From Polyangiaceae bacterium (GTDB lineage Bacteria > Myxococcota_A > Polyangia > Polyangiales > Polyangiaceae): a stretch of DNA of 64,000 nt. The notes beneath the pieces are model-generated. The model was not told where the DNA came from and did not search any database. It worked only from the letters and a program-made list of their open reading frames with translations. Position numbers and translations under genes: made by a program. The DNA lies in contig JAICQO010000019.1 in the NCBI GenBank assembly GCA_025937835.1, forward strand, positions 1 to 64,000. Direction: 5' to 3'. Each line of letters opens with the position of its first letter. Position 1 is the stretch's first letter. Of this stretch, positions 1 through 64,000 are shown in pieces.

Positions 1-2
1 CA

Positions 3-119
3 CGCCCGGCGATTTTGGGTTTTGGCTTCGTTTTCGCTGCGCTCCGGTGCTCACGTAGCCACCTACGCTCCGCTCCGGTGCTCGCGAAAGCCTCGCCAAA
101 ACCGCAAACTTGCCGGGCG
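3..119. repeat. Compound inverted repeat (REP-like intergenic element)
   Basis: Two nested pairs of perfect inverted arms are visible. An 8-base outer arm lies at 3-10 and pairs with 112-119. A 9-base inner arm (GGTTTTGGC) lies at 18-26 and pairs with 95-103. Between them a 13-base direct repeat (CGCTCCGGTGCTC) occurs at 40-52 and 71-83. The element sits just downstream of the small lipoprotein gene at 150-524, which reads toward it, so it could act as a transcript end or be a dispersed REP-like element. No open frame here looks like a real gene. Confidence 0.6.
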
Positions 120-149
120 GGTGGTCCTTAAGGTTCTGGGCCGTGAGCC

Positions 150-524
150 TCACTTGCACTCTTTGGCGTACTCGTCCTGCTCTTTGAAGGCGGCGTTGAG
201 CGACAGTTTGTAACCCTGGAGGTTGCCTTCGGTGTCGGTGCGCAGACCGTTCACCTTCTGCGCCAGATCGTTCTTGGCGTTCTCGGCGCTGGTCCAGGTC
301 ACGCGCGTCGTCATGAACGAGCTCTCGGCGAGCGCGGCGCGCTCTTCGACGGAGCTCCAGCCCTCGACGTCCACGCCGGCCAATTTGCGCTTGGCCGCGG
401 ACTCGCGCAGCGAACCCCAGGTCTTGGCTAGGGCAATCCGAGCCTTCTCGCACTTCTCGTTGTCCTTGCAACCCGTGAGCGACAGCAAGAACGCACTGAA
501 CAACACAGCAGAGTAGCGAATCAT
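150..524 (-). CDS. Small lipoprotein of unknown function
   Basis: A 124-residue protein starting with a lipoprotein signal peptide: a short basic start, a hydrophobic stretch (residues about 6-17) and the lipobox LTGC with the acylated Cys near residue 19. The mature part is short, highly charged and Lys/Glu/Ala-rich, mostly predicted helical, with a second Cys just after the lipid Cys and one near the C-terminus. It is probably anchored in the inner or outer membrane facing the periplasm. It is transcribed divergently from the aspartate kinase gene, with about 100 bases between the two starts. No family is recognised. Confidence 0.7.
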   Translation of the reverse strand: MIRYSAVLFSAFLLSLTGCKDNEKCEKARIALAKTWGSLRESAAKRKLAGVDVEGWSSVEERAALAESSFMTTRVTWTSAENAKNDLAQKVNGLRTDTEGNLQGYKLSLNAAFKEQDEYAKECK

Positions 525-621
525 GGCTATGACCCCGACGTAGGCAGAAACGATAGCGAAAGCCGCGCCGCAAGGGAAGTTGGCTCGCGCGAACGGGTCC
601 GGTTACGTTCGGAGCAATCGA

Positions 622-1809
622 ATGGCGCTGGTCGTTCAGAAGTTCGGTGGGTCTTCACTCGCGGACCTGGATCGGCTCGGAGGCGTCGCAGACTGGGTCG
701 CGTCCCGGCGAAATGCCGGAGAATCGCTGGCGATCGTGGTCAGCGCCATGGGCAAGACGACCGAAGGGCTCTTATCCCTGGCCCGTGACGCGGCCCGGGC
801 GCGACCCGGATTCGAGCCCCCGCGCCGAGAGCTCGACATGCTGGTCAGCACCGGGGAGCGCGTCAGCATGGCCCTGCTCTCGATCGCCATCCAGGCCCGC
901 GGCGTGCAGGCCGTCAGCTTCACCGGCTCCCAATCTGGCATCATCACCACCGATCAGCACTTCGACGCGCGGATCGTCGAGGTCCGGCCGGAGCGGGTGC
1001 GCGCCGAGCTCGAGCGGGGCAAGGTCGCGATCGTCGCGGGCTATCAGGGCATGAGCCAGGCTCGCGAGATCACCACGCTCGGCCGCGGCGGCTCCGACAC
1101 CACCGCCGTGGCGCTCGCGGCTGCACTCGCGGCGGATCGCTGCGAGATCTACAGCGACGTCGACGGCGTCTACAGCGCGGATCCGAACCGCGTGCGGGAC
1201 GCACGCCATCTGCCCGCCATCGACTACGGCACGATGGAGGAGATGGCCGAGGCGGGGGCGCGCGTGCTCAACGTGCACGCCGTGCGCACCGCCCGGGAGC
1301 GTGGTCTCGTGCTGCTCGCGCGGCGGACCTCGGATTTCGTCGAGCGCGGGACCGGGCGCGAGACCCGCGTCGAGCCGGGGGCGCCAGCCTGCGCCGCCGT
1401 CGTCGTGAATCCGGCGCTGTGGTTGGTGTACGGGCCGGAGTCCGCGCGCGAGCCGCTCGCGCGCGCCGCGCGGGAGCTCGAGCTGCCGCTGCGCGCTCTC
1501 GATCCGGGCGATGAGTTGCCGCTCGGGCTCGTGCCGCTGTCCGGCGTCCCCGATCCGAAGGGCGCCGAGCGCGCGCTCGAGCGCGCCGTGCCGGGGCTGT
1601 CGATCGCGCACGGCTACGGCGAGCTCAGCGCCGTGGGCGCCGCGGCCCACGACGAACAGCGCCGCGTCGGAGCCATCCAGGGGCTGGCGGAGCCTCCACT
1701 GTGCGTGCTGAACGGGACCAGCCGTCTCAGCGCGATCGTCTCTCTCGAGCACCTGAGCGATGCCGAGCGCCGCTTCCACGCCTGGTTCGTGACCGGCGCC
1801 TCGCTCTAG
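622..1809 (+). CDS. lysC: Aspartate kinase
   Basis: Phosphorylates L-aspartate with ATP, the first step of the pathway to Lys, Thr, Met and diaminopimelate; cytoplasmic. The ATG at 622 puts the family signature KFGGSS at residues 6-11. Further amino-acid-kinase motifs follow: a VSAMG segment, GRGGSDTT and [11 protein letters not shown]. At 395 residues the length is normal. The C-terminal regulatory part, from about residue 260, is weakly related to standard tandem ACT domains, so feedback control may be unusual. The frame stays open upstream to 580, but the conserved N-terminus favours 622. The gene stands alone, convergent with the TPR gene that ends at 1818. Confidence 0.9.
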
Positions 1810-1817
1810 AACGCGAT

Positions 1818-3713
1818 CTAGCCGCGCCGGCGCTCGGCGAGCTGCTGGGCGGCCTCGCGGTAGCGCTGCCCGAGCCGCTCGTCGCGCGGCGCGAGCCTGA
1901 GCGCCAGCCCGAAGTGACGCTCGGCCGATGCCGGGTCGCGGTCGACCGCCAGCGAGTTCTCGCCGGCTTCGGCGAGCCAAGGTGCCCAGGCGGGGTCGGG
2001 GGTCAGCGTGAGCTCGACGGCCTCGCGCAGGCGCGCGTAGCCGAGCGTCGCCCCGGTGCGGTCTCCGAGCTGCGCCCGCCAGCGCGCCTCGAGGTAGCGC
2101 GCCTCCACGAGCTTGTCCGACGAGGCCGGAACGCTGCGCACGCGGGCGATCGCCTGCGGCAGGTCTCCGACGTGCTCCGCCAGGATTTTCCCGAGGTCGA
2201 TCGACGCCTCCGCGTCGATCTGACCCGCGCGCGCGGAGAGCTCGAGGGCGCGCTCGAGCAGCGGCAGGGCGCGCTCCGGGCGCCCCGTGAGGACCAGCGC
2301 GCGCGCCAGGCCGGCCGTTGCCGTCGCGTCGTCCGGCACGTAGCGGAGCGCGCGCTCGAACAACCTTCCCGCGGGGACCTCGAGGCCAGCATCGAGCAAG
2401 CGCCGCGCCGCGCGCCGGCACACGTCGTGGCGCGCCCGCGCGCCGCTCGCGATCGCCTCCAGGTGCTCGGCGTCGGCGAGCGCTCCCTGGACATCGCCGC
2501 GGCCGGCACGCTCTTCGAAGCGCGCCCAGCGTACCTCGGCGAGCCCGGGCGCGTGCGCCACCGCTCGATCGAGGGCGTGCACGCGCGCCGGCGCTTCCAG
2601 CTCGAGCTCCGCGAGCTTGCGGAAATACCAGGCGGCGAGCGGCGCGAACGGCTCGTGCCGCGCCGCAGCCTCCACGGCGTCGCGCGCTCCCTGGGCGTCG
2701 CCCGCGCGCGAGAGCAGCTCGGCGCCGACCAGCCCGGCCTGCGTCGCCGGCAAGCTCTCGACCAGCAGGCCCAGCGTCGCCTGTGCGCGACCGCCGATCC
2801 GCGCGTCGATTTCGGCCACCGCGCGCGACAGTTCCGGGTGGCGCGGCGCGCGCTCGAGCGCCGTCACGTAGGCCGCGCGCGCGGCGTCGATCGAGCCCGC
2901 CGCGAGCGCGTCGTCCGCCCCCTCGACCAGCAGCGAGAGCTCGAGCGCGCGCGCCGCGCGGAAGCCGAGCTCCGGCGGTTCCGCGAGCGCATCGAGCTCG
3001 ACCGTAAACGACTGTTCACCGACCGAGAGCGCCCCGAAGCGCACCTCGCCTGCCGACGGCGCGCGTGCCCCGACCGCGGGCAACAACGCGCGCCCGAGCC
3101 TTTGCCCGACGCCCGCAATCGAGAGCATGCGGCCGCGACGCGTTGCCAGCTTGCCGAGCACGGAGTCGGCGACGCGCAGCGCGAGCCCGAGCGCCGGCAG
3201 CTCGAACCCGACAGCCCGCGCGCCATCGATCACGAAGCGCGCGTCGCCGTGCGTCGGCGCCCACAACGCGTCGAAGGCCAGCGCCCCGCCCTCCGTCACG
3301 AAGCCGAGCCCGAGGCCTCCGGCGATCGGCCACACCGCGGGCGGCCGCACCAACCTTCCGAGCGCGTCCCCGACGTGCCGCCCCACCCAGCGCTCGAGCT
3401 CCGCGCGAACGAGCTCGAGCCGCACGTGCTCGAGCTGACCGCGCCGGTGCCGGAACTTGGGAACGCCGCCCGAGAGGTCGACGGGGAACTTCATCCCGGG
3501 GAGCGTCACCGATAGCCGGCTCACGCGGATCGGCGCGAGCTCCACCGCCTCGTAGAGCTCGAGACCCAGGACCCCGCGGCTGGCCGTGAGCCGCAGCGGA
3601 ACTCGCTGATCTTCCGCGAGAACCTGGGGCCGGTCCTCGGGCAGATCCGCCGCTGTCCCGACCGCTTCGGGCGGAATGCTGGGGCTCGACGCCGGAGGCA
3701 CCACGACCAGCAA
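1818..3713 (-). CDS. Large TPR-repeat protein of unknown function
   Basis: A 631-residue protein with a TTG start. The first roughly 250 residues form a non-repetitive domain rich in beta-type sequence, with no recognised family. From about residue 270 to the end, Ala/Leu/Arg-rich helical pairs recur with TPR spacing (for example, segments reading ALERAPRHPEL, ALRYVPDDATA and ALRLAPRDERL). TPR solenoids bind partner proteins. No signal peptide or membrane segment is obvious. The TTG start is uncertain and a downstream GTG is possible. It converges on aspartate kinase with 8 bases between the stops and is divergent from the metallophosphoesterase. Confidence 0.7.
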   Translation of the reverse strand: MLVVVPPASSPSIPPEAVGTAADLPEDRPQVLAEDQRVPLRLTASRGVLGLELYEAVELAPIRVSRLSVTLPGMKFPVDLSGGVPKFRHRRGQLEHVRLELVRAELERWVGRHVGDALGRLVRPPAVWPIAGGLGLGFVTEGGALAFDALWAPTHGDARFVIDGARAVGFELPALGLALRVADSVLGKLATRRGRMLSIAGVGQRLGRALLPAVGARAPSAGEVRFGALSVGEQSFTVELDALAEPPELGFRAARALELSLLVEGADDALAAGSIDAARAAYVTALERAPRHPELSRAVAEIDARIGGRAQATLGLLVESLPATQAGLVGAELLSRAGDAQGARDAVEAAARHEPFAPLAAWYFRKLAELELEAPARVHALDRAVAHAPGLAEVRWARFEERAGRGDVQGALADAEHLEAIASGARARHDVCRRAARRLLDAGLEVPAGRLFERALRYVPDDATATAGLARALVLTGRPERALPLLERALELSARAGQIDAEASIDLGKILAEHVGDLPQAIARVRSVPASSDKLVEARYLEARWRAQLGDRTGATLGYARLREAVELTLTPDPAWAPWLAEAGENSLAVDRDPASAERHFGLALRLAPRDERLGQRYREAAQQLAERRRG

Positions 3714-3836
3714 ATCGTACCAGGGGAAACCTCACCGCGGCCAAGTCCGCCACGGCGGGGGCTCGCCCCCCGGGGATCGGCCTTCAAATTCCCCGGAAAC
3801 TCTGGAGGCTCGCCGGCCGTTCTCTCTCTGGAGACC

Positions 3837-5057
3837 TTGAACCCTCAGACCCTCTTCGCGCTCGGCTCCGTCGTTGGCTGGGTGATCGTCGTGGGCGCCG
3901 CATGGCTGCTCCGCTCGCGGTTTTACGCGATTTTTCGCGCCATTTCGCTGGGCCTACAGATCACCATCATCGCCACGCTGTTCCAGCGCTTCGAGGCGGT
4001 CTGGCCGGCGGTGTTCTACCTACAGGCCGCGGCTTTCGTGCACTCCATCGCCTTGATCCGCCCCCGGCTGCGGCCGCTCTGGTACCGGGTGCTCTTCAGT
4101 ATCCCCGGCGCGTTCTTCGGTGCCGGCGCCATGTTCGCGCTGCCCTGGGCGCTGTTCGAGGCCGTCGGCTTTGCCCTGCCCTGGCCCTATCTGCCGTTCG
4201 TCGCCGCCCTGATCGGCGTCGTCCAATCCCTCACCGCGCGTGAAGAAGAGCGCGACGTCGTCGTCGACGGCACCCGCATTCAGGGCATCGTCCGCGTGCC
4301 CAAGCACGCTGCGCGCGTCGCGCGCCCGCTCAAGATCGTCCAGATCACCGATCCCCACCTGGGGCCGTTCATGTCCGTCGAGCGCTTGCAGCGCATCGCG
4401 CGCTCGGCAGTGCGCCGCGAGCCGGACCTGGTCGTGCTCACGGGCGACTTCCTCACGATGGAGTCGCAGACCGACCCCACGCTGCTCGCGCGCGCGCTCG
4501 AGCCGCTCTCGGAGCTTCCCGGGCGCGTCTATGCCTGTCTCGGCAATCACGACCACGAAGCCCTCGAAATCGTGGTGAGCGCACTGGAGAAGATCGGCGC
4601 CAAGCTCTTGGTCGATGACTCCACGCTCGTACAAACCGCGGCCGGGCCCGTCCAGATCGTCGGAGCGGATTTTCACTTTCGCGAGCGCAAAGAGAACCTG
4701 GCGCGCGTCTCGGCGGCGCACCCGCGCATCCCGGGCGCGTTCCGGCTCGTGCTGTTGCATGACCCCGGCGTGTTTCGTCACTGGCCCGAAGGCGACGCCG
4801 ATCTGGTGTTGTCCGGTCACACGCACGGCGGCCAGGTGGGCCTCGTGAGCCTCGGCCTCCCGTACACGCTGCTGCGGCTGTTCTGGAAGCACCCGGATCA
4901 CGGCTACTGGGCGCGCGGCGTGGATCGGCTGTACGTGCACCGCGGGACGGGCCACTACGGCTTCCCGCTGCGCGTCGGAGTGCCGGCGGAGAACAGCTTG
5001 CTGCGCGTGCACGCGCCGGGCTGGCTGCCGGAACAGAACGACAGCCCGGCCGAGTAA
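3837..5057 (+). CDS. Membrane-anchored calcineurin-like metallophosphoesterase
   Basis: The N-terminal about 130 residues hold roughly four hydrophobic helices. A soluble phosphoesterase domain then carries all the two-metal motifs: TDPHLG (D-x-H), LTGDF (GD), LGNHDHE (GNHD), LLHDPG (H) and SGHTHGG (GHTH). This arrangement matches the YkuE/YaeI-like family of membrane phosphodiesterases, some of which cleave lipid-linked pyrophosphates or phosphates. The substrate here cannot be told. It starts at TTG 3837 and is 406 residues. It is convergent with the pirin gene, with three bases between the stops. Confidence 0.85.
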   Translation: MNPQTLFALGSVVGWVIVVGAAWLLRSRFYAIFRAISLGLQITIIATLFQRFEAVWPAVFYLQAAAFVHSIALIRPRLRPLWYRVLFSIPGAFFGAGAMFALPWALFEAVGFALPWPYLPFVAALIGVVQSLTAREEERDVVVDGTRIQGIVRVPKHAARVARPLKIVQITDPHLGPFMSVERLQRIARSAVRREPDLVVLTGDFLTMESQTDPTLLARALEPLSELPGRVYACLGNHDHEALEIVVSALEKIGAKLLVDDSTLVQTAAGPVQIVGADFHFRERKENLARVSAAHPRIPGAFRLVLLHDPGVFRHWPEGDADLVLSGHTHGGQVGLVSLGLPYTLLRLFWKHPDHGYWARGVDRLYVHRGTGHYGFPLRVGVPAENSLLRVHAPGWLPEQNDSPAE

Positions 5058-5060
5058 ACG

Positions 5061-5960
5061 CTATCCCGGCAACGGGATGAACTCGACCTCGTCGCCCGGG
5101 ACCTTCGGAAAGCGCTGATTGCGCCAGTCGTCCTTGGCGCGCTCGATGCGTTCGAGCGAGCTCGAGACGAAGTTCCACTCGATGAAGCGCTCACCGAGGG
5201 GTGCCCCGCCGAGGAGCATTACTTGCGAGGCTTCGAAGGCGCGGAGCTCCACGGCCGCGCCGGGCTCGAGGATCAGCAGCGTACCGACGCCGAAGCGCTC
5301 TTCGCCGATTTCGACCGATCCCTGCGCGACGTAGACGGCGCGCTCGGGGTGCGTCGCGTCGACACGCAGCGGCACACCCGCCGCAAGGCGTGCGTGAACG
5401 TAGAGCGTCGGCGACAGCACGGGGGTGGGCGCGGTGAAGCCGTAGGCAGTGCCCGCGATCAGCCGCAATTCTGCCTGACCGTCACGGAACGCCGGCAAAC
5501 TCGCTGCCGGATGGTGCTCGAACGACGGCGCGCGCTCCTCTTCTTCCTTCGGCAGCGCGACCCAGCTCTGAACACCATGCAGACGATGACCGCTCGCGCG
5601 GAGCTCGGCGCTCGTGCGTTCGGAATGCACGATGCCGCGGCCCGCGGTCATCCAGTTCACGTCCCCGGGGCGGATCGGCTGATGAAAGCCGAGGCTGTCG
5701 CGGTGCAGGATCTCGCCGTCGAACAAATAGCTGATCGTGGCGAGCGCGATGTGCGGGTGCGGGCGTACGTCCATCCCCTGCCCCGGGCCGAACGCGATCG
5801 GACCGAAGTGATCGTAGAAGATGAACGGGCCGACCATGCGGCGGCCCGGCGCGGGCAAGATCCGCCGCACCGAAAAGCCGCCGAGGTCTCGCTCGCGGCC
5901 GCTGACGAGCGTCTGCACACCCGCTTCGCGCAGCGCGCCGCTGGCTTCACGCACCGTCAT
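5061..5960 (-). CDS. Pirin-family cupin protein
   Basis: A 299-residue protein of the pirin family, a bicupin that binds one metal in its N-terminal half. Seen: RRILPAPGRRMVGPF-type N-terminus, HPHIALATISYLFDGEI (metal-binding His-x-His), a second His in HRDSLG, and MTAGRGIVHSERT followed by the C-terminal cupin. Some pirins have quercetinase activity and others are redox-linked regulators, so the function here is open. The ATG at 5960 overlaps the stop of the upstream NmrA gene (ATGA), so the two are translationally coupled; the open frame upstream of 5960 is shadow sequence. Confidence 0.88.
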   Translation of the reverse strand: MTVREASGALREAGVQTLVSGRERDLGGFSVRRILPAPGRRMVGPFIFYDHFGPIAFGPGQGMDVRPHPHIALATISYLFDGEILHRDSLGFHQPIRPGDVNWMTAGRGIVHSERTSAELRASGHRLHGVQSWVALPKEEEERAPSFEHHPAASLPAFRDGQAELRLIAGTAYGFTAPTPVLSPTLYVHARLAAGVPLRVDATHPERAVYVAQGSVEIGEERFGVGTLLILEPGAAVELRAFEASQVMLLGGAPLGERFIEWNFVSSSLERIERAKDDWRNQRFPKVPGDEVEFIPLPG

Positions 5961-6904
5961 TCGAGGGGGATTCTGTGCTTGTTGGCGGCGACCCAGGTCT
6001 TGTAATCCTGGAGCTCCGGGTTCAACGCTCGGGCAAACGACAGGTCGCGCGCTCCCACGTAGTAGTCGTTGAAGTCGTGCTTGAACTGGAACATGTTGCC
6101 GAGATCGTCGGCTCCCGGGAAGCCATAGCCGCGATAGACCTCGAAGGGCGGTGAGAAGTAACGGATCTCCTTGCCGAGCGCTGTGCCGAGCTCCTTGGCC
6201 ATGTCCGCCCCGGTCACGTGATCGCCTGCGATCCATACCGACTTGCCGATCAGCTCCGGGCGCTTGAACACGCCGAAGGCGCACTTGCCGATGTCCTCGG
6301 AGGCGACGCCGGGGAGCTTCTTGTCGCCCATCGGTAAGGTGAGCGTGAGCACGCCGTCGGGCCCCTTCTTCGGCCCGACCCCGAAGTAGATCATGTTCTC
6401 CCAGTAGAACGAGGTGTTCAGCATCGTGGTCGGCACGCCGGCGTCGACGAACAACTGGTTGGCTTCGCCCTTGCCGTCGTAGTGCGGCACCTTGTACTTG
6501 CCGTGCAGCGTCGGCATCCGATTGTCCGAGAGCGGCACGAAGCGGCGCGTGTCTTCCAGCGTGGACCAGATCACGTGCTTGACGCCCGCGTCCTTCGCGG
6601 CTCGCGCCATGGCACCCGCCTCGGCAATCTCTTTGTCGGCCGAGAAGTGCGCCCAGAAAAAGGTCACGCAAAACGCCCCGTAGCAGCCTTCGAACGCGCG
6701 CCGCAGGCTCGCTTCGTCATCGACGTCGGCGACCACGACCTCGGCACCCAGGGCCGCAAGCGCCTTGGCCTTGTCCGAGTTCTTGTCGCGCGTGATGGCG
6801 CGCGCCACGTAGCGCCCGCTCTTGTCGGCCGTGATCGCTCGCACCAAACCGCCGCCCTGCGCGCCCGTGGCGCCGACCACGGCAATGACTTGCTTGTCGC
6901 TCAT
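5957..6904 (-). CDS. NmrA-like NAD(P)-binding protein
   Basis: A 315-residue Rossmann-fold protein with VVGATGAQGGGLVRAI at residues 9-24, the G-x-x-G-x-x-G dinucleotide motif of atypical short-chain dehydrogenases. The NmrA/HSCARG family often lacks the Tyr-x-x-x-Lys pair and acts as an NADPH sensor or quinone-type reductase. The segments HVIWSTLED and TTMLNTSFYWENM also fit the family. It is the first gene of a two-gene unit with pirin (4-base overlap), suggesting a shared redox or stress role (inference). Confidence 0.85.
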   Translation of the reverse strand: MSDKQVIAVVGATGAQGGGLVRAITADKSGRYVARAITRDKNSDKAKALAALGAEVVVADVDDEASLRRAFEGCYGAFCVTFFWAHFSADKEIAEAGAMARAAKDAGVKHVIWSTLEDTRRFVPLSDNRMPTLHGKYKVPHYDGKGEANQLFVDAGVPTTMLNTSFYWENMIYFGVGPKKGPDGVLTLTLPMGDKKLPGVASEDIGKCAFGVFKRPELIGKSVWIAGDHVTGADMAKELGTALGKEIRYFSPPFEVYRGYGFPGADDLGNMFQFKHDFNDYYVGARDLSFARALNPELQDYKTWVAANKHRIPLE

Positions 6905-6972
6905 GCTGTACTCCGTTCCGCGCCCAGGGCGCGGCGCGGACTATAGCGCCAAGCGAGGGAGACCGGGACGGC

Positions 6973-7575
6973 TCAGTTCACGTCGCCTTTTTCGAGCTTG
7001 GTCTTCATGCGCTTGATCAGCTCCGGGAAGCCTTGCTTCTTGATGATGCGCCGGAACTGGTTTCGGTAATTCACGACCAGGCTCGAGCCTTCGGTCACGA
7101 TGTCCACGATCTTGTTCTTGCCGCTGGCGTCGCTCACGACGTAGTCGATCGACAGCGGCTCTTCGCGAGCATCGCCCTTCTTCTTGGCGACCGTGCGCAC
7201 CAGCTCACCGGAATCTTGCCTCGTGGCGCCCTTGTACTCGACCTCGTAACCGACGATGCGCTTCAAGCTCTTGCGGTACGCCGCGCGCACCAGCTTGGTG
7301 AGGATGCCCTGGAATTCGGCGCGCTCTTCCGGCGTGCGCTCGGCCCAGTAATCCCGCAACGATCCCTTGGCGAGGGTGTCGTAGTCGAGCACCTCGTCGA
7401 ACGCGGCCTCCACCTTCTTGTCGTCGGCTGGGCCCTTCGCCTTCTTGACGAGGGCGACGAGCTCGGTCTGCTTCTCCTTCACGAAGCTCTCGCCGTTGGC
7501 GGCGAAAGCGGACGGCGCGGCGAACGAGAGCAACGCGACCAGAGCGACGGAGCGGAGCAGCTTGACTGACTTCAT
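6973..7575 (-). CDS. MlaC/Ttg2D-type phospholipid-transport substrate-binding protein
   Basis: A 200-residue exported protein with a Sec signal peptide (basic start, hydrophobic core, cleavage about AFA-AN near residues 24-26). The mature part has the family layout: an N-terminal helical segment with VLDYDTLAKGSL, the region YRKSLKRIVGYEVEY, and the C-terminal IVTEGSSLVVNYRNQFRRII block. MlaC-like proteins carry phospholipids across the periplasm between outer- and inner-membrane complexes. No other mla genes are adjacent, so it works with partners encoded elsewhere. Confidence 0.85.
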   Translation of the reverse strand: MKSVKLLRSVALVALLSFAAPSAFAANGESFVKEKQTELVALVKKAKGPADDKKVEAAFDEVLDYDTLAKGSLRDYWAERTPEERAEFQGILTKLVRAAYRKSLKRIVGYEVEYKGATRQDSGELVRTVAKKKGDAREEPLSIDYVVSDASGKNKIVDIVTEGSSLVVNYRNQFRRIIKKQGFPELIKRMKTKLEKGDVN

Positions 7576-7789
7576 GAGAACCTCGACCTACCTGACTCGG
7601 CCATCATTTGCGGCCGCATTCGGTACTACGCAAGCCCTGGGCCAGGCGTTCCCAAACGGGGTCAGAAGCGCGAATTCATCCAGATTTCGACGGGTTATGG
7701 TTGATTTTCCGGACCCGTGGCCGGCCGGCTGGTGAACCTCGGGTCACGCTTCGGGGGTCGGAGTTTGTTCTTTTGGGGGCTGAGCCCTG
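7576..7789. other. Intergenic region between mlaC-like and sensor kinase genes
   Basis: About 214 bases with no convincing reading frame. It must hold the promoter of the mlaC-like gene (minus strand, upstream of 7575) and any end signal of the sensor kinase transcript. The stretch at about 7735-7770 is G/T-rich and carries short runs of G and T on the plus strand, but I could not define a clean hairpin terminator or sigma-54 promoter. Confidence 0.4.
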
Positions 7790-9100
7790 TCACCCACCCA
7801 GAGACTCCCCTCGCCCGAGCGCCACGCGGAAGACCGCGCCACGGCCTTCGGCGCTTTCGACGCCGATCGCGAAGCCGTGCTCGTCGGCGATGCGCTTGAC
7901 GACGGCGAGGCCGACGCCGGTGCCCTGCGAGCGTGTGGTGAAGAAGGCGTCGAACAGGCGCTCTTTCGCGGCGTCGTCGATGCCAATGCCCGCGTCGGCC
8001 ACGCTGAGCTCGACGTTGCCGAGCGCGTCCGACGCCACGCGCACGCGCACGACGTCGCCGGCGTGGCTCGCCTGCACGCCGTTGCGCACGAGGTTCCACA
8101 CCAGCTGGCGGAGCTGCGCGCCGTCTGCACGGATCACGGCCGACGCGAGGCCGTCGTAGCCGATTTTGACGTCCGACACCGCTCGTCCGCTGCCCGAAGC
8201 GAGCTCCACGACCTCGCGCGCGAGCACGGCGACATCGACGGGCACGAGCTGCGGTTTGCGCGGCTTGGTGAGGTCCACCATGTCCGTGACCAGGTCGTTC
8301 AAGCGGCTCGCCTCGCGCTGGATGATGTCGCAGAGCCTTCGATCTTCCTCCGACAATACGGAAGCCTGGCGCAAGAGCTGGATCGAGCCGGCGATCGAGC
8401 CGAGCGGGTTTCGAATCTCGTGCGCGAGTCCGGCGGCGAGCCGTCCGAGCGCGGCCATCCGCTCGGCCTGGTCGGCACGCTCGGTGGCGAGCACGAGCTC
8501 CCCGCCCGTCCAGCGCAGGCGGTCGGCGAGGGTGCCCGCGAGCACCGCCACCACCACCAGCACCAGCACGTTCACCGTCATGTAGAACGACAGCTCGTCG
8601 GCGGAGAGCACGTAGATGTTGACGGGCTGATCGGGCGGCGGGTGGATCCAGCCGCGCGCCAGGCTCGTGACCAGGCTGCCGTAGAACAGCCCACCCGCCA
8701 CGGCGGCGATCGAAGCTCCGCGCAGCCCCGTGAGGCTCGCGCCGACCAGGCACGTCAAACCGTAGAACGACGTCGCGCCGCTCGTGGCACCGCCGGTCAC
8801 GTAGACGACCAGCGACCAGGTCGCCTGATCGAACACCAGCTGCGCGTCCGCGAGGCGCTCCAGCAAGCGACCGCTGCGGAGGATGAGCGCGTAAACCGTT
8901 GCCAGCACGAAGGCGCCGGCGAGCGTCGCGAGCGTGAGCCTCAGCGTGAAGGACTCGAGCTCGTAGCCCGTGCGCAGGTAAAACAGGCTGACCAGCCCGA
9001 GCGCGAGCACCGCGAACGCGAGGCGCAGCGCCGTGAGCCACGCCAGCCGCCGCGGTAGCGGTCCAGCTCCGACGATCTCGGGTAGGCCGAGCTTGACCAT
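7790..9100 (-). CDS. Membrane sensor histidine kinase, PilS-like
   Basis: A 436-residue two-component sensor kinase. The N-terminal about 180 residues hold roughly six hydrophobic helices, as in PilS. The kinase core follows: H-box GLAHEIRNPLGSIAGSI with the phosphorylatable His, N-box LVWNLVRNGVQASHAGD, and G-boxes VADAGIGIDD and GTGVGLAVVKRI. It lies 33 bases downstream of pilC on the same strand, matching the pilC-pilS order in myxobacterial pilus clusters. No PilR response regulator follows, so its partner is elsewhere. It may sense pilin level in the inner membrane (known for PilS; inference here). Confidence 0.82.
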   Translation of the reverse strand: MVKLGLPEIVGAGPLPRRLAWLTALRLAFAVLALGLVSLFYLRTGYELESFTLRLTLATLAGAFVLATVYALILRSGRLLERLADAQLVFDQATWSLVVYVTGGATSGATSFYGLTCLVGASLTGLRGASIAAVAGGLFYGSLVTSLARGWIHPPPDQPVNIYVLSADELSFYMTVNVLVLVVVAVLAGTLADRLRWTGGELVLATERADQAERMAALGRLAAGLAHEIRNPLGSIAGSIQLLRQASVLSEEDRRLCDIIQREASRLNDLVTDMVDLTKPRKPQLVPVDVAVLAREVVELASGSGRAVSDVKIGYDGLASAVIRADGAQLRQLVWNLVRNGVQASHAGDVVRVRVASDALGNVELSVADAGIGIDDAAKERLFDAFFTTRSQGTGVGLAVVKRIADEHGFAIGVESAEGRGAVFRVALGRGESLGG

Positions 9101-9133
9101 CAGCCAGGGCTCACGAGCAGCGCCTGCGCCGCG

Positions 9134-10348
9134 TCAGTCGGCCTTGATGTTGCCAGCCAACGAGAACACCGGAAGATACATGGCGACCAGCACGACGCCG
9201 ACCATGCCGCCCACGCCGACCATCAGGATCGGCTCGAGTGCAGAGGTCATCGCGGCCACGGCGACGTCGGTCTCCTCTTCGTAAAAGTCGGCGATCTTGT
9301 TCAGCATCTGGTCGAGCGCGCCGGTCTGCTCGCCGACGGCGATCATCTGCACGACCATGTCGGGGAAGATCTGCGTCTCCGTCAGCGGCTCGGCCATGTT
9401 CTTGCCCTCGCTGATCGCCTGCCGCACGTTCATGATCCCGCCCTCGATCACCACGTTGCCCGAGGTCTTCGCGCAGATCTCCAGGGCGTCGAGGATCGGC
9501 ACGCCGGACTGGAGCAGCGTGCCGAGCGTGCGTGTGAAGCGGGCCACGGCGATCTTGCGCAGCACGTTGCCGATGATCGGCAGGCGCAGCAGCAGGCTGT
9601 GGTAAATCCGCTTCCCGCGGACGGTCCGGTAGGAGTAGACGAACCCGACGCTCGCCGCGATCAACAAGCCGATGCCGATCGGCAAGAAGGTCACGAACGC
9701 GTGCGACAGGTCGACGATGATCTGCGTGAGCTTCGGCAGTGAGGCCTTGCCGCCGCCGAAATCCTTGAACATCCCCTCGAAGGCCGGGATCACGAAGGTG
9801 AGCAGCACCGTCATCACGCCACCGGCGATCACGATCACGATCGACGGATAGACCAGCGCACCGCGCACCTGGCGGATCAGCTTCTGGCGCTTCTCGAGGT
9901 AGATCGAGAGCCGGTTCAGGATGCTGTCGAGGATGCCGCCGACCTCGCCCGCCTGGACCAGGTTGACGAACAGCTCGTCGAAGATGCGGGGGTGGCGCCG
10001 GAGCGCCTCGCTGAACGAGGAGCCGCCTTCGACCGAGGCCTTGATGTCCTTGAGCACTGCCGCAAAATGCTTGTTGCTTTGCTGGCTGCTCAAGATCTCG
10101 AGGCACTGGACCAGCGGCAGGCCCGCGTCGATCATCGTCGCGAACAGGCGCGTGAAGGTGACGAGGTCCTTGGTGCCGACGCCCGTCCCGATCTTGAAGG
10201 CGCCGAAGCTGCGCCGGCGCGCGACCTTGACCGGGTTGAGCTGCTGCTGCCGGAGACGCTGGTTCACCGCGTCTTCGGTGTCCGCCTCCATGATCCCCTT
10301 CCGCACCTCACCCGTGCGCGCGCGAGCTTCCCAGGTGAATTCGGCCAT
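9134..10348 (-). CDS. pilC: Type IV pilus inner-membrane platform protein PilC / GspF family
   Basis: A 404-residue protein of the T2SF/PilC family, the polytopic platform that couples the assembly and retraction ATPases to pilin handling. Two homologous T2SF domains are visible, each with a helical bundle: LVTFTRLFATMIDAGLPLVQ (residues about 75-95) and the second-copy ARFTRTLGTLLQSGVPILDA. Membrane segments occur near residues 165-190, 215-235 and at the C-terminal end (MVGVGGMVGVVLVAMYLPVF). The ATG at 10348 gives the standard N-terminus; the longer open frame upstream is not conserved-looking. It is first in a two-gene unit with the PilS-like kinase; pilB and pilT are not adjacent. Confidence 0.9.
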   Translation of the reverse strand: MAEFTWEARARTGEVRKGIMEADTEDAVNQRLRQQQLNPVKVARRRSFGAFKIGTGVGTKDLVTFTRLFATMIDAGLPLVQCLEILSSQQSNKHFAAVLKDIKASVEGGSSFSEALRRHPRIFDELFVNLVQAGEVGGILDSILNRLSIYLEKRQKLIRQVRGALVYPSIVIVIAGGVMTVLLTFVIPAFEGMFKDFGGGKASLPKLTQIIVDLSHAFVTFLPIGIGLLIAASVGFVYSYRTVRGKRIYHSLLLRLPIIGNVLRKIAVARFTRTLGTLLQSGVPILDALEICAKTSGNVVIEGGIMNVRQAISEGKNMAEPLTETQIFPDMVVQMIAVGEQTGALDQMLNKIADFYEEETDVAVAAMTSALEPILMVGVGGMVGVVLVAMYLPVFSLAGNIKAD

Positions 10349-10413
10349 CGGGGTACTGAAGGACGAGGATAGCCCCCCGCTGAACGCGGGGTCAAAACTT
10401 GCGACCCGAAACG

Positions 10414-10433
10414 ATCGCGAGTTTTGTCGCGAT
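10414..10433. promoter_or_regulatory. Perfect inverted repeat in divergent promoter region
   Basis: ATCGCGA at 10414-10420 and TCGCGAT at 10427-10433 form a perfect 7-base inverted repeat around a T-rich 6-base spacer. It lies between the divergent pilC and beta-lactamase-family genes, a location typical of an operator. A second hairpin-forming element (CCCCGC/GCGGGG) is found just upstream, around 10375-10391. Binding of any regulator is inference. Confidence 0.3.
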
Positions 10434-10488
10434 GGGCAGGGGAAATGTAGGATGGTCTGCGCTCGGACTCCGCGATTGCGCGCGTAGC

Positions 10489-11637
10489 ATGCCTTCCATT
10501 CAGATCGCGACAGAGCTCGAACAGCTCGCCCAGCGCGAAATCGTCGAGCGCGGCGTGGCTCCGGCCGCCGTCGTGGGAGTCGCCCGTTGGACCGGCGACG
10601 GCTGGACGACACACGCAGGAGCAGCGGGCAGCACCGGCCTCGGGCGCGTGACATCTCTCGAGACGGTGTTCGACCTGGCCTCGGTCACCAAGCCGTTCGT
10701 CGCGGTTTGCCTGGCGCGGCTCGTCGAGCGCCGCGCGCTGACATTCGAGACCCCGCTCGGCGCGCTCGTGCCGGAGTGCCGCGGCGGGCCATCGGCATCG
10801 GCCACGCTCGAGCTGCTCGGGTGCCACCGCGCAGGTCTCGCCGCCCACGGCGCGCTGTTCGAACCGCTGCTCCGGGGCCGCGCGATCTGCCGAGAGGCCG
10901 CGCTCAGAACCGCTGCGAGCTTGCGGCACGACGAGCTGCCGAGCGGTGCCGAAGCTGGCGGGCATCCCCCGGTCTACAGCGACCTCGGCTACTTGCTGCT
11001 CGGCGAGGCGCTCGCCTGCGCTGCCCGCATGCCGCTCGACGAGCTCCTGGCCCGCGAGGTCTGTGCGCCGATCGGGTCGCGAGCCACGTCGGCGCGCCGC
11101 TGGTTGTCGGCCGGCGAGCAGTTCTGGGAGCGGGTCGCGCCGACCGAGCGGGTTCCGTTTCGCGGGGGGCTCGTGCGCGGCGTCGTGCACGACGAAAATG
11201 CCTGGGCGATGTCCGGGCATGCCGTCTCCGGGCACGCCGGTCTGTTCGGCCGGGTCTCCGATGTCCTGTCGCTGGGCACGGCGCTCCTCGACGCGGCAGC
11301 CGAGCGCCGTGGCGGGTTTCTGTCGCGCACCACGTTGGCGCGACTGGTTCGCGAACGGCCGGGCGGGACGCTGCGGCTGGGTTTCGACGGCAAATCCGAG
11401 ACCGGGTCGTCGGCTGGGCCGAGCGCCGGACCGCTCACCTTTGGTCACCTCGGCTTCACCGGGACCAGCGTCTGGTGCGACCCGGTGGCCGACGCCGTCA
11501 CGGTACTTCTGACCAACCGCGTGTGCCCGACCCGTCTGAATTCGGCTATCCGCGAGGCACGCCCGAGGGTCCACGAGGCCCTGTTCGCGTTCGGGCGCTC
11601 GCTCGACGGGGTGGGCGCTCGGGACATTACTGACTAG
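10489..11637 (+). CDS. Serine hydrolase of the beta-lactamase / penicillin-binding family
   Basis: A 382-residue class C beta-lactamase-like hydrolase. The acylation motif S-x-x-K is SVTK at residues 65-68 (within DLASVTKPF). The second motif is YSDLGY, and a third block near the C-terminus is GHLGFTGTS (H-x-G in place of KTG). Such proteins act as esterases, DD-peptidases or lactonases rather than true beta-lactamases. No signal peptide is seen, so it may be cytoplasmic. The ATG at 10489 gives a compact N-terminus. The FHA gene follows after 18 bases. Confidence 0.85.
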   Translation: MPSIQIATELEQLAQREIVERGVAPAAVVGVARWTGDGWTTHAGAAGSTGLGRVTSLETVFDLASVTKPFVAVCLARLVERRALTFETPLGALVPECRGGPSASATLELLGCHRAGLAAHGALFEPLLRGRAICREAALRTAASLRHDELPSGAEAGGHPPVYSDLGYLLLGEALACAARMPLDELLAREVCAPIGSRATSARRWLSAGEQFWERVAPTERVPFRGGLVRGVVHDENAWAMSGHAVSGHAGLFGRVSDVLSLGTALLDAAAERRGGFLSRTTLARLVRERPGGTLRLGFDGKSETGSSAGPSAGPLTFGHLGFTGTSVWCDPVADAVTVLLTNRVCPTRLNSAIREARPRVHEALFAFGRSLDGVGARDITD

Positions 11638-11655
11638 ACTCCGTGAAGCGTTTCG

Positions 11656-13023
11656 ATGTGGAAGCTCACCATCGAGGACGACCAAGCCAAACGCACGGTC
11701 GTTCATCTCGTTCGCGACGACTACAGCGTAGGTCGCGCTGAAGCCAACGCGATCCGGCTGACGGAGCGGAACATTTCGCGCAATCACGCGCGCCTCGAAC
11801 GCCGAGGTGAGGCCTGGGCCCTCACCGATATTCGGAGCTACAACGGCTGCTACATCAACGGCCAGCGCGTCGCCGACACGCAGGAGCTCGTGCACGGCGA
11901 CCTGATCCAGGTCGGCGACTATCGCCTGATCGTCGAGGACGACTCGCGCATCACCGCGCAGGACCGCGCAGGAGAGACCATCCCGGCTTCGCGTACGACG
12001 CCGAGCCTGGGCGTGTCGGTGGATCGGCTGGTGGTGCTGGTCGGGCCCTCCCCGGGGACCGAGCACCCGCTCGCTCAAAAGCGGCTGCTCGTCGGCCGGG
12101 GAGAAGAGTGCGACATCTCGATCAACCACCAGTCGGTGAGCCGCGTTCACGCGGAGATCACGCCGGTCAGCGACGGCCGCTACGAGATCGCCGACAAGAA
12201 CAGCGCCAACGGCGTGCGGGTCAACGGGGTCGAGCTACCTCGCAGCTTCGTCGATTCGCGCGACGTGATCGAGCTCGGTGACGTGGTGTTGAAGTTGATC
12301 GTGGCCGGCGACACTTACATGCCGGGCATGGACGAGAGCCAGCTGATCGCCGCCAGCGCCGCGGCCCGGCGCCGTGAAGCCGAGGAGTCGCTGATACCGG
12401 TCTCGTCCACCTCGCTCGCGATCAAGATTTCGGTGGGCGTGGCGGTGCTGGCGGTGGTGGCCGTGCTGATCGGCGTGTCGCTCACGCGCCGCACCACCAA
12501 CGAGCTCATCAGCACGCCCGACGACGTGGTCGAGGCCTCCGCGCGCACGCTCGCCGAAGCTCGACAGTTGTTGAAGCAGGGCAACATCCGCGGCGCGCAG
12601 CAGAAAGCCGGCGAGATCCCGCTCGGCTCCGCCGCACGCAGCTCCCCTGATTTCCGCGCGATCCAGGCGGCCTACGCCGACCACCTGTTCGACCTGGCGG
12701 ACAAGGCCACGCACCCGGCCGACAAGCGCGCGTTCTACGACGAGATCGCGCGCACGCCGAGCATCGATTCGGCGCGCCGCCAGCGAGCCAACGATCGCTT
12801 GAACACGTTGAGCGCCGAGGCGGTCGACATCGCCGATCTGCCGCGCGCCGTCGTGCGCTCGCCGTCGCCCTCGTCGTCGTTGCAAGCGCCGAAGAAGCCG
12901 GCTCAGGCGTCCGACTTCGGCGAGCAAGACGAGCCGCGTCCCAAGCCCGCCGCTTCTACGGAAAAGCCGAAGTCGTCCGAGCCGACCACGCTCGTACGCG
13001 AGAATCCGTTCGACGAGCCTTAG
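11656..13023 (+). CDS. Twin-FHA-domain membrane protein
   Basis: A 455-residue protein with two FHA domains, which bind phosphothreonine. FHA1 (residues about 20-95) shows SVGRAEANAIRL and SRNHARLE followed by SYNGCYINGQRV. FHA2 (about 120-215) shows LVGRGEECDISI, SRVHAEI and NSANGVRVNGVEL. A single membrane helix lies at about 256-278. The C-terminal part is helical, then Pro/Ser/Lys-rich. The FHA domains would face the cytoplasm and read Ser/Thr kinase signals, consistent with the two kinases in this window, although no direct partner is adjacent. Confidence 0.88.
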   Translation: MWKLTIEDDQAKRTVVHLVRDDYSVGRAEANAIRLTERNISRNHARLERRGEAWALTDIRSYNGCYINGQRVADTQELVHGDLIQVGDYRLIVEDDSRITAQDRAGETIPASRTTPSLGVSVDRLVVLVGPSPGTEHPLAQKRLLVGRGEECDISINHQSVSRVHAEITPVSDGRYEIADKNSANGVRVNGVELPRSFVDSRDVIELGDVVLKLIVAGDTYMPGMDESQLIAASAAARRREAEESLIPVSSTSLAIKISVGVAVLAVVAVLIGVSLTRRTTNELISTPDDVVEASARTLAEARQLLKQGNIRGAQQKAGEIPLGSAARSSPDFRAIQAAYADHLFDLADKATHPADKRAFYDEIARTPSIDSARRQRANDRLNTLSAEAVDIADLPRAVVRSPSPSSSLQAPKKPAQASDFGEQDEPRPKPAASTEKPKSSEPTTLVRENPFDEP

Positions 13024-13279
13024 GCGAGGCGCCGGCTCGGCCTGAGCAGAATTGGTTCCGGTGCCTGCGGGCGCCCCGCGTCCTTTCCGGACCGAGAGCA
13101 GGCCCCGCCGGCCTCGCCGGATTTTGTTCCTGGAGTGCGCCGCCCGCGCCGATCGAGATCTGTCGTGCAAGAACGGGTGAAGCTGAGTTTTGGCCCTCCG
13201 CAGGCTCAGTGCGTCGGCCCTGACAGCTGATAGCCGCCGGGAGCCCGGCTCCGGTTCCTGGTGCTAAACCCCGTCCTCC
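13024..13279. other. Intergenic region, 256 bases
   Basis: No credible gene. It contains a weak terminator-like hairpin at 13108-13126 after the FHA gene and must also hold the promoter of the SGNH gene that starts at 13280. Several short frames exist on both strands, but none has a ribosome-binding site or family resemblance. Confidence 0.4.
13108..13126 (+). terminator. Possible rho-independent terminator after the twin-FHA gene
   Basis: CCGGC (13108-13112) and GCCGG (13116-13120) form a 5-base stem with a 3-base loop, followed directly by ATTTTG. The stem is short and the T run only four bases, so this is a weak candidate, but its position about 85 bases after the stop fits. Confidence 0.35.
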
Positions 13280-14788
13280 GTGGACTGGCTGCGCGCTTTC
13301 GGAAAAGACGTCCTGCTCTCTCGACCCGTTCTGGCGGCCGCGGGTGTGTTGCTCGCGAGCGGCGTGGTGGAGCTGGTTCCGGGGCTCGAGCGGCTGCGGC
13401 TGTGGCGAGCGAGAACGACGGAAGCCGCGGAGCCGAAGAGCGAGGTCCCGCTCGCGCCGAGCGCCTTCGCCACCGGAGAAGCCGAGCTCCGAACGGAGAG
13501 CCACGGCGACGGCCGGGTGCCGGAGGGTACGACGGCCGCGCAGGGGCCGATCGCGGCGGCACCGGGCGCGGGCCTACCCGACTTTCTCGACAAGGAGCCG
13601 AAGGTCCCGATCGTGGACCCGAGCGGGGCCGCGCTCGACGGTTTCTTTCGAGCGCTCGAGCGCACGCGCCTGAAGCAACCGGGAGCGATCACGCGCATCG
13701 CGCACTTCGGTGATTCGATCGTGGTCAGCGACTACGTGTCGTCGACGCTGCGGCGCCGTCTGCAGGAGAAGTTCGGCGACTCGGGCCACGGCTACATGCT
13801 GATCGCCAACGCCTGGCCGGCTTATTCCCATGCCGACGTCGAGCGCTACGCAACCGTGGGTTGGAACGTGAGCCGCATCGTCGGGCCGCTGGCTCCGGAC
13901 GGGATGTACGGGCTCGGCTGCGTCTCGTTTTCGGCGGACAAGAACGCGCTCGCGCGCTTCGGGACCGCGAGCAGCGGCGACTACGGGCGCGCCGTCTCGC
14001 GCTTTTCGATCTCGTACCTCGCCCAGCCGAACGGCGGCGCTTTCGAGGTCCGTCTCGACGGCAAGCCAGAGCGGCAGATCGACACGGCGGCCCCCGAAAA
14101 GCGCGTCCAGGTCGCGGAGATCGACGTGCCCGACGGCCCTCACCAGCTCGAGCTCCAGACCCAGCGCGGTCGCTCGCGCCTGTTCGGGGTGGTGATGGAG
14201 CGCGATCGGCCCGGCGTCGTGCTCGACGCGCTCGGCATCCAGGGGGCGCGGCTGCGCTTTCTGGACCAACAGGACGACGCGCACTGGGCCGAGCAGCTCA
14301 GGTGGCGGCGGCCGGATCTGATCGTTTATCAGTTCGGCGCCAACGAGAGCGGCGACGGCTTCTTGTATCCGATGGCCGACTACCGGCGCACGATGGAGGC
14401 CGTGATCGAGCAGGGCAAGAAGGCACTGCCCGAGTCGAGCTGTCTGGTGATCGGCGCCATGGATCGGGCGGCCAAGCGCGGCGACGAGCTGATCGGCATC
14501 GCCGTGATCCCGAGCATCTTGAAGGAGCAGCGCGGCGCGGCCGAGCGCATGGGCTGCGGCTTCTTCGACACGTACACGGCGATGGGCGGGCCGGGATCGA
14601 TGGCCATCTGGGTCAAGCGCCAGCTCGGTCAGGCCGATCTGACTCACCCGACGGCCGTCGGCGCCGACGTGATCGGTACCTGGGTGTACCGCGCGCTGAT
14701 CAAGCGCTACCGGGAGCGGCTCGAGACCGGCGCGCTCGCCGCGGCGCCGTCGAACAGCGCGCCCACCAGCAGCTCGCCGAGCCGGTGA
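13280..14788 (+). CDS. SGNH/GDSL-type hydrolase, membrane-anchored (paralogue A)
   Basis: A 502-residue protein with a GTG start. A membrane anchor lies near residues 15-35, then a low-complexity linker, then an SGNH hydrolase domain from about residue 140. Block I is HFGDSIV with the nucleophile Ser. A middle segment reads RPGVVLDALGIQGARLR. Block III is QFGANES. Block V is ADLTHPT with the catalytic Asp-x-x-His. The family includes esterases and O-acetyl transferases or esterases acting on polysaccharides. It faces an inverted paralogue (14707-16044), and the two coding regions overlap tail to tail by 82 bases. Confidence 0.82.
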   Translation: MDWLRAFGKDVLLSRPVLAAAGVLLASGVVELVPGLERLRLWRARTTEAAEPKSEVPLAPSAFATGEAELRTESHGDGRVPEGTTAAQGPIAAAPGAGLPDFLDKEPKVPIVDPSGAALDGFFRALERTRLKQPGAITRIAHFGDSIVVSDYVSSTLRRRLQEKFGDSGHGYMLIANAWPAYSHADVERYATVGWNVSRIVGPLAPDGMYGLGCVSFSADKNALARFGTASSGDYGRAVSRFSISYLAQPNGGAFEVRLDGKPERQIDTAAPEKRVQVAEIDVPDGPHQLELQTQRGRSRLFGVVMERDRPGVVLDALGIQGARLRFLDQQDDAHWAEQLRWRRPDLIVYQFGANESGDGFLYPMADYRRTMEAVIEQGKKALPESSCLVIGAMDRAAKRGDELIGIAVIPSILKEQRGAAERMGCGFFDTYTAMGGPGSMAIWVKRQLGQADLTHPTAVGADVIGTWVYRALIKRYRERLETGALAAAPSNSAPTSSSPSR

Positions 14789-16044
14789 TAGCCGCGCCGA
14801 GTGAGGTGCAAGCCGTCGGCGAAGGCCAGCGGCGGGCGCTCGGCTTGCCAGGTAGCGAAGCTGCCGAAGCCGCCCATCAGCGCGAGCTCGCTCACGAACG
14901 CGCAGCCGCTCCGCCGCGCGGTCTGGGCGTAGGCGACCGAGATCTCCGGCACGCGGCGCACCGGGGTTCCGTCCCTGGCGAGCGAGTCGGGCGGACCCAG
15001 GATCAGGCAGTCGGCGTTGGGAGCACCGCGACGAAAGCGCTCGAGCAGCCGCTCGAGCTCGGGCTCGTATTTCTGGACGCGCACGTTGTCGAACGCCTCG
15101 TTCGTGCCGAACGCGATCACGACCAGGTCGGGATTGCGCAGCGCCACCTCGGCCTCGAAGCTCGCAGCGTCCCAGGCCAGCGCCGTCGCCACGCGCGCGC
15201 CGTCGATGCCGATCGCGTCGAGCACCACGCCGGGCTCGGTGCCTTCGACGATCGCGCCGTAGAAGCGCGGCGCTCCTGCGACGACCTCGACCTCGAGCGC
15301 GTCGCTCGGCTCCCCCTCGAGCTCGAGGCGCAACACCGGCGTACCGGCGAGCTTCACGGCGTCGGCGCTGCTCGACACGCTGCGCGTCGTATTGCCGAGC
15401 TTGGCGATGAAGCGCGCGCTCGGCGGTAGATCGAAGAGCAGGCTGTAGTGCGCATGGCCCCTCACGCTGCCGGGCGCGATCGTCAGCTTGAGCGCCGAGC
15501 GATCCGGGACGGACACGCGGATCCCGCCCAGGCCGAAGATCCCGTCGCCTTGCGGAGTGCGGCGCGAGGGCGGGTTCGGCTCGGTGTGGCCCAGGCCGAT
15601 GCGCGTGAGCTTCGCGTGTTCGTGGCGCGTCGGCGACAGGCCGAGCCGGAGATAACCCGGCCCCCCCGGCGCATAGCGCTCGAACAACGCGCTGCGCACG
15701 GCGCCCGTCAGGTGATCGGCCATGGTGTGCGAGTCACCGAGCCACAACACCCGCACCGGCTCGCGGCGCACGCCGCGAGCGAGCTCGTCGAAGGCGCGCG
15801 CTGCGCGGCCGAGCTGAGGAAACGCCTGGAACGGCAGGCTCGGAGATGCGGGCGCGGGCGCGGGCGCGACGTCGAGCGAAGGCGCTGGCTCGGCCGGCGG
15901 TGGCAGGAGCGGAGCGGGCTCGGGCGGCGGAGGGGGCGGGATCTCGGGAACGGGCGCGCGGTCGGCGCCGCTCGCAGCGCACGCCAACACCACCAGCGTC
16001 GCCAGCAGCCCCCCGGTGAATCGCGCTCGGAGCTCACGCAACAA
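14707..16044 (-). CDS. SGNH/GDSL-type hydrolase, exported (paralogue B)
   Basis: A 445-residue protein with a TTG start (16044 or 16041). It has an N-terminal hydrophobic export signal ending near VLACAASG, possibly a lipobox, followed by a long Pro/Glu/Ala linker. The SGNH domain then shows WLGDSHT (block I), EPGVVLDAIGIDGAR, AFGTNEA (block III) and DGLHLTRRGY (block V, Asp-x-x-His). The shared VVLDA-GI-GAR block shows it is a paralogue of the convergent gene A. Its start overlaps the stop of the SDR-like gene by 11 bases, placing it in the minus-strand unit that begins at the large lipoprotein. Confidence 0.8.
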   Translation of the reverse strand: MLRELRARFTGGLLATLVVLACAASGADRAPVPEIPPPPPPEPAPLLPPPAEPAPSLDVAPAPAPASPSLPFQAFPQLGRAARAFDELARGVRREPVRVLWLGDSHTMADHLTGAVRSALFERYAPGGPGYLRLGLSPTRHEHAKLTRIGLGHTEPNPPSRRTPQGDGIFGLGGIRVSVPDRSALKLTIAPGSVRGHAHYSLLFDLPPSARFIAKLGNTTRSVSSSADAVKLAGTPVLRLELEGEPSDALEVEVVAGAPRFYGAIVEGTEPGVVLDAIGIDGARVATALAWDAASFEAEVALRNPDLVVIAFGTNEAFDNVRVQKYEPELERLLERFRRGAPNADCLILGPPDSLARDGTPVRRVPEISVAYAQTARRSGCAFVSELALMGGFGSFATWQAERPPLAFADGLHLTRRGYHRLGELLVGALFDGAAASAPVSSRSR

Positions 16045-17134
16045 GGAAGACCGGCTCCTCCCCGAGCTCCACGTACAAGGAGCCCTCTTCGACGCGCTTT
16101 CGCACGTGCTCGATGAGCCTGCCGAGGTAGTCGGCGAGCGGCGGGCAGTCCGGGCCGCCGCGCGCGGGCAAATCGGCGGCGCGCGTCGTTTCGTACTCTC
16201 CGCCCGTGGTCAGGATTTCGAGCAGGCCGCGGCGGTTCTTGGGCAACAGCTTGGAGACCGGGTTGCCGAGCAAGGCCCGGGTCATGGCGCCGGGGTTGAG
16301 CTCGGCGTCGAGGTTGCGACCGAGCGCCTCCGCGAGCAGGCGCACGAAATCGCCGAGGCTGACCGGCCGGGGATCGATGGCGTGGAGCGTGGCGCCCGGC
16401 TCGAGCAGCGCCTGCGCCGAGGCCCCGAGCTCGGCCAGATAATCCACCGGGGTGATGGGCAGGCGCGCCTCGGCGAACGGCGGCAGCGGCAGGTCCGTGT
16501 CCGGAGGCGCGCTGATCAGGATCCCCGCGCACAGGTAGGGACCCGACGGGTGATCGACGGCTCCGTCGTCGCTCGCGCCGAGCAGGTGACCCGAGCGCAG
16601 CACGTTGAACGGCAGCCCGCTATTTCGCACCAGGCGCTCGGCGATCGCCAGGCTGCGCTCGGTCGGGTTGCGAAAACCCTGCCCCGCCTCGAGCTCGTCC
16701 TCGGGCACGCGCCCGCTGCGGTCGCCGCTGACGAAGACCGAGGAATAAAGGACCAGCCGCTCGAGGCCGGTCGCCATGCGCGCGAACTCGACGAGCTCGC
16801 GGGCCGCGCACACGTTGAGCGCCTCGACGCCATCGGCGCGATCCGGAAGAGTGATCGAGTACGCGCCGTGGACGACCTGCACGCGGCCGGCGAGCGCCAG
16901 GTACTCCGCGCCGGAGAGCCCGAAATCGATGGCCGCCGGATCGCCTTCGAGCAGCGTGACCGGGCCTGCCGAAAGTCCGAGCTCGTCGAGCGCTGCTCGC
17001 GCAACGGCCGCGCGGCGCGGGTGCACGAGCGCCACGACCTCGACCTCGGGCTGACGCCGCGTGAGCTCGTGGATCAGGTTGCGCGCGCGGAACGCGGGAA
17101 AGCCGGTGACGAGGAAGGCCGTGCTCCGATTCAA
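16034..17134 (-). CDS. Extended SDR / NAD-binding_4-like protein, catalytic motif degenerate
   Basis: A 366-residue Rossmann-type protein starting at TTG 17134, which overlaps the upstream stop as TTGA. It resembles thioester-reductase or male-sterility-type NAD-binding domains: FLVTGFPAFRARNLI at the N-terminus, VEVVALVHPRR (end of beta-2), VHGAYSITLPDRADG and LVLYSSVFVSGD. The dinucleotide motif lacks the later glycines, and the usual Tyr-x-x-x-Lys position reads TERSLAIAE, so catalysis by the classical mechanism is doubtful. The function is not known. The longer open frame upstream of 17134 is shadow of the lipoprotein gene. Confidence 0.72.
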   Translation of the reverse strand: MNRSTAFLVTGFPAFRARNLIHELTRRQPEVEVVALVHPRRAAVARAALDELGLSAGPVTLLEGDPAAIDFGLSGAEYLALAGRVQVVHGAYSITLPDRADGVEALNVCAARELVEFARMATGLERLVLYSSVFVSGDRSGRVPEDELEAGQGFRNPTERSLAIAERLVRNSGLPFNVLRSGHLLGASDDGAVDHPSGPYLCAGILISAPPDTDLPLPPFAEARLPITPVDYLAELGASAQALLEPGATLHAIDPRPVSLGDFVRLLAEALGRNLDAELNPGAMTRALLGNPVSKLLPKNRRGLLEILTTGGEYETTRAADLPARGGPDCPPLADYLGRLIEHVRKRVEEGSLYVELGEEPVFLVA

Positions 17135-18780
17135 GGCAAGAGCGCCCAACGCGTCAAGCTCTCGACGGCCGGAGCCGACACCTCGAGACCGAGCGCGAAG
17201 CCCTCGGGGCGAGAGCGCGCGCCGGCCACGAGCCACGCGGGTTCGCCCTTGCCGGAAAACGACCGCACATCGAGCGCGAGCAGCGTGTCGAGGGCGCCCA
17301 CTGGACCCGACAGCAGCCCCGTGAGCTCGGGGCGGCCGCCGAGCGACGCGCCGCCGTTGCGCGCCGCGAGCAGTGCGGCGGCGGCACGATCCGCGTCCGG
17401 CCCGAGCACGAGCTGAAACCGCCCGGGCTCGAACCAATACAGCACCTCGATTTCACGAGCCGGTTTGGCCGCGCCCGGTTTGGGCGAAAACAGATAGCGC
17501 ACCCGCTCCGCCGGCAGCGCCCCGACGCGCGCCGGAGCCCGGACCAGGCGCGGCTTACCGAACAGCGACGCGATCGGCTCCGCCCAGGGAGCCTCCACCA
17601 AGGACCCGAGCAGCTTCGCGAGGCCGTCGCGCAGCTGCTTCTCGTCGCGCACGTCACTCGTGAACGACAGGCTGAGCTCGCCGAGCCACGCGAGCGTGAA
17701 GCGCTGGCCGAGACCTGCGTCGATCGCCCGGAACATGCCCGCGAGCTCCGTCGCGCGCGGCTCCGTCAGGCGCGCGCCGAACAGCGCCCGCAGCGTCGCG
17801 CTGGCGGCCGGCTCGCTGGCGTCGAGCTTGCGCCCGACACTCAACACGACCGACGCCGCGTCCGGCAGCTCGGCGAGCGCGCGCGGCGGCGTCGGAGCGG
17901 GTGTCGGCACCGGCAGCGCGGCCGCGCCCGAGGGCAGCCCGAGCCACAGCCCGAGCCGATCACTCCCGGGGATGAGCTCGAGCTCAGCCGTTCGGGCCAC
18001 GTCGAGCGCGCGAAACATCGGCTCGACGAGCGCGTCGAGCCCGGCGAGCGCGGCCTTGGGATCGGCGAAATCCGCGGGGCGGCCGCGCTCGGCCTGGGCG
18101 CGCTCGGCGAGCCGGGCGAGCTCGGCGCGGCGCTCGGCGTAGCTCCGCCGCAAGAACGAAGCCAAGAGCGCCGGTCGAGCCGCGAGCTTCGAGCCGCTCG
18201 CCTTCGCCCTGGCCGTCACCCGCACCAGATACGCACCGGACTGCTCGACGGCGCTCCGCGGCCCGACGAGCAGCGCGTCGTCGATCACCGCGAGCGCGCG
18301 TTCCGGCGGCTTGCCGGGGGCAGGCTCGAGGAACACCACGTTGCCCGCCCGGACCGCGCGAAAGCCCGCCGAGCTGCCGGTCGACAGCCGCGCCACGAGC
18401 TCGGGCCCGCTCGTGAGCGGCAGCACGGCGAGCGCCTCGACCGCGCCGGTCTGCGACAGCACCAGGCCGCCGGCGACGGGACGCGAGAGCTCGAACGCGC
18501 CCGCGGTGAGCGGACCGAGCTCGAGCAGCGCGCCGAACGCGAGCTCCGGCCCGACCGGTATCAGCCGCCCGGGCGCACCGAGCAGCGGGTGCACGGCGCG
18601 CCAGGTGGACCCCACGTCTGCCAGGGTCCACTCGGCGACGAGCGCGCTCGGGCGCGACGGCAGCGGCGCGGGCCTCGCTTTCGCCGGCGGCTCGTCGTGC
18701 TTCGCGCTCTTGCACGCGCCGAAGGCGAGAGCCGCACCGAGCAGACCCACCGCGCACAGCCGCCGACGCGAGCGCGGCAT
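17131..18780 (-). CDS. Large lipoprotein of unknown function
   Basis: A 549-residue protein starting at ATG 18780. It has a lipoprotein signal peptide with twin-Arg-rich start, hydrophobic core and the lipobox FGAC (Cys about residue 23), then a Lys/Pro-rich linker and a long Ala/Leu-rich domain with no recognised family. Repeated segments of the style LVVGPRSAVEQSGAYL resemble the internally repeated surface or solute-handling lipoproteins common in myxobacteria. It lies four bases downstream of ssb and overlaps the SDR-like gene (TTGA), so it is in the middle of a minus-strand unit. Confidence 0.7.
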   Translation of the reverse strand: MPRSRRRLCAVGLLGAALAFGACKSAKHDEPPAKARPAPLPSRPSALVAEWTLADVGSTWRAVHPLLGAPGRLIPVGPELAFGALLELGPLTAGAFELSRPVAGGLVLSQTGAVEALAVLPLTSGPELVARLSTGSSAGFRAVRAGNVVFLEPAPGKPPERALAVIDDALLVGPRSAVEQSGAYLVRVTARAKASGSKLAARPALLASFLRRSYAERRAELARLAERAQAERGRPADFADPKAALAGLDALVEPMFRALDVARTAELELIPGSDRLGLWLGLPSGAAALPVPTPAPTPPRALAELPDAASVVLSVGRKLDASEPAASATLRALFGARLTEPRATELAGMFRAIDAGLGQRFTLAWLGELSLSFTSDVRDEKQLRDGLAKLLGSLVEAPWAEPIASLFGKPRLVRAPARVGALPAERVRYLFSPKPGAAKPAREIEVLYWFEPGRFQLVLGPDADRAAAALLAARNGGASLGGRPELTGLLSGPVGALDTLLALDVRSFSGKGEPAWLVAGARSRPEGFALGLEVSAPAVESLTRWALLP

Positions 18781-18784
18781 CGAC

Positions 18785-19252
18785 TCAGAACGGGATGTTG
18801 TCGTCGCCGCCGTAGTCCTGATCGTCGTAGCCGCCGCCCTGCGGCGCGGCCGGCTCCGGACCACCGTAGTCGTCTCCACCGCCGGCGCGCTGACCACCGC
18901 CACCGCCACCGCCGCCGCGCGCGCCACCCGCGAGGATCACGTTGTTGGCGATCACCTCGGTGCGGTAGCGCTTCTGGCCTTCCTTGTCGTCGTAGCTCGA
19001 CGTCTGGAGCCTGCCCTCGACGAACAGGCGCGAGCCCTTGTTCAGGATCTTGCTCAGCGCCTCGCCGCGCTTGCCCCAGACCACGATGCTGTGCCAGTCC
19101 GTGCGTTCCTGCCGGACCTTGTTTCGATCGAGGTACGTCTCGCTCGTCGCCAGCCGCAGCTTGAGGACGGCTTGGCCGCCCGCAGTCATGCGAAGCTCGG
19201 GGTCGGCGCCCAGGTTTCCTAGAAGCATCACGCGATTCAGGCCTTCGGCCAT
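18785..19252 (-). CDS. ssb: Single-stranded DNA-binding protein SSB
   Basis: A 155-residue SSB. The OB-fold domain (residues about 1-105) starts LNRVMLLGNLGADPELR and includes WHSIVVWGKRGE and LFVEGRLQTSSYDDKEG. It is followed by a Gly/Asp-rich disordered linker and the acidic tip DDNIPF that recruits partner proteins. The protein coats ssDNA in replication, recombination and repair. The ATG at 19252 is chosen because it gives the standard N-terminus; the frame extends ten codons upstream. Confidence 0.95.
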   Translation of the reverse strand: MAEGLNRVMLLGNLGADPELRMTAGGQAVLKLRLATSETYLDRNKVRQERTDWHSIVVWGKRGEALSKILNKGSRLFVEGRLQTSSYDDKEGQKRYRTEVIANNVILAGGARGGGGGGGGQRAGGGDDYGGPEPAAPQGGGYDDQDYGGDDNIPF

Positions 19253-19354
19253 GCTGGCTCTCCTTGAGGTTCCCTCCGGCACATGGTCGCGGGGGACTTG
19301 GAAGTCAAGCCAGGCCTAGGACAGCGTTTGACCGGCACGGCCGGCCTGGCGGGG

Positions 19355-19717
19355 TCAGCGCGACGCAGGCGCGTCGAGCTCGCTCAACATGCCGTGGATT
19401 TGCTGGCGCAAATCGAGCAGCACCACCCGCGCCGGCTCCGACAACCGCGCCGGCCCCGGCTCGACGCCGTTTTCGCGCAAGCGCCGCCGCGCGCCCTCGA
19501 TCGTGAAGCGATGCGTGTACAAGAGGTCCTTGACGCGAAGGAGCTTGTCCACGTCGCGACGAGAATAGACGCGCTGGCCCTTGCGCGACTTCTGCGGGCG
19601 AATCGAGCGGAACTCGGTCTCCCAGTAGCGGAGCACGTGCGGCTCGACGCCGACGATCTGCGAGACCTCGCCGATCCGGTAGTAGAGCTTGACGGGGCCG
19701 GCAGGCTCGTCGGCCAT
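19355..19717 (-). CDS. MerR-family transcription regulator
   Basis: A 120-residue DNA-binding protein. The winged helix begins YYRIGEVSQIVGVEPHVLRY and continues WETEFRSIRPQKSRKGQRVYSR, followed by the recognition-wing segment and a dimerisation helix. There is no metal-binding Cys or ligand domain at the C-terminus. It follows ihfA immediately (a known conserved neighbourhood in proteobacteria-like genomes). A GTG at 19726 could also start it, overlapping the ihfA stop; the ATG at 19717 is preferred. Confidence 0.88.
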   Translation of the reverse strand: MADEPAGPVKLYYRIGEVSQIVGVEPHVLRYWETEFRSIRPQKSRKGQRVYSRRDVDKLLRVKDLLYTHRFTIEGARRRLRENGVEPGPARLSEPARVVLLDLRQQIHGMLSELDAPASR

Positions 19718-19718
19718 G

Positions 19719-20048
19719 CTAGCCACTACCGTTGCTGCCGGCCTTGGCCTCGAGCTCCGACGGGTGGCGCTCGTCGTTCAACGCCATCTTCAAGAGCTGG
19801 CTGGCCTTGAAGCTCAGCACGCGCCGCTCGGTGATGGTGATCGGATCGCCGGTCTGGGGATTGCGCCCCTGGCGCTGGCGCTTGTCACGCAGCACGAAGT
19901 TGCCGAAGCCCGAGATCTTGATCTTCTCGCCTCGGCCGAGCGTCTCTTTCATGGTCTCGAAGACCAAGTCGACCAGATCCGCCGACTCTTTCTTCGAGAA
20001 GCCGCCGAGCCTTGCGTAGACCGCCTGGACGATGTCCGCTTTGGTCAT
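19719..20048 (-). CDS. ihfA: Integration host factor alpha / HU-family DNA-bending protein
   Basis: A 109-residue member of the HU/IHF family, which bends DNA in recombination, replication and promoter control. Seen: MTKADIVQAVYARLGGFSKK at the start, the helical body VFETMKETLGRGEKIKI, SGFGNFVLRDKRQRQGRNPQTG (beta arm with the intercalating Pro region) and the tail VLSFKASQLLK. The alpha-subunit identity rests on the tail and on the adjacent MerR gene. The ATG at 20048 is the family start; the longer frame upstream is antisense shadow of nothing recognisable. Confidence 0.9.
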   Translation of the reverse strand: MTKADIVQAVYARLGGFSKKESADLVDLVFETMKETLGRGEKIKISGFGNFVLRDKRQRQGRNPQTGDPITITERRVLSFKASQLLKMALNDERHPSELEAKAGSNGSG

Positions 20049-20155
20049 ATCTCGCCGCACGCAGGCTCGCCCATGAGCCCAGTAGCCGAGGATGCTAGCG
20101 CGCCCCGTATCCAGAAGTCCATACGGAAGTCGCCGCGCCCGGGCGGCGGCGTGGA

Positions 20156-21694
20156 TCAGGCGGCGCGGGCCATTCCGGCCGCTTCTTCCACGCCCGCGGA
20201 CCCGCCGCTCGCCTTTTGGCTCGCGACCGCGGCGCGCTCGGCGAGCTGCTCGCCCAAGACCCGTGCGGCAACGTAGCCGTAGCCGAGCGTGAACAGCAGC
20301 GCGAAGGGAGCTGCGAACCAGTGGCCCGTGAGCAGCGACGCCGCCACGCTCGCGAGGCTCACCAGCCCGAGCGCGATCTCGGCCAGCGGGAGCGACGAAA
20401 CCTGCCGGTAGCGGTTCTGCATCGCGCCGCGCTTCGGCGTGCGCACGAACTCGCCGGCCATGTGCCGAGAGCCGTCCCACACGGCGCGCGTCAGGTGGGG
20501 AGCGAGCCCCGCGCCGAGGGCGATCAGCGCCGGCAGCTTCTTGATCGCGTGCCAGGCCGAGCGCCCCTGCGCGACCTCGGCGATCGCGTAGAAGGCACCG
20601 AGCGAGCCGGTGGCTCCGATGCACAGCGGCAGGTCGATTATCACGAGCGTGCGAATGCCCGTGGCCGGCATGAACACCAGCGCCGGCAGCAACACCAGCG
20701 TCAACAAGACCGTGGCCGGATAGGCCAGGTGCGGCATGAGGTGGAACACGGCCTCGATCCGCCGCCGCAGATCGAGCTCGGACGACAGCACCTTGCGCAT
20801 CAGCTTGCGCGACGTCTGAATCGTGCCCTTGGCCCAGCGGTACTGTTGAGCGCGGAAAGCCGCCATTTCTTCGGGCAACTCGGCGGGCGTGGTCACGTCC
20901 GCGCGGTACACGAAGCGATAGCCGGCGAGCTGCGCGCGGTACGAAAGATCGAGATCCTCGGTCAGCGTGTCGTGCTCCCAGCCGCCCGCGGCGTCGATCG
21001 CGGCGCGCCGCCAGATGCCGCCCGTGCCGGAGAAGTTGAACATGCAGTCGGTGGCGTAGCGCGCGCGGTTCTCGACTAGGTGATGACCGTCGAGCATCAG
21101 CGCTTGCACCGAGGTGAGCAGGCTCGCGCCGCGGTTCAGGTGACCCCAGCGCGTCTGCACCATGCCGATCTGCGGGTCCTTGAAGTGACCGACCACGGAG
21201 CGCAAAAACTCCGGCTGCGGGATGAAGTCCGCGTCGAAGATCGCGACCAGCTCCGAGCTCGACAGCGCGAGGCCGTGAGCGAGCGCGCCGGCCTTGTACC
21301 CGACGCGATCGTTGCGGCGCACGTAGTGCGCGTCGATGCCGCGAGCGCGCAGCGCCTCGACCGCAGAGCTTGCGATGGCCTGGGTCTCGTCGGTCGAGTC
21401 GTCCAGCACCTGGATCTCGAAGCGGTCGCGCGGGTAGTCGAGGTTGCCGGTGGCCTCGATCAGGCGCCGGGCGACGGTAGCCTCGTTGTAGAGCGGGAGC
21501 TGCACGGTGACGCGAGGCAGCGGACCCGGGCCGGGCTCCACCTCTCGAGCAAGGCCCTCGAGCTTCTTCCTGTGGCGGATGCAGGTGAGCGCGAGGTGCG
21601 CGCGGTGCGCGCCGTACGAGCACAGCAACAGGAGGATGGATCCGTAGACGAGGAGGAGACCTACCTGCATGAACATCTGTTGGGCACGTAACAT
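20156..21694 (-). CDS. Processive GT2 family glycosyltransferase (CslA/cellulose-synthase-like)
   Basis: A 512-residue membrane glycosyltransferase. One membrane helix occurs at residues about 10-28, then a GT2 catalytic domain: VQLPLYNE (nucleotide binding), LDDSTDET, FDADFIP (D-x-D, metal), TEDLDLSYR (catalytic base region) and QQYRWAKGT, the Q-x-x-R-W product-binding motif of processive enzymes. About four C-terminal membrane helices follow. It likely polymerises a beta-linked polysaccharide such as a mannan or glucan, and secretes it. The substrate is not decidable here. The gene stands alone, downstream of the TPR/beta-barrel gene on the same strand. Confidence 0.88.
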   Translation of the reverse strand: MLRAQQMFMQVGLLLVYGSILLLLCSYGAHRAHLALTCIRHRKKLEGLAREVEPGPGPLPRVTVQLPLYNEATVARRLIEATGNLDYPRDRFEIQVLDDSTDETQAIASSAVEALRARGIDAHYVRRNDRVGYKAGALAHGLALSSSELVAIFDADFIPQPEFLRSVVGHFKDPQIGMVQTRWGHLNRGASLLTSVQALMLDGHHLVENRARYATDCMFNFSGTGGIWRRAAIDAAGGWEHDTLTEDLDLSYRAQLAGYRFVYRADVTTPAELPEEMAAFRAQQYRWAKGTIQTSRKLMRKVLSSELDLRRRIEAVFHLMPHLAYPATVLLTLVLLPALVFMPATGIRTLVIIDLPLCIGATGSLGAFYAIAEVAQGRSAWHAIKKLPALIALGAGLAPHLTRAVWDGSRHMAGEFVRTPKRGAMQNRYRQVSSLPLAEIALGLVSLASVAASLLTGHWFAAPFALLFTLGYGYVAARVLGEQLAERAAVASQKASGGSAGVEEAAGMARAA

Positions 21695-21799
21695 CCCGTC
21701 CCCACCCCAATTGTCATCGACCTGTAAAACGTTGCATTTTGGTGTCCCACCCCGGGGACTCCCCAGTGTCGAGCCGGTTCAGTGGCCGAAATCCCGCAT

Positions 21800-23146
21800 T
21801 CAGCGGGAAAACCAGCCGAATTCGCCGCTCACGCCGAGCACGATGAAGGCGTGCGTCGCCACGCGATCCCCGTCGATGTCACCCCGCAGGTAGGCAGGCG
21901 GCCGCAGCGCCTCGCAGGTGCTGGACGTGGCCTGACGGTAGCGGCCGATCGTCCCATGAGCGTAGGGGACGAGCTGGAACGACCGGCTGATCGGCACGAT
22001 GGCCCCGCCTCCGACGCGCAGTGAAGGACCGGTCACCGTCAATGACTGGCTGGTGAAAGTTCCGCAGCCACGGTCCGGCATCGAGATGTCGAGCGCCATC
22101 GCCAGTCGCTCGTAGACGACGACGCCGAGCTCGCCGTAGCCGCCGAGCTTTCCGTGCGGCGTTCCCGCCAGGAACGAGAAACCCACGGCCTGCCGATTGA
22201 CCACCGAGGCATCGACCCGGGCGCGATCGTCGCTGGTCGCCCCCGTCAGGGCTGCGAATTTCACGGGTGGCGAGCCCGGTGAATGGAGCGCGCCCTCGCC
22301 GAACAGCTTCGCGCCGAAATAGCGAGCGAAGCGGACCCCGAGCTTGAGCTCGAGCGACATCCCGATCCCCACGTAGTCGCTGATCGGCGCGTCGGGCCCC
22401 GTCGATAGCTTGCCGACGGGCAGCCCCGCCCCCACGCCGGCCCCCACGAACCAGGCCGTGCGCGGACCGCGGTCGGATTCACTCTCCTGGGTTACCGGAG
22501 GCGCGGGCATCTCCTGCGGCGCGCGCGTGAGCTCGAGTTCGAGCCGCAACGCTTCGCGTGCGCCGTCGGCGAGCTCGATCGTGGTCTCGACCCGCCTGCC
22601 GTCGGGCACCGAGGCGTGGATCCGGTGCTGGCCGGGGTTCATCGGGCGATCGACGCCGATCGCCGCGGGCGAGACCGGCTTGTCGTCGATCGTCACGACC
22701 AGCCCCGGCTGGTCCGGCGGGACGATCTCGATGCGCAGGGCTGCAACCCGGGCCTCGACGCCGTCGAGCTCGGCGTCCGCCGCTTCCACGGCCTCGCGCA
22801 CGGCGGACGGCGTATCCTGCGATAACTCGACGCGGATCAGCCGCCGGTAGGTCTCGCTGGCCTCGACCAGCTGCCCGAGCTTGACCTGCGCGCGCGCGAT
22901 GTAGAGCAGGTGCATCGGCGCGTCGAACAGCGACTGCGCTCGCTCCAACCGATCCAGCGCGTCCGCGTAGCGCCCCACGTTGTAGAGCTCGATGCCTTCC
23001 GTCGCCAGGCTGCGCGCGTTGGCCTTGTCGACCGCGTCGTCCTGAGCGCGAGCGAGCTGCGCGCTCGCGAGCAAACCCACTCCGAGCAACGCGGACACGC
23101 ACAGCGCCCGGGCCCGGCGCCCTCTCTGTGTATCGCTAAGAGCCAA
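21800..23146 (-). CDS. TPR / PEGA-like protein with C-terminal outer-membrane beta-barrel
   Basis: A 448-residue protein with TTG start and an N-terminal signal peptide (cleavage near LARAQ). Residues about 40-130 hold two TPR units (NVGRYADALDRLERAQ). A PEGA-like beta segment follows, with PGLVVTIDDKPVSP. From about residue 225 alternating hydrophobic strands with aromatic ends, closing on FGWFSR, indicate an outer-membrane barrel. This TPR plus PEGA plus barrel layout recurs in myxobacteria, often beside Ser/Thr kinases, as here (kinase upstream, ending at 23217). Confidence 0.75.
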   Translation of the reverse strand: MALSDTQRGRRARALCVSALLGVGLLASAQLARAQDDAVDKANARSLATEGIELYNVGRYADALDRLERAQSLFDAPMHLLYIARAQVKLGQLVEASETYRRLIRVELSQDTPSAVREAVEAADAELDGVEARVAALRIEIVPPDQPGLVVTIDDKPVSPAAIGVDRPMNPGQHRIHASVPDGRRVETTIELADGAREALRLELELTRAPQEMPAPPVTQESESDRGPRTAWFVGAGVGAGLPVGKLSTGPDAPISDYVGIGMSLELKLGVRFARYFGAKLFGEGALHSPGSPPVKFAALTGATSDDRARVDASVVNRQAVGFSFLAGTPHGKLGGYGELGVVVYERLAMALDISMPDRGCGTFTSQSLTVTGPSLRVGGGAIVPISRSFQLVPYAHGTIGRYRQATSSTCEALRPPAYLRGDIDGDRVATHAFIVLGVSGEFGWFSR

Positions 23147-23216
23147 AGCTGGCTCAGCCTAGTCGCGAATCCGAGCGGACAGGTAATAGTGAGCGGCCGG
23201 GGCCTACCGAAGTACT

Positions 23217-24611
23217 TCAGTAACCCAGATCGATCGGCCGCTTAACCGGTTTGCTCGGGGTGGCTTCCTTCACCGCTGCTGCGCGTTTGGGCGCGGCGCG
23301 GCGCGGCGGCTTCGAGGGAGCTGGAGGCGCCGCGCTCGGCTCGGGCGGCGTGGGCAGCGGCGGTATGGCCTCGCTCGTGAGCACTTTGGCGGGCTCGGGC
23401 GGAGCCGCGGGCGCGCGGGGCGGCTCGCGCGTCGGAGCCCGGGGAGCAACGGCCGACGCGATCGGCTCGGCCGGCGAGTCCGAATCGCTGGCGAGCGCCT
23501 TCATGGCGACGGCGCCCCCGACGCCCAGGCAGAGGAGCGCGCCCAGCGCGACGGCAGCAAGCGGCACGCGCGCGCGCCGCGGATCGGTCGGATCGGTCGA
23601 CTGCGTGAGCGCACCGGCGGTCGCTGCCGCGCTCGGCTCGCTGCGCTTCGTGCTCAACACCAGGCGCGGGAACACGCGCGGCAGCTCGGGGGTCGGGTTC
23701 GAGAGCTCGGCGCTCGCGAGCACCGAGCGCACGGGAACCCCACAGGCGCGCGACAGGTCGTCGGCGAACTCTTGCACCGATTGATAGCGCCGCGTCAGGT
23801 CGCGCTCGAGCGCCTTCTCGATCACGGCATCGAACCCCGGGGGCACGTCGGGCTGAAGCTGCGACGGGATCGGGATCGGCTCGGTGCACAGACGCACCAA
23901 CAGATCACCTATCGCTTCACCGTCGAACGGCAACTGCCCGACCAAACAACGATAAGCGATCACGCCGAGCGACCAGATGTCCGTGCGATGATCGACGCTG
24001 CGCAGACCACGGGCCTGCTCGGGGCTCATGTAAAACGGCGTCCCCAGCACGGAGCCGGTGCGGGTCGCGGAAGAAGCCGTGCTCGAGCGGCGATCGGTGA
24101 ACTTGGCGATCCCGAAGTCGAGCACCTTGACGAAGTCCGCTTGCTCGTCGTCGTCCCAGACCAAAAACAGGTTCTCGGGCTTCAGATCGCGGTGCACGAT
24201 GCCGGTGGCATGTGCGCGGGCCACGGCACGGCACGCCTGGTGCAGGATGCGCGCGGTCTCTTCGGGCGAGAGCCGCGAAACGCGATCGAGGCGGCGGTCG
24301 AGCGGCTCGCCCTCGAGGTACTCCATCACGATGAACGGCGAGCCGTCGTCGGACAGGCCGTGGTCGTACATCTCGACCACGTGCTTGCTTCTGAGCGACG
24401 CCGCGGCGCGCGCTTCGTTCTCGAAGCGGTTTCGCGCTTCCGGGCTGTCGGCGTATTCCGGATCGATGAACTTCACCGCGACGCGCGTGCCGAGCGTCGC
24501 GTGCATGCCCTCCCAGACGGCGCCCATACCGCCGCGACCGAGCACCCGCGTCAGCCGGTACTTCCCCGCGACCAACGGCGCGGATTCCTCCAGTAAGTCC
24601 TGCCCAGTCAA
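23217..24611 (-). CDS. Eukaryote-like Ser/Thr protein kinase 1
   Basis: About 464 residues from TTG 24611. The kinase domain (residues about 10-275) shows the glycine loop VLGRGGMGAVWEG, the VAIK-type Lys in RVAVKFIDP, the catalytic loop HRDLKPENLF, DFG in LDFGIAKF and the APE-type GTPFYMSPEQARG. The juxtamembrane linker is followed by one membrane helix (VALGALLCLGVGGAVAMKAL) and a Pro/Ala/Lys-rich extracytoplasmic tail of about 100 residues. The start is uncertain because the frame is open 43 codons upstream. It is divergent from ppx. Confidence 0.9.
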   Translation of the reverse strand: MTGQDLLEESAPLVAGKYRLTRVLGRGGMGAVWEGMHATLGTRVAVKFIDPEYADSPEARNRFENEARAAASLRSKHVVEMYDHGLSDDGSPFIVMEYLEGEPLDRRLDRVSRLSPEETARILHQACRAVARAHATGIVHRDLKPENLFLVWDDDEQADFVKVLDFGIAKFTDRRSSTASSATRTGSVLGTPFYMSPEQARGLRSVDHRTDIWSLGVIAYRCLVGQLPFDGEAIGDLLVRLCTEPIPIPSQLQPDVPPGFDAVIEKALERDLTRRYQSVQEFADDLSRACGVPVRSVLASAELSNPTPELPRVFPRLVLSTKRSEPSAAATAGALTQSTDPTDPRRARVPLAAVALGALLCLGVGGAVAMKALASDSDSPAEPIASAVAPRAPTREPPRAPAAPPEPAKVLTSEAIPPLPTPPEPSAAPPAPSKPPRRAAPKRAAAVKEATPSKPVKRPIDLGY

Positions 24612-24824
24612 GACGAGATAGATTAGTGAGTCCGGCGGCCGGACGCCAGCAACCGCGCGGAGTGAATGGCTGAAACCGGAGCTCGCGCGCTCAATTCGGC
24701 CAGCCGGATTGCAACACGGCTGGTACGCCGAGGGTTCCATCGCAATCGGAACCAGCCAGTAACGTCACAAACACGGCACCGGCGAGCCGCGAGGCGTCCA
24801 CGGGCGCGGAGCACGCTCGTGGAC

Positions 24825-25757
24825 ATGCATTTTGCAGCAATGGATCTCGGGTCGAACTCGTTCCACCTGCTCGTTGCCGCTCGCGGCCCGGACGGCGAGC
24901 TCGTGAAGCTCGGAGCATACAAAGAAGTCTTGAAGCTTTCGTCGAGCATCGACGCTGCGGGTCGCCTGCCAGAGTCAACCATCGCGCGAGCGCTCGACGC
25001 GCTCGGGACGATGCTGGCCTTCGCTCGCTTCTTTCGCGCGCAGCCAATCGCGGTCGGAACCAGCGCTCTCCGCGCTGCCAAGAACGGGCAGGACTTCGTG
25101 CGCGCCGCCAAGCGGCGGCTCGGCCTCGAGGTGCGGATCCTCTCCGGTGACGAGGAAGCCGCGCTCGCTTACAGCGGCGCGCGCAGCGCCTTGAGCGGGC
25201 TCCCCGCCCGGATCGCGGTCGTGGATCTGGGCGGAGGCTCGGTGGAGATCGCGGTGGGCGAGCTCCAGGAACAGTGCCGCTGCACGGAGACGCTGCCGCT
25301 CGGCTTCCTCCGCTTCGGCGCTAGCAGCGAGAGCGAAATTCGGGAGCGCGTCGCCCGCGAGGTCCGCGAGGTCGCGGCGCGGGTCCGCGGCCTATCACCA
25401 GGGGCCTGCGTCGCGAGCGGGGGTACGGCGCGCGCGCTGGCGAAGGTGCTCGGCCCCTCCGCGCGGGTCGAGGGCCGGCCCATCCAACGCGACCAGCTGC
25501 GCTCGCTGTCGCGAGAGCTGTTCCACGCGAGCCCTGCGCGCCTCGCCGAGCTCGGCATCGAACCGGCTCGACGCGACGCGATCGGTGTCGGGGCCACCGT
25601 GCTGTCCGCGCTGGTCGATGGGCTCGGTGCGCCGAGCCTCCGGATCTCGCCGGGAGGGCTGCGCGAGGGTGTGTTGCTGCAGCAGATGGCGCTTTCCGAA
25701 CGCGCGGATCCGAGCGGGTTTCACGCGATGGCGCCCCTCGACCAGCTCGCCCTCTGA
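24825..25757 (+). CDS. Exopolyphosphatase / guanosine pentaphosphatase family (Ppx/GppA)
   Basis: A 310-residue member of the Ppx/GppA branch of the ASKHA fold. The phosphate-1 loop is AMDLGSNSFHLLVA near residue 6, the phosphate-2 block is VVDLGGGSVEIAVG, and GDEEAALAYSGAR is the interdomain segment. It degrades polyphosphate or pppGpp. The short length means that only the two ASKHA domains are present, without the C-terminal HD-like extension of long Ppx. The ATG at 24825 is chosen over the upstream open frame because conserved sequence begins there. The PurU gene follows after 63 bases. Confidence 0.85.
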   Translation: MHFAAMDLGSNSFHLLVAARGPDGELVKLGAYKEVLKLSSSIDAAGRLPESTIARALDALGTMLAFARFFRAQPIAVGTSALRAAKNGQDFVRAAKRRLGLEVRILSGDEEAALAYSGARSALSGLPARIAVVDLGGGSVEIAVGELQEQCRCTETLPLGFLRFGASSESEIRERVAREVREVAARVRGLSPGACVASGGTARALAKVLGPSARVEGRPIQRDQLRSLSRELFHASPARLAELGIEPARRDAIGVGATVLSALVDGLGAPSLRISPGGLREGVLLQQMALSERADPSGFHAMAPLDQLAL

Positions 25758-25820
25758 AGAGAGGCGGGCGCCAGCGCGCTTGACCGGGACGCGCGCGCGG
25801 CGAAACTGTCGCCTAGCCCA

Positions 25821-26690
25821 TTGTCTTCCGAACCCAATCTCGAGCTCGCGACGCTCCTCGTATCCTGTCCCGACCGGCGGGGCATCGTCGCCGCGCTCTC
25901 GCAAGTCTTGTCCGGACACGGCGCCAACATCCTGGATTCGGACCAGCACACCGATCCGCACGAGCGCGTGTTCTTCCAGCGGATCCGCTTCGACCTGTCG
26001 GAGCTGCTCAGCGACAAGCTGACGCTGGAGCGCTCCATCGGCGAGGTCGCGGGGCGGTTCGGCATGAGCTACCGCTTGATCTACGCGTCGAAGCCGAAGC
26101 GCGTGGCGCTGTTCGTCTCCAAGCACGATCACTGCTTCTACGATCTCTTGCTACGCAAGAAGTCGGGCGAGCTCGCCTGCGAGTTTGCGATCGTGATCAG
26201 CAACCACCCCGATCTCGAGGCGGTCGCGGCCCAGTTCGGTGTGCGCTTCCGGCACGTACCGAAGACCGCCGCCAACAAGAGCCAGGCCGAAGACACCGAG
26301 CTCGGTTTGCTGTCGGAGCTCGGCGTCGATCTGATCGTGCTCGCACGCTACATGCAGGTGCTGAGCTCCGAGTTCGTGACGCGCGCGGCGGTGCCGATCA
26401 TCAACATTCACCACTCGTTCTTGCCGGCGTTCATCGGACAGAAGCCGTATCATCAGGCGCACGAACGCGGCGTGAAGCTGGTCGGCGCGACGGCACACTA
26501 CGCGACGGCCGAGCTCGATCAGGGGCCGATCATCGAGCAAGACGTGGTGCGCTGCTCGCACCGCGACTCCGTCGAAGATCTGGTGCGAAAGGGCAAAGAT
26601 CTCGAGAAAGTCGCGCTCGCACGCGCCGTGCGCGCCCACCTCGACGATCGCGTGCTGGTCTTCGGAAACAAGACCGTAGTCTTCGACTGA
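25821..26690 (+). CDS. purU: Formyltetrahydrofolate deformylase
   Basis: A 289-residue PurU, which hydrolyses 10-formyl-THF to formate and THF and so balances one-carbon flux or feeds formate to PurT. The N-terminal ACT domain (TLLVSCPDRRGIVAALSQVL) occupies residues about 10-80. The formyltransferase-fold catalytic domain shows VISNHPDL, NIHHSFLPAF, GATAHYAT and LDQGPIIEQDV, with the conserved Asn, His and Asp. Length and order are standard. It starts with TTG. Confidence 0.93.
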   Translation: MSSEPNLELATLLVSCPDRRGIVAALSQVLSGHGANILDSDQHTDPHERVFFQRIRFDLSELLSDKLTLERSIGEVAGRFGMSYRLIYASKPKRVALFVSKHDHCFYDLLLRKKSGELACEFAIVISNHPDLEAVAAQFGVRFRHVPKTAANKSQAEDTELGLLSELGVDLIVLARYMQVLSSEFVTRAAVPIINIHHSFLPAFIGQKPYHQAHERGVKLVGATAHYATAELDQGPIIEQDVVRCSHRDSVEDLVRKGKDLEKVALARAVRAHLDDRVLVFGNKTVVFD

Positions 26691-26716
26691 CGACCGCCGC
26701 AGGACTCCTGTATACT
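26687..26716 (+). promoter_or_regulatory. Candidate sigma-70-type promoter for the FHA-AAA+ gene
   Basis: A TATACT at 26711-26716 (5 of 6 to TATAAT) is preceded after 18 bases by CTGACG at 26687-26692 (4 of 6 to TTGACA). The predicted start of transcription would fall within a few bases of the ATG at 26725, so the message would be nearly leaderless. This is the only such block in the 34-base gap after purU. Confidence 0.45.
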
Positions 26717-26724
26717 GCGCGCGA

Positions 26725-28080
26725 ATGTCCGCTGACAGCCACGGCCGGCGTGCCTCGACTACCGTTTCCTCGGACGAGGGCGGCGCGCTGGCACGCTCGA
26801 AGCCCATACCCGGCCTGGTGCTGGTGTTCGCGGATCGGAAGCCCATGGCGCGCGTGTTCCGCTCCGACGCCGCGCCGCTCGAGCTCGGGCGCAGCGACCT
26901 CGCCAACGGGGATCTGCTCGACGGGATGATCTCGCGCAAGCACGCGCGGCTCACCTTCGTAGGCAGCGAGTGGCTCGTCGAAGATCTCGCCAGCTTGAAC
27001 GGCACGTTCGTGAACGGCAAGCGCATCACGGCCGAAGCCCCCTCGCCGCTGCCCTCCGCCGGCATCGTGCGCATCGGCGGCGCGCTGTTGCTGTCGGTCG
27101 CCGACGTCGTGCCGTTCGAGCACTACGGTCTCGGGCTTCACGACGGGCTGGTGCAGGGTCCGGCGCTGCGGCGCGCGCTCGAGACCGCGGCGCAGACTCG
27201 GAAGGCCCTCCCCTCCTCCCTGCTCGTGGAAGGCCAGAGCGGCACGGGAAAGGAGCTCGTGGCGCGCGCGTTCCACGCCGCGGGCCCTGGGCCCGCGGCG
27301 CCGTTCGTTTCGGTGAGCTGCGCGACGCTGCCGAAAGACTTGGCCGAGCGGCTCGTGTTCGGCTCCCGCCGGGGCGGAGGAGGCAGCAGCGACGCGTCGG
27401 GCTACGTCCAGAGCGCCCAGGGAGGCACGCTGTTTTTCGACGAAGTCGCCGAGCTCTCGCTGGAGGTGCAGAGCAAGCTACTGCGGTTGCTCGAGACGCG
27501 CGAGGTGCTGCGGCCAGGCGCGGCCGGGGCCGAGCTCGCGGACGTCCGGGTCTCTGCCGCGAGCGCCCGGGACTTGCGCGGCGAGGTCGGTGCCGGTCGC
27601 TTCCGCGAGGATCTGTACTTCCGGATCGGTAACCCCGTGGTGCGGCTGCCGCCCCTCTGCGAACGGCTGGAAGAAGTGCCGTGGCACATCCAGCACGTGC
27701 TCGAAGAGTTCGCGACGCAGGGCGAGTCGATCGTGGCGAGCGCGAGCTTCGTGGACGCTTGCATGCGCCGGCTCTGGCCCGGCAACGTGCGCGAGCTCCG
27801 CGCCGAAGTGCGGCGCGCCGCCAGCGCCGCGGTCGCCGAAGGCTCGCGGCGCCTGGCCAGCGACGATCTGAGCCCGGTCGCGGGCAACCCGATCGTCGTG
27901 CCCAAGCTCAAGGAGCCCGCGCACTTTCCGGAAGACGACGTGGCCCGCGCGCTCGCGCTCGAGTCCGGCAACGTGCTCGGTGCCGCGCGGAGGCTCGGCG
28001 TGCACCGAAACAAGGTACGGCGCTGGCTCGAGCGCCACCACGTAGACGTCGAGGCATTCAAGCGCCGGACCAGCGTATGA
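26725..28080 (+). CDS. FHA-domain AAA+ transcription regulator without the GAFTGA loop
   Basis: A 451-residue regulator. An FHA domain (residues about 30-110) carries LGRSDLANGDL, SRKHARL and LNGTFVNGKR, and would bind a phosphothreonine. The AAA+ domain follows with Walker A EGQSGTGKEL, Walker B GGTLFFDEVAE, an arginine-finger region FREDLYFRIG and the sensor-like WPGNVREL. The loop that contacts sigma-54 (GAFTGA in classical activators) reads FGSRRGGGGSSDAS, so sigma-54 activation is doubtful. A Fis-type helix-turn-helix ends the protein (GAARRLGVHRNKVRRWL). It overlaps the next gene by ATGA and heads the putative RiPP locus. Confidence 0.88.
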   Translation: MSADSHGRRASTTVSSDEGGALARSKPIPGLVLVFADRKPMARVFRSDAAPLELGRSDLANGDLLDGMISRKHARLTFVGSEWLVEDLASLNGTFVNGKRITAEAPSPLPSAGIVRIGGALLLSVADVVPFEHYGLGLHDGLVQGPALRRALETAAQTRKALPSSLLVEGQSGTGKELVARAFHAAGPGPAAPFVSVSCATLPKDLAERLVFGSRRGGGGSSDASGYVQSAQGGTLFFDEVAELSLEVQSKLLRLLETREVLRPGAAGAELADVRVSAASARDLRGEVGAGRFREDLYFRIGNPVVRLPPLCERLEEVPWHIQHVLEEFATQGESIVASASFVDACMRRLWPGNVRELRAEVRRAASAAVAEGSRRLASDDLSPVAGNPIVVPKLKEPAHFPEDDVARALALESGNVLGAARRLGVHRNKVRRWLERHHVDVEAFKRRTSV

Positions 28081-28949
28081 GCGCCCGAGCCCTGACCGAC
28101 CGCCTGAGCCTCGGCTCGGGGCTCCGGGTCAGCCCGTTTTGCCTGGGCCTGGTCACCGATCCCGACATCGTGGTCGCGGCGTTCGACGCCGGGTTGAACT
28201 TCTTCTTCGTGAGCGCCGACATGCACTGGCCGCTCTACGAGCCGGTGCGCGAAGGCCTGCGCCGGCTGCTCTCGCGGGGCACCGCCGTGCGGGACGAGCT
28301 GGTGGTCGCGGTGGTGAGCTACGTGACGCAGCCCGAGTTCTGCTACGCGCCCTTCTACGAGGTGCTCGAAGCGCTGCCCGGGCTCGAGCACGTGGATCTG
28401 GGCGTGATCGGCGGCTCGTACGCCTCGGATTTCATGACGCGGCTCGCAGAGTACGAGCGGCGCCCGGCCGGCATGCGCGGCATCGCTGCCAGCTTCCACC
28501 AGCGCGAGGCCGCCGCCACGGCGATCTCGCACGGGCTCCTGGACCTCGCGTTCGTTCGTTACAACGCCGCGCACGCGGGCGCCGAGCTCGATCTGTTCCC
28601 GCGCGTGCCCGCCGAGGCGCAGCGCCGCACCAAGCTGTTCAACTTCAAGAGCGTGTCCGGCTACGTGCCGCCCGCGCGCCTCGCCGAGCTCGGGTTGCCG
28701 CGCGAGAAGTGGCGGCCCGAGCCGCAGGATCACTACCGCTTCGCGCTGCGGCGGCCGGAGCTCGACGGCGTGCTGTGCGCGCTCGACAGCGCCGACCAGA
28801 TCGAGGCGCTGTCCCGGCTGCTGTCGGGGCCTGTGCTCACCGAAGACGAGGCCGAGTATCTGAAGACGCTGGCCGCGCTCGACGGAGGGCAGCTCGCGCT
28901 CGACGACGCCGGGCCCGAGTCGGCCGAAGCTCGGGTCGAGTCGGCATGA
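28077..28949 (+). CDS. Aldo-keto reductase-like protein with degenerate active site
   Basis: A 290-residue protein with (alpha/beta)8-barrel-like segments of aldo-keto reductases: GSGLRVSPFCLGL, VAAFDAGLNFFFVSADMHW and LAEYERRPAGMRGIA. The classical catalytic tetrad Asp-Tyr-Lys-His is not evident: the DTA position reads VSAD, the Lys strand reads VVAVVS, and the His strand lacks the motif. It may act as a binding or modifying partner in peptide maturation, or use a different chemistry. It overlaps both the upstream regulator and downstream HlyD genes by ATGA, so it belongs to the same transcript. Confidence 0.75.
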   Translation: MSARALTDRLSLGSGLRVSPFCLGLVTDPDIVVAAFDAGLNFFFVSADMHWPLYEPVREGLRRLLSRGTAVRDELVVAVVSYVTQPEFCYAPFYEVLEALPGLEHVDLGVIGGSYASDFMTRLAEYERRPAGMRGIAASFHQREAAATAISHGLLDLAFVRYNAAHAGAELDLFPRVPAEAQRRTKLFNFKSVSGYVPPARLAELGLPREKWRPEPQDHYRFALRRPELDGVLCALDSADQIEALSRLLSGPVLTEDEAEYLKTLAALDGGQLALDDAGPESAEARVESA

Positions 28950-30154
28950 GCACGAACTTCCAGCGCACGCTCGGCGCGGTCGAGAGCGACGGCCACGGCC
29001 GGAGCTTGATCCTGATCTCGAGCCTCTCGCTGCTGCTCGCGGGCGGGGTGTCGTGGCTATCACTCTCAAGGGTGAATGTGTACGTGACCAGCGACGCGGC
29101 GCGCGTCGAGGTCGAAGAGAGCGCTCACCCGGTCCAGGCCACCGTCGGCGGCAGGGTGGTTCGGGTTTCTGGCGCGCGCCTCGGTGACCGGGTCGAAGCC
29201 GGCGCGCCGCTGCTCGAGCTCGACCCAACCCCGCGGCGCATCGAGCTCGGCCGCGCGCGCGCGGTGTGCGAGGCGCGGCGGCGCTCGATCGAAGCGCAGC
29301 ACGCAGCGCTCGCCAGCGAGGCCCGGGTGCTCGTGCGCGACGCCCGCGCGGCCGACGCTGCGCTCGGCGCCGCCCGGGCCCGCCAGCGGGCCGCCGAGAG
29401 CCTGGCCAAGGTCGCCGACGAGAGCTCGCGCATCGCGCAGACCCTGCACGAAAACGCGCTGCTCTCGCAGCACGAGCTCTTGCGCGAGCGCTCCCAGGCC
29501 GAGGAGCGCTGGGGCACGGCCAGCTCGCTCGAGTCGGAAGCGGTGTCGATCGACGCCGAGCGCAAGGTGAAGCTCAACGAGCGAGCTTCGAACATCGACC
29601 AGCGCAAGGTCGTGATCGCCGAGCTCGAGGCCGACGTGGCGGAGTGCGAGGGCGACCAGAAGCGCCTCGAATACGAGATTGGCATGCACACGATCCGCGC
29701 GCCCGTGAGCGGCGTGATCGCAGAGCTCGTGCCGCTGACGCCCGGCGCGGAGCTCGCGAGCGGCGGGCGCGTGGCTGCCGTGGTCCCGAGCGGCGCGCCG
29801 CGCGTCGTGGCGGAGCTCGTGCCCGGGCCGAGCGTCGGGCGCGTGCGGCCGGGGCAGCAGGTGCGCTTCGCGCTCGACGGCTTCCCGTGGCTGCAATACG
29901 GCTTCGTCGAGGGCAACGTCGCGCACGTCGGCAGCGAGCCGCGCGGCGGGCGGATCCGCGTCGAGTGCACGGTGCGCGAGCACCCAGCGGGGCTGTCGCT
30001 CGAGCACGGCTTACCCGGGCGGGCCGAGATCATCGTCGAAGAAGTGAGCCCGTTCACGCTGCTGCTCCGCGCCGCAGGCCAGGCCGCGCTCGACCTCGAA
30101 CGCGCGGTTCCGAGCGCTGGCGGCGCTCCGAACGCCGCGGGCGCGCCGCGCTGA
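28946..30154 (+). CDS. HlyD-family membrane-fusion (adaptor) protein
   Basis: A 402-residue periplasmic adaptor for a type I-like exporter. One membrane helix (residues about 20-42) anchors it. The lipoyl/barrel-sandwich domain halves flank a long alpha-helical coiled coil (residues about 95-230, rich in Ala/Glu/Arg heptads). The segment MHTIRAPVSGVIAEL is the family hallmark, followed by a beta-barrel (GLPGRAEIIVEE). It connects the ABC exporter with an outer-membrane channel. The channel (TolC) is not in the window. It starts at ATG 28946, overlapping the upstream stop, and is nine bases from the C39 exporter. Confidence 0.9.
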   Translation: MSTNFQRTLGAVESDGHGRSLILISSLSLLLAGGVSWLSLSRVNVYVTSDAARVEVEESAHPVQATVGGRVVRVSGARLGDRVEAGAPLLELDPTPRRIELGRARAVCEARRRSIEAQHAALASEARVLVRDARAADAALGAARARQRAAESLAKVADESSRIAQTLHENALLSQHELLRERSQAEERWGTASSLESEAVSIDAERKVKLNERASNIDQRKVVIAELEADVAECEGDQKRLEYEIGMHTIRAPVSGVIAELVPLTPGAELASGGRVAAVVPSGAPRVVAELVPGPSVGRVRPGQQVRFALDGFPWLQYGFVEGNVAHVGSEPRGGRIRVECTVREHPAGLSLEHGLPGRAEIIVEEVSPFTLLLRAAGQAALDLERAVPSAGGAPNAAGAPR

Positions 30155-30163
30155 GGCTCGGCC

Positions 30164-32932
30164 ATGGCCCTGTTCTTGCTCGCCGGCCGCCGCTTCTTCG
30201 CCCCCGAGATAGTCCAGACCTCGGCCACTGATTGCGGCCCGGCGGCGCTGGCGTCCGTGCTCGCAGGCCACGGCATCTCGGCCGACTACGCGAGGCTGCG
30301 CGAGGCGTGCCAGACCAGCGTCGACGGCACTTCGATCGACACGCTCGAGGAGATCGCGCAAAAGCTCGGGTTGAACGCCGCGCAGTACATCCAGCGCCCC
30401 GAGGATTTACTGCGCGCCGAGGCCAAGAATTTTCCGTCGCTGCTCGTGACCCGCTTGCCCGAGGGCGGGCTGCACTTCGTCGTGGCCTGGCGGCGCGCGT
30501 TCGACTTCATCCAGATCATGGATCCCGGCAGCGGCCGCTCCTGGATCCGGAAGAGCGCGCTCGAGCGGATGCTGCACGTGCACGAGCAGACGATCGCCGC
30601 CGAGGACTGGCACGAGTTCGCCGCGCACGGGCCGTTCGAGAGCGTGCTCCGCAGGCGCCTCGAAGGCCTGCTCGGCGCGAACGGCGGTCGCGAGCTCGAT
30701 CGAGCGCTCGAAAGCCGCGACTGGAGCGAGCTCGCGAGCCTCGACTCCGCGGCGCGGCTATTGGAACGGCTGTCGGCGGCGGGCGTGGTGCGCGGCCGCC
30801 CCCGGCTGTCGCGCGCCTTCGAACGGCTGCGGGCACAAGCGCGGCTCGAAGCCGGAACCGGGCCGGAGACGATACCGGACCGCAGCTGGTCGGTCCGGCC
30901 GCGCGGCAGCCCGTCGGAACTCTCCTGGACGGGCGCGGTCGCGCTGCGTTTGCTCGGCAAGCGTGAGGCCGCGCCCGAGACCAGCCTCGAGCCTGAGCTC
31001 CGCGCCAGCGTCACCGGCGTGGCTCGCTCACCGCTCGCGACGCTGCTCGCCCTGCTGCCGAGCGGGCGCGTCACGGTCGCGCTGCTGCTCGGGCTCTCGG
31101 CGCTGATCGCCGTGTTCGGCGTGGTGGCTCAGGGCCTCGCCGTGCGCGCGCTGCTCAGCATCGATCAGGTGCTGTTGCTGTCGCGCCAGCGCTTGCTCGG
31201 CCTCGGTCTGTACGCGGGCCTCCTGGCGCTGCTCTTGGCGGCGGATCTCGTCACGCAGGGCTTCCTGTTGCGCGCGGGGCGGCGGCTCGAGGCGCGGCTC
31301 TGGGCGGCGATCCTCGAGAAGGTCCCGAAGCTGCCCGAGCGCTATTTCAAGAGCCGGCTGCTCACGGACCTGGCCGACCGCGCGCAGAGCGTGCAGCACC
31401 TGCGGCGTCTGCCGGGCTTCGTCTATCAGGCGCTGCGACTCACGCTCGATCTGGCGCTGACGGTCGTGGTCTTGGCGCTCGCGGATCGCGAGAGCTTGCC
31501 GCTGGCGGGCGCGGCGTTCGTGCTCACGCTGTTCTTGCCGCTCGTGTTCGGGCCGCTGGTTTCGGAGCGCGATCTGCGCCTGCGCACGCACCAGGTGGCG
31601 CTGTCGCGGTTCCTGTTCGACGCCCTGCTCGGAGCCATGCCCGCGCGCTCGCACCGCGCCGAGCGCGCGCTCAAGCGTGAACAGGAGGGCGTGCTCGTCG
31701 AGTGGGCGCGCTCCGCTCGCTCCGCGGTGCAGGTTTCGGTCGCGCTCGGCGCCGTGCAAGCGCTGTCGAACGCGGGCTTTCTGATCTTGCTGTTGTTCGG
31801 CTACGTCGAGCGCCACGGCGCGCTCGGCGGCGGGCTCCTGGTGGTGCTCTACTGGGGTGGGCGCTTGCCGCTGCTCGGGCAAGAGCTGGTCGGCCTGCTC
31901 CGCGAGTACCCCGTGCTCCAGAACGTCGCCGCGCGCCTGGTCGAGCCCTTGAACGCGCCCGAGGAGACGCCCGAGTCTCGGCACGCTCGGATCACGCTCA
32001 TCCCGAGCGACCAAACACATGAAATTCCGGCGAGGCCGGCGCGGCCTGCCCCGGGCAAAGATCAGTCGCGAGACGCTCCTGGCTCCGAAACACGAAAACG
32101 GGGAGCCCGCATCCAACTCGAGGACGTCTCGGTGCGCGTCTCGGGCAAGACCTTGCTCGAGGACATCAAGCTCGAGATCCCGGGCGGCTCTCACGTCGCC
32201 GTCGTCGGCCGCTCGGGCGCCGGCAAGTCTACGCTGCTCGGCCTGTTGCTCGGCTTTCACCAGCACGACGGCGGCCGCCTGCGCATCGACGGCGAAGCGC
32301 TGACCCCGGCGGCGCTCGAGCGGCTGCGGCCGGACGTCGCCTGGGTCGATCCCGCGGTCCAGCTCTGGAATCGCTCGCTGATCGAGAACGTGCGCTACGG
32401 CAGCGTGCGCGAGCCGTCCGCGGCGCGCACCGGCCAGGTGATCGCCGACGCCGCGCTGATCGACGCCCTCGAGCGCCTGCCGGAGGGCATGCAGACCGAC
32501 CTCGGCGAGGGCGGGCGCTTGCTGTCGGGCGGCGAGGGCCAGCGCGTGCGCCACGCGCGCGCGCTGTTGCGCCCGAACGCGCGGCTCGTGCTGCTCGACG
32601 AGCCGTTTCGCGGCCTCGAGCGCGGGCTGCGCTCGTCGCTGCTTTCGCGCGCGCGGAGCGTCTGGTCGCGCGCCAGCCTTTTGTGCGTGACCCACGACAT
32701 CGCCGAGACCGCGGATTTCGACCGAGTGCTCGTGCTCGAGGACGGCCGCATCGCCGAAGACGGTCGGCCGCAGGCGCTGCTCGCCGATCCGAGCTCGCTC
32801 TACGCGCGGCTCTTCCAGGCCGAGCGCGCGACGCTGGAAACGCTCGCCACCTCCGAGCGCTGGAGGCGCCTCGAATTTTCCGAAGGCCGTCTGGTTCCCA
32901 AGGACCCGCCACGCCGAGAAGAGCCGAAATGA
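30164..32932 (+). CDS. Peptidase C39-ABC exporter, leader-cleaving
   Basis: A 922-residue exporter that removes a double-glycine leader and pumps the peptide out. The N-terminal C39 peptidase is intact: Gln18 and Cys24 in QTSATDCGP, His104 in GGLHFVV and Asp120 in IMDPGSG. An unusual stretch of about 150 residues without clear family (about 140-290) precedes the membrane domain of about six helices (residues about 300-590). The ABC domain has Walker A GRSGAGKST (Lys688), the signature LSGGEGQR, Walker B LVLLDEP and the H-loop VTHD. It couples to the HlyD gene and overlaps the next exporter gene by ATGA. Confidence 0.92.
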   Translation: MALFLLAGRRFFAPEIVQTSATDCGPAALASVLAGHGISADYARLREACQTSVDGTSIDTLEEIAQKLGLNAAQYIQRPEDLLRAEAKNFPSLLVTRLPEGGLHFVVAWRRAFDFIQIMDPGSGRSWIRKSALERMLHVHEQTIAAEDWHEFAAHGPFESVLRRRLEGLLGANGGRELDRALESRDWSELASLDSAARLLERLSAAGVVRGRPRLSRAFERLRAQARLEAGTGPETIPDRSWSVRPRGSPSELSWTGAVALRLLGKREAAPETSLEPELRASVTGVARSPLATLLALLPSGRVTVALLLGLSALIAVFGVVAQGLAVRALLSIDQVLLLSRQRLLGLGLYAGLLALLLAADLVTQGFLLRAGRRLEARLWAAILEKVPKLPERYFKSRLLTDLADRAQSVQHLRRLPGFVYQALRLTLDLALTVVVLALADRESLPLAGAAFVLTLFLPLVFGPLVSERDLRLRTHQVALSRFLFDALLGAMPARSHRAERALKREQEGVLVEWARSARSAVQVSVALGAVQALSNAGFLILLLFGYVERHGALGGGLLVVLYWGGRLPLLGQELVGLLREYPVLQNVAARLVEPLNAPEETPESRHARITLIPSDQTHEIPARPARPAPGKDQSRDAPGSETRKRGARIQLEDVSVRVSGKTLLEDIKLEIPGGSHVAVVGRSGAGKSTLLGLLLGFHQHDGGRLRIDGEALTPAALERLRPDVAWVDPAVQLWNRSLIENVRYGSVREPSAARTGQVIADAALIDALERLPEGMQTDLGEGGRLLSGGEGQRVRHARALLRPNARLVLLDEPFRGLERGLRSSLLSRARSVWSRASLLCVTHDIAETADFDRVLVLEDGRIAEDGRPQALLADPSSLYARLFQAERATLETLATSERWRRLEFSEGRLVPKDPPRREEPK

Positions 32933-35043
32933 GCGAGCTCGGTCTCGACCCAATCACCTTTTTGCCGAAGCAGCTCGGGGATGTGGTCGGCGTGCTGGCG
33001 CGCCGCTTCGGCAAGTCCGGGATGCAGGTGCCGCGGCCGCCCATCGACCTGTTGCTCCCGAGCGCGGTCCAGCGCTGGATGGAAGGCGCCGCCACGGCCG
33101 TGGGTCTCGAGGCGGAGCCGATCGGGATCCCGCTCGCCGAGCTCGAGACGGTGCTGCGGCGCGCCGAGTGCCTGCTCATCCCGCGCGGGCGCGGATTTCT
33201 GGTGTTGCTCGCGGGCGGCGCCGCACGGGTCACGCTGCTCGGACCAGACTTCGCTCCACGGCGGGTCGGACGGCGTGCGCTCGCTCGTGCCCTGCGCCTC
33301 GAGCGCGCAAGCACGCTGTTCGGTGACGGCCCGCTCGGTTCGCTCTCGGAGCTGCTCGAGATCCGCGCGGGCGACACGAAGACGCTCGAACGCGCGCTCT
33401 CGGAGCTCGCCGCGGACGCGGAGCTCGGCCCGTGCTGGTTGTTCCGTACCGCGGCGGGGGAGCCGTATTCGCGGCAGCTGCGGCGAGCGCGCGTGCCGGG
33501 CGCGCTCGGGCTCGCGCTCGGGCTCGGGCTCTTGCAAGCGGCGCTCGGGGCGGGCTCGTGGCTGGTCTTCGGCTCGGAGGCGCTGCACGGCCGGCTCGAC
33601 TCCGGGAGGCTCTACGCCTGGGCGCTCGTGCAGCTGCTCGTGATCCCGTTCCAGCTCGGCTCGAGCTGGTTGCTCGGCGAGGTCGCGCAGCGCATCGGGC
33701 TGTCGTTCAAGCGCCGCTTGTTCGACGGCGCGCTGCGCATGCCGCTCGACCTCACGCGGCGCGACGGCGTGGGCGGCTTGCTCGGCCGCGTCAACGAGGC
33801 GGCCGCCGTCGAGGCGCTATGCGTCGCGGGCGGGCTCGGGGCGCTGGGCGTCGCCGCGGATTGGCTGATGGCGATCGTGCTCCTGTCCCGGACCAGCTAT
33901 CCGGCGGCGAGCATCGCGGTCTTCCTGCTCTTGACGCTGGTGCTCGGCGTCACGTGCTTCGATCTGATGCGCCTGCAACGCCGCTGGATGTTCGAGCGCA
34001 TCCGCTTGACCGGCGGCTTCGTGGAGCGGCTGATGGGCTACCGCACCCGGCTGGTTCAAGAGCCGCGCGCGCGCTTTCACGACGCCGAGGATCGCGAGCT
34101 CGAAGCCTATTTCGCGAGCTCGCGCAAGCTCGACCGGCGGCGCGTCGCTTACGGCGCGCTGCCGCGGCTGTTGCCGATCGCGGGCATCGTGCTGCTGGTG
34201 CCGCTGTCGGTGGGGCCTGCGTCCGGCGGGCTCGGCGCGCTCGTGCTCACGCTGGTGGCGATCATGACCGGCGCCTCGGCGCTGTCGCGGCTCTGGGACC
34301 TGCTCGGGCTGTCCGTGTCGGCGACGCTCGCCTGGCGTTCGGCGTCGGCGCTGTTCCGCGCGTCGCAGCTCGACCCTCCCACGCCGCACCTGTATTTCCA
34401 GGACACGGTCGCGCAAACCCGGGCGTTCGGCGACGTGCTGCTCGAGGCGCGCGAGCTCAGCTTCCGCTACCCGAACCGGCCGCGACCGGCGCTCGCGGGT
34501 GTGAACCTGCGGCTCGAGCGCGGCGACCGCGTGCTGATCCAGGGGCCTTCCGGCCGCGGCAAATCGACGCTGCTCGCGATTCTGTCCGGGCTGCGCGCGC
34601 CCGAATCGGGGCTGCTCCTGGTGCGCGGGCTCGATCGCCACGTGCTCACGCCCGGGCAGTGGCAAGCGACCGTCGCCGCCGTGCCGCAGTTCCACGAAAA
34701 TCACGTGTTCACGAACAGCCTGGCCTTCAACCTGCTGATGGGCAGGAGCTGGCCGCCGAGCGCTCAAGATCTCGAGGAAGCGCGCCTCGTCTGCGAAGAG
34801 CTCGGCCTCGGTCCGTTGCTAGCGCGCATGCCGGGCGGCCTCTTCGAGCCCGTCGGCGAGACCGGCTGGCAACTCTCGCACGGCGAGCGCAGCCGCGTGT
34901 TCATCGCTCGCGCCTTACTGCAACGCGCCGAGCTCACGGTCCTGGACGAGAGCTTCGGCTCGCTGGATCCGGAGACGTTGCAACAGGTGATCCCGTGCGT
35001 GGGGCGAAGGGCCGGAACTCTGGTCGTGTTCGCGCATTTGTAG
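32929..35043 (+). CDS. Second ABC exporter, no peptidase, short C-terminus
   Basis: A 704-residue ABC exporter half-transporter. The first about 195 residues are a non-membrane domain with no C39 Cys/His/Asp. The membrane domain follows (about six helices, residues about 200-490). The ABC domain has Walker A GPSGRGKST (Lys545), a signature reading LSHGERSR, Walker B LTVLDES and ends with FAHL, that is, at the H-loop His. The protein therefore lacks the usual helix after the H-loop. It may pair with the C39 exporter as a heterodimer or act as an immunity pump. Start at ATG 32929 overlaps the upstream stop. Confidence 0.85.
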   Translation: MSELGLDPITFLPKQLGDVVGVLARRFGKSGMQVPRPPIDLLLPSAVQRWMEGAATAVGLEAEPIGIPLAELETVLRRAECLLIPRGRGFLVLLAGGAARVTLLGPDFAPRRVGRRALARALRLERASTLFGDGPLGSLSELLEIRAGDTKTLERALSELAADAELGPCWLFRTAAGEPYSRQLRRARVPGALGLALGLGLLQAALGAGSWLVFGSEALHGRLDSGRLYAWALVQLLVIPFQLGSSWLLGEVAQRIGLSFKRRLFDGALRMPLDLTRRDGVGGLLGRVNEAAAVEALCVAGGLGALGVAADWLMAIVLLSRTSYPAASIAVFLLLTLVLGVTCFDLMRLQRRWMFERIRLTGGFVERLMGYRTRLVQEPRARFHDAEDRELEAYFASSRKLDRRRVAYGALPRLLPIAGIVLLVPLSVGPASGGLGALVLTLVAIMTGASALSRLWDLLGLSVSATLAWRSASALFRASQLDPPTPHLYFQDTVAQTRAFGDVLLEARELSFRYPNRPRPALAGVNLRLERGDRVLIQGPSGRGKSTLLAILSGLRAPESGLLLVRGLDRHVLTPGQWQATVAAVPQFHENHVFTNSLAFNLLMGRSWPPSAQDLEEARLVCEELGLGPLLARMPGGLFEPVGETGWQLSHGERSRVFIARALLQRAELTVLDESFGSLDPETLQQVIPCVGRRAGTLVVFAHL

Positions 35044-35099
35044 AGAGCGGAGGCAACCCACCTACACCTTCAGCCTGCGAGCGATTGCTCCGGGCTCGG

Positions 35100-35172
35100 T
35101 ACTCCCGGGAGGACTTGAACCTCCATTCCCAGGCTGAAAGGCCCGGTGTCCTGACCCTTAGACGACGAGAGC
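35100..35172 (-). tRNA. tRNA-Glu (anticodon TTC), unusual anticodon arm
   Basis: A cloverleaf is readable on the minus strand. The acceptor arm is GCTCTCG (5' end at 35172) with CGGGAGT plus discriminator A (3' end at 35100), and no CCA is encoded. The D-arm is GTCT/GGAC. The T-arm is GGAGG-TTCAAGT-CCTCC. The anticodon TTC sits in CTTTCA. The anticodon arm is 18 bases instead of 17 (CCGGG, an 8-base loop, CCTGG), giving either an 8-base loop or a 6-base stem with a 6-base loop; the variable loop is one base short. Strong resemblance to other bacterial tRNA-Glu elsewhere in the molecule. Confidence 0.8.
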
Positions 35173-35284
35173 ACGCCGATGATGCCCGCGCCGAAGCGCA
35201 AGTCAAATCGGTAGATTCGGCGGCTCGTTCTCCGCGACCGGTCTTGGGTTCCAGCGGCGGTCGGAGCTAAGCTACCCGCCGACC

Positions 35285-36904
35285 TTGGGCGACGACACTC
35301 TGGTCCCCGGCCGAGTCATCTCGGGACGCTTCCGCTTGCAGCACATGCTCGGCCGCGGCGGCATGGGCAGCGTTTGGGAGGCGTACCACCTCGCGCTCGA
35401 GACCGAGATCGCGATCAAGTTCCTCGATCCGCAGCTCTCGAGCCGGACGGACATCCGCTCACGCTTCGCGCAGGAAGCCACGGCGGCGGCGAGGATCAAG
35501 AGCTCGCACGTGGTCGGCATCCTCGACTACGGGTTCACGGAAGACGGCCGCGGCTTCATCGCGATGGAGCTCTTGAAGGGCGAGGACCTCGCGCAGCGCA
35601 TCGATCGGCTGGGCGGACTGACGCCGCCGGAAGCCGCCGAGATCGTCACGCAAGCCTGCCGCGGCCTCACCAAGGCGCACCAGATCGGCATCGTCCACCG
35701 CGATCTCAAGCCCGAGAACCTGTTCGTGGTCGAGGACGACGACGGCGTGCTCGTGAAGATCCTCGACTTCGGCATCGCCAAGGCCGTCGGCCTGAGCAGC
35801 GGCTCCGCGCACAAGACCGACACGGGGCAAATCCTCGGGACTCCGTTGTACATGAGCCCCGAGCAGGCGCTCGGACGCTCGATCGACTCGCGCTCGGACC
35901 TGTACTCGCTGACGGTGGTCGCGTACCGGGCCCTCGCCGGCCGCCCGCCGTTCGTGTGCGAGGCCGTCGGAGAGCTGATCGTGGCGGTCAGCACGCTGGT
36001 CGCGCCGCCGCCCTCGACCTTCAACCCCACGCTCCCGGCGTCGCTCGACGCCTGGTTTGCGGGGATGATGTCGAAGGATCCGAACGCGCGCTCGTGCCAG
36101 ACCGCGCGGGAGCTGGCCGAGTCGTTCGAGGCGGCCTGCCGGAGCTCACCCGCCTCCGCTGCCCGCGCCTCGAGCAGCAACCCGCGCGTGCTCGCGAACG
36201 CCTACACGCCCACGGTCCCCGAGACGCCGAGCGAGGGGATTTCTTCGCCCGGTGTCCACCGCACCGAGGCCGGCGTGACCGCGGGTGTGGCGCCCACCAC
36301 GCCCGTCGGCGAGCTCACCGATCGCACGACTCTGCCGAGCCAACGCCCGCGCCCGCACAAGCGACTCGGCACGGGTGTGGTGCTGCTCGGCGTCGCCGCT
36401 GCGGTCGCGATCAGCGCGCGCGGTTTGCTGCGCCCGGGTCCCGAGCCCGAAGCTGCCGAGCCGCTGCGCAGCGTCGTCGCTCCCGCTCCCGTCCCCGACG
36501 TCGTGCTGCAGCTCTCGGCTTCGCCCGCGAACGCGAGGCTCTGGCTCGACGGCAAGCCCGTGCCCAACCCGCACCTGGAGAAGCGCGCGCCGAACCCGGC
36601 GTCGCACGAGCTGCGGGCCGAGGCGCCGGGCCACGCGCCCGCACGCCAGACGTTCACGCTCGACCGGGACCAGCGCGTCGACCTGCGGCTCGAGCCCCTG
36701 CCGGCTCCCGCACGAACGGCCTCCGCCGCGCCGGCGACCCCGACGCCGAAAGCGCCTCGCGCCGTGGCCGTGCCCGTGCCCGCTCCTCCGCGCTCCGCCG
36801 CCCCACCGCCCTCCGCCGCAACGCCGGCACCGCCACCCGCGCCGCCCCCGAGCGAGCCCGCCAAATCCCCCTTCAAAATCGATCGCTCCGACCCATGGAA
36901 ATGA
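35285..36904 (+). CDS. Eukaryote-like Ser/Thr protein kinase 2
   Basis: A 539-residue kinase with TTG start. The kinase domain (residues about 12-275) has MLGRGGMGSVWEA, IAIKFLDP (Lys), HRDLKPENLF, LDFGIAKA (DFG) and GTPLYMSPEQALG. A Ser/Thr/Pro-rich linker is followed by one membrane helix (GTGVVLLGVAAAVAISARGLL), a PEGA-like beta domain (LQLSASPANARLWLDGKPVPN) and a Pro/Ala-rich tail ending FKIDRSDPWK. The PEGA-like part would face the periplasm. It overlaps the TPR/PEGA gene and stands between the exporters and the peptide precursors, so a regulatory role for the RiPP locus is likely (inference). Confidence 0.9.
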   Translation: MGDDTLVPGRVISGRFRLQHMLGRGGMGSVWEAYHLALETEIAIKFLDPQLSSRTDIRSRFAQEATAAARIKSSHVVGILDYGFTEDGRGFIAMELLKGEDLAQRIDRLGGLTPPEAAEIVTQACRGLTKAHQIGIVHRDLKPENLFVVEDDDGVLVKILDFGIAKAVGLSSGSAHKTDTGQILGTPLYMSPEQALGRSIDSRSDLYSLTVVAYRALAGRPPFVCEAVGELIVAVSTLVAPPPSTFNPTLPASLDAWFAGMMSKDPNARSCQTARELAESFEAACRSSPASAARASSSNPRVLANAYTPTVPETPSEGISSPGVHRTEAGVTAGVAPTTPVGELTDRTTLPSQRPRPHKRLGTGVVLLGVAAAVAISARGLLRPGPEPEAAEPLRSVVAPAPVPDVVLQLSASPANARLWLDGKPVPNPHLEKRAPNPASHELRAEAPGHAPARQTFTLDRDQRVDLRLEPLPAPARTASAAPATPTPKAPRAVAVPVPAPPRSAAPPPSAATPAPPPAPPPSEPAKSPFKIDRSDPWK

Positions 36905-37911
36905 CCTCCCGAGCGCTCGCCCTGGCCTTTCTGTTCGGCTCTGTCCCCGCGCTCGCCGCCGAGACGCCGCCGAGCGCGTCCGCTCCTGGCGAGTCGCCTG
37001 AATCGCCCGAATCGCCTCCTGCGAGCTCGGAGTCGGGCCCGGACATTTCCTCGCAGCTCCGAGAAGCGTCCGAGCGCTACCAGCGCGCGCTCAAGAGCTA
37101 CGACGACGGCAACTTCGACGCCGCCCTCGTCGAGTTCCGACGCGCCTACGAGCTCGCCCCCACCTTCCGCATTCTCTACAACCTCGGCGTCGTCAGCCTG
37201 GAGCTCCGCGACTACGCGAGCGCGCTCGGCTACTTCGAGCGCTACCTGGTCGACGGTGCCGCGTCGATCTCCGCCGAGCAGCGCGCGGAGGTGGAAAAGA
37301 AGATCCGCGACCTGTCGACGCACGTCGCGCACGTCACGGTCGTGGTCGATCTGCCCGGCGCCGAGATCGCCGTCGACGACCGCCCGGTGGGCGCCTCGCC
37401 GCTCGCGGCGCCGCTGCGCATCAACGCCGGCACGCGCAAGATCTCGGCGCGCGCCAGCGGGCGGGTGCCGGATGTGCGCGTGATCGAGCTCGCTGGCGGC
37501 GACTCCTCGCGCGTCGAGCTCAACCTGACGAACCCCCGCACCCCCGTGGCGGTGCTGCCGCCGCCGAGCGCCGAGCCGCCCTCTCGCCCCATCCCCTGGC
37601 TGGCCTGGGGCGGCACCGCGGTCCTGACCGGAGCCGCGGTGCTCGTCGGGCTGCAAGCCGTCGCGGCCGACCGCGACTACGACGACGCGCTCGACACCCC
37701 GGGTACGTCCCGGGAGCGCCTCGACGACGCCGACGCCAAGGCCACGCGCCTGAGCGTCGCCGCGGACGTGCTTGGCGTCGGGGCGCTCGCGCTCGGCGGC
37801 TACGCTCTCTATCTGACACTGCGCCCTGCCGAGTCGGCTTCCCCCGCCGCAGCGCTCGAGCTGGGGCTGGACCTGGGACCGCGGGGCGCGCGCCTCCGCG
37901 GCTCGTTCTGA
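36895..37911 (+). CDS. Exported TPR / PEGA-like membrane protein
   Basis: A 338-residue protein starting at ATG 36895 (ATG 36901, overlapping the kinase stop as ATGA, is equally possible). Signal peptide with cleavage near ALAAE. Residues about 60-140 hold two TPR units (YDDGNFDAALVEFRRAYELA). A PEGA-like beta segment follows (VVVDLPGAEIAVDDRPVGA). Two hydrophobic helices lie near the C-terminus (about 240-262 and 290-308). This kinase-plus-TPR/PEGA pairing repeats the one at 21.8-24.6 kb and fits a kinase with a periplasmic partner. Confidence 0.78.
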   Translation: MEMTSRALALAFLFGSVPALAAETPPSASAPGESPESPESPPASSESGPDISSQLREASERYQRALKSYDDGNFDAALVEFRRAYELAPTFRILYNLGVVSLELRDYASALGYFERYLVDGAASISAEQRAEVEKKIRDLSTHVAHVTVVVDLPGAEIAVDDRPVGASPLAAPLRINAGTRKISARASGRVPDVRVIELAGGDSSRVELNLTNPRTPVAVLPPPSAEPPSRPIPWLAWGGTAVLTGAAVLVGLQAVAADRDYDDALDTPGTSRERLDDADAKATRLSVAADVLGVGALALGGYALYLTLRPAESASPAAALELGLDLGPRGARLRGSF

Positions 37912-38081
37912 GCGCGCGAGCCCTCGAAGGGCCGGCCCTTGTCGCGCCGCCGTGGACCGTCTATGACCGTCGGAGTGTCGGGGGAAGGATCGACGAGCAT
38001 CCGGGACGGCGCACACACAGGTTTGGCTCGTGTCCCCGCGGCCGCGTGACAGCGCGTTCGCTTCGCCGAAAAGGAAAGCCG

Positions 38082-38345
38082 ATGACCTCCCGCAAGACCG
38101 ACAAGAAGCTCGAGCTCAAGGTAAAGCGCGTGCTGAAGACCAGCGTTCGCGGTGGCGTCGCCAAGTTTGGCGGCGAGATCGTCGCGGGCAGCGCCGTGGT
38201 GCAGACGCTGGCAGAGAGCGAAGAGGGGCAGTCTGCCGTGGCCTCGTCGAAGCGTTCGGGCAGCTACGGCAGCCGGATGCCCACCGACATCGGCGGCGCG
38301 ATCAGCGGCATCGTCGGTGGTGGCGGCTTCAAAGCCTCCGCCTGA
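38082..38345 (+). CDS. RiPP precursor peptide 1 (candidate)
   Basis: An 87-residue peptide with a good ribosome-binding site (AAGGA at 38071-38075) six bases before ATG 38082; the frame upstream is not used. The leader, residues 1-25, ends VRGG at 22-25. Aligned without gaps to precursor 2, it matches at 14 of 25 positions, including Leu10, Leu12-Lys13-Val14, Arg16-Val17-Leu18-Lys19-Thr20-Ser21 and Arg23-Gly24-Gly25. The core of 62 residues contains 10 Ser and 2 Thr, no Cys, and Gly-rich tail. It is the first of two, followed after 183 bases by precursor 2. Confidence 0.8.
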   Translation: MTSRKTDKKLELKVKRVLKTSVRGGVAKFGGEIVAGSAVVQTLAESEEGQSAVASSKRSGSYGSRMPTDIGGAISGIVGGGGFKASA

Positions 38346-38394
38346 TGTCGCCTCGGTCCCCCAAACACTAAAAGATCCTCACACGCTCGCGTTG

Positions 38395-38411
38395 GCCGGC
38401 CACTGGCCGGC
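38395..38411 (+). promoter_or_regulatory. Intercistronic hairpin between the two precursors
   Basis: GCCGGCC (38395-38401) and GGCCGGC (38405-38411) make a perfect 7-base stem with a 3-base loop in the 183-base gap between the precursor genes. No T-run follows, so it is not a standard terminator. It could stabilise the upstream message or slow elongation and so set different amounts of the two peptides or of the large dehydratase (inference). Confidence 0.4.
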
Positions 38412-38528
38412 ACGCGAAACGACGTCGGGCGCTGCACGTAAGTGCGCTCAGTCGGCGCGCTCTGCGTTAGACTCGAGACCCCCTCGGCGCCCTGCCCCGG
38501 CCCGAGCCCGCCAAAGAAGGTTACCCCC

Positions 38529-38777
38529 ATGGACTCCATCGAACTCAAGAAGCCGCTCGATCTCAAGGTTCGCCGCGTCCTGAAGACGAGCCTGCGCGGC
38601 GGCACTGCCCGCACGCACATCGCCGGCGACATTTCCAACAACATCTCCGCCACGTTCGAGACTTCGCCCAATCCGCTGCCGCCTCCGCCCGACAACAGCG
38701 GCATCCCGAACTCGGCGACTGGCCCCGGCGGTGAGGGTGGTTCGTACAAGAGCCGCGGCGCCACCAGCAAGCGCTGA
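38529..38777 (+). CDS. RiPP precursor peptide 2 (candidate)
   Basis: An 82-residue peptide with ribosome-binding site AAGAAGG ending at 38520, eight bases before ATG 38529. The leader (1-25) ends LRGG and shares the fixed leader pattern with precursor 1. The core of 57 residues holds 8 Ser and 6 Thr, no Cys, and a Pro-rich middle (PLPPPP). Both cores contain the motif GSY-x-SR near their C-terminal third. The end of this gene overlaps the dehydratase gene by 47 bases in another frame, so the two are tightly coupled. Confidence 0.8.
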   Translation: MDSIELKKPLDLKVRRVLKTSLRGGTARTHIAGDISNNISATFETSPNPLPPPPDNSGIPNSATGPGGEGGSYKSRGATSKR

Positions 38778-41700
38778 CGCGAGCGCGCGCGGCTTCGATC
38801 TCGGCCGCCGCTACGAGGACTCCGGGTTCTTCGTTCTGCGAAGTCCGCTGCTGTCCTTGGACGAGCTCGTGGGATGGTCCGAGCGCGACGAAGGTGCGCT
38901 CGGCCGCGACGAGCTCGTCGCTCGCCTGCGCCGCGCCTTCGACCGGCCCGAGCTGCGTGAAGCGCTGCTGTTTGCCTCTCCCGAGCTCGAACAGCGGCTG
39001 CCGGCCTGGCTCGAGGGCAAGAGCCCGGATCCCAAGCTCGACCGCACGCTCGCTCGTTACTACTCGCGAGCCGCGAGCCGCTCCACGCCGTTCGGCCTGT
39101 TCGCGGGCATCTCGGTGGGCGCGATCGCCGAGCACGATGCGCTCGCGCTGGGCCCGATTTCGAGCCACCGGCGCCACACGCGGCTCGGCATGGCCTACCT
39201 GCTCGGCAGGCTGCGCGAGCTCGCCGCGCGAGAAGACGTCATCCCCCGCCTGCGCTTCGAGCCGAGCTCGACGCTGTACCGCGCCGCCGGACGGATCCGC
39301 TTCGCGACCCTGGCTGTCGACACGAAGCTCGGCGTCGCTCCCTCCTACCCGGTGATCGACGTCGAGCCGACGCCGCACCTCGAGGCCGCCCTGTCCCGCG
39401 CTCGGGATGGCGCGACGCTCGGTGAAATCGCGGCGGCGCTCGTCACCCCCGAGGTAGACGCGGAGCGCGCCGAGTCCTTCGTGCGCGAGCTCGTCGAGCA
39501 TCAGCTCCTGGTGCCCTGCTGGATCCCGCGCATGAGCGGGCCCGAGCCGTTCGACGCGGCAGCCGCGGCGTTGCGCGACGCGGGGCTCGAGTCGGAGGCA
39601 AGCTCGCTCGCGGCCGCGACCCGCAGCTTGGAGGAGCTCGACCGCGCACCTCCGGAGCGCCGTCTCGACGGCTACCGCGCGCTCGTCGCCGCGACGGTCG
39701 TGGGCGACCCGCCGATCGAGCCGTCGCAGCGCTTTCAGACGGATCTCGTCAAATCCGGAGCCGCGCTCGCGCTCGGGCGCTCGACGCTCGCGGCCTTGCT
39801 ACGCGCCGCCGAGCTCGTGCAGCGCGTCTCGACCAGCGGCGCCGATCCGCGGCTCGAGGAGTTCCGCGCCAAGTTCAGCCTGCGCTACGAGGGCCGCTTC
39901 GTGCCGCTGGTCGAGGCGCTCGATGCGGATCTCGGCATCGGCTACGACCGCTTCGACGCCGAGACCCAGGGCGAGCTGCTCGAAGATTTGCCGTTCTCGC
40001 GCAAACCGAGCGCCGTGGAGCGCTTCGACGCCTACGACGCCGCGCGCCTGTTCCTGCTGAATCGCGCGCTTTCTCGGGGCGAGCGTGTGCACGAGCTCGA
40101 CGACGAGGAGCTCGAAAAGTTTCCGCGGCGCGAGCCGGATCCGCTGCCCGAGTCGTTCGCCGTGCTGGCCCGCTTGGAACGAGCTCCCGAAGGCGAATCT
40201 CGAATCGTGGTGCCGCACGTGATCGCGCCATCGGCGGTGTCGCTGATGGCGCGCTTCTGTCACGCGAGCCCGGAGCTCACGGCCGCCGTGCAGCGTCACG
40301 TCGAGCTCGAGAGCGCGCGCGCCCGGGAGCCGCTGGTCGACGTCGTGCACATGCCCCACGGGCACGTCGCCAACATCCTGCTGCGCCCGGTGCTCCGCGG
40401 CTACGAGATCCCCTATCACGGCAAGTCCGGCGCCCCCGTCGAGCGACAGCTCCCGCTCGAAGATCTGTACGTGGGTGTCGAGGCGGGCCGCCTGGTGCTG
40501 CGCTCGAAGCGACTGGGACGGAACGTCACCGTCCGCATCAGCAACGCCCACAACTTCGAGGGCTGGTGGAACCTGCCGCTCTACCGCTTCCTCGGCGCGC
40601 TCCAGCTCCGGTACCACGGAGCTCTGGCGAGCGCCTTCTACTGGGGAGCGCTCGATTCGAGCCCATTTCTGCCGCGGCTCGTCCGCGGCGGCGTGGTGTT
40701 GTCGCTCGCGCGCTGGAACCTCGCGAAGGCCGAGCTCGGGCCGGCCGACGGGGGAGTGCAGAGGCTCCGGGAACGCCTGGATCTACCGCGCTGGGTCACG
40801 CTGTCCGACGGCGATCAGCGGCTAGCGATCGATCTCGACAATCCGCTCAGCGTCGAGATGTTGTGGCACGAGGTCCACCAGAAGAAGCACTTCTCGCTCG
40901 AGGAGCTGTGGCCGGCTCCGGAAGGCCTCGCCGCTTCGGGGCCCGAGGGTCGGTTCGCGAGCGAGGTGCTGGTGCCGTTCGTGCGTCGCGAGGCCGTCGC
41001 TGCCGAGCGGCCGTCGCCGCTGCCGCCGTCGCCACCCGCGCGCCCGCTGCTCGAGCTCGAGCGCGCCGCCCGCAGTCATCCGCCGGGCTCGGGCTGGCTC
41101 TATCTCAAGATTTACTCTGGGCGTTCGCGGCTGCGCGGCCTGCTCGAGCAAGCGGCAACAGCGCTTGCCTCGACGGCGCTCGCACCGCACGTGGAGCGCT
41201 GGTTTTTCGTGCCCTTCGCGGATCCGGAGCCGCACCTCAGGTTGCGGGTGCGCGGTGAGCCCAGAGCGCTGCTCGCGCGCGTTCTGCCGGCGCTCCACCG
41301 AGCCCTGGCCGAGGAATTCGCAAACGGCTCGATCGCGCGGCTCGAGCTCGCGACTTACGAACGCGAGCTCGAGCGCTACGCGGGAGTCGCCGCCACCGAG
41401 CTCGCCGAGCAGCTCTTCCATGCGGACAGCCTGGCCGTGGTCCAGCTCTCCGAGCTGCTCGAAGAGGACGGAGCGGCGTTCGAGCTCACGGTGCTCGGCA
41501 TCCACCGCCTGCTCCTCGATTTCGGCCTCGACGTCCAGGCGCGGCTCCGCTTCGCCAGGACGGCCGCCGACGACTACGGGAGTGAGTTCGGCGCCACGAC
41601 CGAGACCTGGAAGAAAATCGGCGAGAAGTTCCGCAAACACGGGCCGCGCCTGACGCAGCTGTTGTTCGGGGATTTGCCCGAGGAGGATCCGGTGCGGCGC

Positions 41701-41949
41701 GCGCAGGCGAGCTTCGACGCACGCTCCGAGCGCGCCGTGGCCGTGCGCCACGCCCTCGCGGAGCTCGGCCTGCCGACCGCCGAAATCGAGGAGCTTCTGC
41801 ACTCGTACGCGCACCTGCACGCGATCCGAGTGCTCGGGGATTCGGCGCGCTGGTACGAGCTCGTGGTGTACGACTTTTTGCGCCGGCTCTACGCGACCGA
41901 GGCGGCTCGGGCTAACATCCGGCCCTCCAAGAAGGGTTCCGCTTCGTGA
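38731..41949 (+). CDS. LanB-type lantibiotic dehydratase (glutamyl-tRNA-dependent)
   Basis: A full-length dehydratase of 1072 residues from GTG 38731; the next start candidates lie well downstream, after conserved sequence. It should glutamylate Ser/Thr side chains using glutamyl-tRNA(Glu), then eliminate to Dha/Dhb (known for NisB). Glutamylation domain: Arg37 in FFVLRSPLL, and Arg113, Arg117 and Thr119 in SRAASRSTPFG, the same spacing as NisB Arg83/Arg87/Thr89. Elimination domain from about residue 785: His835, Arg837, Arg839 in PHLRLR, Glu879 and Arg882 in YERELERY, and His1028 in YAHLHAIRVLG. No cyclase is adjacent. Confidence 0.9.
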   Translation: MRVVRTRAAAPPASADASARGFDLGRRYEDSGFFVLRSPLLSLDELVGWSERDEGALGRDELVARLRRAFDRPELREALLFASPELEQRLPAWLEGKSPDPKLDRTLARYYSRAASRSTPFGLFAGISVGAIAEHDALALGPISSHRRHTRLGMAYLLGRLRELAAREDVIPRLRFEPSSTLYRAAGRIRFATLAVDTKLGVAPSYPVIDVEPTPHLEAALSRARDGATLGEIAAALVTPEVDAERAESFVRELVEHQLLVPCWIPRMSGPEPFDAAAAALRDAGLESEASSLAAATRSLEELDRAPPERRLDGYRALVAATVVGDPPIEPSQRFQTDLVKSGAALALGRSTLAALLRAAELVQRVSTSGADPRLEEFRAKFSLRYEGRFVPLVEALDADLGIGYDRFDAETQGELLEDLPFSRKPSAVERFDAYDAARLFLLNRALSRGERVHELDDEELEKFPRREPDPLPESFAVLARLERAPEGESRIVVPHVIAPSAVSLMARFCHASPELTAAVQRHVELESARAREPLVDVVHMPHGHVANILLRPVLRGYEIPYHGKSGAPVERQLPLEDLYVGVEAGRLVLRSKRLGRNVTVRISNAHNFEGWWNLPLYRFLGALQLRYHGALASAFYWGALDSSPFLPRLVRGGVVLSLARWNLAKAELGPADGGVQRLRERLDLPRWVTLSDGDQRLAIDLDNPLSVEMLWHEVHQKKHFSLEELWPAPEGLAASGPEGRFASEVLVPFVRREAVAAERPSPLPPSPPARPLLELERAARSHPPGSGWLYLKIYSGRSRLRGLLEQAATALASTALAPHVERWFFVPFADPEPHLRLRVRGEPRALLARVLPALHRALAEEFANGSIARLELATYERELERYAGVAATELAEQLFHADSLAVVQLSELLEEDGAAFELTVLGIHRLLLDFGLDVQARLRFARTAADDYGSEFGATTETWKKIGEKFRKHGPRLTQLLFGDLPEEDPVRRAQASFDARSERAVAVRHALAELGLPTAEIEELLHSYAHLHAIRVLGDSARWYELVVYDFLRRLYATEAARANIRPSKKGSAS

Positions 41950-43625
41950 AGCTTGGCCTCGGGTTTCGGATCGTCTCGTTCACGGCCTGTGGGTTCGTGT
42001 TGCTGTCGTGCTCGCTCGCCCTGTCGCGCGACGACGACCAATGTTCCGACAGCCTCGACTGCCAGCGCTTCGGCTCGGAGTTCGTGTGCTCGACCGACCA
42101 CGTCTGCGTCACGTACACGAAGAGCGAACGCGGGGGCGACGGCGACGGCGGCGACGAATGCCGCACTCACGCCGACTGCGCGGCGAAGGTCGGCCCGTCC
42201 TTGTGCCGCGAGGGTGCGTGCCTGCCGCTCAACGAGCGCGACGTCGGCTGTGTCAGCTTGGATTGGGGCACGACTGCACCCAAGGACGGAACCGAGGTGG
42301 TGCCGATCGGCGTGCTGGCTCCACTCGGCGAGCTCGGAGCCACGTCGCGCCGCAAGTTCAGCGGCGCCGTCGGCACCGCCATCAACGAGCTGAACCGCGC
42401 GCGCGAGGAGCTCGGCGAGACGGCGCTGCCGGCGCTGGTAGCGGTGGCCTGCGACGAGAGCTCGGACGAGGCCGTGGCGTACCTGACGGAGACGCTCCGG
42501 GTGCGCGCGGTGATCGGCCCGGTCAGCGCCTCTCGAGCCGAGCACGTGGTCGATCGCAGCGGCGGAAACGCGGTGTTCTTCCTGCCCAGCGCCGACGGTC
42601 CGAACCTCTTGCCTCAAGCCAGCGACCCCAAGTCCTTGGTGGTCGGCTGCAAGCCGAACCGCGACGGGATCCAACCGCTGTTCTTGAGCGCCATCCGCGA
42701 GGTCACGGCGCGCGTCGAAGCCGAGACGGGTGAGCCAACGGAAACGGTGCTGGCCGTCAGTGAGGACGCGCCGACGGCCAGCTTCGCCGCCTCGCTGAAC
42801 GACAAGGACCTCGCTTCCGCCAACGTGCGGCGGCTCGAGTACATCGCGGGCCCGGGCGGCCGCGGCCTGGTCGGCGCGCTGCGCTCGCTGTCGCCGGCCC
42901 CGCACCTGTTGGTGGCCGCCTCCGGCGAAGACGACTGGGTCGGCAACATTTCGGCCGTCGACGGCGCGAGCTTTCGCGACAACGATTTCTATCCGTTCTA
43001 CTTCCTGGGCGAGAAGCGCTTCGAGCTCCTGGACACGCTCAGCGATCTCACCACTGCCGAGGGTTATCCGCGCCAGTACCATCGCGTGCTCGGACTCGAC
43101 TATCACAAGGACGAACGCAGCAAGCTCGCCTACGAAGACTTCCGCTTGGCCTTCGAGCTCGATCGCGGCGGCGGCGCGGGCTCCGAGCCGGAGCCTGGCC
43201 TGGAATACGCCTACGATTGCGCCTACGTCGCAGCTTACGCCATGACCGCAGCGCGCGAACGCCGGCTGTCGCAGGGCGAGCCCTCGCCGGACGCGATCGC
43301 CCTCTCGCTCGATGCCCTGGCGGGAGGCCGGGCCGTGCCGGTGCGCGCGCAGTCGATCGCCCAGGCCGTTGGCCTGCTCGCCGAGAACCGGGGAACGGCA
43401 GGCTCACTCGAGCTGCTCGGCAGCTCCGGCAAGCTCGACTTCTCGAGCGACGACTCGAGCGAGTCCGCTCGCCGCTACTACCGGCGCAGCACGCCCGACG
43501 GCGAGCTCTACTGCATCCCGAAGACCGGCTTGAAGACCTTCTGCGACACGGGTGTGGTGTTCCCGGTCGACGGCAGCGAGCCATCGGCGGACAACGGCAA
43601 GTGCGACTGCGCGGGGGCGCCGTGA
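41946..43625 (+). CDS. Surface lipoprotein with type-I periplasmic-binding (LivJ-like) domain
   Basis: A 559-residue protein starting at GTG 41946 (GTGA overlap with the dehydratase). The signal peptide has a lipobox-type end VLLSCS. A Cys-rich N-terminal module (residues about 30-100, about nine Cys) precedes a ligand-binding fold: PIGVLAPLGELG, VRAVIGPVSASRAE, VLAVSEDAPTASFAASL and HLLVAASGEDDW are the alternating strand/helix hallmarks of Leu/Ile/Val-type receptors. It probably binds a small ligand at the cell surface, in a module that could sense or protect against the locus's peptide (inference). Confidence 0.78.
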   Translation: MKLGLGFRIVSFTACGFVLLSCSLALSRDDDQCSDSLDCQRFGSEFVCSTDHVCVTYTKSERGGDGDGGDECRTHADCAAKVGPSLCREGACLPLNERDVGCVSLDWGTTAPKDGTEVVPIGVLAPLGELGATSRRKFSGAVGTAINELNRAREELGETALPALVAVACDESSDEAVAYLTETLRVRAVIGPVSASRAEHVVDRSGGNAVFFLPSADGPNLLPQASDPKSLVVGCKPNRDGIQPLFLSAIREVTARVEAETGEPTETVLAVSEDAPTASFAASLNDKDLASANVRRLEYIAGPGGRGLVGALRSLSPAPHLLVAASGEDDWVGNISAVDGASFRDNDFYPFYFLGEKRFELLDTLSDLTTAEGYPRQYHRVLGLDYHKDERSKLAYEDFRLAFELDRGGGAGSEPEPGLEYAYDCAYVAAYAMTAARERRLSQGEPSPDAIALSLDALAGGRAVPVRAQSIAQAVGLLAENRGTAGSLELLGSSGKLDFSSDDSSESARRYYRRSTPDGELYCIPKTGLKTFCDTGVVFPVDGSEPSADNGKCDCAGAP

Positions 43626-44869
43626 ACGGGCCGCTCGGCCGGCTCGCGGCGCTCTCGGCTCTCGCTGCGTTCGGCTGCAGCGGCCCCGAAAGCGCGGGGT
43701 CAGGCGCCACCGGGCTCTACACCGAAGCGGTCGTCAACGGCGAGCTTTCCGGCGACGACCAGAACTCGGTCGTGCTCATTTACAACAACCTGTTGTCCAA
43801 ATGGTGCACGGGCGCGGTGGTTGCTCCCACGCTGGTGCTCACGGCCCGGCACTGCCTGTTCAACTACAAGTCCGGACCGAACAACATCGTCAAGTGCGAC
43901 GAGCAGGGCGGCGTCTCGCAGGTCTACGACTCGTTCGACCCTGCCAAGCTCACCGTCAGCATCGGCAAGGAACGCGGACCGAACCTGGTGCCCGAAGCCG
44001 TCGGCGTGGAAATCTACTCGAGCGACGACCTCGACCTGTGCTTGAACGACGTGGCGCTGCTCGAGGTGGACACGCCCTTGTCGCAGCCCATTTTCCCAAT
44101 GCGGCTGGACGAGCCGCCCCGGGTCGGCGAACACGGCGTGCTCGTGGGCTGGGGAGCCAATGAAGGCGACGTCGACAGCGACCGGCCGCCGCTCAGCAAG
44201 CGCAGGCAGCGCGAGCTCGAGGTGCTCGCGGTCGGCCCGAAGAACTTCACCCCCGAGGGCGGCACCACTCGCTACATCGAGAAAGCCACCTTCATCGCCA
44301 CTGAAGGCGGGTGTCAGGGAGACAGCGGGGGTCCGTTGATCTCGACCGAGACCGGCGCCGTGTTCGGTGTGATGCACGCCATGCAAACCCCCGACCCCAC
44401 CCAGGGTCTCGAGTCCGACATCTCGATCGCCGACTGCCTCGGCGGCTTCACGGTGCTGCATCGCCTCGACGAGCAGGCGGAGTGGATCCGCAGCGCCTTC
44501 CGCAAGGTGGGCGCCGCGCCCTGGATCGAGAGCCGCCCCGTGCCGCGCGAGCTCCGAGAAAGTTGCGAGCTCGGCGACGACTGCGTTTCGGGCCTGTGCA
44601 TCCAGGCTGGTGAGAGCGCGTTTTGCTCGGTCCATTGCGACGACGCGGCGTGCCCCGCGGGTATGCAATGTGTCGGCGCCGAGCTCGATCGCGTCTGCAC
44701 CTTGCCGGAGGTCGAGAGCGCGGAGCCGAGCGCGGGCGGCTGCGCGTTGGTTTCCGGCTCGAGCTCCCATGCCGGCCCAGCACTGCTGCTTGCGGGCTTG
44801 GGCGCGGCGCTTTTTGCGCAGCGAAGGCGACGGAATCGGGCCTTGCAAGCGCTTCCGGACTCTGTCTAA
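43622..44869 (+). CDS. S1-family serine protease with MYXO-CTERM-like tail
   Basis: A 415-residue chymotrypsin-fold protease starting at GTG 43622 (overlaps the upstream stop). The signal peptide ends at a possible lipobox (AFGC). Triad: His in TARHC, Asp in NDVALLEV, Ser in CQGDSGGP. The primary specificity site three residues before that Cys-Gln reads GG, so position 189 is Gly, not the Asp of trypsin, and basic P1 specificity is not expected. A Cys-rich module follows, then a hydrophobic helix with an adjacent Cys and an RRRR tail, the MYXO-CTERM pattern used by a myxobacterial surface-sorting system. Confidence 0.87.
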   Translation: MNGPLGRLAALSALAAFGCSGPESAGSGATGLYTEAVVNGELSGDDQNSVVLIYNNLLSKWCTGAVVAPTLVLTARHCLFNYKSGPNNIVKCDEQGGVSQVYDSFDPAKLTVSIGKERGPNLVPEAVGVEIYSSDDLDLCLNDVALLEVDTPLSQPIFPMRLDEPPRVGEHGVLVGWGANEGDVDSDRPPLSKRRQRELEVLAVGPKNFTPEGGTTRYIEKATFIATEGGCQGDSGGPLISTETGAVFGVMHAMQTPDPTQGLESDISIADCLGGFTVLHRLDEQAEWIRSAFRKVGAAPWIESRPVPRELRESCELGDDCVSGLCIQAGESAFCSVHCDDAACPAGMQCVGAELDRVCTLPEVESAEPSAGGCALVSGSSSHAGPALLLAGLGAALFAQRRRRNRALQALPDSV

Positions 44870-44905
44870 CCTCCCGCCGGTTCTCGGCCCTCCGGAGGTT
44901 TCGTG

Positions 44906-45679
44906 ATGCGAATTCTTGGTTACGCTTTGATGTTTGCAGCGCTCGGGGGGGCGCTCGTCAGCTGTTCCGACGACGAGGATATCGACACGCCGGGCCCCGG
45001 CGAAGCGACGGGCGGCGCCGCAGACGCGGGCGCTCCTTCCACCAGCAGTGGCTCCGACACGGGCGGGCGGCCCGCGACCGGCGGCGCTGTGAACGCGGGC
45101 GGTCAGGCCGGCGCGGAAACCACGACCGGAGGCTCCGATGGCGGCGCCGACTCGGCAACCGGCGGCGCCAGCGCTGGCGCAGCTGGAGACACATCGGCCC
45201 CCGGTGGCAGCGGCGGCAGCGGCGCCGGCGACGAATTCCCTTCGAGCTGCGGCAAGCTGCTCGGCTTCAGCGAGTGCGATCCGGTGAGCGGCTTCCCTTG
45301 CGATCTCGAAGCGGGTGAGACCTGCGACTTCGAGGTCATGCTCGGAGCCTACGCCTGCTTCGAGGGCCCCAACGACGCCACGTTCTGCGGCAGCTGCGAC
45401 CCGGACCTCGGAGAGTTCTGCGGCGCCGGGACGACGTGCAATTTCGATTACCTGCGCTGCGAACGCTATTGCTGCGACGACTCCGATTGCGCTTCCGGCA
45501 CCTGCCTCCGGAACCCCTTCCAACTCGAGCAAGACGACGAAGCAGCGCTCGTCGGTGTCTGCGCCGAGGAGGCTGAGGCTCTGTGCACGGCCGGCGAAGG
45601 CGAGGGCGGAGCCGGCGCAGGCGGTGCAGGCTCAGGCGGCGCGAGCGAAGAAGTCGCTGGCAGCGGCGGCGCGGGCTGA
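44906..45679 (+). CDS. Gly/Ala-rich, Cys-rich lipoprotein
   Basis: A 257-residue protein. GGAGG at 44894-44898 lies seven bases before ATG 44906, so this start is preferred over GTG 44903. Signal peptide with lipobox LVSC near residue 20, then a low-complexity Gly/Ala/Thr/Ser region (residues about 28-110) and a Cys-rich module of about fourteen Cys (residues about 115-215) of the type found in myxobacterial surface proteins, closing with a Gly/Ala tail. It is the last gene of the RiPP-locus run; function unknown. Confidence 0.75.
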   Translation: MRILGYALMFAALGGALVSCSDDEDIDTPGPGEATGGAADAGAPSTSSGSDTGGRPATGGAVNAGGQAGAETTTGGSDGGADSATGGASAGAAGDTSAPGGSGGSGAGDEFPSSCGKLLGFSECDPVSGFPCDLEAGETCDFEVMLGAYACFEGPNDATFCGSCDPDLGEFCGAGTTCNFDYLRCERYCCDDSDCASGTCLRNPFQLEQDDEAALVGVCAEEAEALCTAGEGEGGAGAGGAGSGGASEEVAGSGGAG

Positions 45680-45683
45680 GCCG

Positions 45684-46247
45684 TCACTTGCGGGGGCGCG
45701 CGATGCGCCCCGCGCGCCGAGCTCGCTCGTTGCGCTCGAGCGTCTCGTCCACCTCGTTGGTCTTGACCAGCGGGTGGCGAACCTGACCCATTTCACCAGC
45801 GCGAGGCTGATCGAAGATCGATCCGTCCTGGATCGCGTCCTCGGTGAGATCCACGGCTGCGGGCTCCATGCTCGACTCCCCGGGCGAGTCCAGGGCGTCC
45901 TCGTCCATATCGACGAGCGTGCGCGCCGCGAGCAAATCTTCCTCTGCCAGCTCCGACTCCTCGAACGTGGCCGACTCATCCTGTTGCGCCGCTTCGCGCA
46001 GCGCGCGCCGTCCCAGATCTTCCGGCGCCACCGCCAGGGACTCGCCGTCGGCCTCCGCATTGTCGAGGATCTCCGATAGGTCGACCGACTCGGAAGCGAG
46101 CCCGGTCTCGAGCGGCCCTTCGCTCGCGTCGTAGCCATCGCCCGGCACGGATTCCGCGCGCGGCCGCATCTCGGAGTTCCGCCGTGGCGGCCTCTGAGTC
46201 ACCTTCGATTGTCGAGCATCCGTCGAACGTGCACGTCGCGTGGTCAT
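45684..46247 (-). CDS. Acidic protein of unknown function
   Basis: A 187-residue, strongly acidic, probably disordered protein. Basic ends (MTTRRARS start, RRAGRIARPRK end) flank an Asp/Glu-rich middle. No signal peptide, membrane segment or domain is recognised. The low-complexity acid/base layout resembles nucleic-acid-binding or regulatory tails. It lies four bases from the convergent stop of the lipoprotein gene, and upstream of polA's end on the same strand. Coding status is supported by ATG start, codon bias and lack of a better frame, but the reading is moderate. Confidence 0.6.
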   Translation of the reverse strand: MTTRRARSTDARQSKVTQRPPRRNSEMRPRAESVPGDGYDASEGPLETGLASESVDLSEILDNAEADGESLAVAPEDLGRRALREAAQQDESATFEESELAEEDLLAARTLVDMDEDALDSPGESSMEPAAVDLTEDAIQDGSIFDQPRAGEMGQVRHPLVKTNEVDETLERNERARRAGRIARPRK

Positions 46248-46410
46248 GCTTCCGGCGATGCAGCCCGCGTACCAAAAGGAGAGCCGCGATCTGAGCCAAT
46301 TTCACGGGCAGAAGAGCATTTTGAGCCAGCCCCGGCGGCAAACTCGCCTCACTCCCCCGTGCTTGTGGCCGCGGCGCTCGCGGCCAGCGAAAGGCGGCGG
46401 CCTGCTAGGT

Positions 46411-49164
46411 TCAGTGAGCGCTGTTCCAATCCGCGCCCGCTCCCACGTCTACCACCAGCGGCACGTCGAGCTCGCACACGCCCTGCATCCGGCGACGGAT
46501 TTCGACCTTAGCCTCTTCCACTTCTGCGAGCGGCACCTCGAACACGAGCTCGTCGTGCACGCTCAGCACCATGCGCGCGCCCTTCGTGACCGGCTTCGCG
46601 CAGGCGAGCATTGCCAACTTCAAGATGTCGGCTGCCGTCCCCTGGATGGGCATGTTCATGGCGATGCGTTCGGCCGCCAGTCGTTCGGCGCGGTTCGCGC
46701 TCGAGATGTTCGGCAAGAGCCGCCGCCGACCGAGCAGGCTCTTCACCGCCTGGCCCTGACGCGCCTCGTCGAGCGTGCGGTTCATGAATCGGCGAACCCC
46801 CTCGAGCCGCCGGAAATAGGCCGCGATGAAGCTGCCGGCCTCCGCGCGGGGGATGCCGAGGACCTTGGCGAGCCCGCTGTCGCCCTGGCCGTAGATGATC
46901 CCGAAGTTCACGGCTTTCGCCCGCGTCCGGTGCTCTCGCGTCACCTGCGACGCGTCGAGCTCGAAGATCTCCATGGCGGTGCGCGTGTGAATGTCCTGAC
47001 CCGTGCGGTACGCATCCAGCAGCACCGGATCCTGCGACAGGTGAGCCAGCACCCGCAGCTCGATCTGCGAATAGTCGGCGCTCACGATCGCGTAACCTTC
47101 GGGGGCCACGAACGCCGCGCGGATCTTGCGCCCGAGCTCGGTGCGGATCGGGATGTTCTGCAGGTTCGGGTCGGTGGACGACAGCCGCCCCGTCGCGGCC
47201 ACGGCCTGCTCCCAGGAAGTGTGAATGCGCCCCGTTCGCGCCGAAACCAACAGCGGCAGCGCCTCGATGTACGTCCCCTTGAGCTTGCTGAGCTGGCGGA
47301 TCTCGAGCACCACGGCCGGCAGCGGGTGCTGGTCCGACAGCGCCTCGAGCGTCGCGGCGTCGGTCGAGCGTGAGGTCTTGGTGCGCTTCAACGGCTTGAG
47401 CCCGAGCTCGTCGAACAGCAGCGTCTCGAGCTGTCGCGGCGAGTTGACGTTGAACTCGCGGCCCGCGATCTTGTGCGCCTCGGCCTCGAGCCGGACCAGC
47501 TCGCGGTCGCAGTCTCTGCCGAGCGCCGAGAGCACGCTGGTATCCACCAGCACGCCCAGCACCTCCATCTCGGCCAGCACGCTCGACAGCGGCAGCTCGA
47601 TCTTCCGATACACGTCGGCGAGCCCTTCTTCGCCGAGCCGCTCGCTCAAGCGCTCCTCGAGCCGCTGCACGTGGTCGGCGCACGACGCCGCGTAGGCCAG
47701 CGCCTCCTCGATCGGCACCTCGTCGAAGCGCAAGGTCTGTCCGCGCGCCCGCTTGGTGAGCTCGTCGTAGCCGGTGGTCACGAGCCCGAGCTCGCGCTGG
47801 AACAACGTTTTCTGATCGTTGCGCTGCTCGGGATCGAGCAGGTACGCGGCGAGGCTCGCGTCGAAGCCCGCGCCGGCGAACTCGTAGCCGGCGTTCTTGG
47901 CGATCACCGCGTTGCGCTTGATATCGAAGCCCGACTTCCGGAGCTTCTCCGAGGAAAAAAGCCGCGAGAGCTCGGCCCTGGCCGTGTCGGGCGCGATCGG
48001 CTTCGGCGCCGCGAGCCCGTGTTGAACCAGCGGGACGTAGTACGCGACGCCCGGGGCGGTCGACACCGCGACCCCCACCAGCCGCCCGCGCGTCGGGCTC
48101 GGCACGTCGCAGAACAGCTCGACGGCCACGCGCCCGCGCTGCTCGACCGCGTTGACCAGCGCCGTGAGCTCGCTCGCCTCCCGCACGAGCTTGTAGTCGA
48201 TGGCCGTGACGTCGGGCTCCACCACGGGCTTCGGCTGTGGTTTGGCCGGAGCGCTCGACGGCGAGGCAGCGCTCGCCCCCGCGGCCTCGCCAGCCAGGCC
48301 CTGCTGCAAGCGCTGAAACCCGAGCTCGGCGTAGATCGCCGCCAGCTTCTGCACGTCCCGCGCGGGCCGGCTCAGCGACTCGCGCGTCACTTCGATCGAG
48401 CAGTCTGCCTTGAGCTTCACGAGCTCACGGCTCAAAAAGGCCTGTTCCTTGTGGTTGGTCAGCGCCTCGCGCAGCGCCTTGCGCGTGATCTTGTCGAGGT
48501 TCTGGTAGATACCCGCTAGATCGCCGTAGGCGACGAGCAGCTCCTTGGCCGTCTTCGGCCCCACCGAGGGCACGCCCGGCACGTTGTCCGAGGTGTCGCC
48601 GGTGAGGGCCAGCACGTCCCCCACCTGCGCGACCGAGACGCCGAACCGCTCTTCCACCTCCGGCACGCCGAACACGCGCTCGCGCATCGTGTCGTACATC
48701 ACGACCTCGGGCGAGACGAGCTGCATCAGGTCCTTGTCCGCAGCGACGATCACCGCCCGCAGCCCCTGCGCTCGGGCCTGCTGCACTCCGGTCGCGATCA
48801 GGTCGTCTGCCTCGACGCCGTCGCACTTCCAGATCGCGACGTTGAACGCGCGCACGATCTCTTCACAGCGCCGGAGCTGCTGCTTGAGATCGTCGGGCGC
48901 GGGCGGCCGGTTTGCCTTGTATTGCGGGTAAATCTGGCTGCGAAACGTGGCTCGCCCGCTGTCCATCGCGATCGCGAACAGCGCCGGGCGCCGCTCGCGC
49001 AACAGCCGCTCGAGCATCGCCACCGTGCCGTGGACGGCGTGTGTCGGCTCGCCCGAGGGGCTCGTGAGCGGCGCGATCGCGTGATACGCGCGGAGCACGT
49101 AGCTCGAGAGGTCGACGACGTACAGGACGTCCGGCGCACCAGCGGGAAACAGCTCGCTCGGCAT
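46411..49164 (-). CDS. polA: DNA polymerase I, proofreading motif degenerate
   Basis: A 917-residue PolI with the family order. The 5'-3' exonuclease/FEN domain (residues about 10-290) begins LYVVDLSSYVLRAYHAI and includes KCDGVEADDLIAT. The polymerase domain has motif A DYSQIELRVLAHL, motif B RAKAVNFGIIYGQG and motif C SVHDELVFEV. In the middle exonuclease-like domain, the DxE of motif I reads VELF and the Tyr-x-x-x-Asp of motif III reads YAASC, so 3'-5' proofreading should be inactive. It fills gaps in repair and lagging-strand replication. Three bases separate it from htpG. Confidence 0.95.
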   Translation of the reverse strand: MPSELFPAGAPDVLYVVDLSSYVLRAYHAIAPLTSPSGEPTHAVHGTVAMLERLLRERRPALFAIAMDSGRATFRSQIYPQYKANRPPAPDDLKQQLRRCEEIVRAFNVAIWKCDGVEADDLIATGVQQARAQGLRAVIVAADKDLMQLVSPEVVMYDTMRERVFGVPEVEERFGVSVAQVGDVLALTGDTSDNVPGVPSVGPKTAKELLVAYGDLAGIYQNLDKITRKALREALTNHKEQAFLSRELVKLKADCSIEVTRESLSRPARDVQKLAAIYAELGFQRLQQGLAGEAAGASAASPSSAPAKPQPKPVVEPDVTAIDYKLVREASELTALVNAVEQRGRVAVELFCDVPSPTRGRLVGVAVSTAPGVAYYVPLVQHGLAAPKPIAPDTARAELSRLFSSEKLRKSGFDIKRNAVIAKNAGYEFAGAGFDASLAAYLLDPEQRNDQKTLFQRELGLVTTGYDELTKRARGQTLRFDEVPIEEALAYAASCADHVQRLEERLSERLGEEGLADVYRKIELPLSSVLAEMEVLGVLVDTSVLSALGRDCDRELVRLEAEAHKIAGREFNVNSPRQLETLLFDELGLKPLKRTKTSRSTDAATLEALSDQHPLPAVVLEIRQLSKLKGTYIEALPLLVSARTGRIHTSWEQAVAATGRLSSTDPNLQNIPIRTELGRKIRAAFVAPEGYAIVSADYSQIELRVLAHLSQDPVLLDAYRTGQDIHTRTAMEIFELDASQVTREHRTRAKAVNFGIIYGQGDSGLAKVLGIPRAEAGSFIAAYFRRLEGVRRFMNRTLDEARQGQAVKSLLGRRRLLPNISSANRAERLAAERIAMNMPIQGTAADILKLAMLACAKPVTKGARMVLSVHDELVFEVPLAEVEEAKVEIRRRMQGVCELDVPLVVDVGAGADWNSAH

Positions 49165-49167
49165 GGT

Positions 49168-51057
49168 TCAGGCTTTGCTCGGAGCGGCGGCGCCGAGCTC
49201 CTGCGTGGCAGCCGCCGTCATGACGCGCGACAGGCGCTTGGCGAACTCCGCCGGGTCGTCGGGCGGGCTGCCCTCGGCCAGGAGGGCCTGCTCGTAGACG
49301 AGCTCGATCCAGTCCGCTACCCGCGCGGAGCCCGGCTCGCGCGCCTCGAGCTCGGCCACCTTCTGGATCAGCGGGTGCTCGAGGTTCAGCTCCAACACGC
49401 GGCGTGTCGGCGGCAGCTCGCGACCGCTGGCCCGCATCAAGCGCTCGAGGTGCGGCGGCAGCGCGCCCTCCGGTATTACCAGGCACGCTGGCGAATCGGT
49501 CAGGCGCGAAGACGGCTTCACGTCCGCCACCCGGCTCTCGAGCACCCGCGCCGAGCGCTGGACGATCGCCGGCTTTTCTGCGGCCTCCGCGGCTTTCTGC
49601 TCGGACTCGTCGCCGAGCTTCAGATCGGCCGAGCTCACCGACACGAACTTCTTCTCCTGGTACTCCTCGAGCGACTCCATCGCGAACGGGTCGACGGCGT
49701 CGGTCAACAGCAGCACGTCGTAACCGCGGGCGCGGGCGCGCTCGAGGTGCGGAGACTGCGCCGCCGACTTCTGCGTCGACATCAGGTAGTAGATGTCTTT
49801 CTGCTCCGCCGGCATAGCGGCGACGTACTCGTCGAGGCTTACCGGCTTGCCTTGCGCGGCGCTCTCGAAGCGCAGCAGCGGCAAGAGCTCGTCCTTCAGG
49901 TCGGGGTCGAAATGCAGCCCCTCCTTGAGCACGGGGCCGAAGCTCTTGAAGAACGCCTGGTAGTCGTCGGGGCGATCCTTGGCGACCTGCTTCAACAGCT
50001 CGAGCGTCTGGCTGATGACCTGCTTCCTCATCACCTTCACGAGCCGCGAATCCTGCAGCAGCTCGCGCGACACGTTGAGCGGCAGGTCCTCCGAGTCCAC
50101 GACGCCCTTCACGAAGCGCAGCCAGCGCGGCACGAGCTCCTCGGCGTTCTCCATCACCAGGATCCGCCGCACGTGCAGGCGCACACCGTGCGTCGGGTTC
50201 GGGTCGAACAGATCGAGCGGCGTGCGCTTCGGTACGAACAGGAGGCCGCTGAACATCTGCGTGCCCTCGATGTGAAAGTGCTTCCAGGCGAGCGGCGGCT
50301 CCCAATCCCGGGACAGGTGCTTGTAGAACTCGACGTAGTCGTCGTTCGATACGTCCTTCGGCGAGCGTTGCCAGAGCGCGCTCGCGTGGTTCACGGTCTC
50401 GCCCGAGGTCTCGGCCGGGCCCGAGAGCAGCTCGATCGGGTGCGGCACGTAGTCCGAGTAGCGCCGCACCAGCTCTTTCAGCCGGAACGGGTCGAGGTAC
50501 TCCTGCTGTTCGTCGGCGAGCTTCAGCGTCACGCTCGTGCCGGCGCTGTCGCGGCTCGAAGGCTCGATCGTGAAGCCGTCCTCGCCGCTCGATTGCCAGC
50601 GGAACGCAAGCTCGCTGCCGGCCTTGCGGCTCGTCACCGTGACCTCGGTCGCGACCAGGTACGCGCTGTAGAAGCCGACACCGAACTGCCCGATCAGCTT
50701 CGGCAGGTCTTGCGCCTGCCCCGGGTTGCTCTTCAAGTTCTCGAGGAAGCGGCGAGACCCCGAGAACGCCACCGTGCCGAGGCTCTCCTTGAGCTCGGCC
50801 TCGTCCATGCCGAGCCCGTTGTCCCAGATCGTCAGCGTGCCCGCCTCCTTGTCGGGGATCAGCCGGATCACCGGTTTGTCCCCGTCCGAGAGCAGCTCGG
50901 GCCGCTCGATCGAAAGGAAGCGCCGGCGGTCGAGCGCGTCGGAAGCGTTCGACAGCAGCTCCCGGAGGAAGATCTCTTTGTTGCTGTAGAGGGAATGGAT
51001 CACCAGGCGCAGCACCTGGCTGACCTCGGCCTGGAACGCATACTTCTCACTAGCCAT
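49168..51057 (-). CDS. htpG: Chaperone HtpG (Hsp90 family)
   Basis: A 629-residue Hsp90. The GHKL ATP site shows LRELLSNASDALD, WDNGLGMDEAEL and IGQFGVGFYSAY; the middle domain includes NVSRELLQDS; and the C-terminal dimerisation region ends LEHPLIQKVAEL then a short tail. The ATG at 51057 gives the normal N-terminus (MASEKYAFQAEVSQ); the frame is open 12 codons further up. It acts in cytosolic protein folding and heat stress. It is first of a two-gene unit with polA, and divergent from the PhzF-like gene. Confidence 0.95.
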   Translation of the reverse strand: MASEKYAFQAEVSQVLRLVIHSLYSNKEIFLRELLSNASDALDRRRFLSIERPELLSDGDKPVIRLIPDKEAGTLTIWDNGLGMDEAELKESLGTVAFSGSRRFLENLKSNPGQAQDLPKLIGQFGVGFYSAYLVATEVTVTSRKAGSELAFRWQSSGEDGFTIEPSSRDSAGTSVTLKLADEQQEYLDPFRLKELVRRYSDYVPHPIELLSGPAETSGETVNHASALWQRSPKDVSNDDYVEFYKHLSRDWEPPLAWKHFHIEGTQMFSGLLFVPKRTPLDLFDPNPTHGVRLHVRRILVMENAEELVPRWLRFVKGVVDSEDLPLNVSRELLQDSRLVKVMRKQVISQTLELLKQVAKDRPDDYQAFFKSFGPVLKEGLHFDPDLKDELLPLLRFESAAQGKPVSLDEYVAAMPAEQKDIYYLMSTQKSAAQSPHLERARARGYDVLLLTDAVDPFAMESLEEYQEKKFVSVSSADLKLGDESEQKAAEAAEKPAIVQRSARVLESRVADVKPSSRLTDSPACLVIPEGALPPHLERLMRASGRELPPTRRVLELNLEHPLIQKVAELEAREPGSARVADWIELVYEQALLAEGSPPDDPAEFAKRLSRVMTAAATQELGAAAPSKA

Positions 51058-51205
51058 GGCGGCGAAACATCCCGAGGCCTGGCTCCCTGTCAAGGCCCGG
51101 GCATTCCACCCGAGATTCGCCGCCGAAAACCGAGCCGGTGCGCGAATTTCGAGCCCGCTCCGGGCGGTCCTCGGAACTTCGGCCTGGCAATGCTAGTCGA
51201 CGAGC

Positions 51206-52123
51206 GTGGTCGCCTCTCAGCCTGGACTTCGCACCCGATACCGCTACCGCCTGGTCGACGTCTTCGCCGAACGCCCGTTCGCTGGCAAGCCCACCGCGGT
51301 GTTCACGGATGCCAACGGCCTCGACGATCGCGCCCTGCAGCTCATCGCGCGCGAGCTGAACACGCCGCAAACCGCCTTCGTGTTCCCGTCCGAGATCCCG
51401 GAAGCCCAGGCCAAGGTCCGGATCTTCACGCCGATCGCCGAGCTGCCGCGCTCGGAGCACCCGACCATCGCCGCCGTGTTCGCGCTCGAGGCGGAGGAGA
51501 AGCTCGAGCGAGCCACGGCGCAGAGCCGGGTCGTGTTGCAGCAAAACGACGGTCCGGTGTCGGCGTCGTACTTCGCGCGCGTGATGACCGTGCGACAGAA
51601 GCTTCCGGAGGTGATCGGCGTGTACCCGGAGCCCGACGCGGTCGCGGCGATCCTCGGGCTCACTCGCGAAGACCTCCTGCCCGCGCCGCTCGAGGCGCTG
51701 TCGTCGAGCGTGCCGTACCTGATGGTCCCGGTGCGGGACGCGGCCCGGCTTCGCTCGGCGCGCTTCAGGGACGCGATTTGGGAGCGCACGGTCAGAAACT
51801 TCCAGGCTCCCCACATCATGGCTTTCTGCCTCGAACCGGACCGCCCCGGCTCTCTGGCGCGCGCCCGCGTGTTCGCGCCGGCGCTCGGGGTGCGTGAGGA
51901 CCCCGCGACCGAGGCCGCGTGTGGGCCCCTGGTCGTGTATGCGCTCCGCCACGGTCTGACCACGTTACCCGAGACGGCCGCCGTCACCATCGAGCAGGGG
52001 GTGGAGCTCGGCCGCCCGAGCTTCATTCAGGTCGTGGTCACCCACGAGCGCGGCCGCGTGAGCGAGATCCGCATCGGCGGGCAATGCCAGTCGGTAGGTG
52101 AAGGCGCGATCGTCGCGCCATGA
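51206..52123 (+). CDS. PhzF-family protein, catalytic Glu replaced
   Basis: A 305-residue PhzF/YddE-fold protein with GTG start. Seen: VDVFAERPFAGKPTAVF at the start, the region RIFTPIAELPRSEHPTIAA, and GVREDPATEAACGPLVVYAL in the second half. In PhzF the catalytic Glu lies in the segment LNxxETxFV; here it reads LNTPQTAFV, a Gln. The ELPFAGHP motif is also changed to ELPRSEHP. Isomerase activity by the known mechanism is therefore doubtful; a binding role or different reaction is possible. It stands alone between htpG and the vWA gene. Confidence 0.85.
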   Translation: MVASQPGLRTRYRYRLVDVFAERPFAGKPTAVFTDANGLDDRALQLIARELNTPQTAFVFPSEIPEAQAKVRIFTPIAELPRSEHPTIAAVFALEAEEKLERATAQSRVVLQQNDGPVSASYFARVMTVRQKLPEVIGVYPEPDAVAAILGLTREDLLPAPLEALSSSVPYLMVPVRDAARLRSARFRDAIWERTVRNFQAPHIMAFCLEPDRPGSLARARVFAPALGVREDPATEAACGPLVVYALRHGLTTLPETAAVTIEQGVELGRPSFIQVVVTHERGRVSEIRIGGQCQSVGEGAIVAP

Positions 52124-52157
52124 GCCTGGATTTTTCGCGTGCGATCCCGGCCTCGAG

Positions 52158-52183
52158 CGGCCCGCGTGAACGCGAACGGGCCG
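52158..52183 (+). terminator. Hairpin downstream of the PhzF-like gene
   Basis: CGGCCCG (52158-52164) and CGGGCCG (52177-52183) make a perfect 7-base stem with a 12-base loop that can partly pair inside. It lies 35 bases after the stop. It is not followed by a T-run, so only a weak terminator or transcript-end structure is suggested. Confidence 0.35.
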
Positions 52184-52270
52184 TGCGCATCGAAGCCCGG
52201 GCTTGAGCCGAATCGCGGTCGACCCACCACTACGGGGAGCACCTCGTCCTCCGCGACGGGGCACGGCCTC

Positions 52271-52300
52271 GAGACAATTGCATCCAGAAGATGCTATGTT
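52271..52300 (+). promoter_or_regulatory. Candidate promoter for the vWA lipoprotein gene
   Basis: GAGACA (52271-52276, 4 of 6 to TTGACA) and TATGTT (52295-52300, 4 of 6 to TATAAT) are spaced by 18 bases, in the AT-richer part of the 254-base gap. Downstream, AGGAGG (52364-52369) lies eight bases before the ATG at 52378, a strong ribosome-binding site. Confidence 0.4.
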
Positions 52301-52377
52301 CGCACTCGTCGTCTTGGTTGGTTGTCGACATCCCGCGCTCGACAAGCCGCCCTCGCTGAGCCTAGGAGGTAAATCCC

Positions 52378-53796
52378 ATGGTCCTGAGACTCTCACGCGC
52401 CCTGTCCGCGGGCGCCGCTGCCTCCTTTTACATCGGCATCCTCGCTGCTGGCTGCACCAAAGCCGATGACTCCGGGCGAAGCGCCTGCGAGGGCGAGAGC
52501 TGCGTCGTCATCGACAAGTGCACGACGGATCTCGATTGCGATTGGGGTATGTACTGCGGCCCCAACAACGAGTGCAGGTCGGATTGCATCGCCGGTGGCA
52601 AGGGGTGTCCGGACGGCAGCTCCTGTTCGAACCTCGGCAAGTGCGTCCCGGACGATCCGATCACGCCCCCGACCCCACCGCCCAACATCGGCGGCATGCT
52701 CGGCATCGGCGGGATCCCGAGCGCGGCGGGCCGTGGCGGCAGCGGCGGCAGCGGCGGTTCCTGCGCGCGAGCAGAAGCCAGCTTCGAGAAGGTGATCCCG
52801 AACATCATGTTGGTGGTGGATCGCTCGCTCAGCATGCAAACGCGGTTCGGCGGCAACGCTTCTCGCTGGAACGTGCTGCGTGAAGCCCTGATCGACCCGG
52901 CCGAGGGTCTCGTCGCCGAGCTCGAGGCGGAGGTGCGCTTCGGGCTGACCCTCTACACCTCGCCGGCCATCAACAACACGCCCGGCTTCGGCGGTCGCAT
53001 GGGCGGCGGCGGCGGCCGCACGGGAGGTGGCGGGCTCCCTGGCGCCGGTGGCGCCTCGGCTGGCGGCGGCGGAACCAGCGGGAGCGGGGCCGGCGGTGAC
53101 GCGGCGAGCATGATGTGTCCCTGGCTGATCGAGGTCCCGGTCGCGCTCAACAACCTGGATCCGATCTCGACGGTGTACCTGCCCAACGACGAGAAGGGCT
53201 ACACGCCGACCGGACAGTCACTGGCAGTCGTCTGGCCCAAGGTCGCGGCGATCGACGAGACGCTGATGCCGGGGCCCAAGTTCATCGTGCTGGCGACCGA
53301 CGGCGATCCCAACACCTGTGACGACAACAGCGCGGCGGCCGCCATGCAGGGCCGCCAGGCCTCGATGGACGCCATCTCCGCGGCGAAGGCTGCCGGTATC
53401 ACCACCTACGTCATCAGCGTCGGTGAAGACGTCAGCGAGGACCACCTCCGCGAGATCGCCAACATCGGCCAGGGCTTCCCCGCAGACGATCCGACGGACC
53501 GGTTTTACGTCACGACCGACACCACCGGCCTGGTGTCCGCGCTGAAGGAGATCATCCTCGGCGTGCGCCCCTGTGACTTCGAGCTCGAGGGTACGGTCAA
53601 CCTCGAGAAGGCAGGCGAAGGCAAGGTCGTGATCGACGGCACCGTGCTCACGTACGACGACCCGAACGGTTGGTCGCTGACGAGCCCGACTCACATCCAG
53701 CTCAACGGCACGGCCTGCGACCTGATTCGCGAAGGCGGCAGTCAGATCAACATCGATTTCCCCTGCGAAGTGTTCATTCCGAAGATCCCCGAGTGA
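52378..53796 (+). CDS. vWA-domain lipoprotein
   Basis: A 472-residue protein with a clear lipobox (ILAAGC) at about residue 26. A Cys-rich module (residues about 35-100) and a Gly-rich linker precede a von Willebrand type A domain. The MIDAS metal site reads DRSLSMQ (Asp-x-Ser-x-Ser), and the later strand FIVLATDGDPNTC supplies the third Asp. A second Gly-rich insertion (residues about 200-240) splits the domain. Such surface vWA lipoproteins of myxobacteria mediate protein-protein contact. No operon partner is evident. Confidence 0.82.
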   Translation: MVLRLSRALSAGAAASFYIGILAAGCTKADDSGRSACEGESCVVIDKCTTDLDCDWGMYCGPNNECRSDCIAGGKGCPDGSSCSNLGKCVPDDPITPPTPPPNIGGMLGIGGIPSAAGRGGSGGSGGSCARAEASFEKVIPNIMLVVDRSLSMQTRFGGNASRWNVLREALIDPAEGLVAELEAEVRFGLTLYTSPAINNTPGFGGRMGGGGGRTGGGGLPGAGGASAGGGGTSGSGAGGDAASMMCPWLIEVPVALNNLDPISTVYLPNDEKGYTPTGQSLAVVWPKVAAIDETLMPGPKFIVLATDGDPNTCDDNSAAAAMQGRQASMDAISAAKAAGITTYVISVGEDVSEDHLREIANIGQGFPADDPTDRFYVTTDTTGLVSALKEIILGVRPCDFELEGTVNLEKAGEGKVVIDGTVLTYDDPNGWSLTSPTHIQLNGTACDLIREGGSQINIDFPCEVFIPKIPE

Positions 53797-53891
53797 TCGC
53801 GGGCGGCCCTTCGCCGCGCAAACCCGGTGGTAGGCTCGGCGTCCCCGGATGCCGGGCGTCGAGGATGCTTAGGATGCCGGGGATGTTCCGG

Positions 53892-55190
53892 ATGCCGACC
53901 CGTCACGTTCCGATCGCGATCCTGGGCGCCGGTCTGACGGGCCTCTGCGCCGCGCGGACCATCCGGCGCGCGCGCGGAGCCTGTCGCGTGTTCGAGCGCA
54001 GCCGTCACGTGGGCGGGCACGCCAGCACGATCGAGGACCAGGGCTACCGCTTCGATTGCACGGGTCATCTGCTGCACCTGCGCTCGGACGCGCTCCGCGA
54101 AGAGGTGCTCGAGCTGCTCGACGGCGCCTGTTTCGAGATCGACCGCAATAGCGTGGTGTTCTCGAACGGCGTGACGACCCCCTACCCGTTCCAGGCCCAC
54201 ACGCACGGCCTCCCGCCGGAGGTGGCGTACGAGTGCTTGCTCGGATTTTTGAGGGCCGTCCAGCACCCGCCGTCCGAGCCGCCGCGGAACTTCGAGGAGT
54301 ATTGCCTGCGCCATTTCGGCGCCGGGTTCAGCCGGCACTTCATGCTGCCCTACAACCGCCGCCTGTTCGGCGTCCCGCTCGACCAGATCACCACCGACTG
54401 GTGCGAGCGCTTCGTGCCGCGGCCGAAGCTCGAGGACGTGCTCGCCGGCGCGGTGGGGCTCGAAAACTCGAGGCTCGGCTACAACTCGCGCTTTCTGTAC
54501 CCGAAGCTCGGGATCGGCGAGCTGCCGCGCGCGCTCGCCCGGAGCGCCGGCGATATCTCGTTCGACGCCTCGCTGGTGGAGCTCCGACCCGAACGGAGGG
54601 AGCTCGTGATCGGCAGCGAGCTCGTGCGCTACGAGACGCTCGTCAGCAGCGTGCCGTTGACGACCTTGCTCGATTCGATCCGCGAGCTGCCGAGCGAGGT
54701 CGCCGCGGCGCGCAAGCGGCTGCGGGTCACCGAGCTTCGTTACCTGGACGTGGCGCTCGCTGCGCCTCCGAAGCGCGACTTTCACTGGGCGTACGTTCCG
54801 GAAGAACGCTTTCCGTTCTATCGCGTCGGCCAATACTCGGCGTTTTCCCAGGAAATGGCCCCGCCCGGCGGCTCGAGCCTGTACGTCGAGCTGGTCGATC
54901 GGAAGCCCCCCGACCTTTCGCGGCTGGTGCCCGAGGTGCTGGCCGGGCTGTGCGAGCTCGGGGTGATCCACAGCGCGAGCGACGTGCGCTTCGTGCGCGC
55001 GCGGCACCTCGAGCAGGCATACGTGATCTACGACGCGGAGCGGGCTCCTGCGCTGTCCGTGATCGAGCCGTTCCTGGAATCGCTGGGGGTGATCTCGACC
55101 GGCCGCTATGGCGCCTGGAACTACTCCTCGATGGAAGACGCGCTCCGCTTCGGCAGCGAAGCCGCCGAGCGCGCGCTGGTCCGCTCGTGA
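53892..55190 (+). CDS. FAD-dependent oxidoreductase / UDP-galactopyranose-mutase-like
   Basis: A 432-residue flavoprotein from ATG 53892; three more in-frame ATGs lie at 53865, 53874 and 53883, so the start is uncertain. The FAD site is VPIAILGAGLTGLCAARTI with the acidic end of beta-2 in FERSRHVGGHA. Downstream FDCTGHLLHLRS and LPYNRRLFGVPL resemble protoporphyrinogen-oxidase- or UDP-galactopyranose-mutase-like amine oxidases. Its GTGA overlap with a GT2 gene suggests a joint role in glycan or lipid-linked sugar synthesis. Confidence 0.8.
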   Translation: MPTRHVPIAILGAGLTGLCAARTIRRARGACRVFERSRHVGGHASTIEDQGYRFDCTGHLLHLRSDALREEVLELLDGACFEIDRNSVVFSNGVTTPYPFQAHTHGLPPEVAYECLLGFLRAVQHPPSEPPRNFEEYCLRHFGAGFSRHFMLPYNRRLFGVPLDQITTDWCERFVPRPKLEDVLAGAVGLENSRLGYNSRFLYPKLGIGELPRALARSAGDISFDASLVELRPERRELVIGSELVRYETLVSSVPLTTLLDSIRELPSEVAAARKRLRVTELRYLDVALAAPPKRDFHWAYVPEERFPFYRVGQYSAFSQEMAPPGGSSLYVELVDRKPPDLSRLVPEVLAGLCELGVIHSASDVRFVRARHLEQAYVIYDAERAPALSVIEPFLESLGVISTGRYGAWNYSSMEDALRFGSEAAERALVRS

Positions 55191-55993
55191 ACCCGAGCCC
55201 CGAAGTCTCGGTCGTCATCCCCGTCTACGACGAACAGGCGATCCTCTACGACGCCGTGGCGGGGCTCCTCGAGCGGCTCGCGGCTCGCGGGGTCTCGTTC
55301 GAGGTCGTGCTCGCCGAAAACGGCTCCCGCGACCGCACGCTCGACGTGGCGCGCGAGCTCGAGTCGCGCCACCCGGAGGTGCGCCACCTGTCCCTGCCCG
55401 AGCCGAACTACGGAAAAGCCCTGAAACAGGGCATCCTCGCCGCCCGCGGTGCGATCGTGGTCGCCGACGAGATCGACCTCTTGGATGTGGATTTCCAGGT
55501 CGAAGCCATCGCTCGCGTGCGCGCCGGAGCGGACCTCGTGATTGGCTCGAAGCTGATGGCCGGAGCCCGCGACCGGCGCCCGCTGTTCCGCCACCTCGGC
55601 AGCCTGGTCTACACGGGCCTGCTCCGCGCGGCGGTCGGCTACTCCGGCACCGACACCCACGGACCCAAGGCGCTCGACCGCGCGCGCCTGCTACCCATCG
55701 TCGAAGCCTGCTGCCTCGACCGCGACGTGTTCGCCAGCGAGCTCGCGGTGCGCGCCACACGCGCCGACCTGTCCGTGGTCGAGCTCCCCCTGACCATCCA
55801 AGAGAAGCGCCCCCCGAGCGTGAACTTGCTGCGACGCGTCCCCGCGGTCCTGAAAAACCTCGCCCAGCTCGCTTATTTCACGCGAAGAAGCTCACCACAC
55901 CTCGACCCGCCAACCGCGCTGGCGGGCGAGCCGGGACAGGCGGCGGTCGGGCCAGACGGCTACCGGAGTCGCGACGGCCTCGAGCAGCGGTAG
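55187..55993 (+). CDS. GT2 family glycosyltransferase
   Basis: A 268-residue GT2 enzyme of the polyprenyl-phosphate-mannose/glucose-synthase-like type, starting at GTG 55187 (overlap with the upstream stop). Seen: SVVIPVYDEQAIL, VLAENGSRDRT and NYGKALKQGI; the D-x-D position reads ADEIDLLDVD. No membrane helices are obvious. The last about 34 residues, after LAYFTRR, look non-conserved and overlap the antisense HAD phosphatase by 102 bases. It probably transfers a sugar to a lipid carrier or protein; the substrate is not known. Confidence 0.82.
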   Translation: MNPSPEVSVVIPVYDEQAILYDAVAGLLERLAARGVSFEVVLAENGSRDRTLDVARELESRHPEVRHLSLPEPNYGKALKQGILAARGAIVVADEIDLLDVDFQVEAIARVRAGADLVIGSKLMAGARDRRPLFRHLGSLVYTGLLRAAVGYSGTDTHGPKALDRARLLPIVEACCLDRDVFASELAVRATRADLSVVELPLTIQEKRPPSVNLLRRVPAVLKNLAQLAYFTRRSSPHLDPPTALAGEPGQAAVGPDGYRSRDGLEQR

Positions 55994-56554
55994 GTCCGTG
56001 ATGCTGTCGGTGTAAAAGGCGGCGTCTTCGATGCGGAAGCCGATCTGTTCCGAGAGGCGCTGCGTGCGCAGCACCTTGCCGCGCCCGTAGCAGAGCGGAT
56101 CCACCACGTCGCCGGTGAGACGGCCGCTCGCGTCGAGCATGAGCTCACTCGAGACCACGTGCTCGATGCCGAGCAAGCGCGCGAGGGGCCGCGCCGCATA
56201 CGGTGCCGCGCTGGTGACGATCGCGGTCACGTCGCCCCGGGCCCGGTGGCGCTCGACGGCTTCGCGCGCGCCGCGCCGTACGTGGTGGGGAACGCAGCGC
56301 TCGAACCACTCCTCGGTGGTCTCGATCAGCGATGCCTCGCTCGTGCCGCGGTAGTCGCGCAGCGCGATCCGCGCGACTTTTTCGGCGTCGATCACGCCCA
56401 GGGAGTAGCGCAGGATCCAGCCGACGATGCGCAGCAGCTCGAACACGGACACCTCTCCCCGGGCTCGACGGTCGCGCGTGTACAGCAATGCCGTATGCGT
56501 CGTCAGCAGGGTGCGGTCCATGTCGAATAGAGCCGCTCGGCGCATGCGGCCCAT
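55892..56554 (-). CDS. HAD-superfamily phosphatase (SerB-like, HAD-IB)
   Basis: A 220-residue HAD-IB hydrolase. Motif I is FDMDRTLL with the two Asp at the nucleophile and acid positions; motif II is IVTSAAP; motif III is the Lys in GRGKVL; and motif IV is YTDSITDLPLL. The helical cap lies between motifs I and II. Family members dephosphorylate phosphoserine or small phosphometabolites; the acyl-phosphatase relatives attack lipids. Its 3' end overlaps the GT2 gene by 102 bases on the opposite strand. It is divergent from hrpB with 20 bases between the starts. Confidence 0.83.
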   Translation of the reverse strand: MGRMRRAALFDMDRTLLTTHTALLYTRDRRARGEVSVFELLRIVGWILRYSLGVIDAEKVARIALRDYRGTSEASLIETTEEWFERCVPHHVRRGAREAVERHRARGDVTAIVTSAAPYAARPLARLLGIEHVVSSELMLDASGRLTGDVVDPLCYGRGKVLRTQRLSEQIGFRIEDAAFYTDSITDLPLLEAVATPVAVWPDRRLSRLARQRGWRVEVW

Positions 56555-56574
56555 GACATAACACCGCCCTGGCG

Positions 56575-59145
56575 TTGTTGTCCCTCCCGATCGATCCCCT
56601 GCTGCCGGCGCTGCTCGAGTCGCTGCGGAGCAATCCGCGGCTCGTGCTCGAAGCGCCCCCCGGCGCCGGCAAAACCACGCGCCTGCCGCGAGCGCTCGTG
56701 GACTCCGAGCTCCTCGCGGGGCGCGAGGTCTGGGTCTCCGAGCCGCGACGCATCGCAGCGCGCCTGTCGGCCGAGCGAGTGGCGGAAGAATCCGGGCAGC
56801 CCCTCGGGCGGCGCGTCGGCTACCGCGTCCGCTTCGAAGAAGCCGCGAGCCGCGAGACCCGGCTCTTTTACGTGACCGAAGGCGTGCTTTTGCGGCGCCT
56901 GCTCGCGGATCCGAAGCTCGACGGCATCGGCGCGGTGGTGCTCGACGAGTTTCACGAGCGGCACCTGGACACGGATCTGCTGCTCGCGCTCGTGGCCGAG
57001 CTCCAGCGCACGACCCGCCCGGACCTCAGATTGGTGGTGATGAGCGCCACGCTCGACGGCGCGCGCGTCGCCGAGCTGCTCGGTGGCTGCCCGCGCCACA
57101 CCAGCGAAGGCCGGCGCTTCTCGGTCAGCATCGAGCACCAGCCGAAGCTCGACGATCGACCGCTCGAAAAGCAGGTGGTGAGCGCGGTGCGCAGCCTGCT
57201 CGATGCAACCCCGGAGGGTGACGTGCTCGTGTTCCTGCCGGGCGCGTCCGAGATCCGGCGCGCTGGCGAGGCGCTCGAGGCGCTGTCGCTCGAGCGGGCG
57301 CTCTCCGTGGTACCCCTGCACGGCGACCTGCCCGTGGCCGAGCAGGCCAAGGCGCTGCGGCGCGGGCAGAAGCGCAAGGTCGTGCTGTCCACCAACGTGG
57401 CCGAGTCGAGCGTGACCATCGACGGGGTCACGGCCGTGGTGGACTCGGGGCTGGCGCGGGTTGCCGAGCATTCGCCGTGGACCGGCCTGTCGAGGCTCAC
57501 CACGGCCAAGATCAGCCGCGCCTCGGCGGCGCAGCGGGCGGGCCGCGCCGGGCGCCAGGCCGAGGGGCGCGTGATCCGGCTCTACACGCGCGGTGACTTC
57601 GAGTCGCGACCCGAGCACGATGCACCCGAGCTCGTGCGCCGCGAGCTCAGCGAGCCTTTGCTGCTGCTCCGAGGCATGGGGACGCGCTTCGAGGCCCTGC
57701 CGTTCCTCGACCCTCCGCCGGCGGCGGCCCTCGGGCGCGCCTCCGAGCTGCTCGCGTTGCTCGGGGCCGACGACGCGGACGGCAAGCTGACACCCGTCGG
57801 GCGCCGCATGCTGGAGCTGCCGCTGCATCCCCGGCTCGCGCGGCTCTTGCTCGAGGGAGAGCGGCTCGGCGTGGGCGAGCAGGCCGCGCTGGTCGCAGCC
57901 TTCCTCGGCGAACGCGATCCACGGCTCTCCGAGCGCACCGGCTTCGGCGGCGGGGCGCGCGCGCCGAGCCACACGCCGACCGGGCCCTCGGACGTGCTCG
58001 AGCTGCTCGACACCTTCGAGCTTGCTCGATCGCTCGAGCGCGATCCGCGCCGTCTGAAGAGCCACGGCCTCGATCCCCGGGTCACGGACAGCGTGTTTCG
58101 CGCCGAGCGCCACCTCCGGCGTAGCAGCGGGCGTGCCTCTCGGGATTCGAGGCAAATCGCGGCCGCGAACGCGGAAGAAGCGATCTTGCAGGCCGTGCTC
58201 GCGGGCTTCGCGGATCGGCTGGCGCGCCGGCGCAAGCCGGGTTCGAGCGAGCTCTTGCTGGCGAGCGGCAGCACGGCGCGGCTCGCCGAGTCGAGCGTGG
58301 TGCGCGACGCGGAGCTGATGCTCGCGCTCGACGTCGACGAACGCAGCGACGGCCGCGGCGGTGCCGTGGTGCGGCTCTCGAGCAGCGTGCGCCCCGAGTG
58401 GCTGTTCGAGAAGTACTCGGAGCGGATCGCGCTCGGCGACGAGCTCGTCTGGAACGACACGCTCGAGCGCGTCGACCGCGTCACCCGCCTGGCATTCGGT
58501 GCGGTGGCGCTCGAAGAGCAGATCAGCGCCGCAGAGCCGAGCGCCGAGTCGAGCGCGGTCTTGTTGCGCGCGGTCACGCAGCGCGGCGCTCACGAGTTCC
58601 TGAAGAGCGACGCGCTGACGGCGCTCGGAGAGCGGCTCTCGCTGCTGTCCCGCTTTCATCCCGAGCTCGGCCTGTCGAGCTTCGACTCCGGCGCGGCGCT
58701 CGAGCTTGCCCGGTCCTTGTGCGAGGGCAAGGTGGCGTTCGCCGAGCTCCGCGCGGCCGATCCGGCGCTAGTCGCTGAGAGCTCGCTGCCGCACGAGGTG
58801 CAGCGCCTGCTCGCGAGCGAGTGCCCGAAGAGCGTTCGGCTCCCCGGCGGCCGCAACGTCAGCGTGAGCTACGAGCCAGGGCGGCCGCCCTACATCGAGT
58901 CGCGCCTGCAGGACTTTTTCGGCATGGGTGACGGCCCGCGCCTGCTCGGCGGGCGCCTCCCCCTCACCTTGCACCTGCTCGCGCCCAACGCGCGCGCCGT
59001 CCAGGTCACGCAAGATCTGGCCGGCTTCTGGGAGCGCCACTACCCCGCGATCCGTCGCGAGCTGATGCGGCGCTACCCGCGGCACTCCTGGCCCGAAGAC
59101 GGCCGCAGCGCGACGCCCCCACCGCCGAAGCCGCCTCGGCGCTAG
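56575..59145 (+). CDS. hrpB: ATP-dependent RNA helicase HrpB
   Basis: An 856-residue DEAH-box helicase with TTG start. Motif I is APPGAGKTTRLP, Ia SEPRRIAARL, II DEFHERHLDTD, III VMSATLDG, V STNVAESSVTIDGV and VI QRAGRAGRQAEGR. The HrpB-type C-terminal half (HA2/OB and HrpB_C, ending around RHSWPED) is present, and the length is standard. The bacterial HrpB role is poorly defined (RNA remodelling). It is convergent with mutS, with stop codons in direct contact. Confidence 0.93.
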   Translation: MLSLPIDPLLPALLESLRSNPRLVLEAPPGAGKTTRLPRALVDSELLAGREVWVSEPRRIAARLSAERVAEESGQPLGRRVGYRVRFEEAASRETRLFYVTEGVLLRRLLADPKLDGIGAVVLDEFHERHLDTDLLLALVAELQRTTRPDLRLVVMSATLDGARVAELLGGCPRHTSEGRRFSVSIEHQPKLDDRPLEKQVVSAVRSLLDATPEGDVLVFLPGASEIRRAGEALEALSLERALSVVPLHGDLPVAEQAKALRRGQKRKVVLSTNVAESSVTIDGVTAVVDSGLARVAEHSPWTGLSRLTTAKISRASAAQRAGRAGRQAEGRVIRLYTRGDFESRPEHDAPELVRRELSEPLLLLRGMGTRFEALPFLDPPPAAALGRASELLALLGADDADGKLTPVGRRMLELPLHPRLARLLLEGERLGVGEQAALVAAFLGERDPRLSERTGFGGGARAPSHTPTGPSDVLELLDTFELARSLERDPRRLKSHGLDPRVTDSVFRAERHLRRSSGRASRDSRQIAAANAEEAILQAVLAGFADRLARRRKPGSSELLLASGSTARLAESSVVRDAELMLALDVDERSDGRGGAVVRLSSSVRPEWLFEKYSERIALGDELVWNDTLERVDRVTRLAFGAVALEEQISAAEPSAESSAVLLRAVTQRGAHEFLKSDALTALGERLSLLSRFHPELGLSSFDSGAALELARSLCEGKVAFAELRAADPALVAESSLPHEVQRLLASECPKSVRLPGGRNVSVSYEPGRPPYIESRLQDFFGMGDGPRLLGGRLPLTLHLLAPNARAVQVTQDLAGFWERHYPAIRRELMRRYPRHSWPEDGRSATPPPPKPPRR

Positions 59146-61731
59146 CTAGACCTTGCCCTTCCAGCGCGCGAGCAAGCTCAGCGCGTCGAGGCCGGTCATG
59201 CGATCGAGCTCGAGGCCCCGCAGGGTGTCGACGAAGGCGCGCAGCGTCTCCGGATCGACGTCCTGGGTGCGGAACAGGTCGAGCTGATCTTCTGGCTTCT
59301 TTTTCTTCTTGGGCGTGGCGGCTCTGCCGGACTCGAGCTCGGTGAGCAAGGCCCGGGCACGCGCCAGCACCGATTCGGGAAGGCCCGCGAGACGCGCCAC
59401 CGCCACCCCGTAGCTCTTGCTCGCGGGTCCCTTGACCAGGCGATGCAGAAACACGACGTCCCCGTCGACCTCGCGCGCGCTCACGCTGTAGTTTTCGATG
59501 TGCGGACTGTCTTCTCCCAGCTTCACGAGCTCGTGGTAGTGCGTCGCGAACAGGGCGCGGCAGCCGATGGCCTCGTCCAGGTACTCGAGCACGGCCCAGG
59601 CGATCGACAGCCCGTCGAAGGTGCTAGTGCCGCGCCCGATCTCGTCCAGGATCACGAGCGAGCGTCGGGTGGCCGTGCGCAAGATCTCCGAGGTCTCGCG
59701 CATCTCGACCATGAACGTGCTCTCGCCGCGCGAGACGTTGTCGCTCGCGCCGACGCGCGACAGAACCCGGTCCACGACGCCGACGCGCGCCTCGGCGGCA
59801 GGCACGTAGGCACCGGACTGAGCCAGGATCGTGATCAGGGCGACCTGGCGCAAGAGCGTGCTCTTGCCGGCCATGTTCGGCCCCGTCACGAGCCACAGCC
59901 GCTCGCGCGAGCCCGATAGCTCGACGTCGTTCGGCACGAAACGTCCGGCGGCCGCCAGGCGTTCGACGACCGGGTGGCGCGCGTCGCGCAAGCACAGCAC
60001 GTCCGAGGCGTCGACGTCGGGGCGCGCGTAGTCGTAGCGGTGCGCGACCTCGGCCAGGCCCTGCGCCACGTCCCAGCGCGCGATCCGGCGAGACAGCTCG
60101 CGCACGCGCTCGCCGTGCTCCTTGGCTCGAGCACAGAGCTCGGCGAGCAACCCGAGCTCGCGCTCGCGGTGGCGCTCTTCGGCGTGGGTGATGCGGTCCG
60201 CGAGGTCGTCGAGCTCGGGCGTGGTGTAACGCTCCCCCGACGCGACCGTCTGTTTGCGGCGGAACCCGTCGGGAACTTTGCCGGCCTGCGCGCGCGTGAC
60301 CTCGATGTACCAGCCGAACACCCGCGTGTAGCGCACCTTCAGCGTGGAAATCCCGGTCTGCTCACGGAGCGTGGTCTCGAGCTCGACCATGCGCTCGGCG
60401 CCCGTGCGCCGCAGCGCGTCCAGCTCGTCGAGCTCGGGGTCGAAGCCGCGCTGGAAGATGCCGCCGTCTTTGGGCTGCACCGGCGGGCGCTCGACGAGCG
60501 CCGCGAGCAGCACCTCGGCGAGATCGGCCACGACGTCGACGCCCCCCGGCCCGAAGCCGAGCAGCTCGAGCGACACGGCCGCGCCCTGGGATTCGAGGAG
60601 GGAGACGGCGCGCGCCGCCGCGACCAGCCCGTTACGCAGCGCTCCGAGGTCGCGCGGGGTCGCCTCCCCGAGGCTGGCGCGCGTCGCCAGCCGCTCGAGA
60701 TCGCCCACCTCCGACAGGATCTCGCGCAGCTCGCCGCGCAGCCGCGAGTTTTCTAGGAACAGCTCGACCCGGTCGAGGCGACGGCGGATCCGCGCGACGT
60801 CGAGCAGCGGGGCGAGCAAGCGTCGCCGGAGTAGCCGCGCTCCCGGCGGCGTCAGCGTGGCATCGATCACCGACAGCAGAGTGGAGGCCTTGCCGGCAGG
60901 CGACTCGACGAGCTCGAGGTGCTGCTGCGCCGTGCGGTCGATAGCCATGAATTCGCCCGGATCCCAGCGGGCGATCCGCCTGAGCGGCAGCTCTCTGCCC
61001 GGCGTGCAGGCGCGCGCGAACCGCAGCGCTCGCGCCGCCGCTCGCGCTGCGAGCGCGCCAATCGCCTGCGCTTCGAGCAAGAGCGCGCCCAGCGCGCTCG
61101 ACAGCTCTTGCTCCGAGAGCGCGGGGTCGGCGCTCACGCTGGTGCCGCCCGACAGCTCGATGCCGCGCCGGAGCTCCGCGACTGCGTCATCGGGCTCTCC
61201 GACACCCAGCAGCACCTCGCGCGGACGCGCGCGCGACAACGCAGCCAGCAGGGCGGCTCCGTCCGGCAGGACCGCGGCGCTGAGCTCGCCGGTCGACAGA
61301 TCGAGCAACGACAGCCCGAGGCCCGCTCGGGACGACTCGACGGCGGCGAGGAAGTTGTTGGCGCCAGCCACCAGGTGTTCGTCGAGCGTGGCCAGCCCCG
61401 GCGTGATCACCCGCACCACCTTGCGCGGCACGATGCCCTTCACCGTGGCCGGATCGGCCATCTGCTCGCAGATCGCGACGCGCCGTCCGAGCTCGAGCAG
61501 GCGCGCGATGTAGCCGTGAGCGGCGTGGTGCGGCACGCCCGCCATCGGCACCTCGTCGGGCTTACCCCGGTTCCGGCTGGTGAGCGTCAGATCCAGCAGC
61601 CGCGCCGCGACCACGGCGTCGTCTCCGAACATCTCGTAGAAGTCGCCGAGCCGAAAAAAGACGATCGCGTCCGGATGCGCCTGCTTGGCCTCCGCATGCT
61701 GCTGCATGACCGGAGTGGCGCGTGCGTTCAT
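59146..61731 (-). CDS. mutS: DNA mismatch-repair protein MutS
   Basis: An 861-residue MutS. The mismatch-binding N-terminus has the Phe-x-Glu motif in FRLGDFYEMF; the connector, lever and clamp domains follow; and the ATPase shows Walker A TGPNMAGKSTLLRQ, the DExx box VILDEIGRGTSTFDG and ATHYHEL. The helix-turn-helix and C-terminal part follow, with a Lys-rich segment (KKKKKPEDQLDLF) near residue 825 resembling a beta-clamp-binding or linker region. It binds mispairs and recruits MutL. Its stop abuts the hrpB stop (GCTAGC palindrome). Confidence 0.96.
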   Translation of the reverse strand: MNARATPVMQQHAEAKQAHPDAIVFFRLGDFYEMFGDDAVVAARLLDLTLTSRNRGKPDEVPMAGVPHHAAHGYIARLLELGRRVAICEQMADPATVKGIVPRKVVRVITPGLATLDEHLVAGANNFLAAVESSRAGLGLSLLDLSTGELSAAVLPDGAALLAALSRARPREVLLGVGEPDDAVAELRRGIELSGGTSVSADPALSEQELSSALGALLLEAQAIGALAARAAARALRFARACTPGRELPLRRIARWDPGEFMAIDRTAQQHLELVESPAGKASTLLSVIDATLTPPGARLLRRRLLAPLLDVARIRRRLDRVELFLENSRLRGELREILSEVGDLERLATRASLGEATPRDLGALRNGLVAAARAVSLLESQGAAVSLELLGFGPGGVDVVADLAEVLLAALVERPPVQPKDGGIFQRGFDPELDELDALRRTGAERMVELETTLREQTGISTLKVRYTRVFGWYIEVTRAQAGKVPDGFRRKQTVASGERYTTPELDDLADRITHAEERHRERELGLLAELCARAKEHGERVRELSRRIARWDVAQGLAEVAHRYDYARPDVDASDVLCLRDARHPVVERLAAAGRFVPNDVELSGSRERLWLVTGPNMAGKSTLLRQVALITILAQSGAYVPAAEARVGVVDRVLSRVGASDNVSRGESTFMVEMRETSEILRTATRRSLVILDEIGRGTSTFDGLSIAWAVLEYLDEAIGCRALFATHYHELVKLGEDSPHIENYSVSAREVDGDVVFLHRLVKGPASKSYGVAVARLAGLPESVLARARALLTELESGRAATPKKKKKPEDQLDLFRTQDVDPETLRAFVDTLRGLELDRMTGLDALSLLARWKGKV

Positions 61732-61747
61732 GCGGAGCGAGCGAAAC

Positions 61748-64000
61748 CTAGTTCAAGGTCGGGATCAAGGGCCTGAGGCCGTCGAGCGAGACCATCGTCA
61801 GCCCGAGCGAGCTGGCGTCCACGATCGACAGCCGGTCCAGGTCCGGCAGGTTCACCACCGCTTGCGGCGAAACGAAGCTCGCGAGCGAGCGCAGGTTGAA
61901 AACCATCGGGCTGTAGCCGCCCAGCACCTGCCAGCTGAAATACATGCCCGGGTAGCTCTGCTGCGTGCCTTGATACAGCGCAAAATTCGCGGTCGGGGTC
62001 TGGTGCACGCAGGCCCAGGCGGCTTCGTCCTCGGAGACCGGCCGGCGACCGGAGGTGACGCAGGCGTTGACGTCCGCGCTGGCGTGGGCAGGGCAACCGG
62101 CGTCCGTTCTCGGGTCGCAGTCGAAGGCGATCTCGAACACGCGCGACTGGAAGCCTTCTTTTCGAGGATCGCAGTCGTGCCGGCACTCGATCACGTTGCG
62201 GCCGTTCTCCGTCTCGGTGCGCGCGACCACGTCGTGGCGGAAGCCCCAGGTCGTGCTCCACAGCGACCAGTGCTTCGAGGCGTGCACCTCGTACGAAGAG
62301 CCCTCGGGGAAGCAGCACTCGGCCATGGCCAGGTGCCGATTGCGCTGCTCGTCGAGCACTGCCGCGTCGGCGCCGCTCGCGGCTCTGCGCCGCGCCGTAT
62401 AGAAGCGCTCTTCCAGCACCAGGCGCTGCTGTTCCGCATCGACGATCTCGAACTGCCGGGTCTCGTCGAGCTCGGTCGCGCGGAACGTGTCCGGCAGCTC
62501 CCCGAAGTAAGCTTCGCAGCTGTCGCGCGTGCAGGTGAGCTCGCTGCTCGGGTCGCCCGGGACGAACTCGGTCCGGTGGGGCCAATAGCGGTCGTCCTCG
62601 CCCGGGAAATCCGCCGTGATCACGATGTGATCGCCGAACGCTTCGCCGAACTCGGCCGCGCTCGCGGCGTTTTTCTGCAAGCGCCGCTCGGCCAGCTCCG
62701 CCATCAGCTCGCGGTCCGAAACACCGGCGTCGCAGTACAGCGCGTTCGCGTCGTTGAGGACCAGCCCGCCGTCGTCGCTGCGCTGGAGGAAGCCGGTCTC
62801 GTAGCGGATCGAGATCGGCCCCTCGAACTCGAGCGTGAGCTCCTCGATCCCGCGGTAGGCGCGGATATCGGCGTAGGGCAAGCCCAGCGCGTTGTCGGTG
62901 GCCGTGGCGGGGTTCAGGTCGAGCTTCGGCCCGCGGGTACCGGTTTCGTCGTAGAGCGTCGAGCCCACCCACACCTTGGGCAACGACGAGACCGCCAGCA
63001 GCTTCGGGCGCGTCGAGACGTCTACCTGGCGCGCCTCGCTGGGCACGGTCAGCGTCGGCAACGAGCGCAGCGACGGGGCGGTGGCGCCGTTGTTGTCGTT
63101 GATCGCCAGCCGAGCCGCCCGGGGCGTGTGCGGCTCGACCATCCGGCACGAGACCTCGCCGGTCACCGTCTCGGCGCTGGCCGGGCCAGCCGTCGCTTCG
63201 CAGCCGTTGTCCTCGCCGACCTCGACCGGGCGGCGGCACGGCGCGTCGAAATCCTCGACGTCGATCACCGAAACCGTGCCATCCGACAGCATGGCCATGC
63301 CGAACAGCCCGCGCAGCTTGTAGGGCCGCGCGCCAGTTTCGCGATCCACGTTCGGCCGGTACAGCGCGCCCGGCTCGTCCGATTTCGCGGGGTCGGGCTG
63401 GCAGAGCTCCCCGAGCAGCGCCACGCCGCTCTCCCCGAACTCCGGTCGATCGCGCATCACGAATGCGACGTCGCGCAGCGCGGCCGAGAAGGTCACGCGG
63501 TCCGGGGGTTGATCCGGCACCTTGGTCGAGCGCTCGCGCAGGTGCGGGGTGCGCTCGGTCGAGCCCGGGCTCACGTCGAACGCCATCAAGCTCGCGGTCG
63601 GCCAGTCGAGCTCGTCCACTGCGTAGAGCCAGCGCTTTCCCGACGGCGTGAGCGGGCTCACGGCCATGCGCGACACCGTGACGTGGCGTTGCGGCGCCCA
63701 GTACGAGCTCGGCAAGAGCGGCGGCGCTTCGTGCAGCACGCCGGCAGCGTCCATCTCGAGCACGTGGATCACCGGCGCGCTCTGATCGGCGACGTAGAGC
63801 GTGTTCTCGGAAGCCTCGATCCGCGCGGGGCGCGCGACCTCGACTGGCCCCGGCGCCGGTACGGGCAGCGGGATCGGCGGACAACCGGTGTCCAGATCGG
63901 CCGGCAGCCTGGGCTGGATCGGCACCGCCGGCAGCGCCACGGACAACGCGACCTCCCGGGTGTCGTCGGCGGCGGCTTCGGTGGCCGTGCCGAGGTCTGC
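61748..64000 (-). CDS. Large exported protein of unknown function, 5' end beyond window
   Basis: At least 750 residues are visible. The frame remains open from 63946 (a TTG) to the right edge at 64000, so the N-terminus, including any signal sequence, is off the window. The sequence is rich in Asp, Thr and aromatic residues, with a Pro-rich segment near the visible start and paired Cys in the later half (for example, RHDCDPRKEG, FDCDPRTDAGC). This is typical of extracellular, disulfide-bearing myxobacterial proteins, possibly with beta-propeller-like repeats (TLYVADQSAPVIHVLEMD). No family is recognised. It lies 16 bases downstream of mutS's start. Confidence 0.7.
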   Translation of the reverse strand, partial: ADLGTATEAAADDTREVALSVALPAVPIQPRLPADLDTGCPPIPLPVPAPGPVEVARPARIEASENTLYVADQSAPVIHVLEMDAAGVLHEAPPLLPSSYWAPQRHVTVSRMAVSPLTPSGKRWLYAVDELDWPTASLMAFDVSPGSTERTPHLRERSTKVPDQPPDRVTFSAALRDVAFVMRDRPEFGESGVALLGELCQPDPAKSDEPGALYRPNVDRETGARPYKLRGLFGMAMLSDGTVSVIDVEDFDAPCRRPVEVGEDNGCEATAGPASAETVTGEVSCRMVEPHTPRAARLAINDNNGATAPSLRSLPTLTVPSEARQVDVSTRPKLLAVSSLPKVWVGSTLYDETGTRGPKLDLNPATATDNALGLPYADIRAYRGIEELTLEFEGPISIRYETGFLQRSDDGGLVLNDANALYCDAGVSDRELMAELAERRLQKNAASAAEFGEAFGDHIVITADFPGEDDRYWPHRTEFVPGDPSSELTCTRDSCEAYFGELPDTFRATELDETRQFEIVDAEQQRLVLEERFYTARRRAASGADAAVLDEQRNRHLAMAECCFPEGSSYEVHASKHWSLWSTTWGFRHDVVARTETENGRNVIECRHDCDPRKEGFQSRVFEIAFDCDPRTDAGCPAHASADVNACVTSGRRPVSEDEAAWACVHQTPTANFALYQGTQQSYPGMYFSWQVLGGYSPMVFNLRSLASFVSPQAVVNLPDLDRLSIVDASSLGLTMVSLDGLRPLIPTLN

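Follow-up and report, generated by a model that had tools for sequence, protein, structure and literature searches.

The window analysed here, a stretch of 64,000 nucleotides from a Polyangiaceae genome, carries a run of genes on the forward strand that includes two short open reading frames with a common leader, P1 and P2, together with a class I lantibiotic dehydratase (LanB) and an exporter with a peptidase domain:

26725-28080, + strand: FHA/sigma-54 activator, possible regulator (PF00158, PF00498); its stop overlaps the start of the next gene
28077-28949, + strand: aldo/keto-reductase (AKR)-fold protein lacking the catalytic D-Y-K-H tetrad (AF2, Foldseek, alignment)
28946-30154, + strand: HlyD-type membrane fusion adaptor (HlyD_3; type_I_hlyD, 2e-28); its ATG overlaps the AKR-like stop
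30164-32932, + strand: PCAT-type ABC exporter with an N-terminal C39 (double-glycine) peptidase (PF03412, PF00005); its stop overlaps the start of the next gene
32929-35043, + strand: second ABC exporter with no Pfam C39 domain (PF00005; NHLM-type transporters among its NCBIfam matches)
35285-36904, + strand: Ser/Thr protein kinase with a C-terminal PEGA domain (PF00069), recurring in several related clusters
36895-37911, + strand: TPR/PEGA-like protein just 5' of P1 (TPR and weak PEGA matches)
38082-38345, + strand: precursor peptide P1, 87 aa (ORF with the common leader; leader profile E=3e-9)
38082-38156, + strand: P1 leader, residues 1-25, followed by a putative core of 62 aa without Cys
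38529-38777, + strand: precursor peptide P2, 82 aa (ORF with the common leader; leader profile E=1e-9)
38529-38603, + strand: P2 leader, residues 1-25, followed by a putative core of 57 aa without Cys
about 38731-41949, + strand: full-length LanB (PF04738, 437 bits; PF14028, 174 bits; TIGR03891, 158 bits)
41946-43625, + strand: lipoprotein with weak ANF-receptor (ligand-binding) similarity (PF01094, E=0.008, below the cut-off)

The genes from the sigma-54 activator to the second ABC exporter (26725-35043) are joined by overlapping stop and start codons, and are followed by the kinase, the TPR/PEGA-like gene, P1, P2, LanB and the ANF-like lipoprotein, whose GTG overlaps the LanB stop. The order of kinase, TPR/PEGA-like protein, short peptide, LanB and ANF-like lipoprotein is repeated in a second LanB cluster of the same genome (C215, L037:8102-15984), where the short basic peptide contains LVLTVKRIL. 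Related clusters of other genomes also have the TPR/PEGA-like gene in the equivalent position and the ANF-like gene after LanB. A tRNA gene to which ARAGORN assigned no amino acid (35100-35172, - strand; Rfam, 45 bits) lies between the second ABC exporter and the kinase, and a trypsin-like protease, probably a lipoprotein, follows the ANF-like gene (43640-44869) and may belong to the cluster.

The first-pass annotation had placed two RiPP precursors with a common leader at positions 38082-38777. This interval contains both peptides, which are separated by 183 bases, but the dehydratase that starts inside P2 had been left out. In a gapless alignment of residues 1-25, 16 of the 25 leader residues are identical between P1 and P2, a value reached by none of 200,000 shuffles (best shuffle, 12). 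The identities listed earlier (L10, L12-K13-V14, R16 to S21 and R23-G24-G25) are exact, and M1, S3 and K8 are to be added. The cores are indeed Ser/Thr-rich and free of Cys, with 10 Ser and 2 Thr in P1 and 8 Ser and 6 Thr in P2. Purine-rich, Shine-Dalgarno-like stretches lie upstream of the ATGs of P1 and P2 (AAAAGGAAA, AAAGAAGG), and the third-position G+C of both ORFs is high (0.83 and 0.85). A GSY-x-SR motif is found in both cores as described, but its suggested role as a shared recognition element was not supported: it is weak evidence because 110 of 3000 shuffled pairs (3.7%) also share a window that agrees at 5 of 6 positions, and the motif was not seen in the cores of relatives. Beyond the leader, the two cores are not homologous to one another or to those of relatives, and a search with the whole of P2 matched relatives weakly because conservation is limited to the leader. 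Neither peptide matched a family in Pfam or NCBIfam (the latter at E<=1), and the NCBIfam class I leader models L1a and L1b recognised neither P1 and P2 (E<=1) nor the relatives in the leader family (E<=5).

The start of LanB is uncertain in its exact position and is probably a GTG within the 3' end of P2, so that the two genes overlap. The protein aligns with NisB (4wd9) and two further solved dehydratases (5ehk and 9g04), and retains the motifs RSTPFGLF, HLRLR, ELERY and HLH as in NisB and its relatives; from what is known of NisB, we take the first to be the glutamylation motif and the other three to be elimination motifs. A conserved N-terminal leader precedes a variable, Ser/Thr-containing core, and a full-length two-domain dehydratase is adjacent. 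Since this run of genes also encodes the C39 exporter, and leaders of this type accompany LanB clusters of other genomes, the earlier proposal of two RiPP precursors is well supported. We regard P1 and P2 as genuine precursors, and most likely as LanB substrates that yield a thioether-free product.

The distribution of the leader was examined with profile searches. The leader HMM is very specific and matched at 10 places in five of the 318 genomes of the class, nine of them in clusters with LanB, AKR-like or ANF-like genes and one beside LanC. A slightly wider profile searched against 379 genomes of the phylum added only G531 (the genome of locus L051) and G098 at E<1e-7. The family comprises P1, P2, two peptides of G136 and members from G151, G098, G129, G145 and L051, with the common pattern L-x-L-x-V-[KR]-R-[VI]-...-T-x-[VIL]-[RK]-x-G. 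The G136 cluster repeats the set of LanB, AKR-like, ANF-like, PEGA, HlyD and PCAT genes with two Cys-free precursors, whose leader reads LTL[SN]VKRIRTHVRGG. In the LanB tree, the enzyme of the window is sister to the second LanB of its own genome. The idea that the leader type tracks one LanB clade was not supported, since LanBs accompanied by a P1/P2-type leader are scattered in the tree; leader type and LanB have therefore not strictly moved together.

With regard to leader removal, the reading of P1 and P2 as double-glycine leaders stands in part. Position -4 (Val/Leu) and position -12 (Val) are hydrophobic, and the C39 domain of the exporter keeps its Cys, His and Asp residues in alignment with PCAT1, but position -7 is basic (Lys here, Arg in G136) and position -2 varies among relatives. 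The family ending is T-x-[VIL]-[RK]-x-G with an invariant final Gly, preceded by Gly in P1, P2, G136 and G129 and by Ala or Glu in G151, G098, L051 and G145. This variable -2 weakens a strict double-glycine reading, yet appears compatible with cleavage by a C39 peptidase. Since the family conserves just T-x-[VIL]-[RK] and the final Gly, a cut after Gly25 is no more than plausible. The same features bear on the alternative that P1 and P2 are small secreted peptides whose leader serves the C39 exporter alone, with no part for LanB. In its favour, the leader has GG at its end and a hydrophobic -4, and the cluster encodes a PCAT exporter, an HlyD adaptor and another ABC exporter; the basic -7 and the family's Ala or Glu at -2 fit it poorly, P2 overlaps LanB, and in G145 one leader copy lies directly beside LanB and a second beside LanC. 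We regard this alternative as very improbable.

To what extent Cys is used in this family appears related to LanC. Members without Cys are P1, P2, both G136 peptides, G151 and G098, and those with Cys are G129, G145 and L051. No LanC (PF05147) was matched in G136, in G098 or in the genome of the window, a draft that is 95.8% complete, so absence from the latter is not proven; LanC-type ORFs of G151 are present solely as long fusions. Stand-alone LanC ORFs of 412-492 aa are found in G129, G145 and G531, adjoining a precursor in G145 and on the same contig as the precursor in G531. Across these seven genomes (three with Cys and four Cys-free, two of the latter weak), core Cys content parallels stand-alone LanC, which is suggestive. 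Most of its weight falls on two of the Cys-free genomes, since no LanB was detected in G098, whose precursor is at the end of a contig, and the core of G151 has 8 aa. The peptide of the paralogous locus (L037:10751-11101) has one Cys though its genome gave no LanC match, and would be a counter-example if it is a member of the leader family.

The parallel could also be read as decay, in which LanC and the core Cys disappeared from an ancestral LanB/LanC pathway that is now degenerating without a functional product; retention of LanC in the genomes of Cys-containing members, and the lack of a match in the genome of the window, would be expected in this case. However, the ORFs of LanB, the exporter and the adaptor are intact and retain conserved catalytic motifs, the P1 and P2 leaders are still closely matched, and G136 retains the same cluster with Cys-free cores, and hence we consider decay improbable. 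A functional product of another kind would arise if dehydrated residues were closed into rings by Lys, His or the N-terminal amine, giving a non-thioether RiPP, for example of the lysinoalanine type. Lys lies near Ser/Thr in several Cys-free cores, such as SYKSR (P2), SAKSL (G136_b) and TAKTS (G098), and [ST]-x-K-[ST] occurs in three of 11 cores versus 0.6 expected from shuffles (P=0.019). On the other hand, this pattern was spotted post hoc, is absent from P1 and could result from composition alone, and the analysis identified no enzyme known to form lysinoalanine. Such closure is unlikely on present evidence, although somewhat less so than decay.

The AKR-like gene is another recurrent component. 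No Pfam or NCBIfam model fits the protein; its AF2 model (pTM 0.80) matched AKRs and SmbA in Foldseek, and alignment with AKRs of the same genome places V/L, H, V/S and G at the tetrad positions D, Y, K and H. Since the tetrad is missing, we did not retain the view that the protein works as a dehydroalanine reductase. Relatives with 43-54% identity are next to LanB in G136, G017, G100, G153 and G151, about 3 kb from LanB in G531 and beside the leader-family precursor in G098, and one in G304 adjoins exporters with no LanB within the 20 kb read. The gene was therefore rejected as a marker of Cys-free clusters, since in addition to G304 it occurs with Cys-containing precursors (L051, L053). The subfamily (28077-28949, L141, L142, L143, L144, L145, L048, L051, L052 and L053) conserves D48, H50, Y82, R161, N163 and H166, and repeatedly adjoins LanB in Myxococcota and Planctomycetota. 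A wider AKR-like family in many genomes of the order (L136-L140), apparently also without the tetrad, shares RYNAAHPGAE-x-DVFP and showed no tie to LanB in the cases seen. Searches of the open-access literature turned up nothing that links an AKR to lanthipeptide genes.

Considering these data, we think it probable that P1 and P2 give rise to RiPPs that are dehydrated by LanB, contain no thioethers and leave the cell through the PCAT protein. The 25-residue leader would bind to the LanB of the next gene, which we infer to glutamylate core Ser/Thr from Glu-tRNA and then eliminate glutamate to give dehydroalanine and dehydrobutyrine. Lanthionine rings would not be formed because the cores lack Cys and the genome lacks a LanC match, and the product may be a dehydrated peptide, either left linear or closed through a nucleophile other than Cys. 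Removal of the leader, probably close to or at Gly25, and secretion of the core would fall to the C39-peptidase exporter together with HlyD.

The P1/P2 system is a variant of class I LanB systems. Like class I lanthipeptides of the nisin type, it has a full-length LanB with glutamylation and elimination domains, a dedicated ABC exporter and a short leader with alternating hydrophobic residues; unlike them, it has cores without Cys, no LanC match in its genome and a leader outside the L1a/L1b models. The closest LanBs (36-42% identical) accompany peptides with L-x-L-x-[KR]-E-T-[VIL]-x-x-L leaders in Corallococcus, Kofleriaceae, Actinomycetota and others. Some of these leaders end in GG and some of the cores are Cys-poor, as here, but the leaders carry KET or RET, lack the T-x-V-R-x-G ending and are followed in most cases by Cys-containing cores. 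In goadsporin and thiopeptide systems, LanB-type dehydration takes place without a LanC cyclase. Their dehydratases, unlike the full-length LanB of the window, are split, and they contain azoles derived from Cys/Ser, whereas the scan of the cluster genes in the window revealed no cyclodehydratase. Lanthipeptide-type precursors with some Cys-free cores, hence incapable of forming lanthionine, are also known from the cyanotins (PMC7268733), which differ in being processed by the class II enzyme LanM rather than LanB and in their leader family.

Because the cores lack the cysteines needed for the usual sulfur rings, the product is probably ring-free or differently cross-linked, a less familiar variant of lantibiotic-type systems. 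More tentatively, the locus might represent a Myxococcota family of RiPPs that are made by LanB, have no thioether rings and carry a leader type of their own, in which LanC and core Cys were lost together and a catalytically rewired AKR-fold protein contributes to maturation or senses a ligand; the product would be poly-dehydro or unusually cross-linked. Genome mining that demands Cys or LanC misses peptides such as P1 and P2, for which the leader pattern offers a direct handle on further family members. The recurring tetrad-less AKR-fold protein is a candidate maturation partner, and a LanB acting on natural Cys-free substrates would provide a clean test of dehydration alone and of dehydroamino acids in other bonds.
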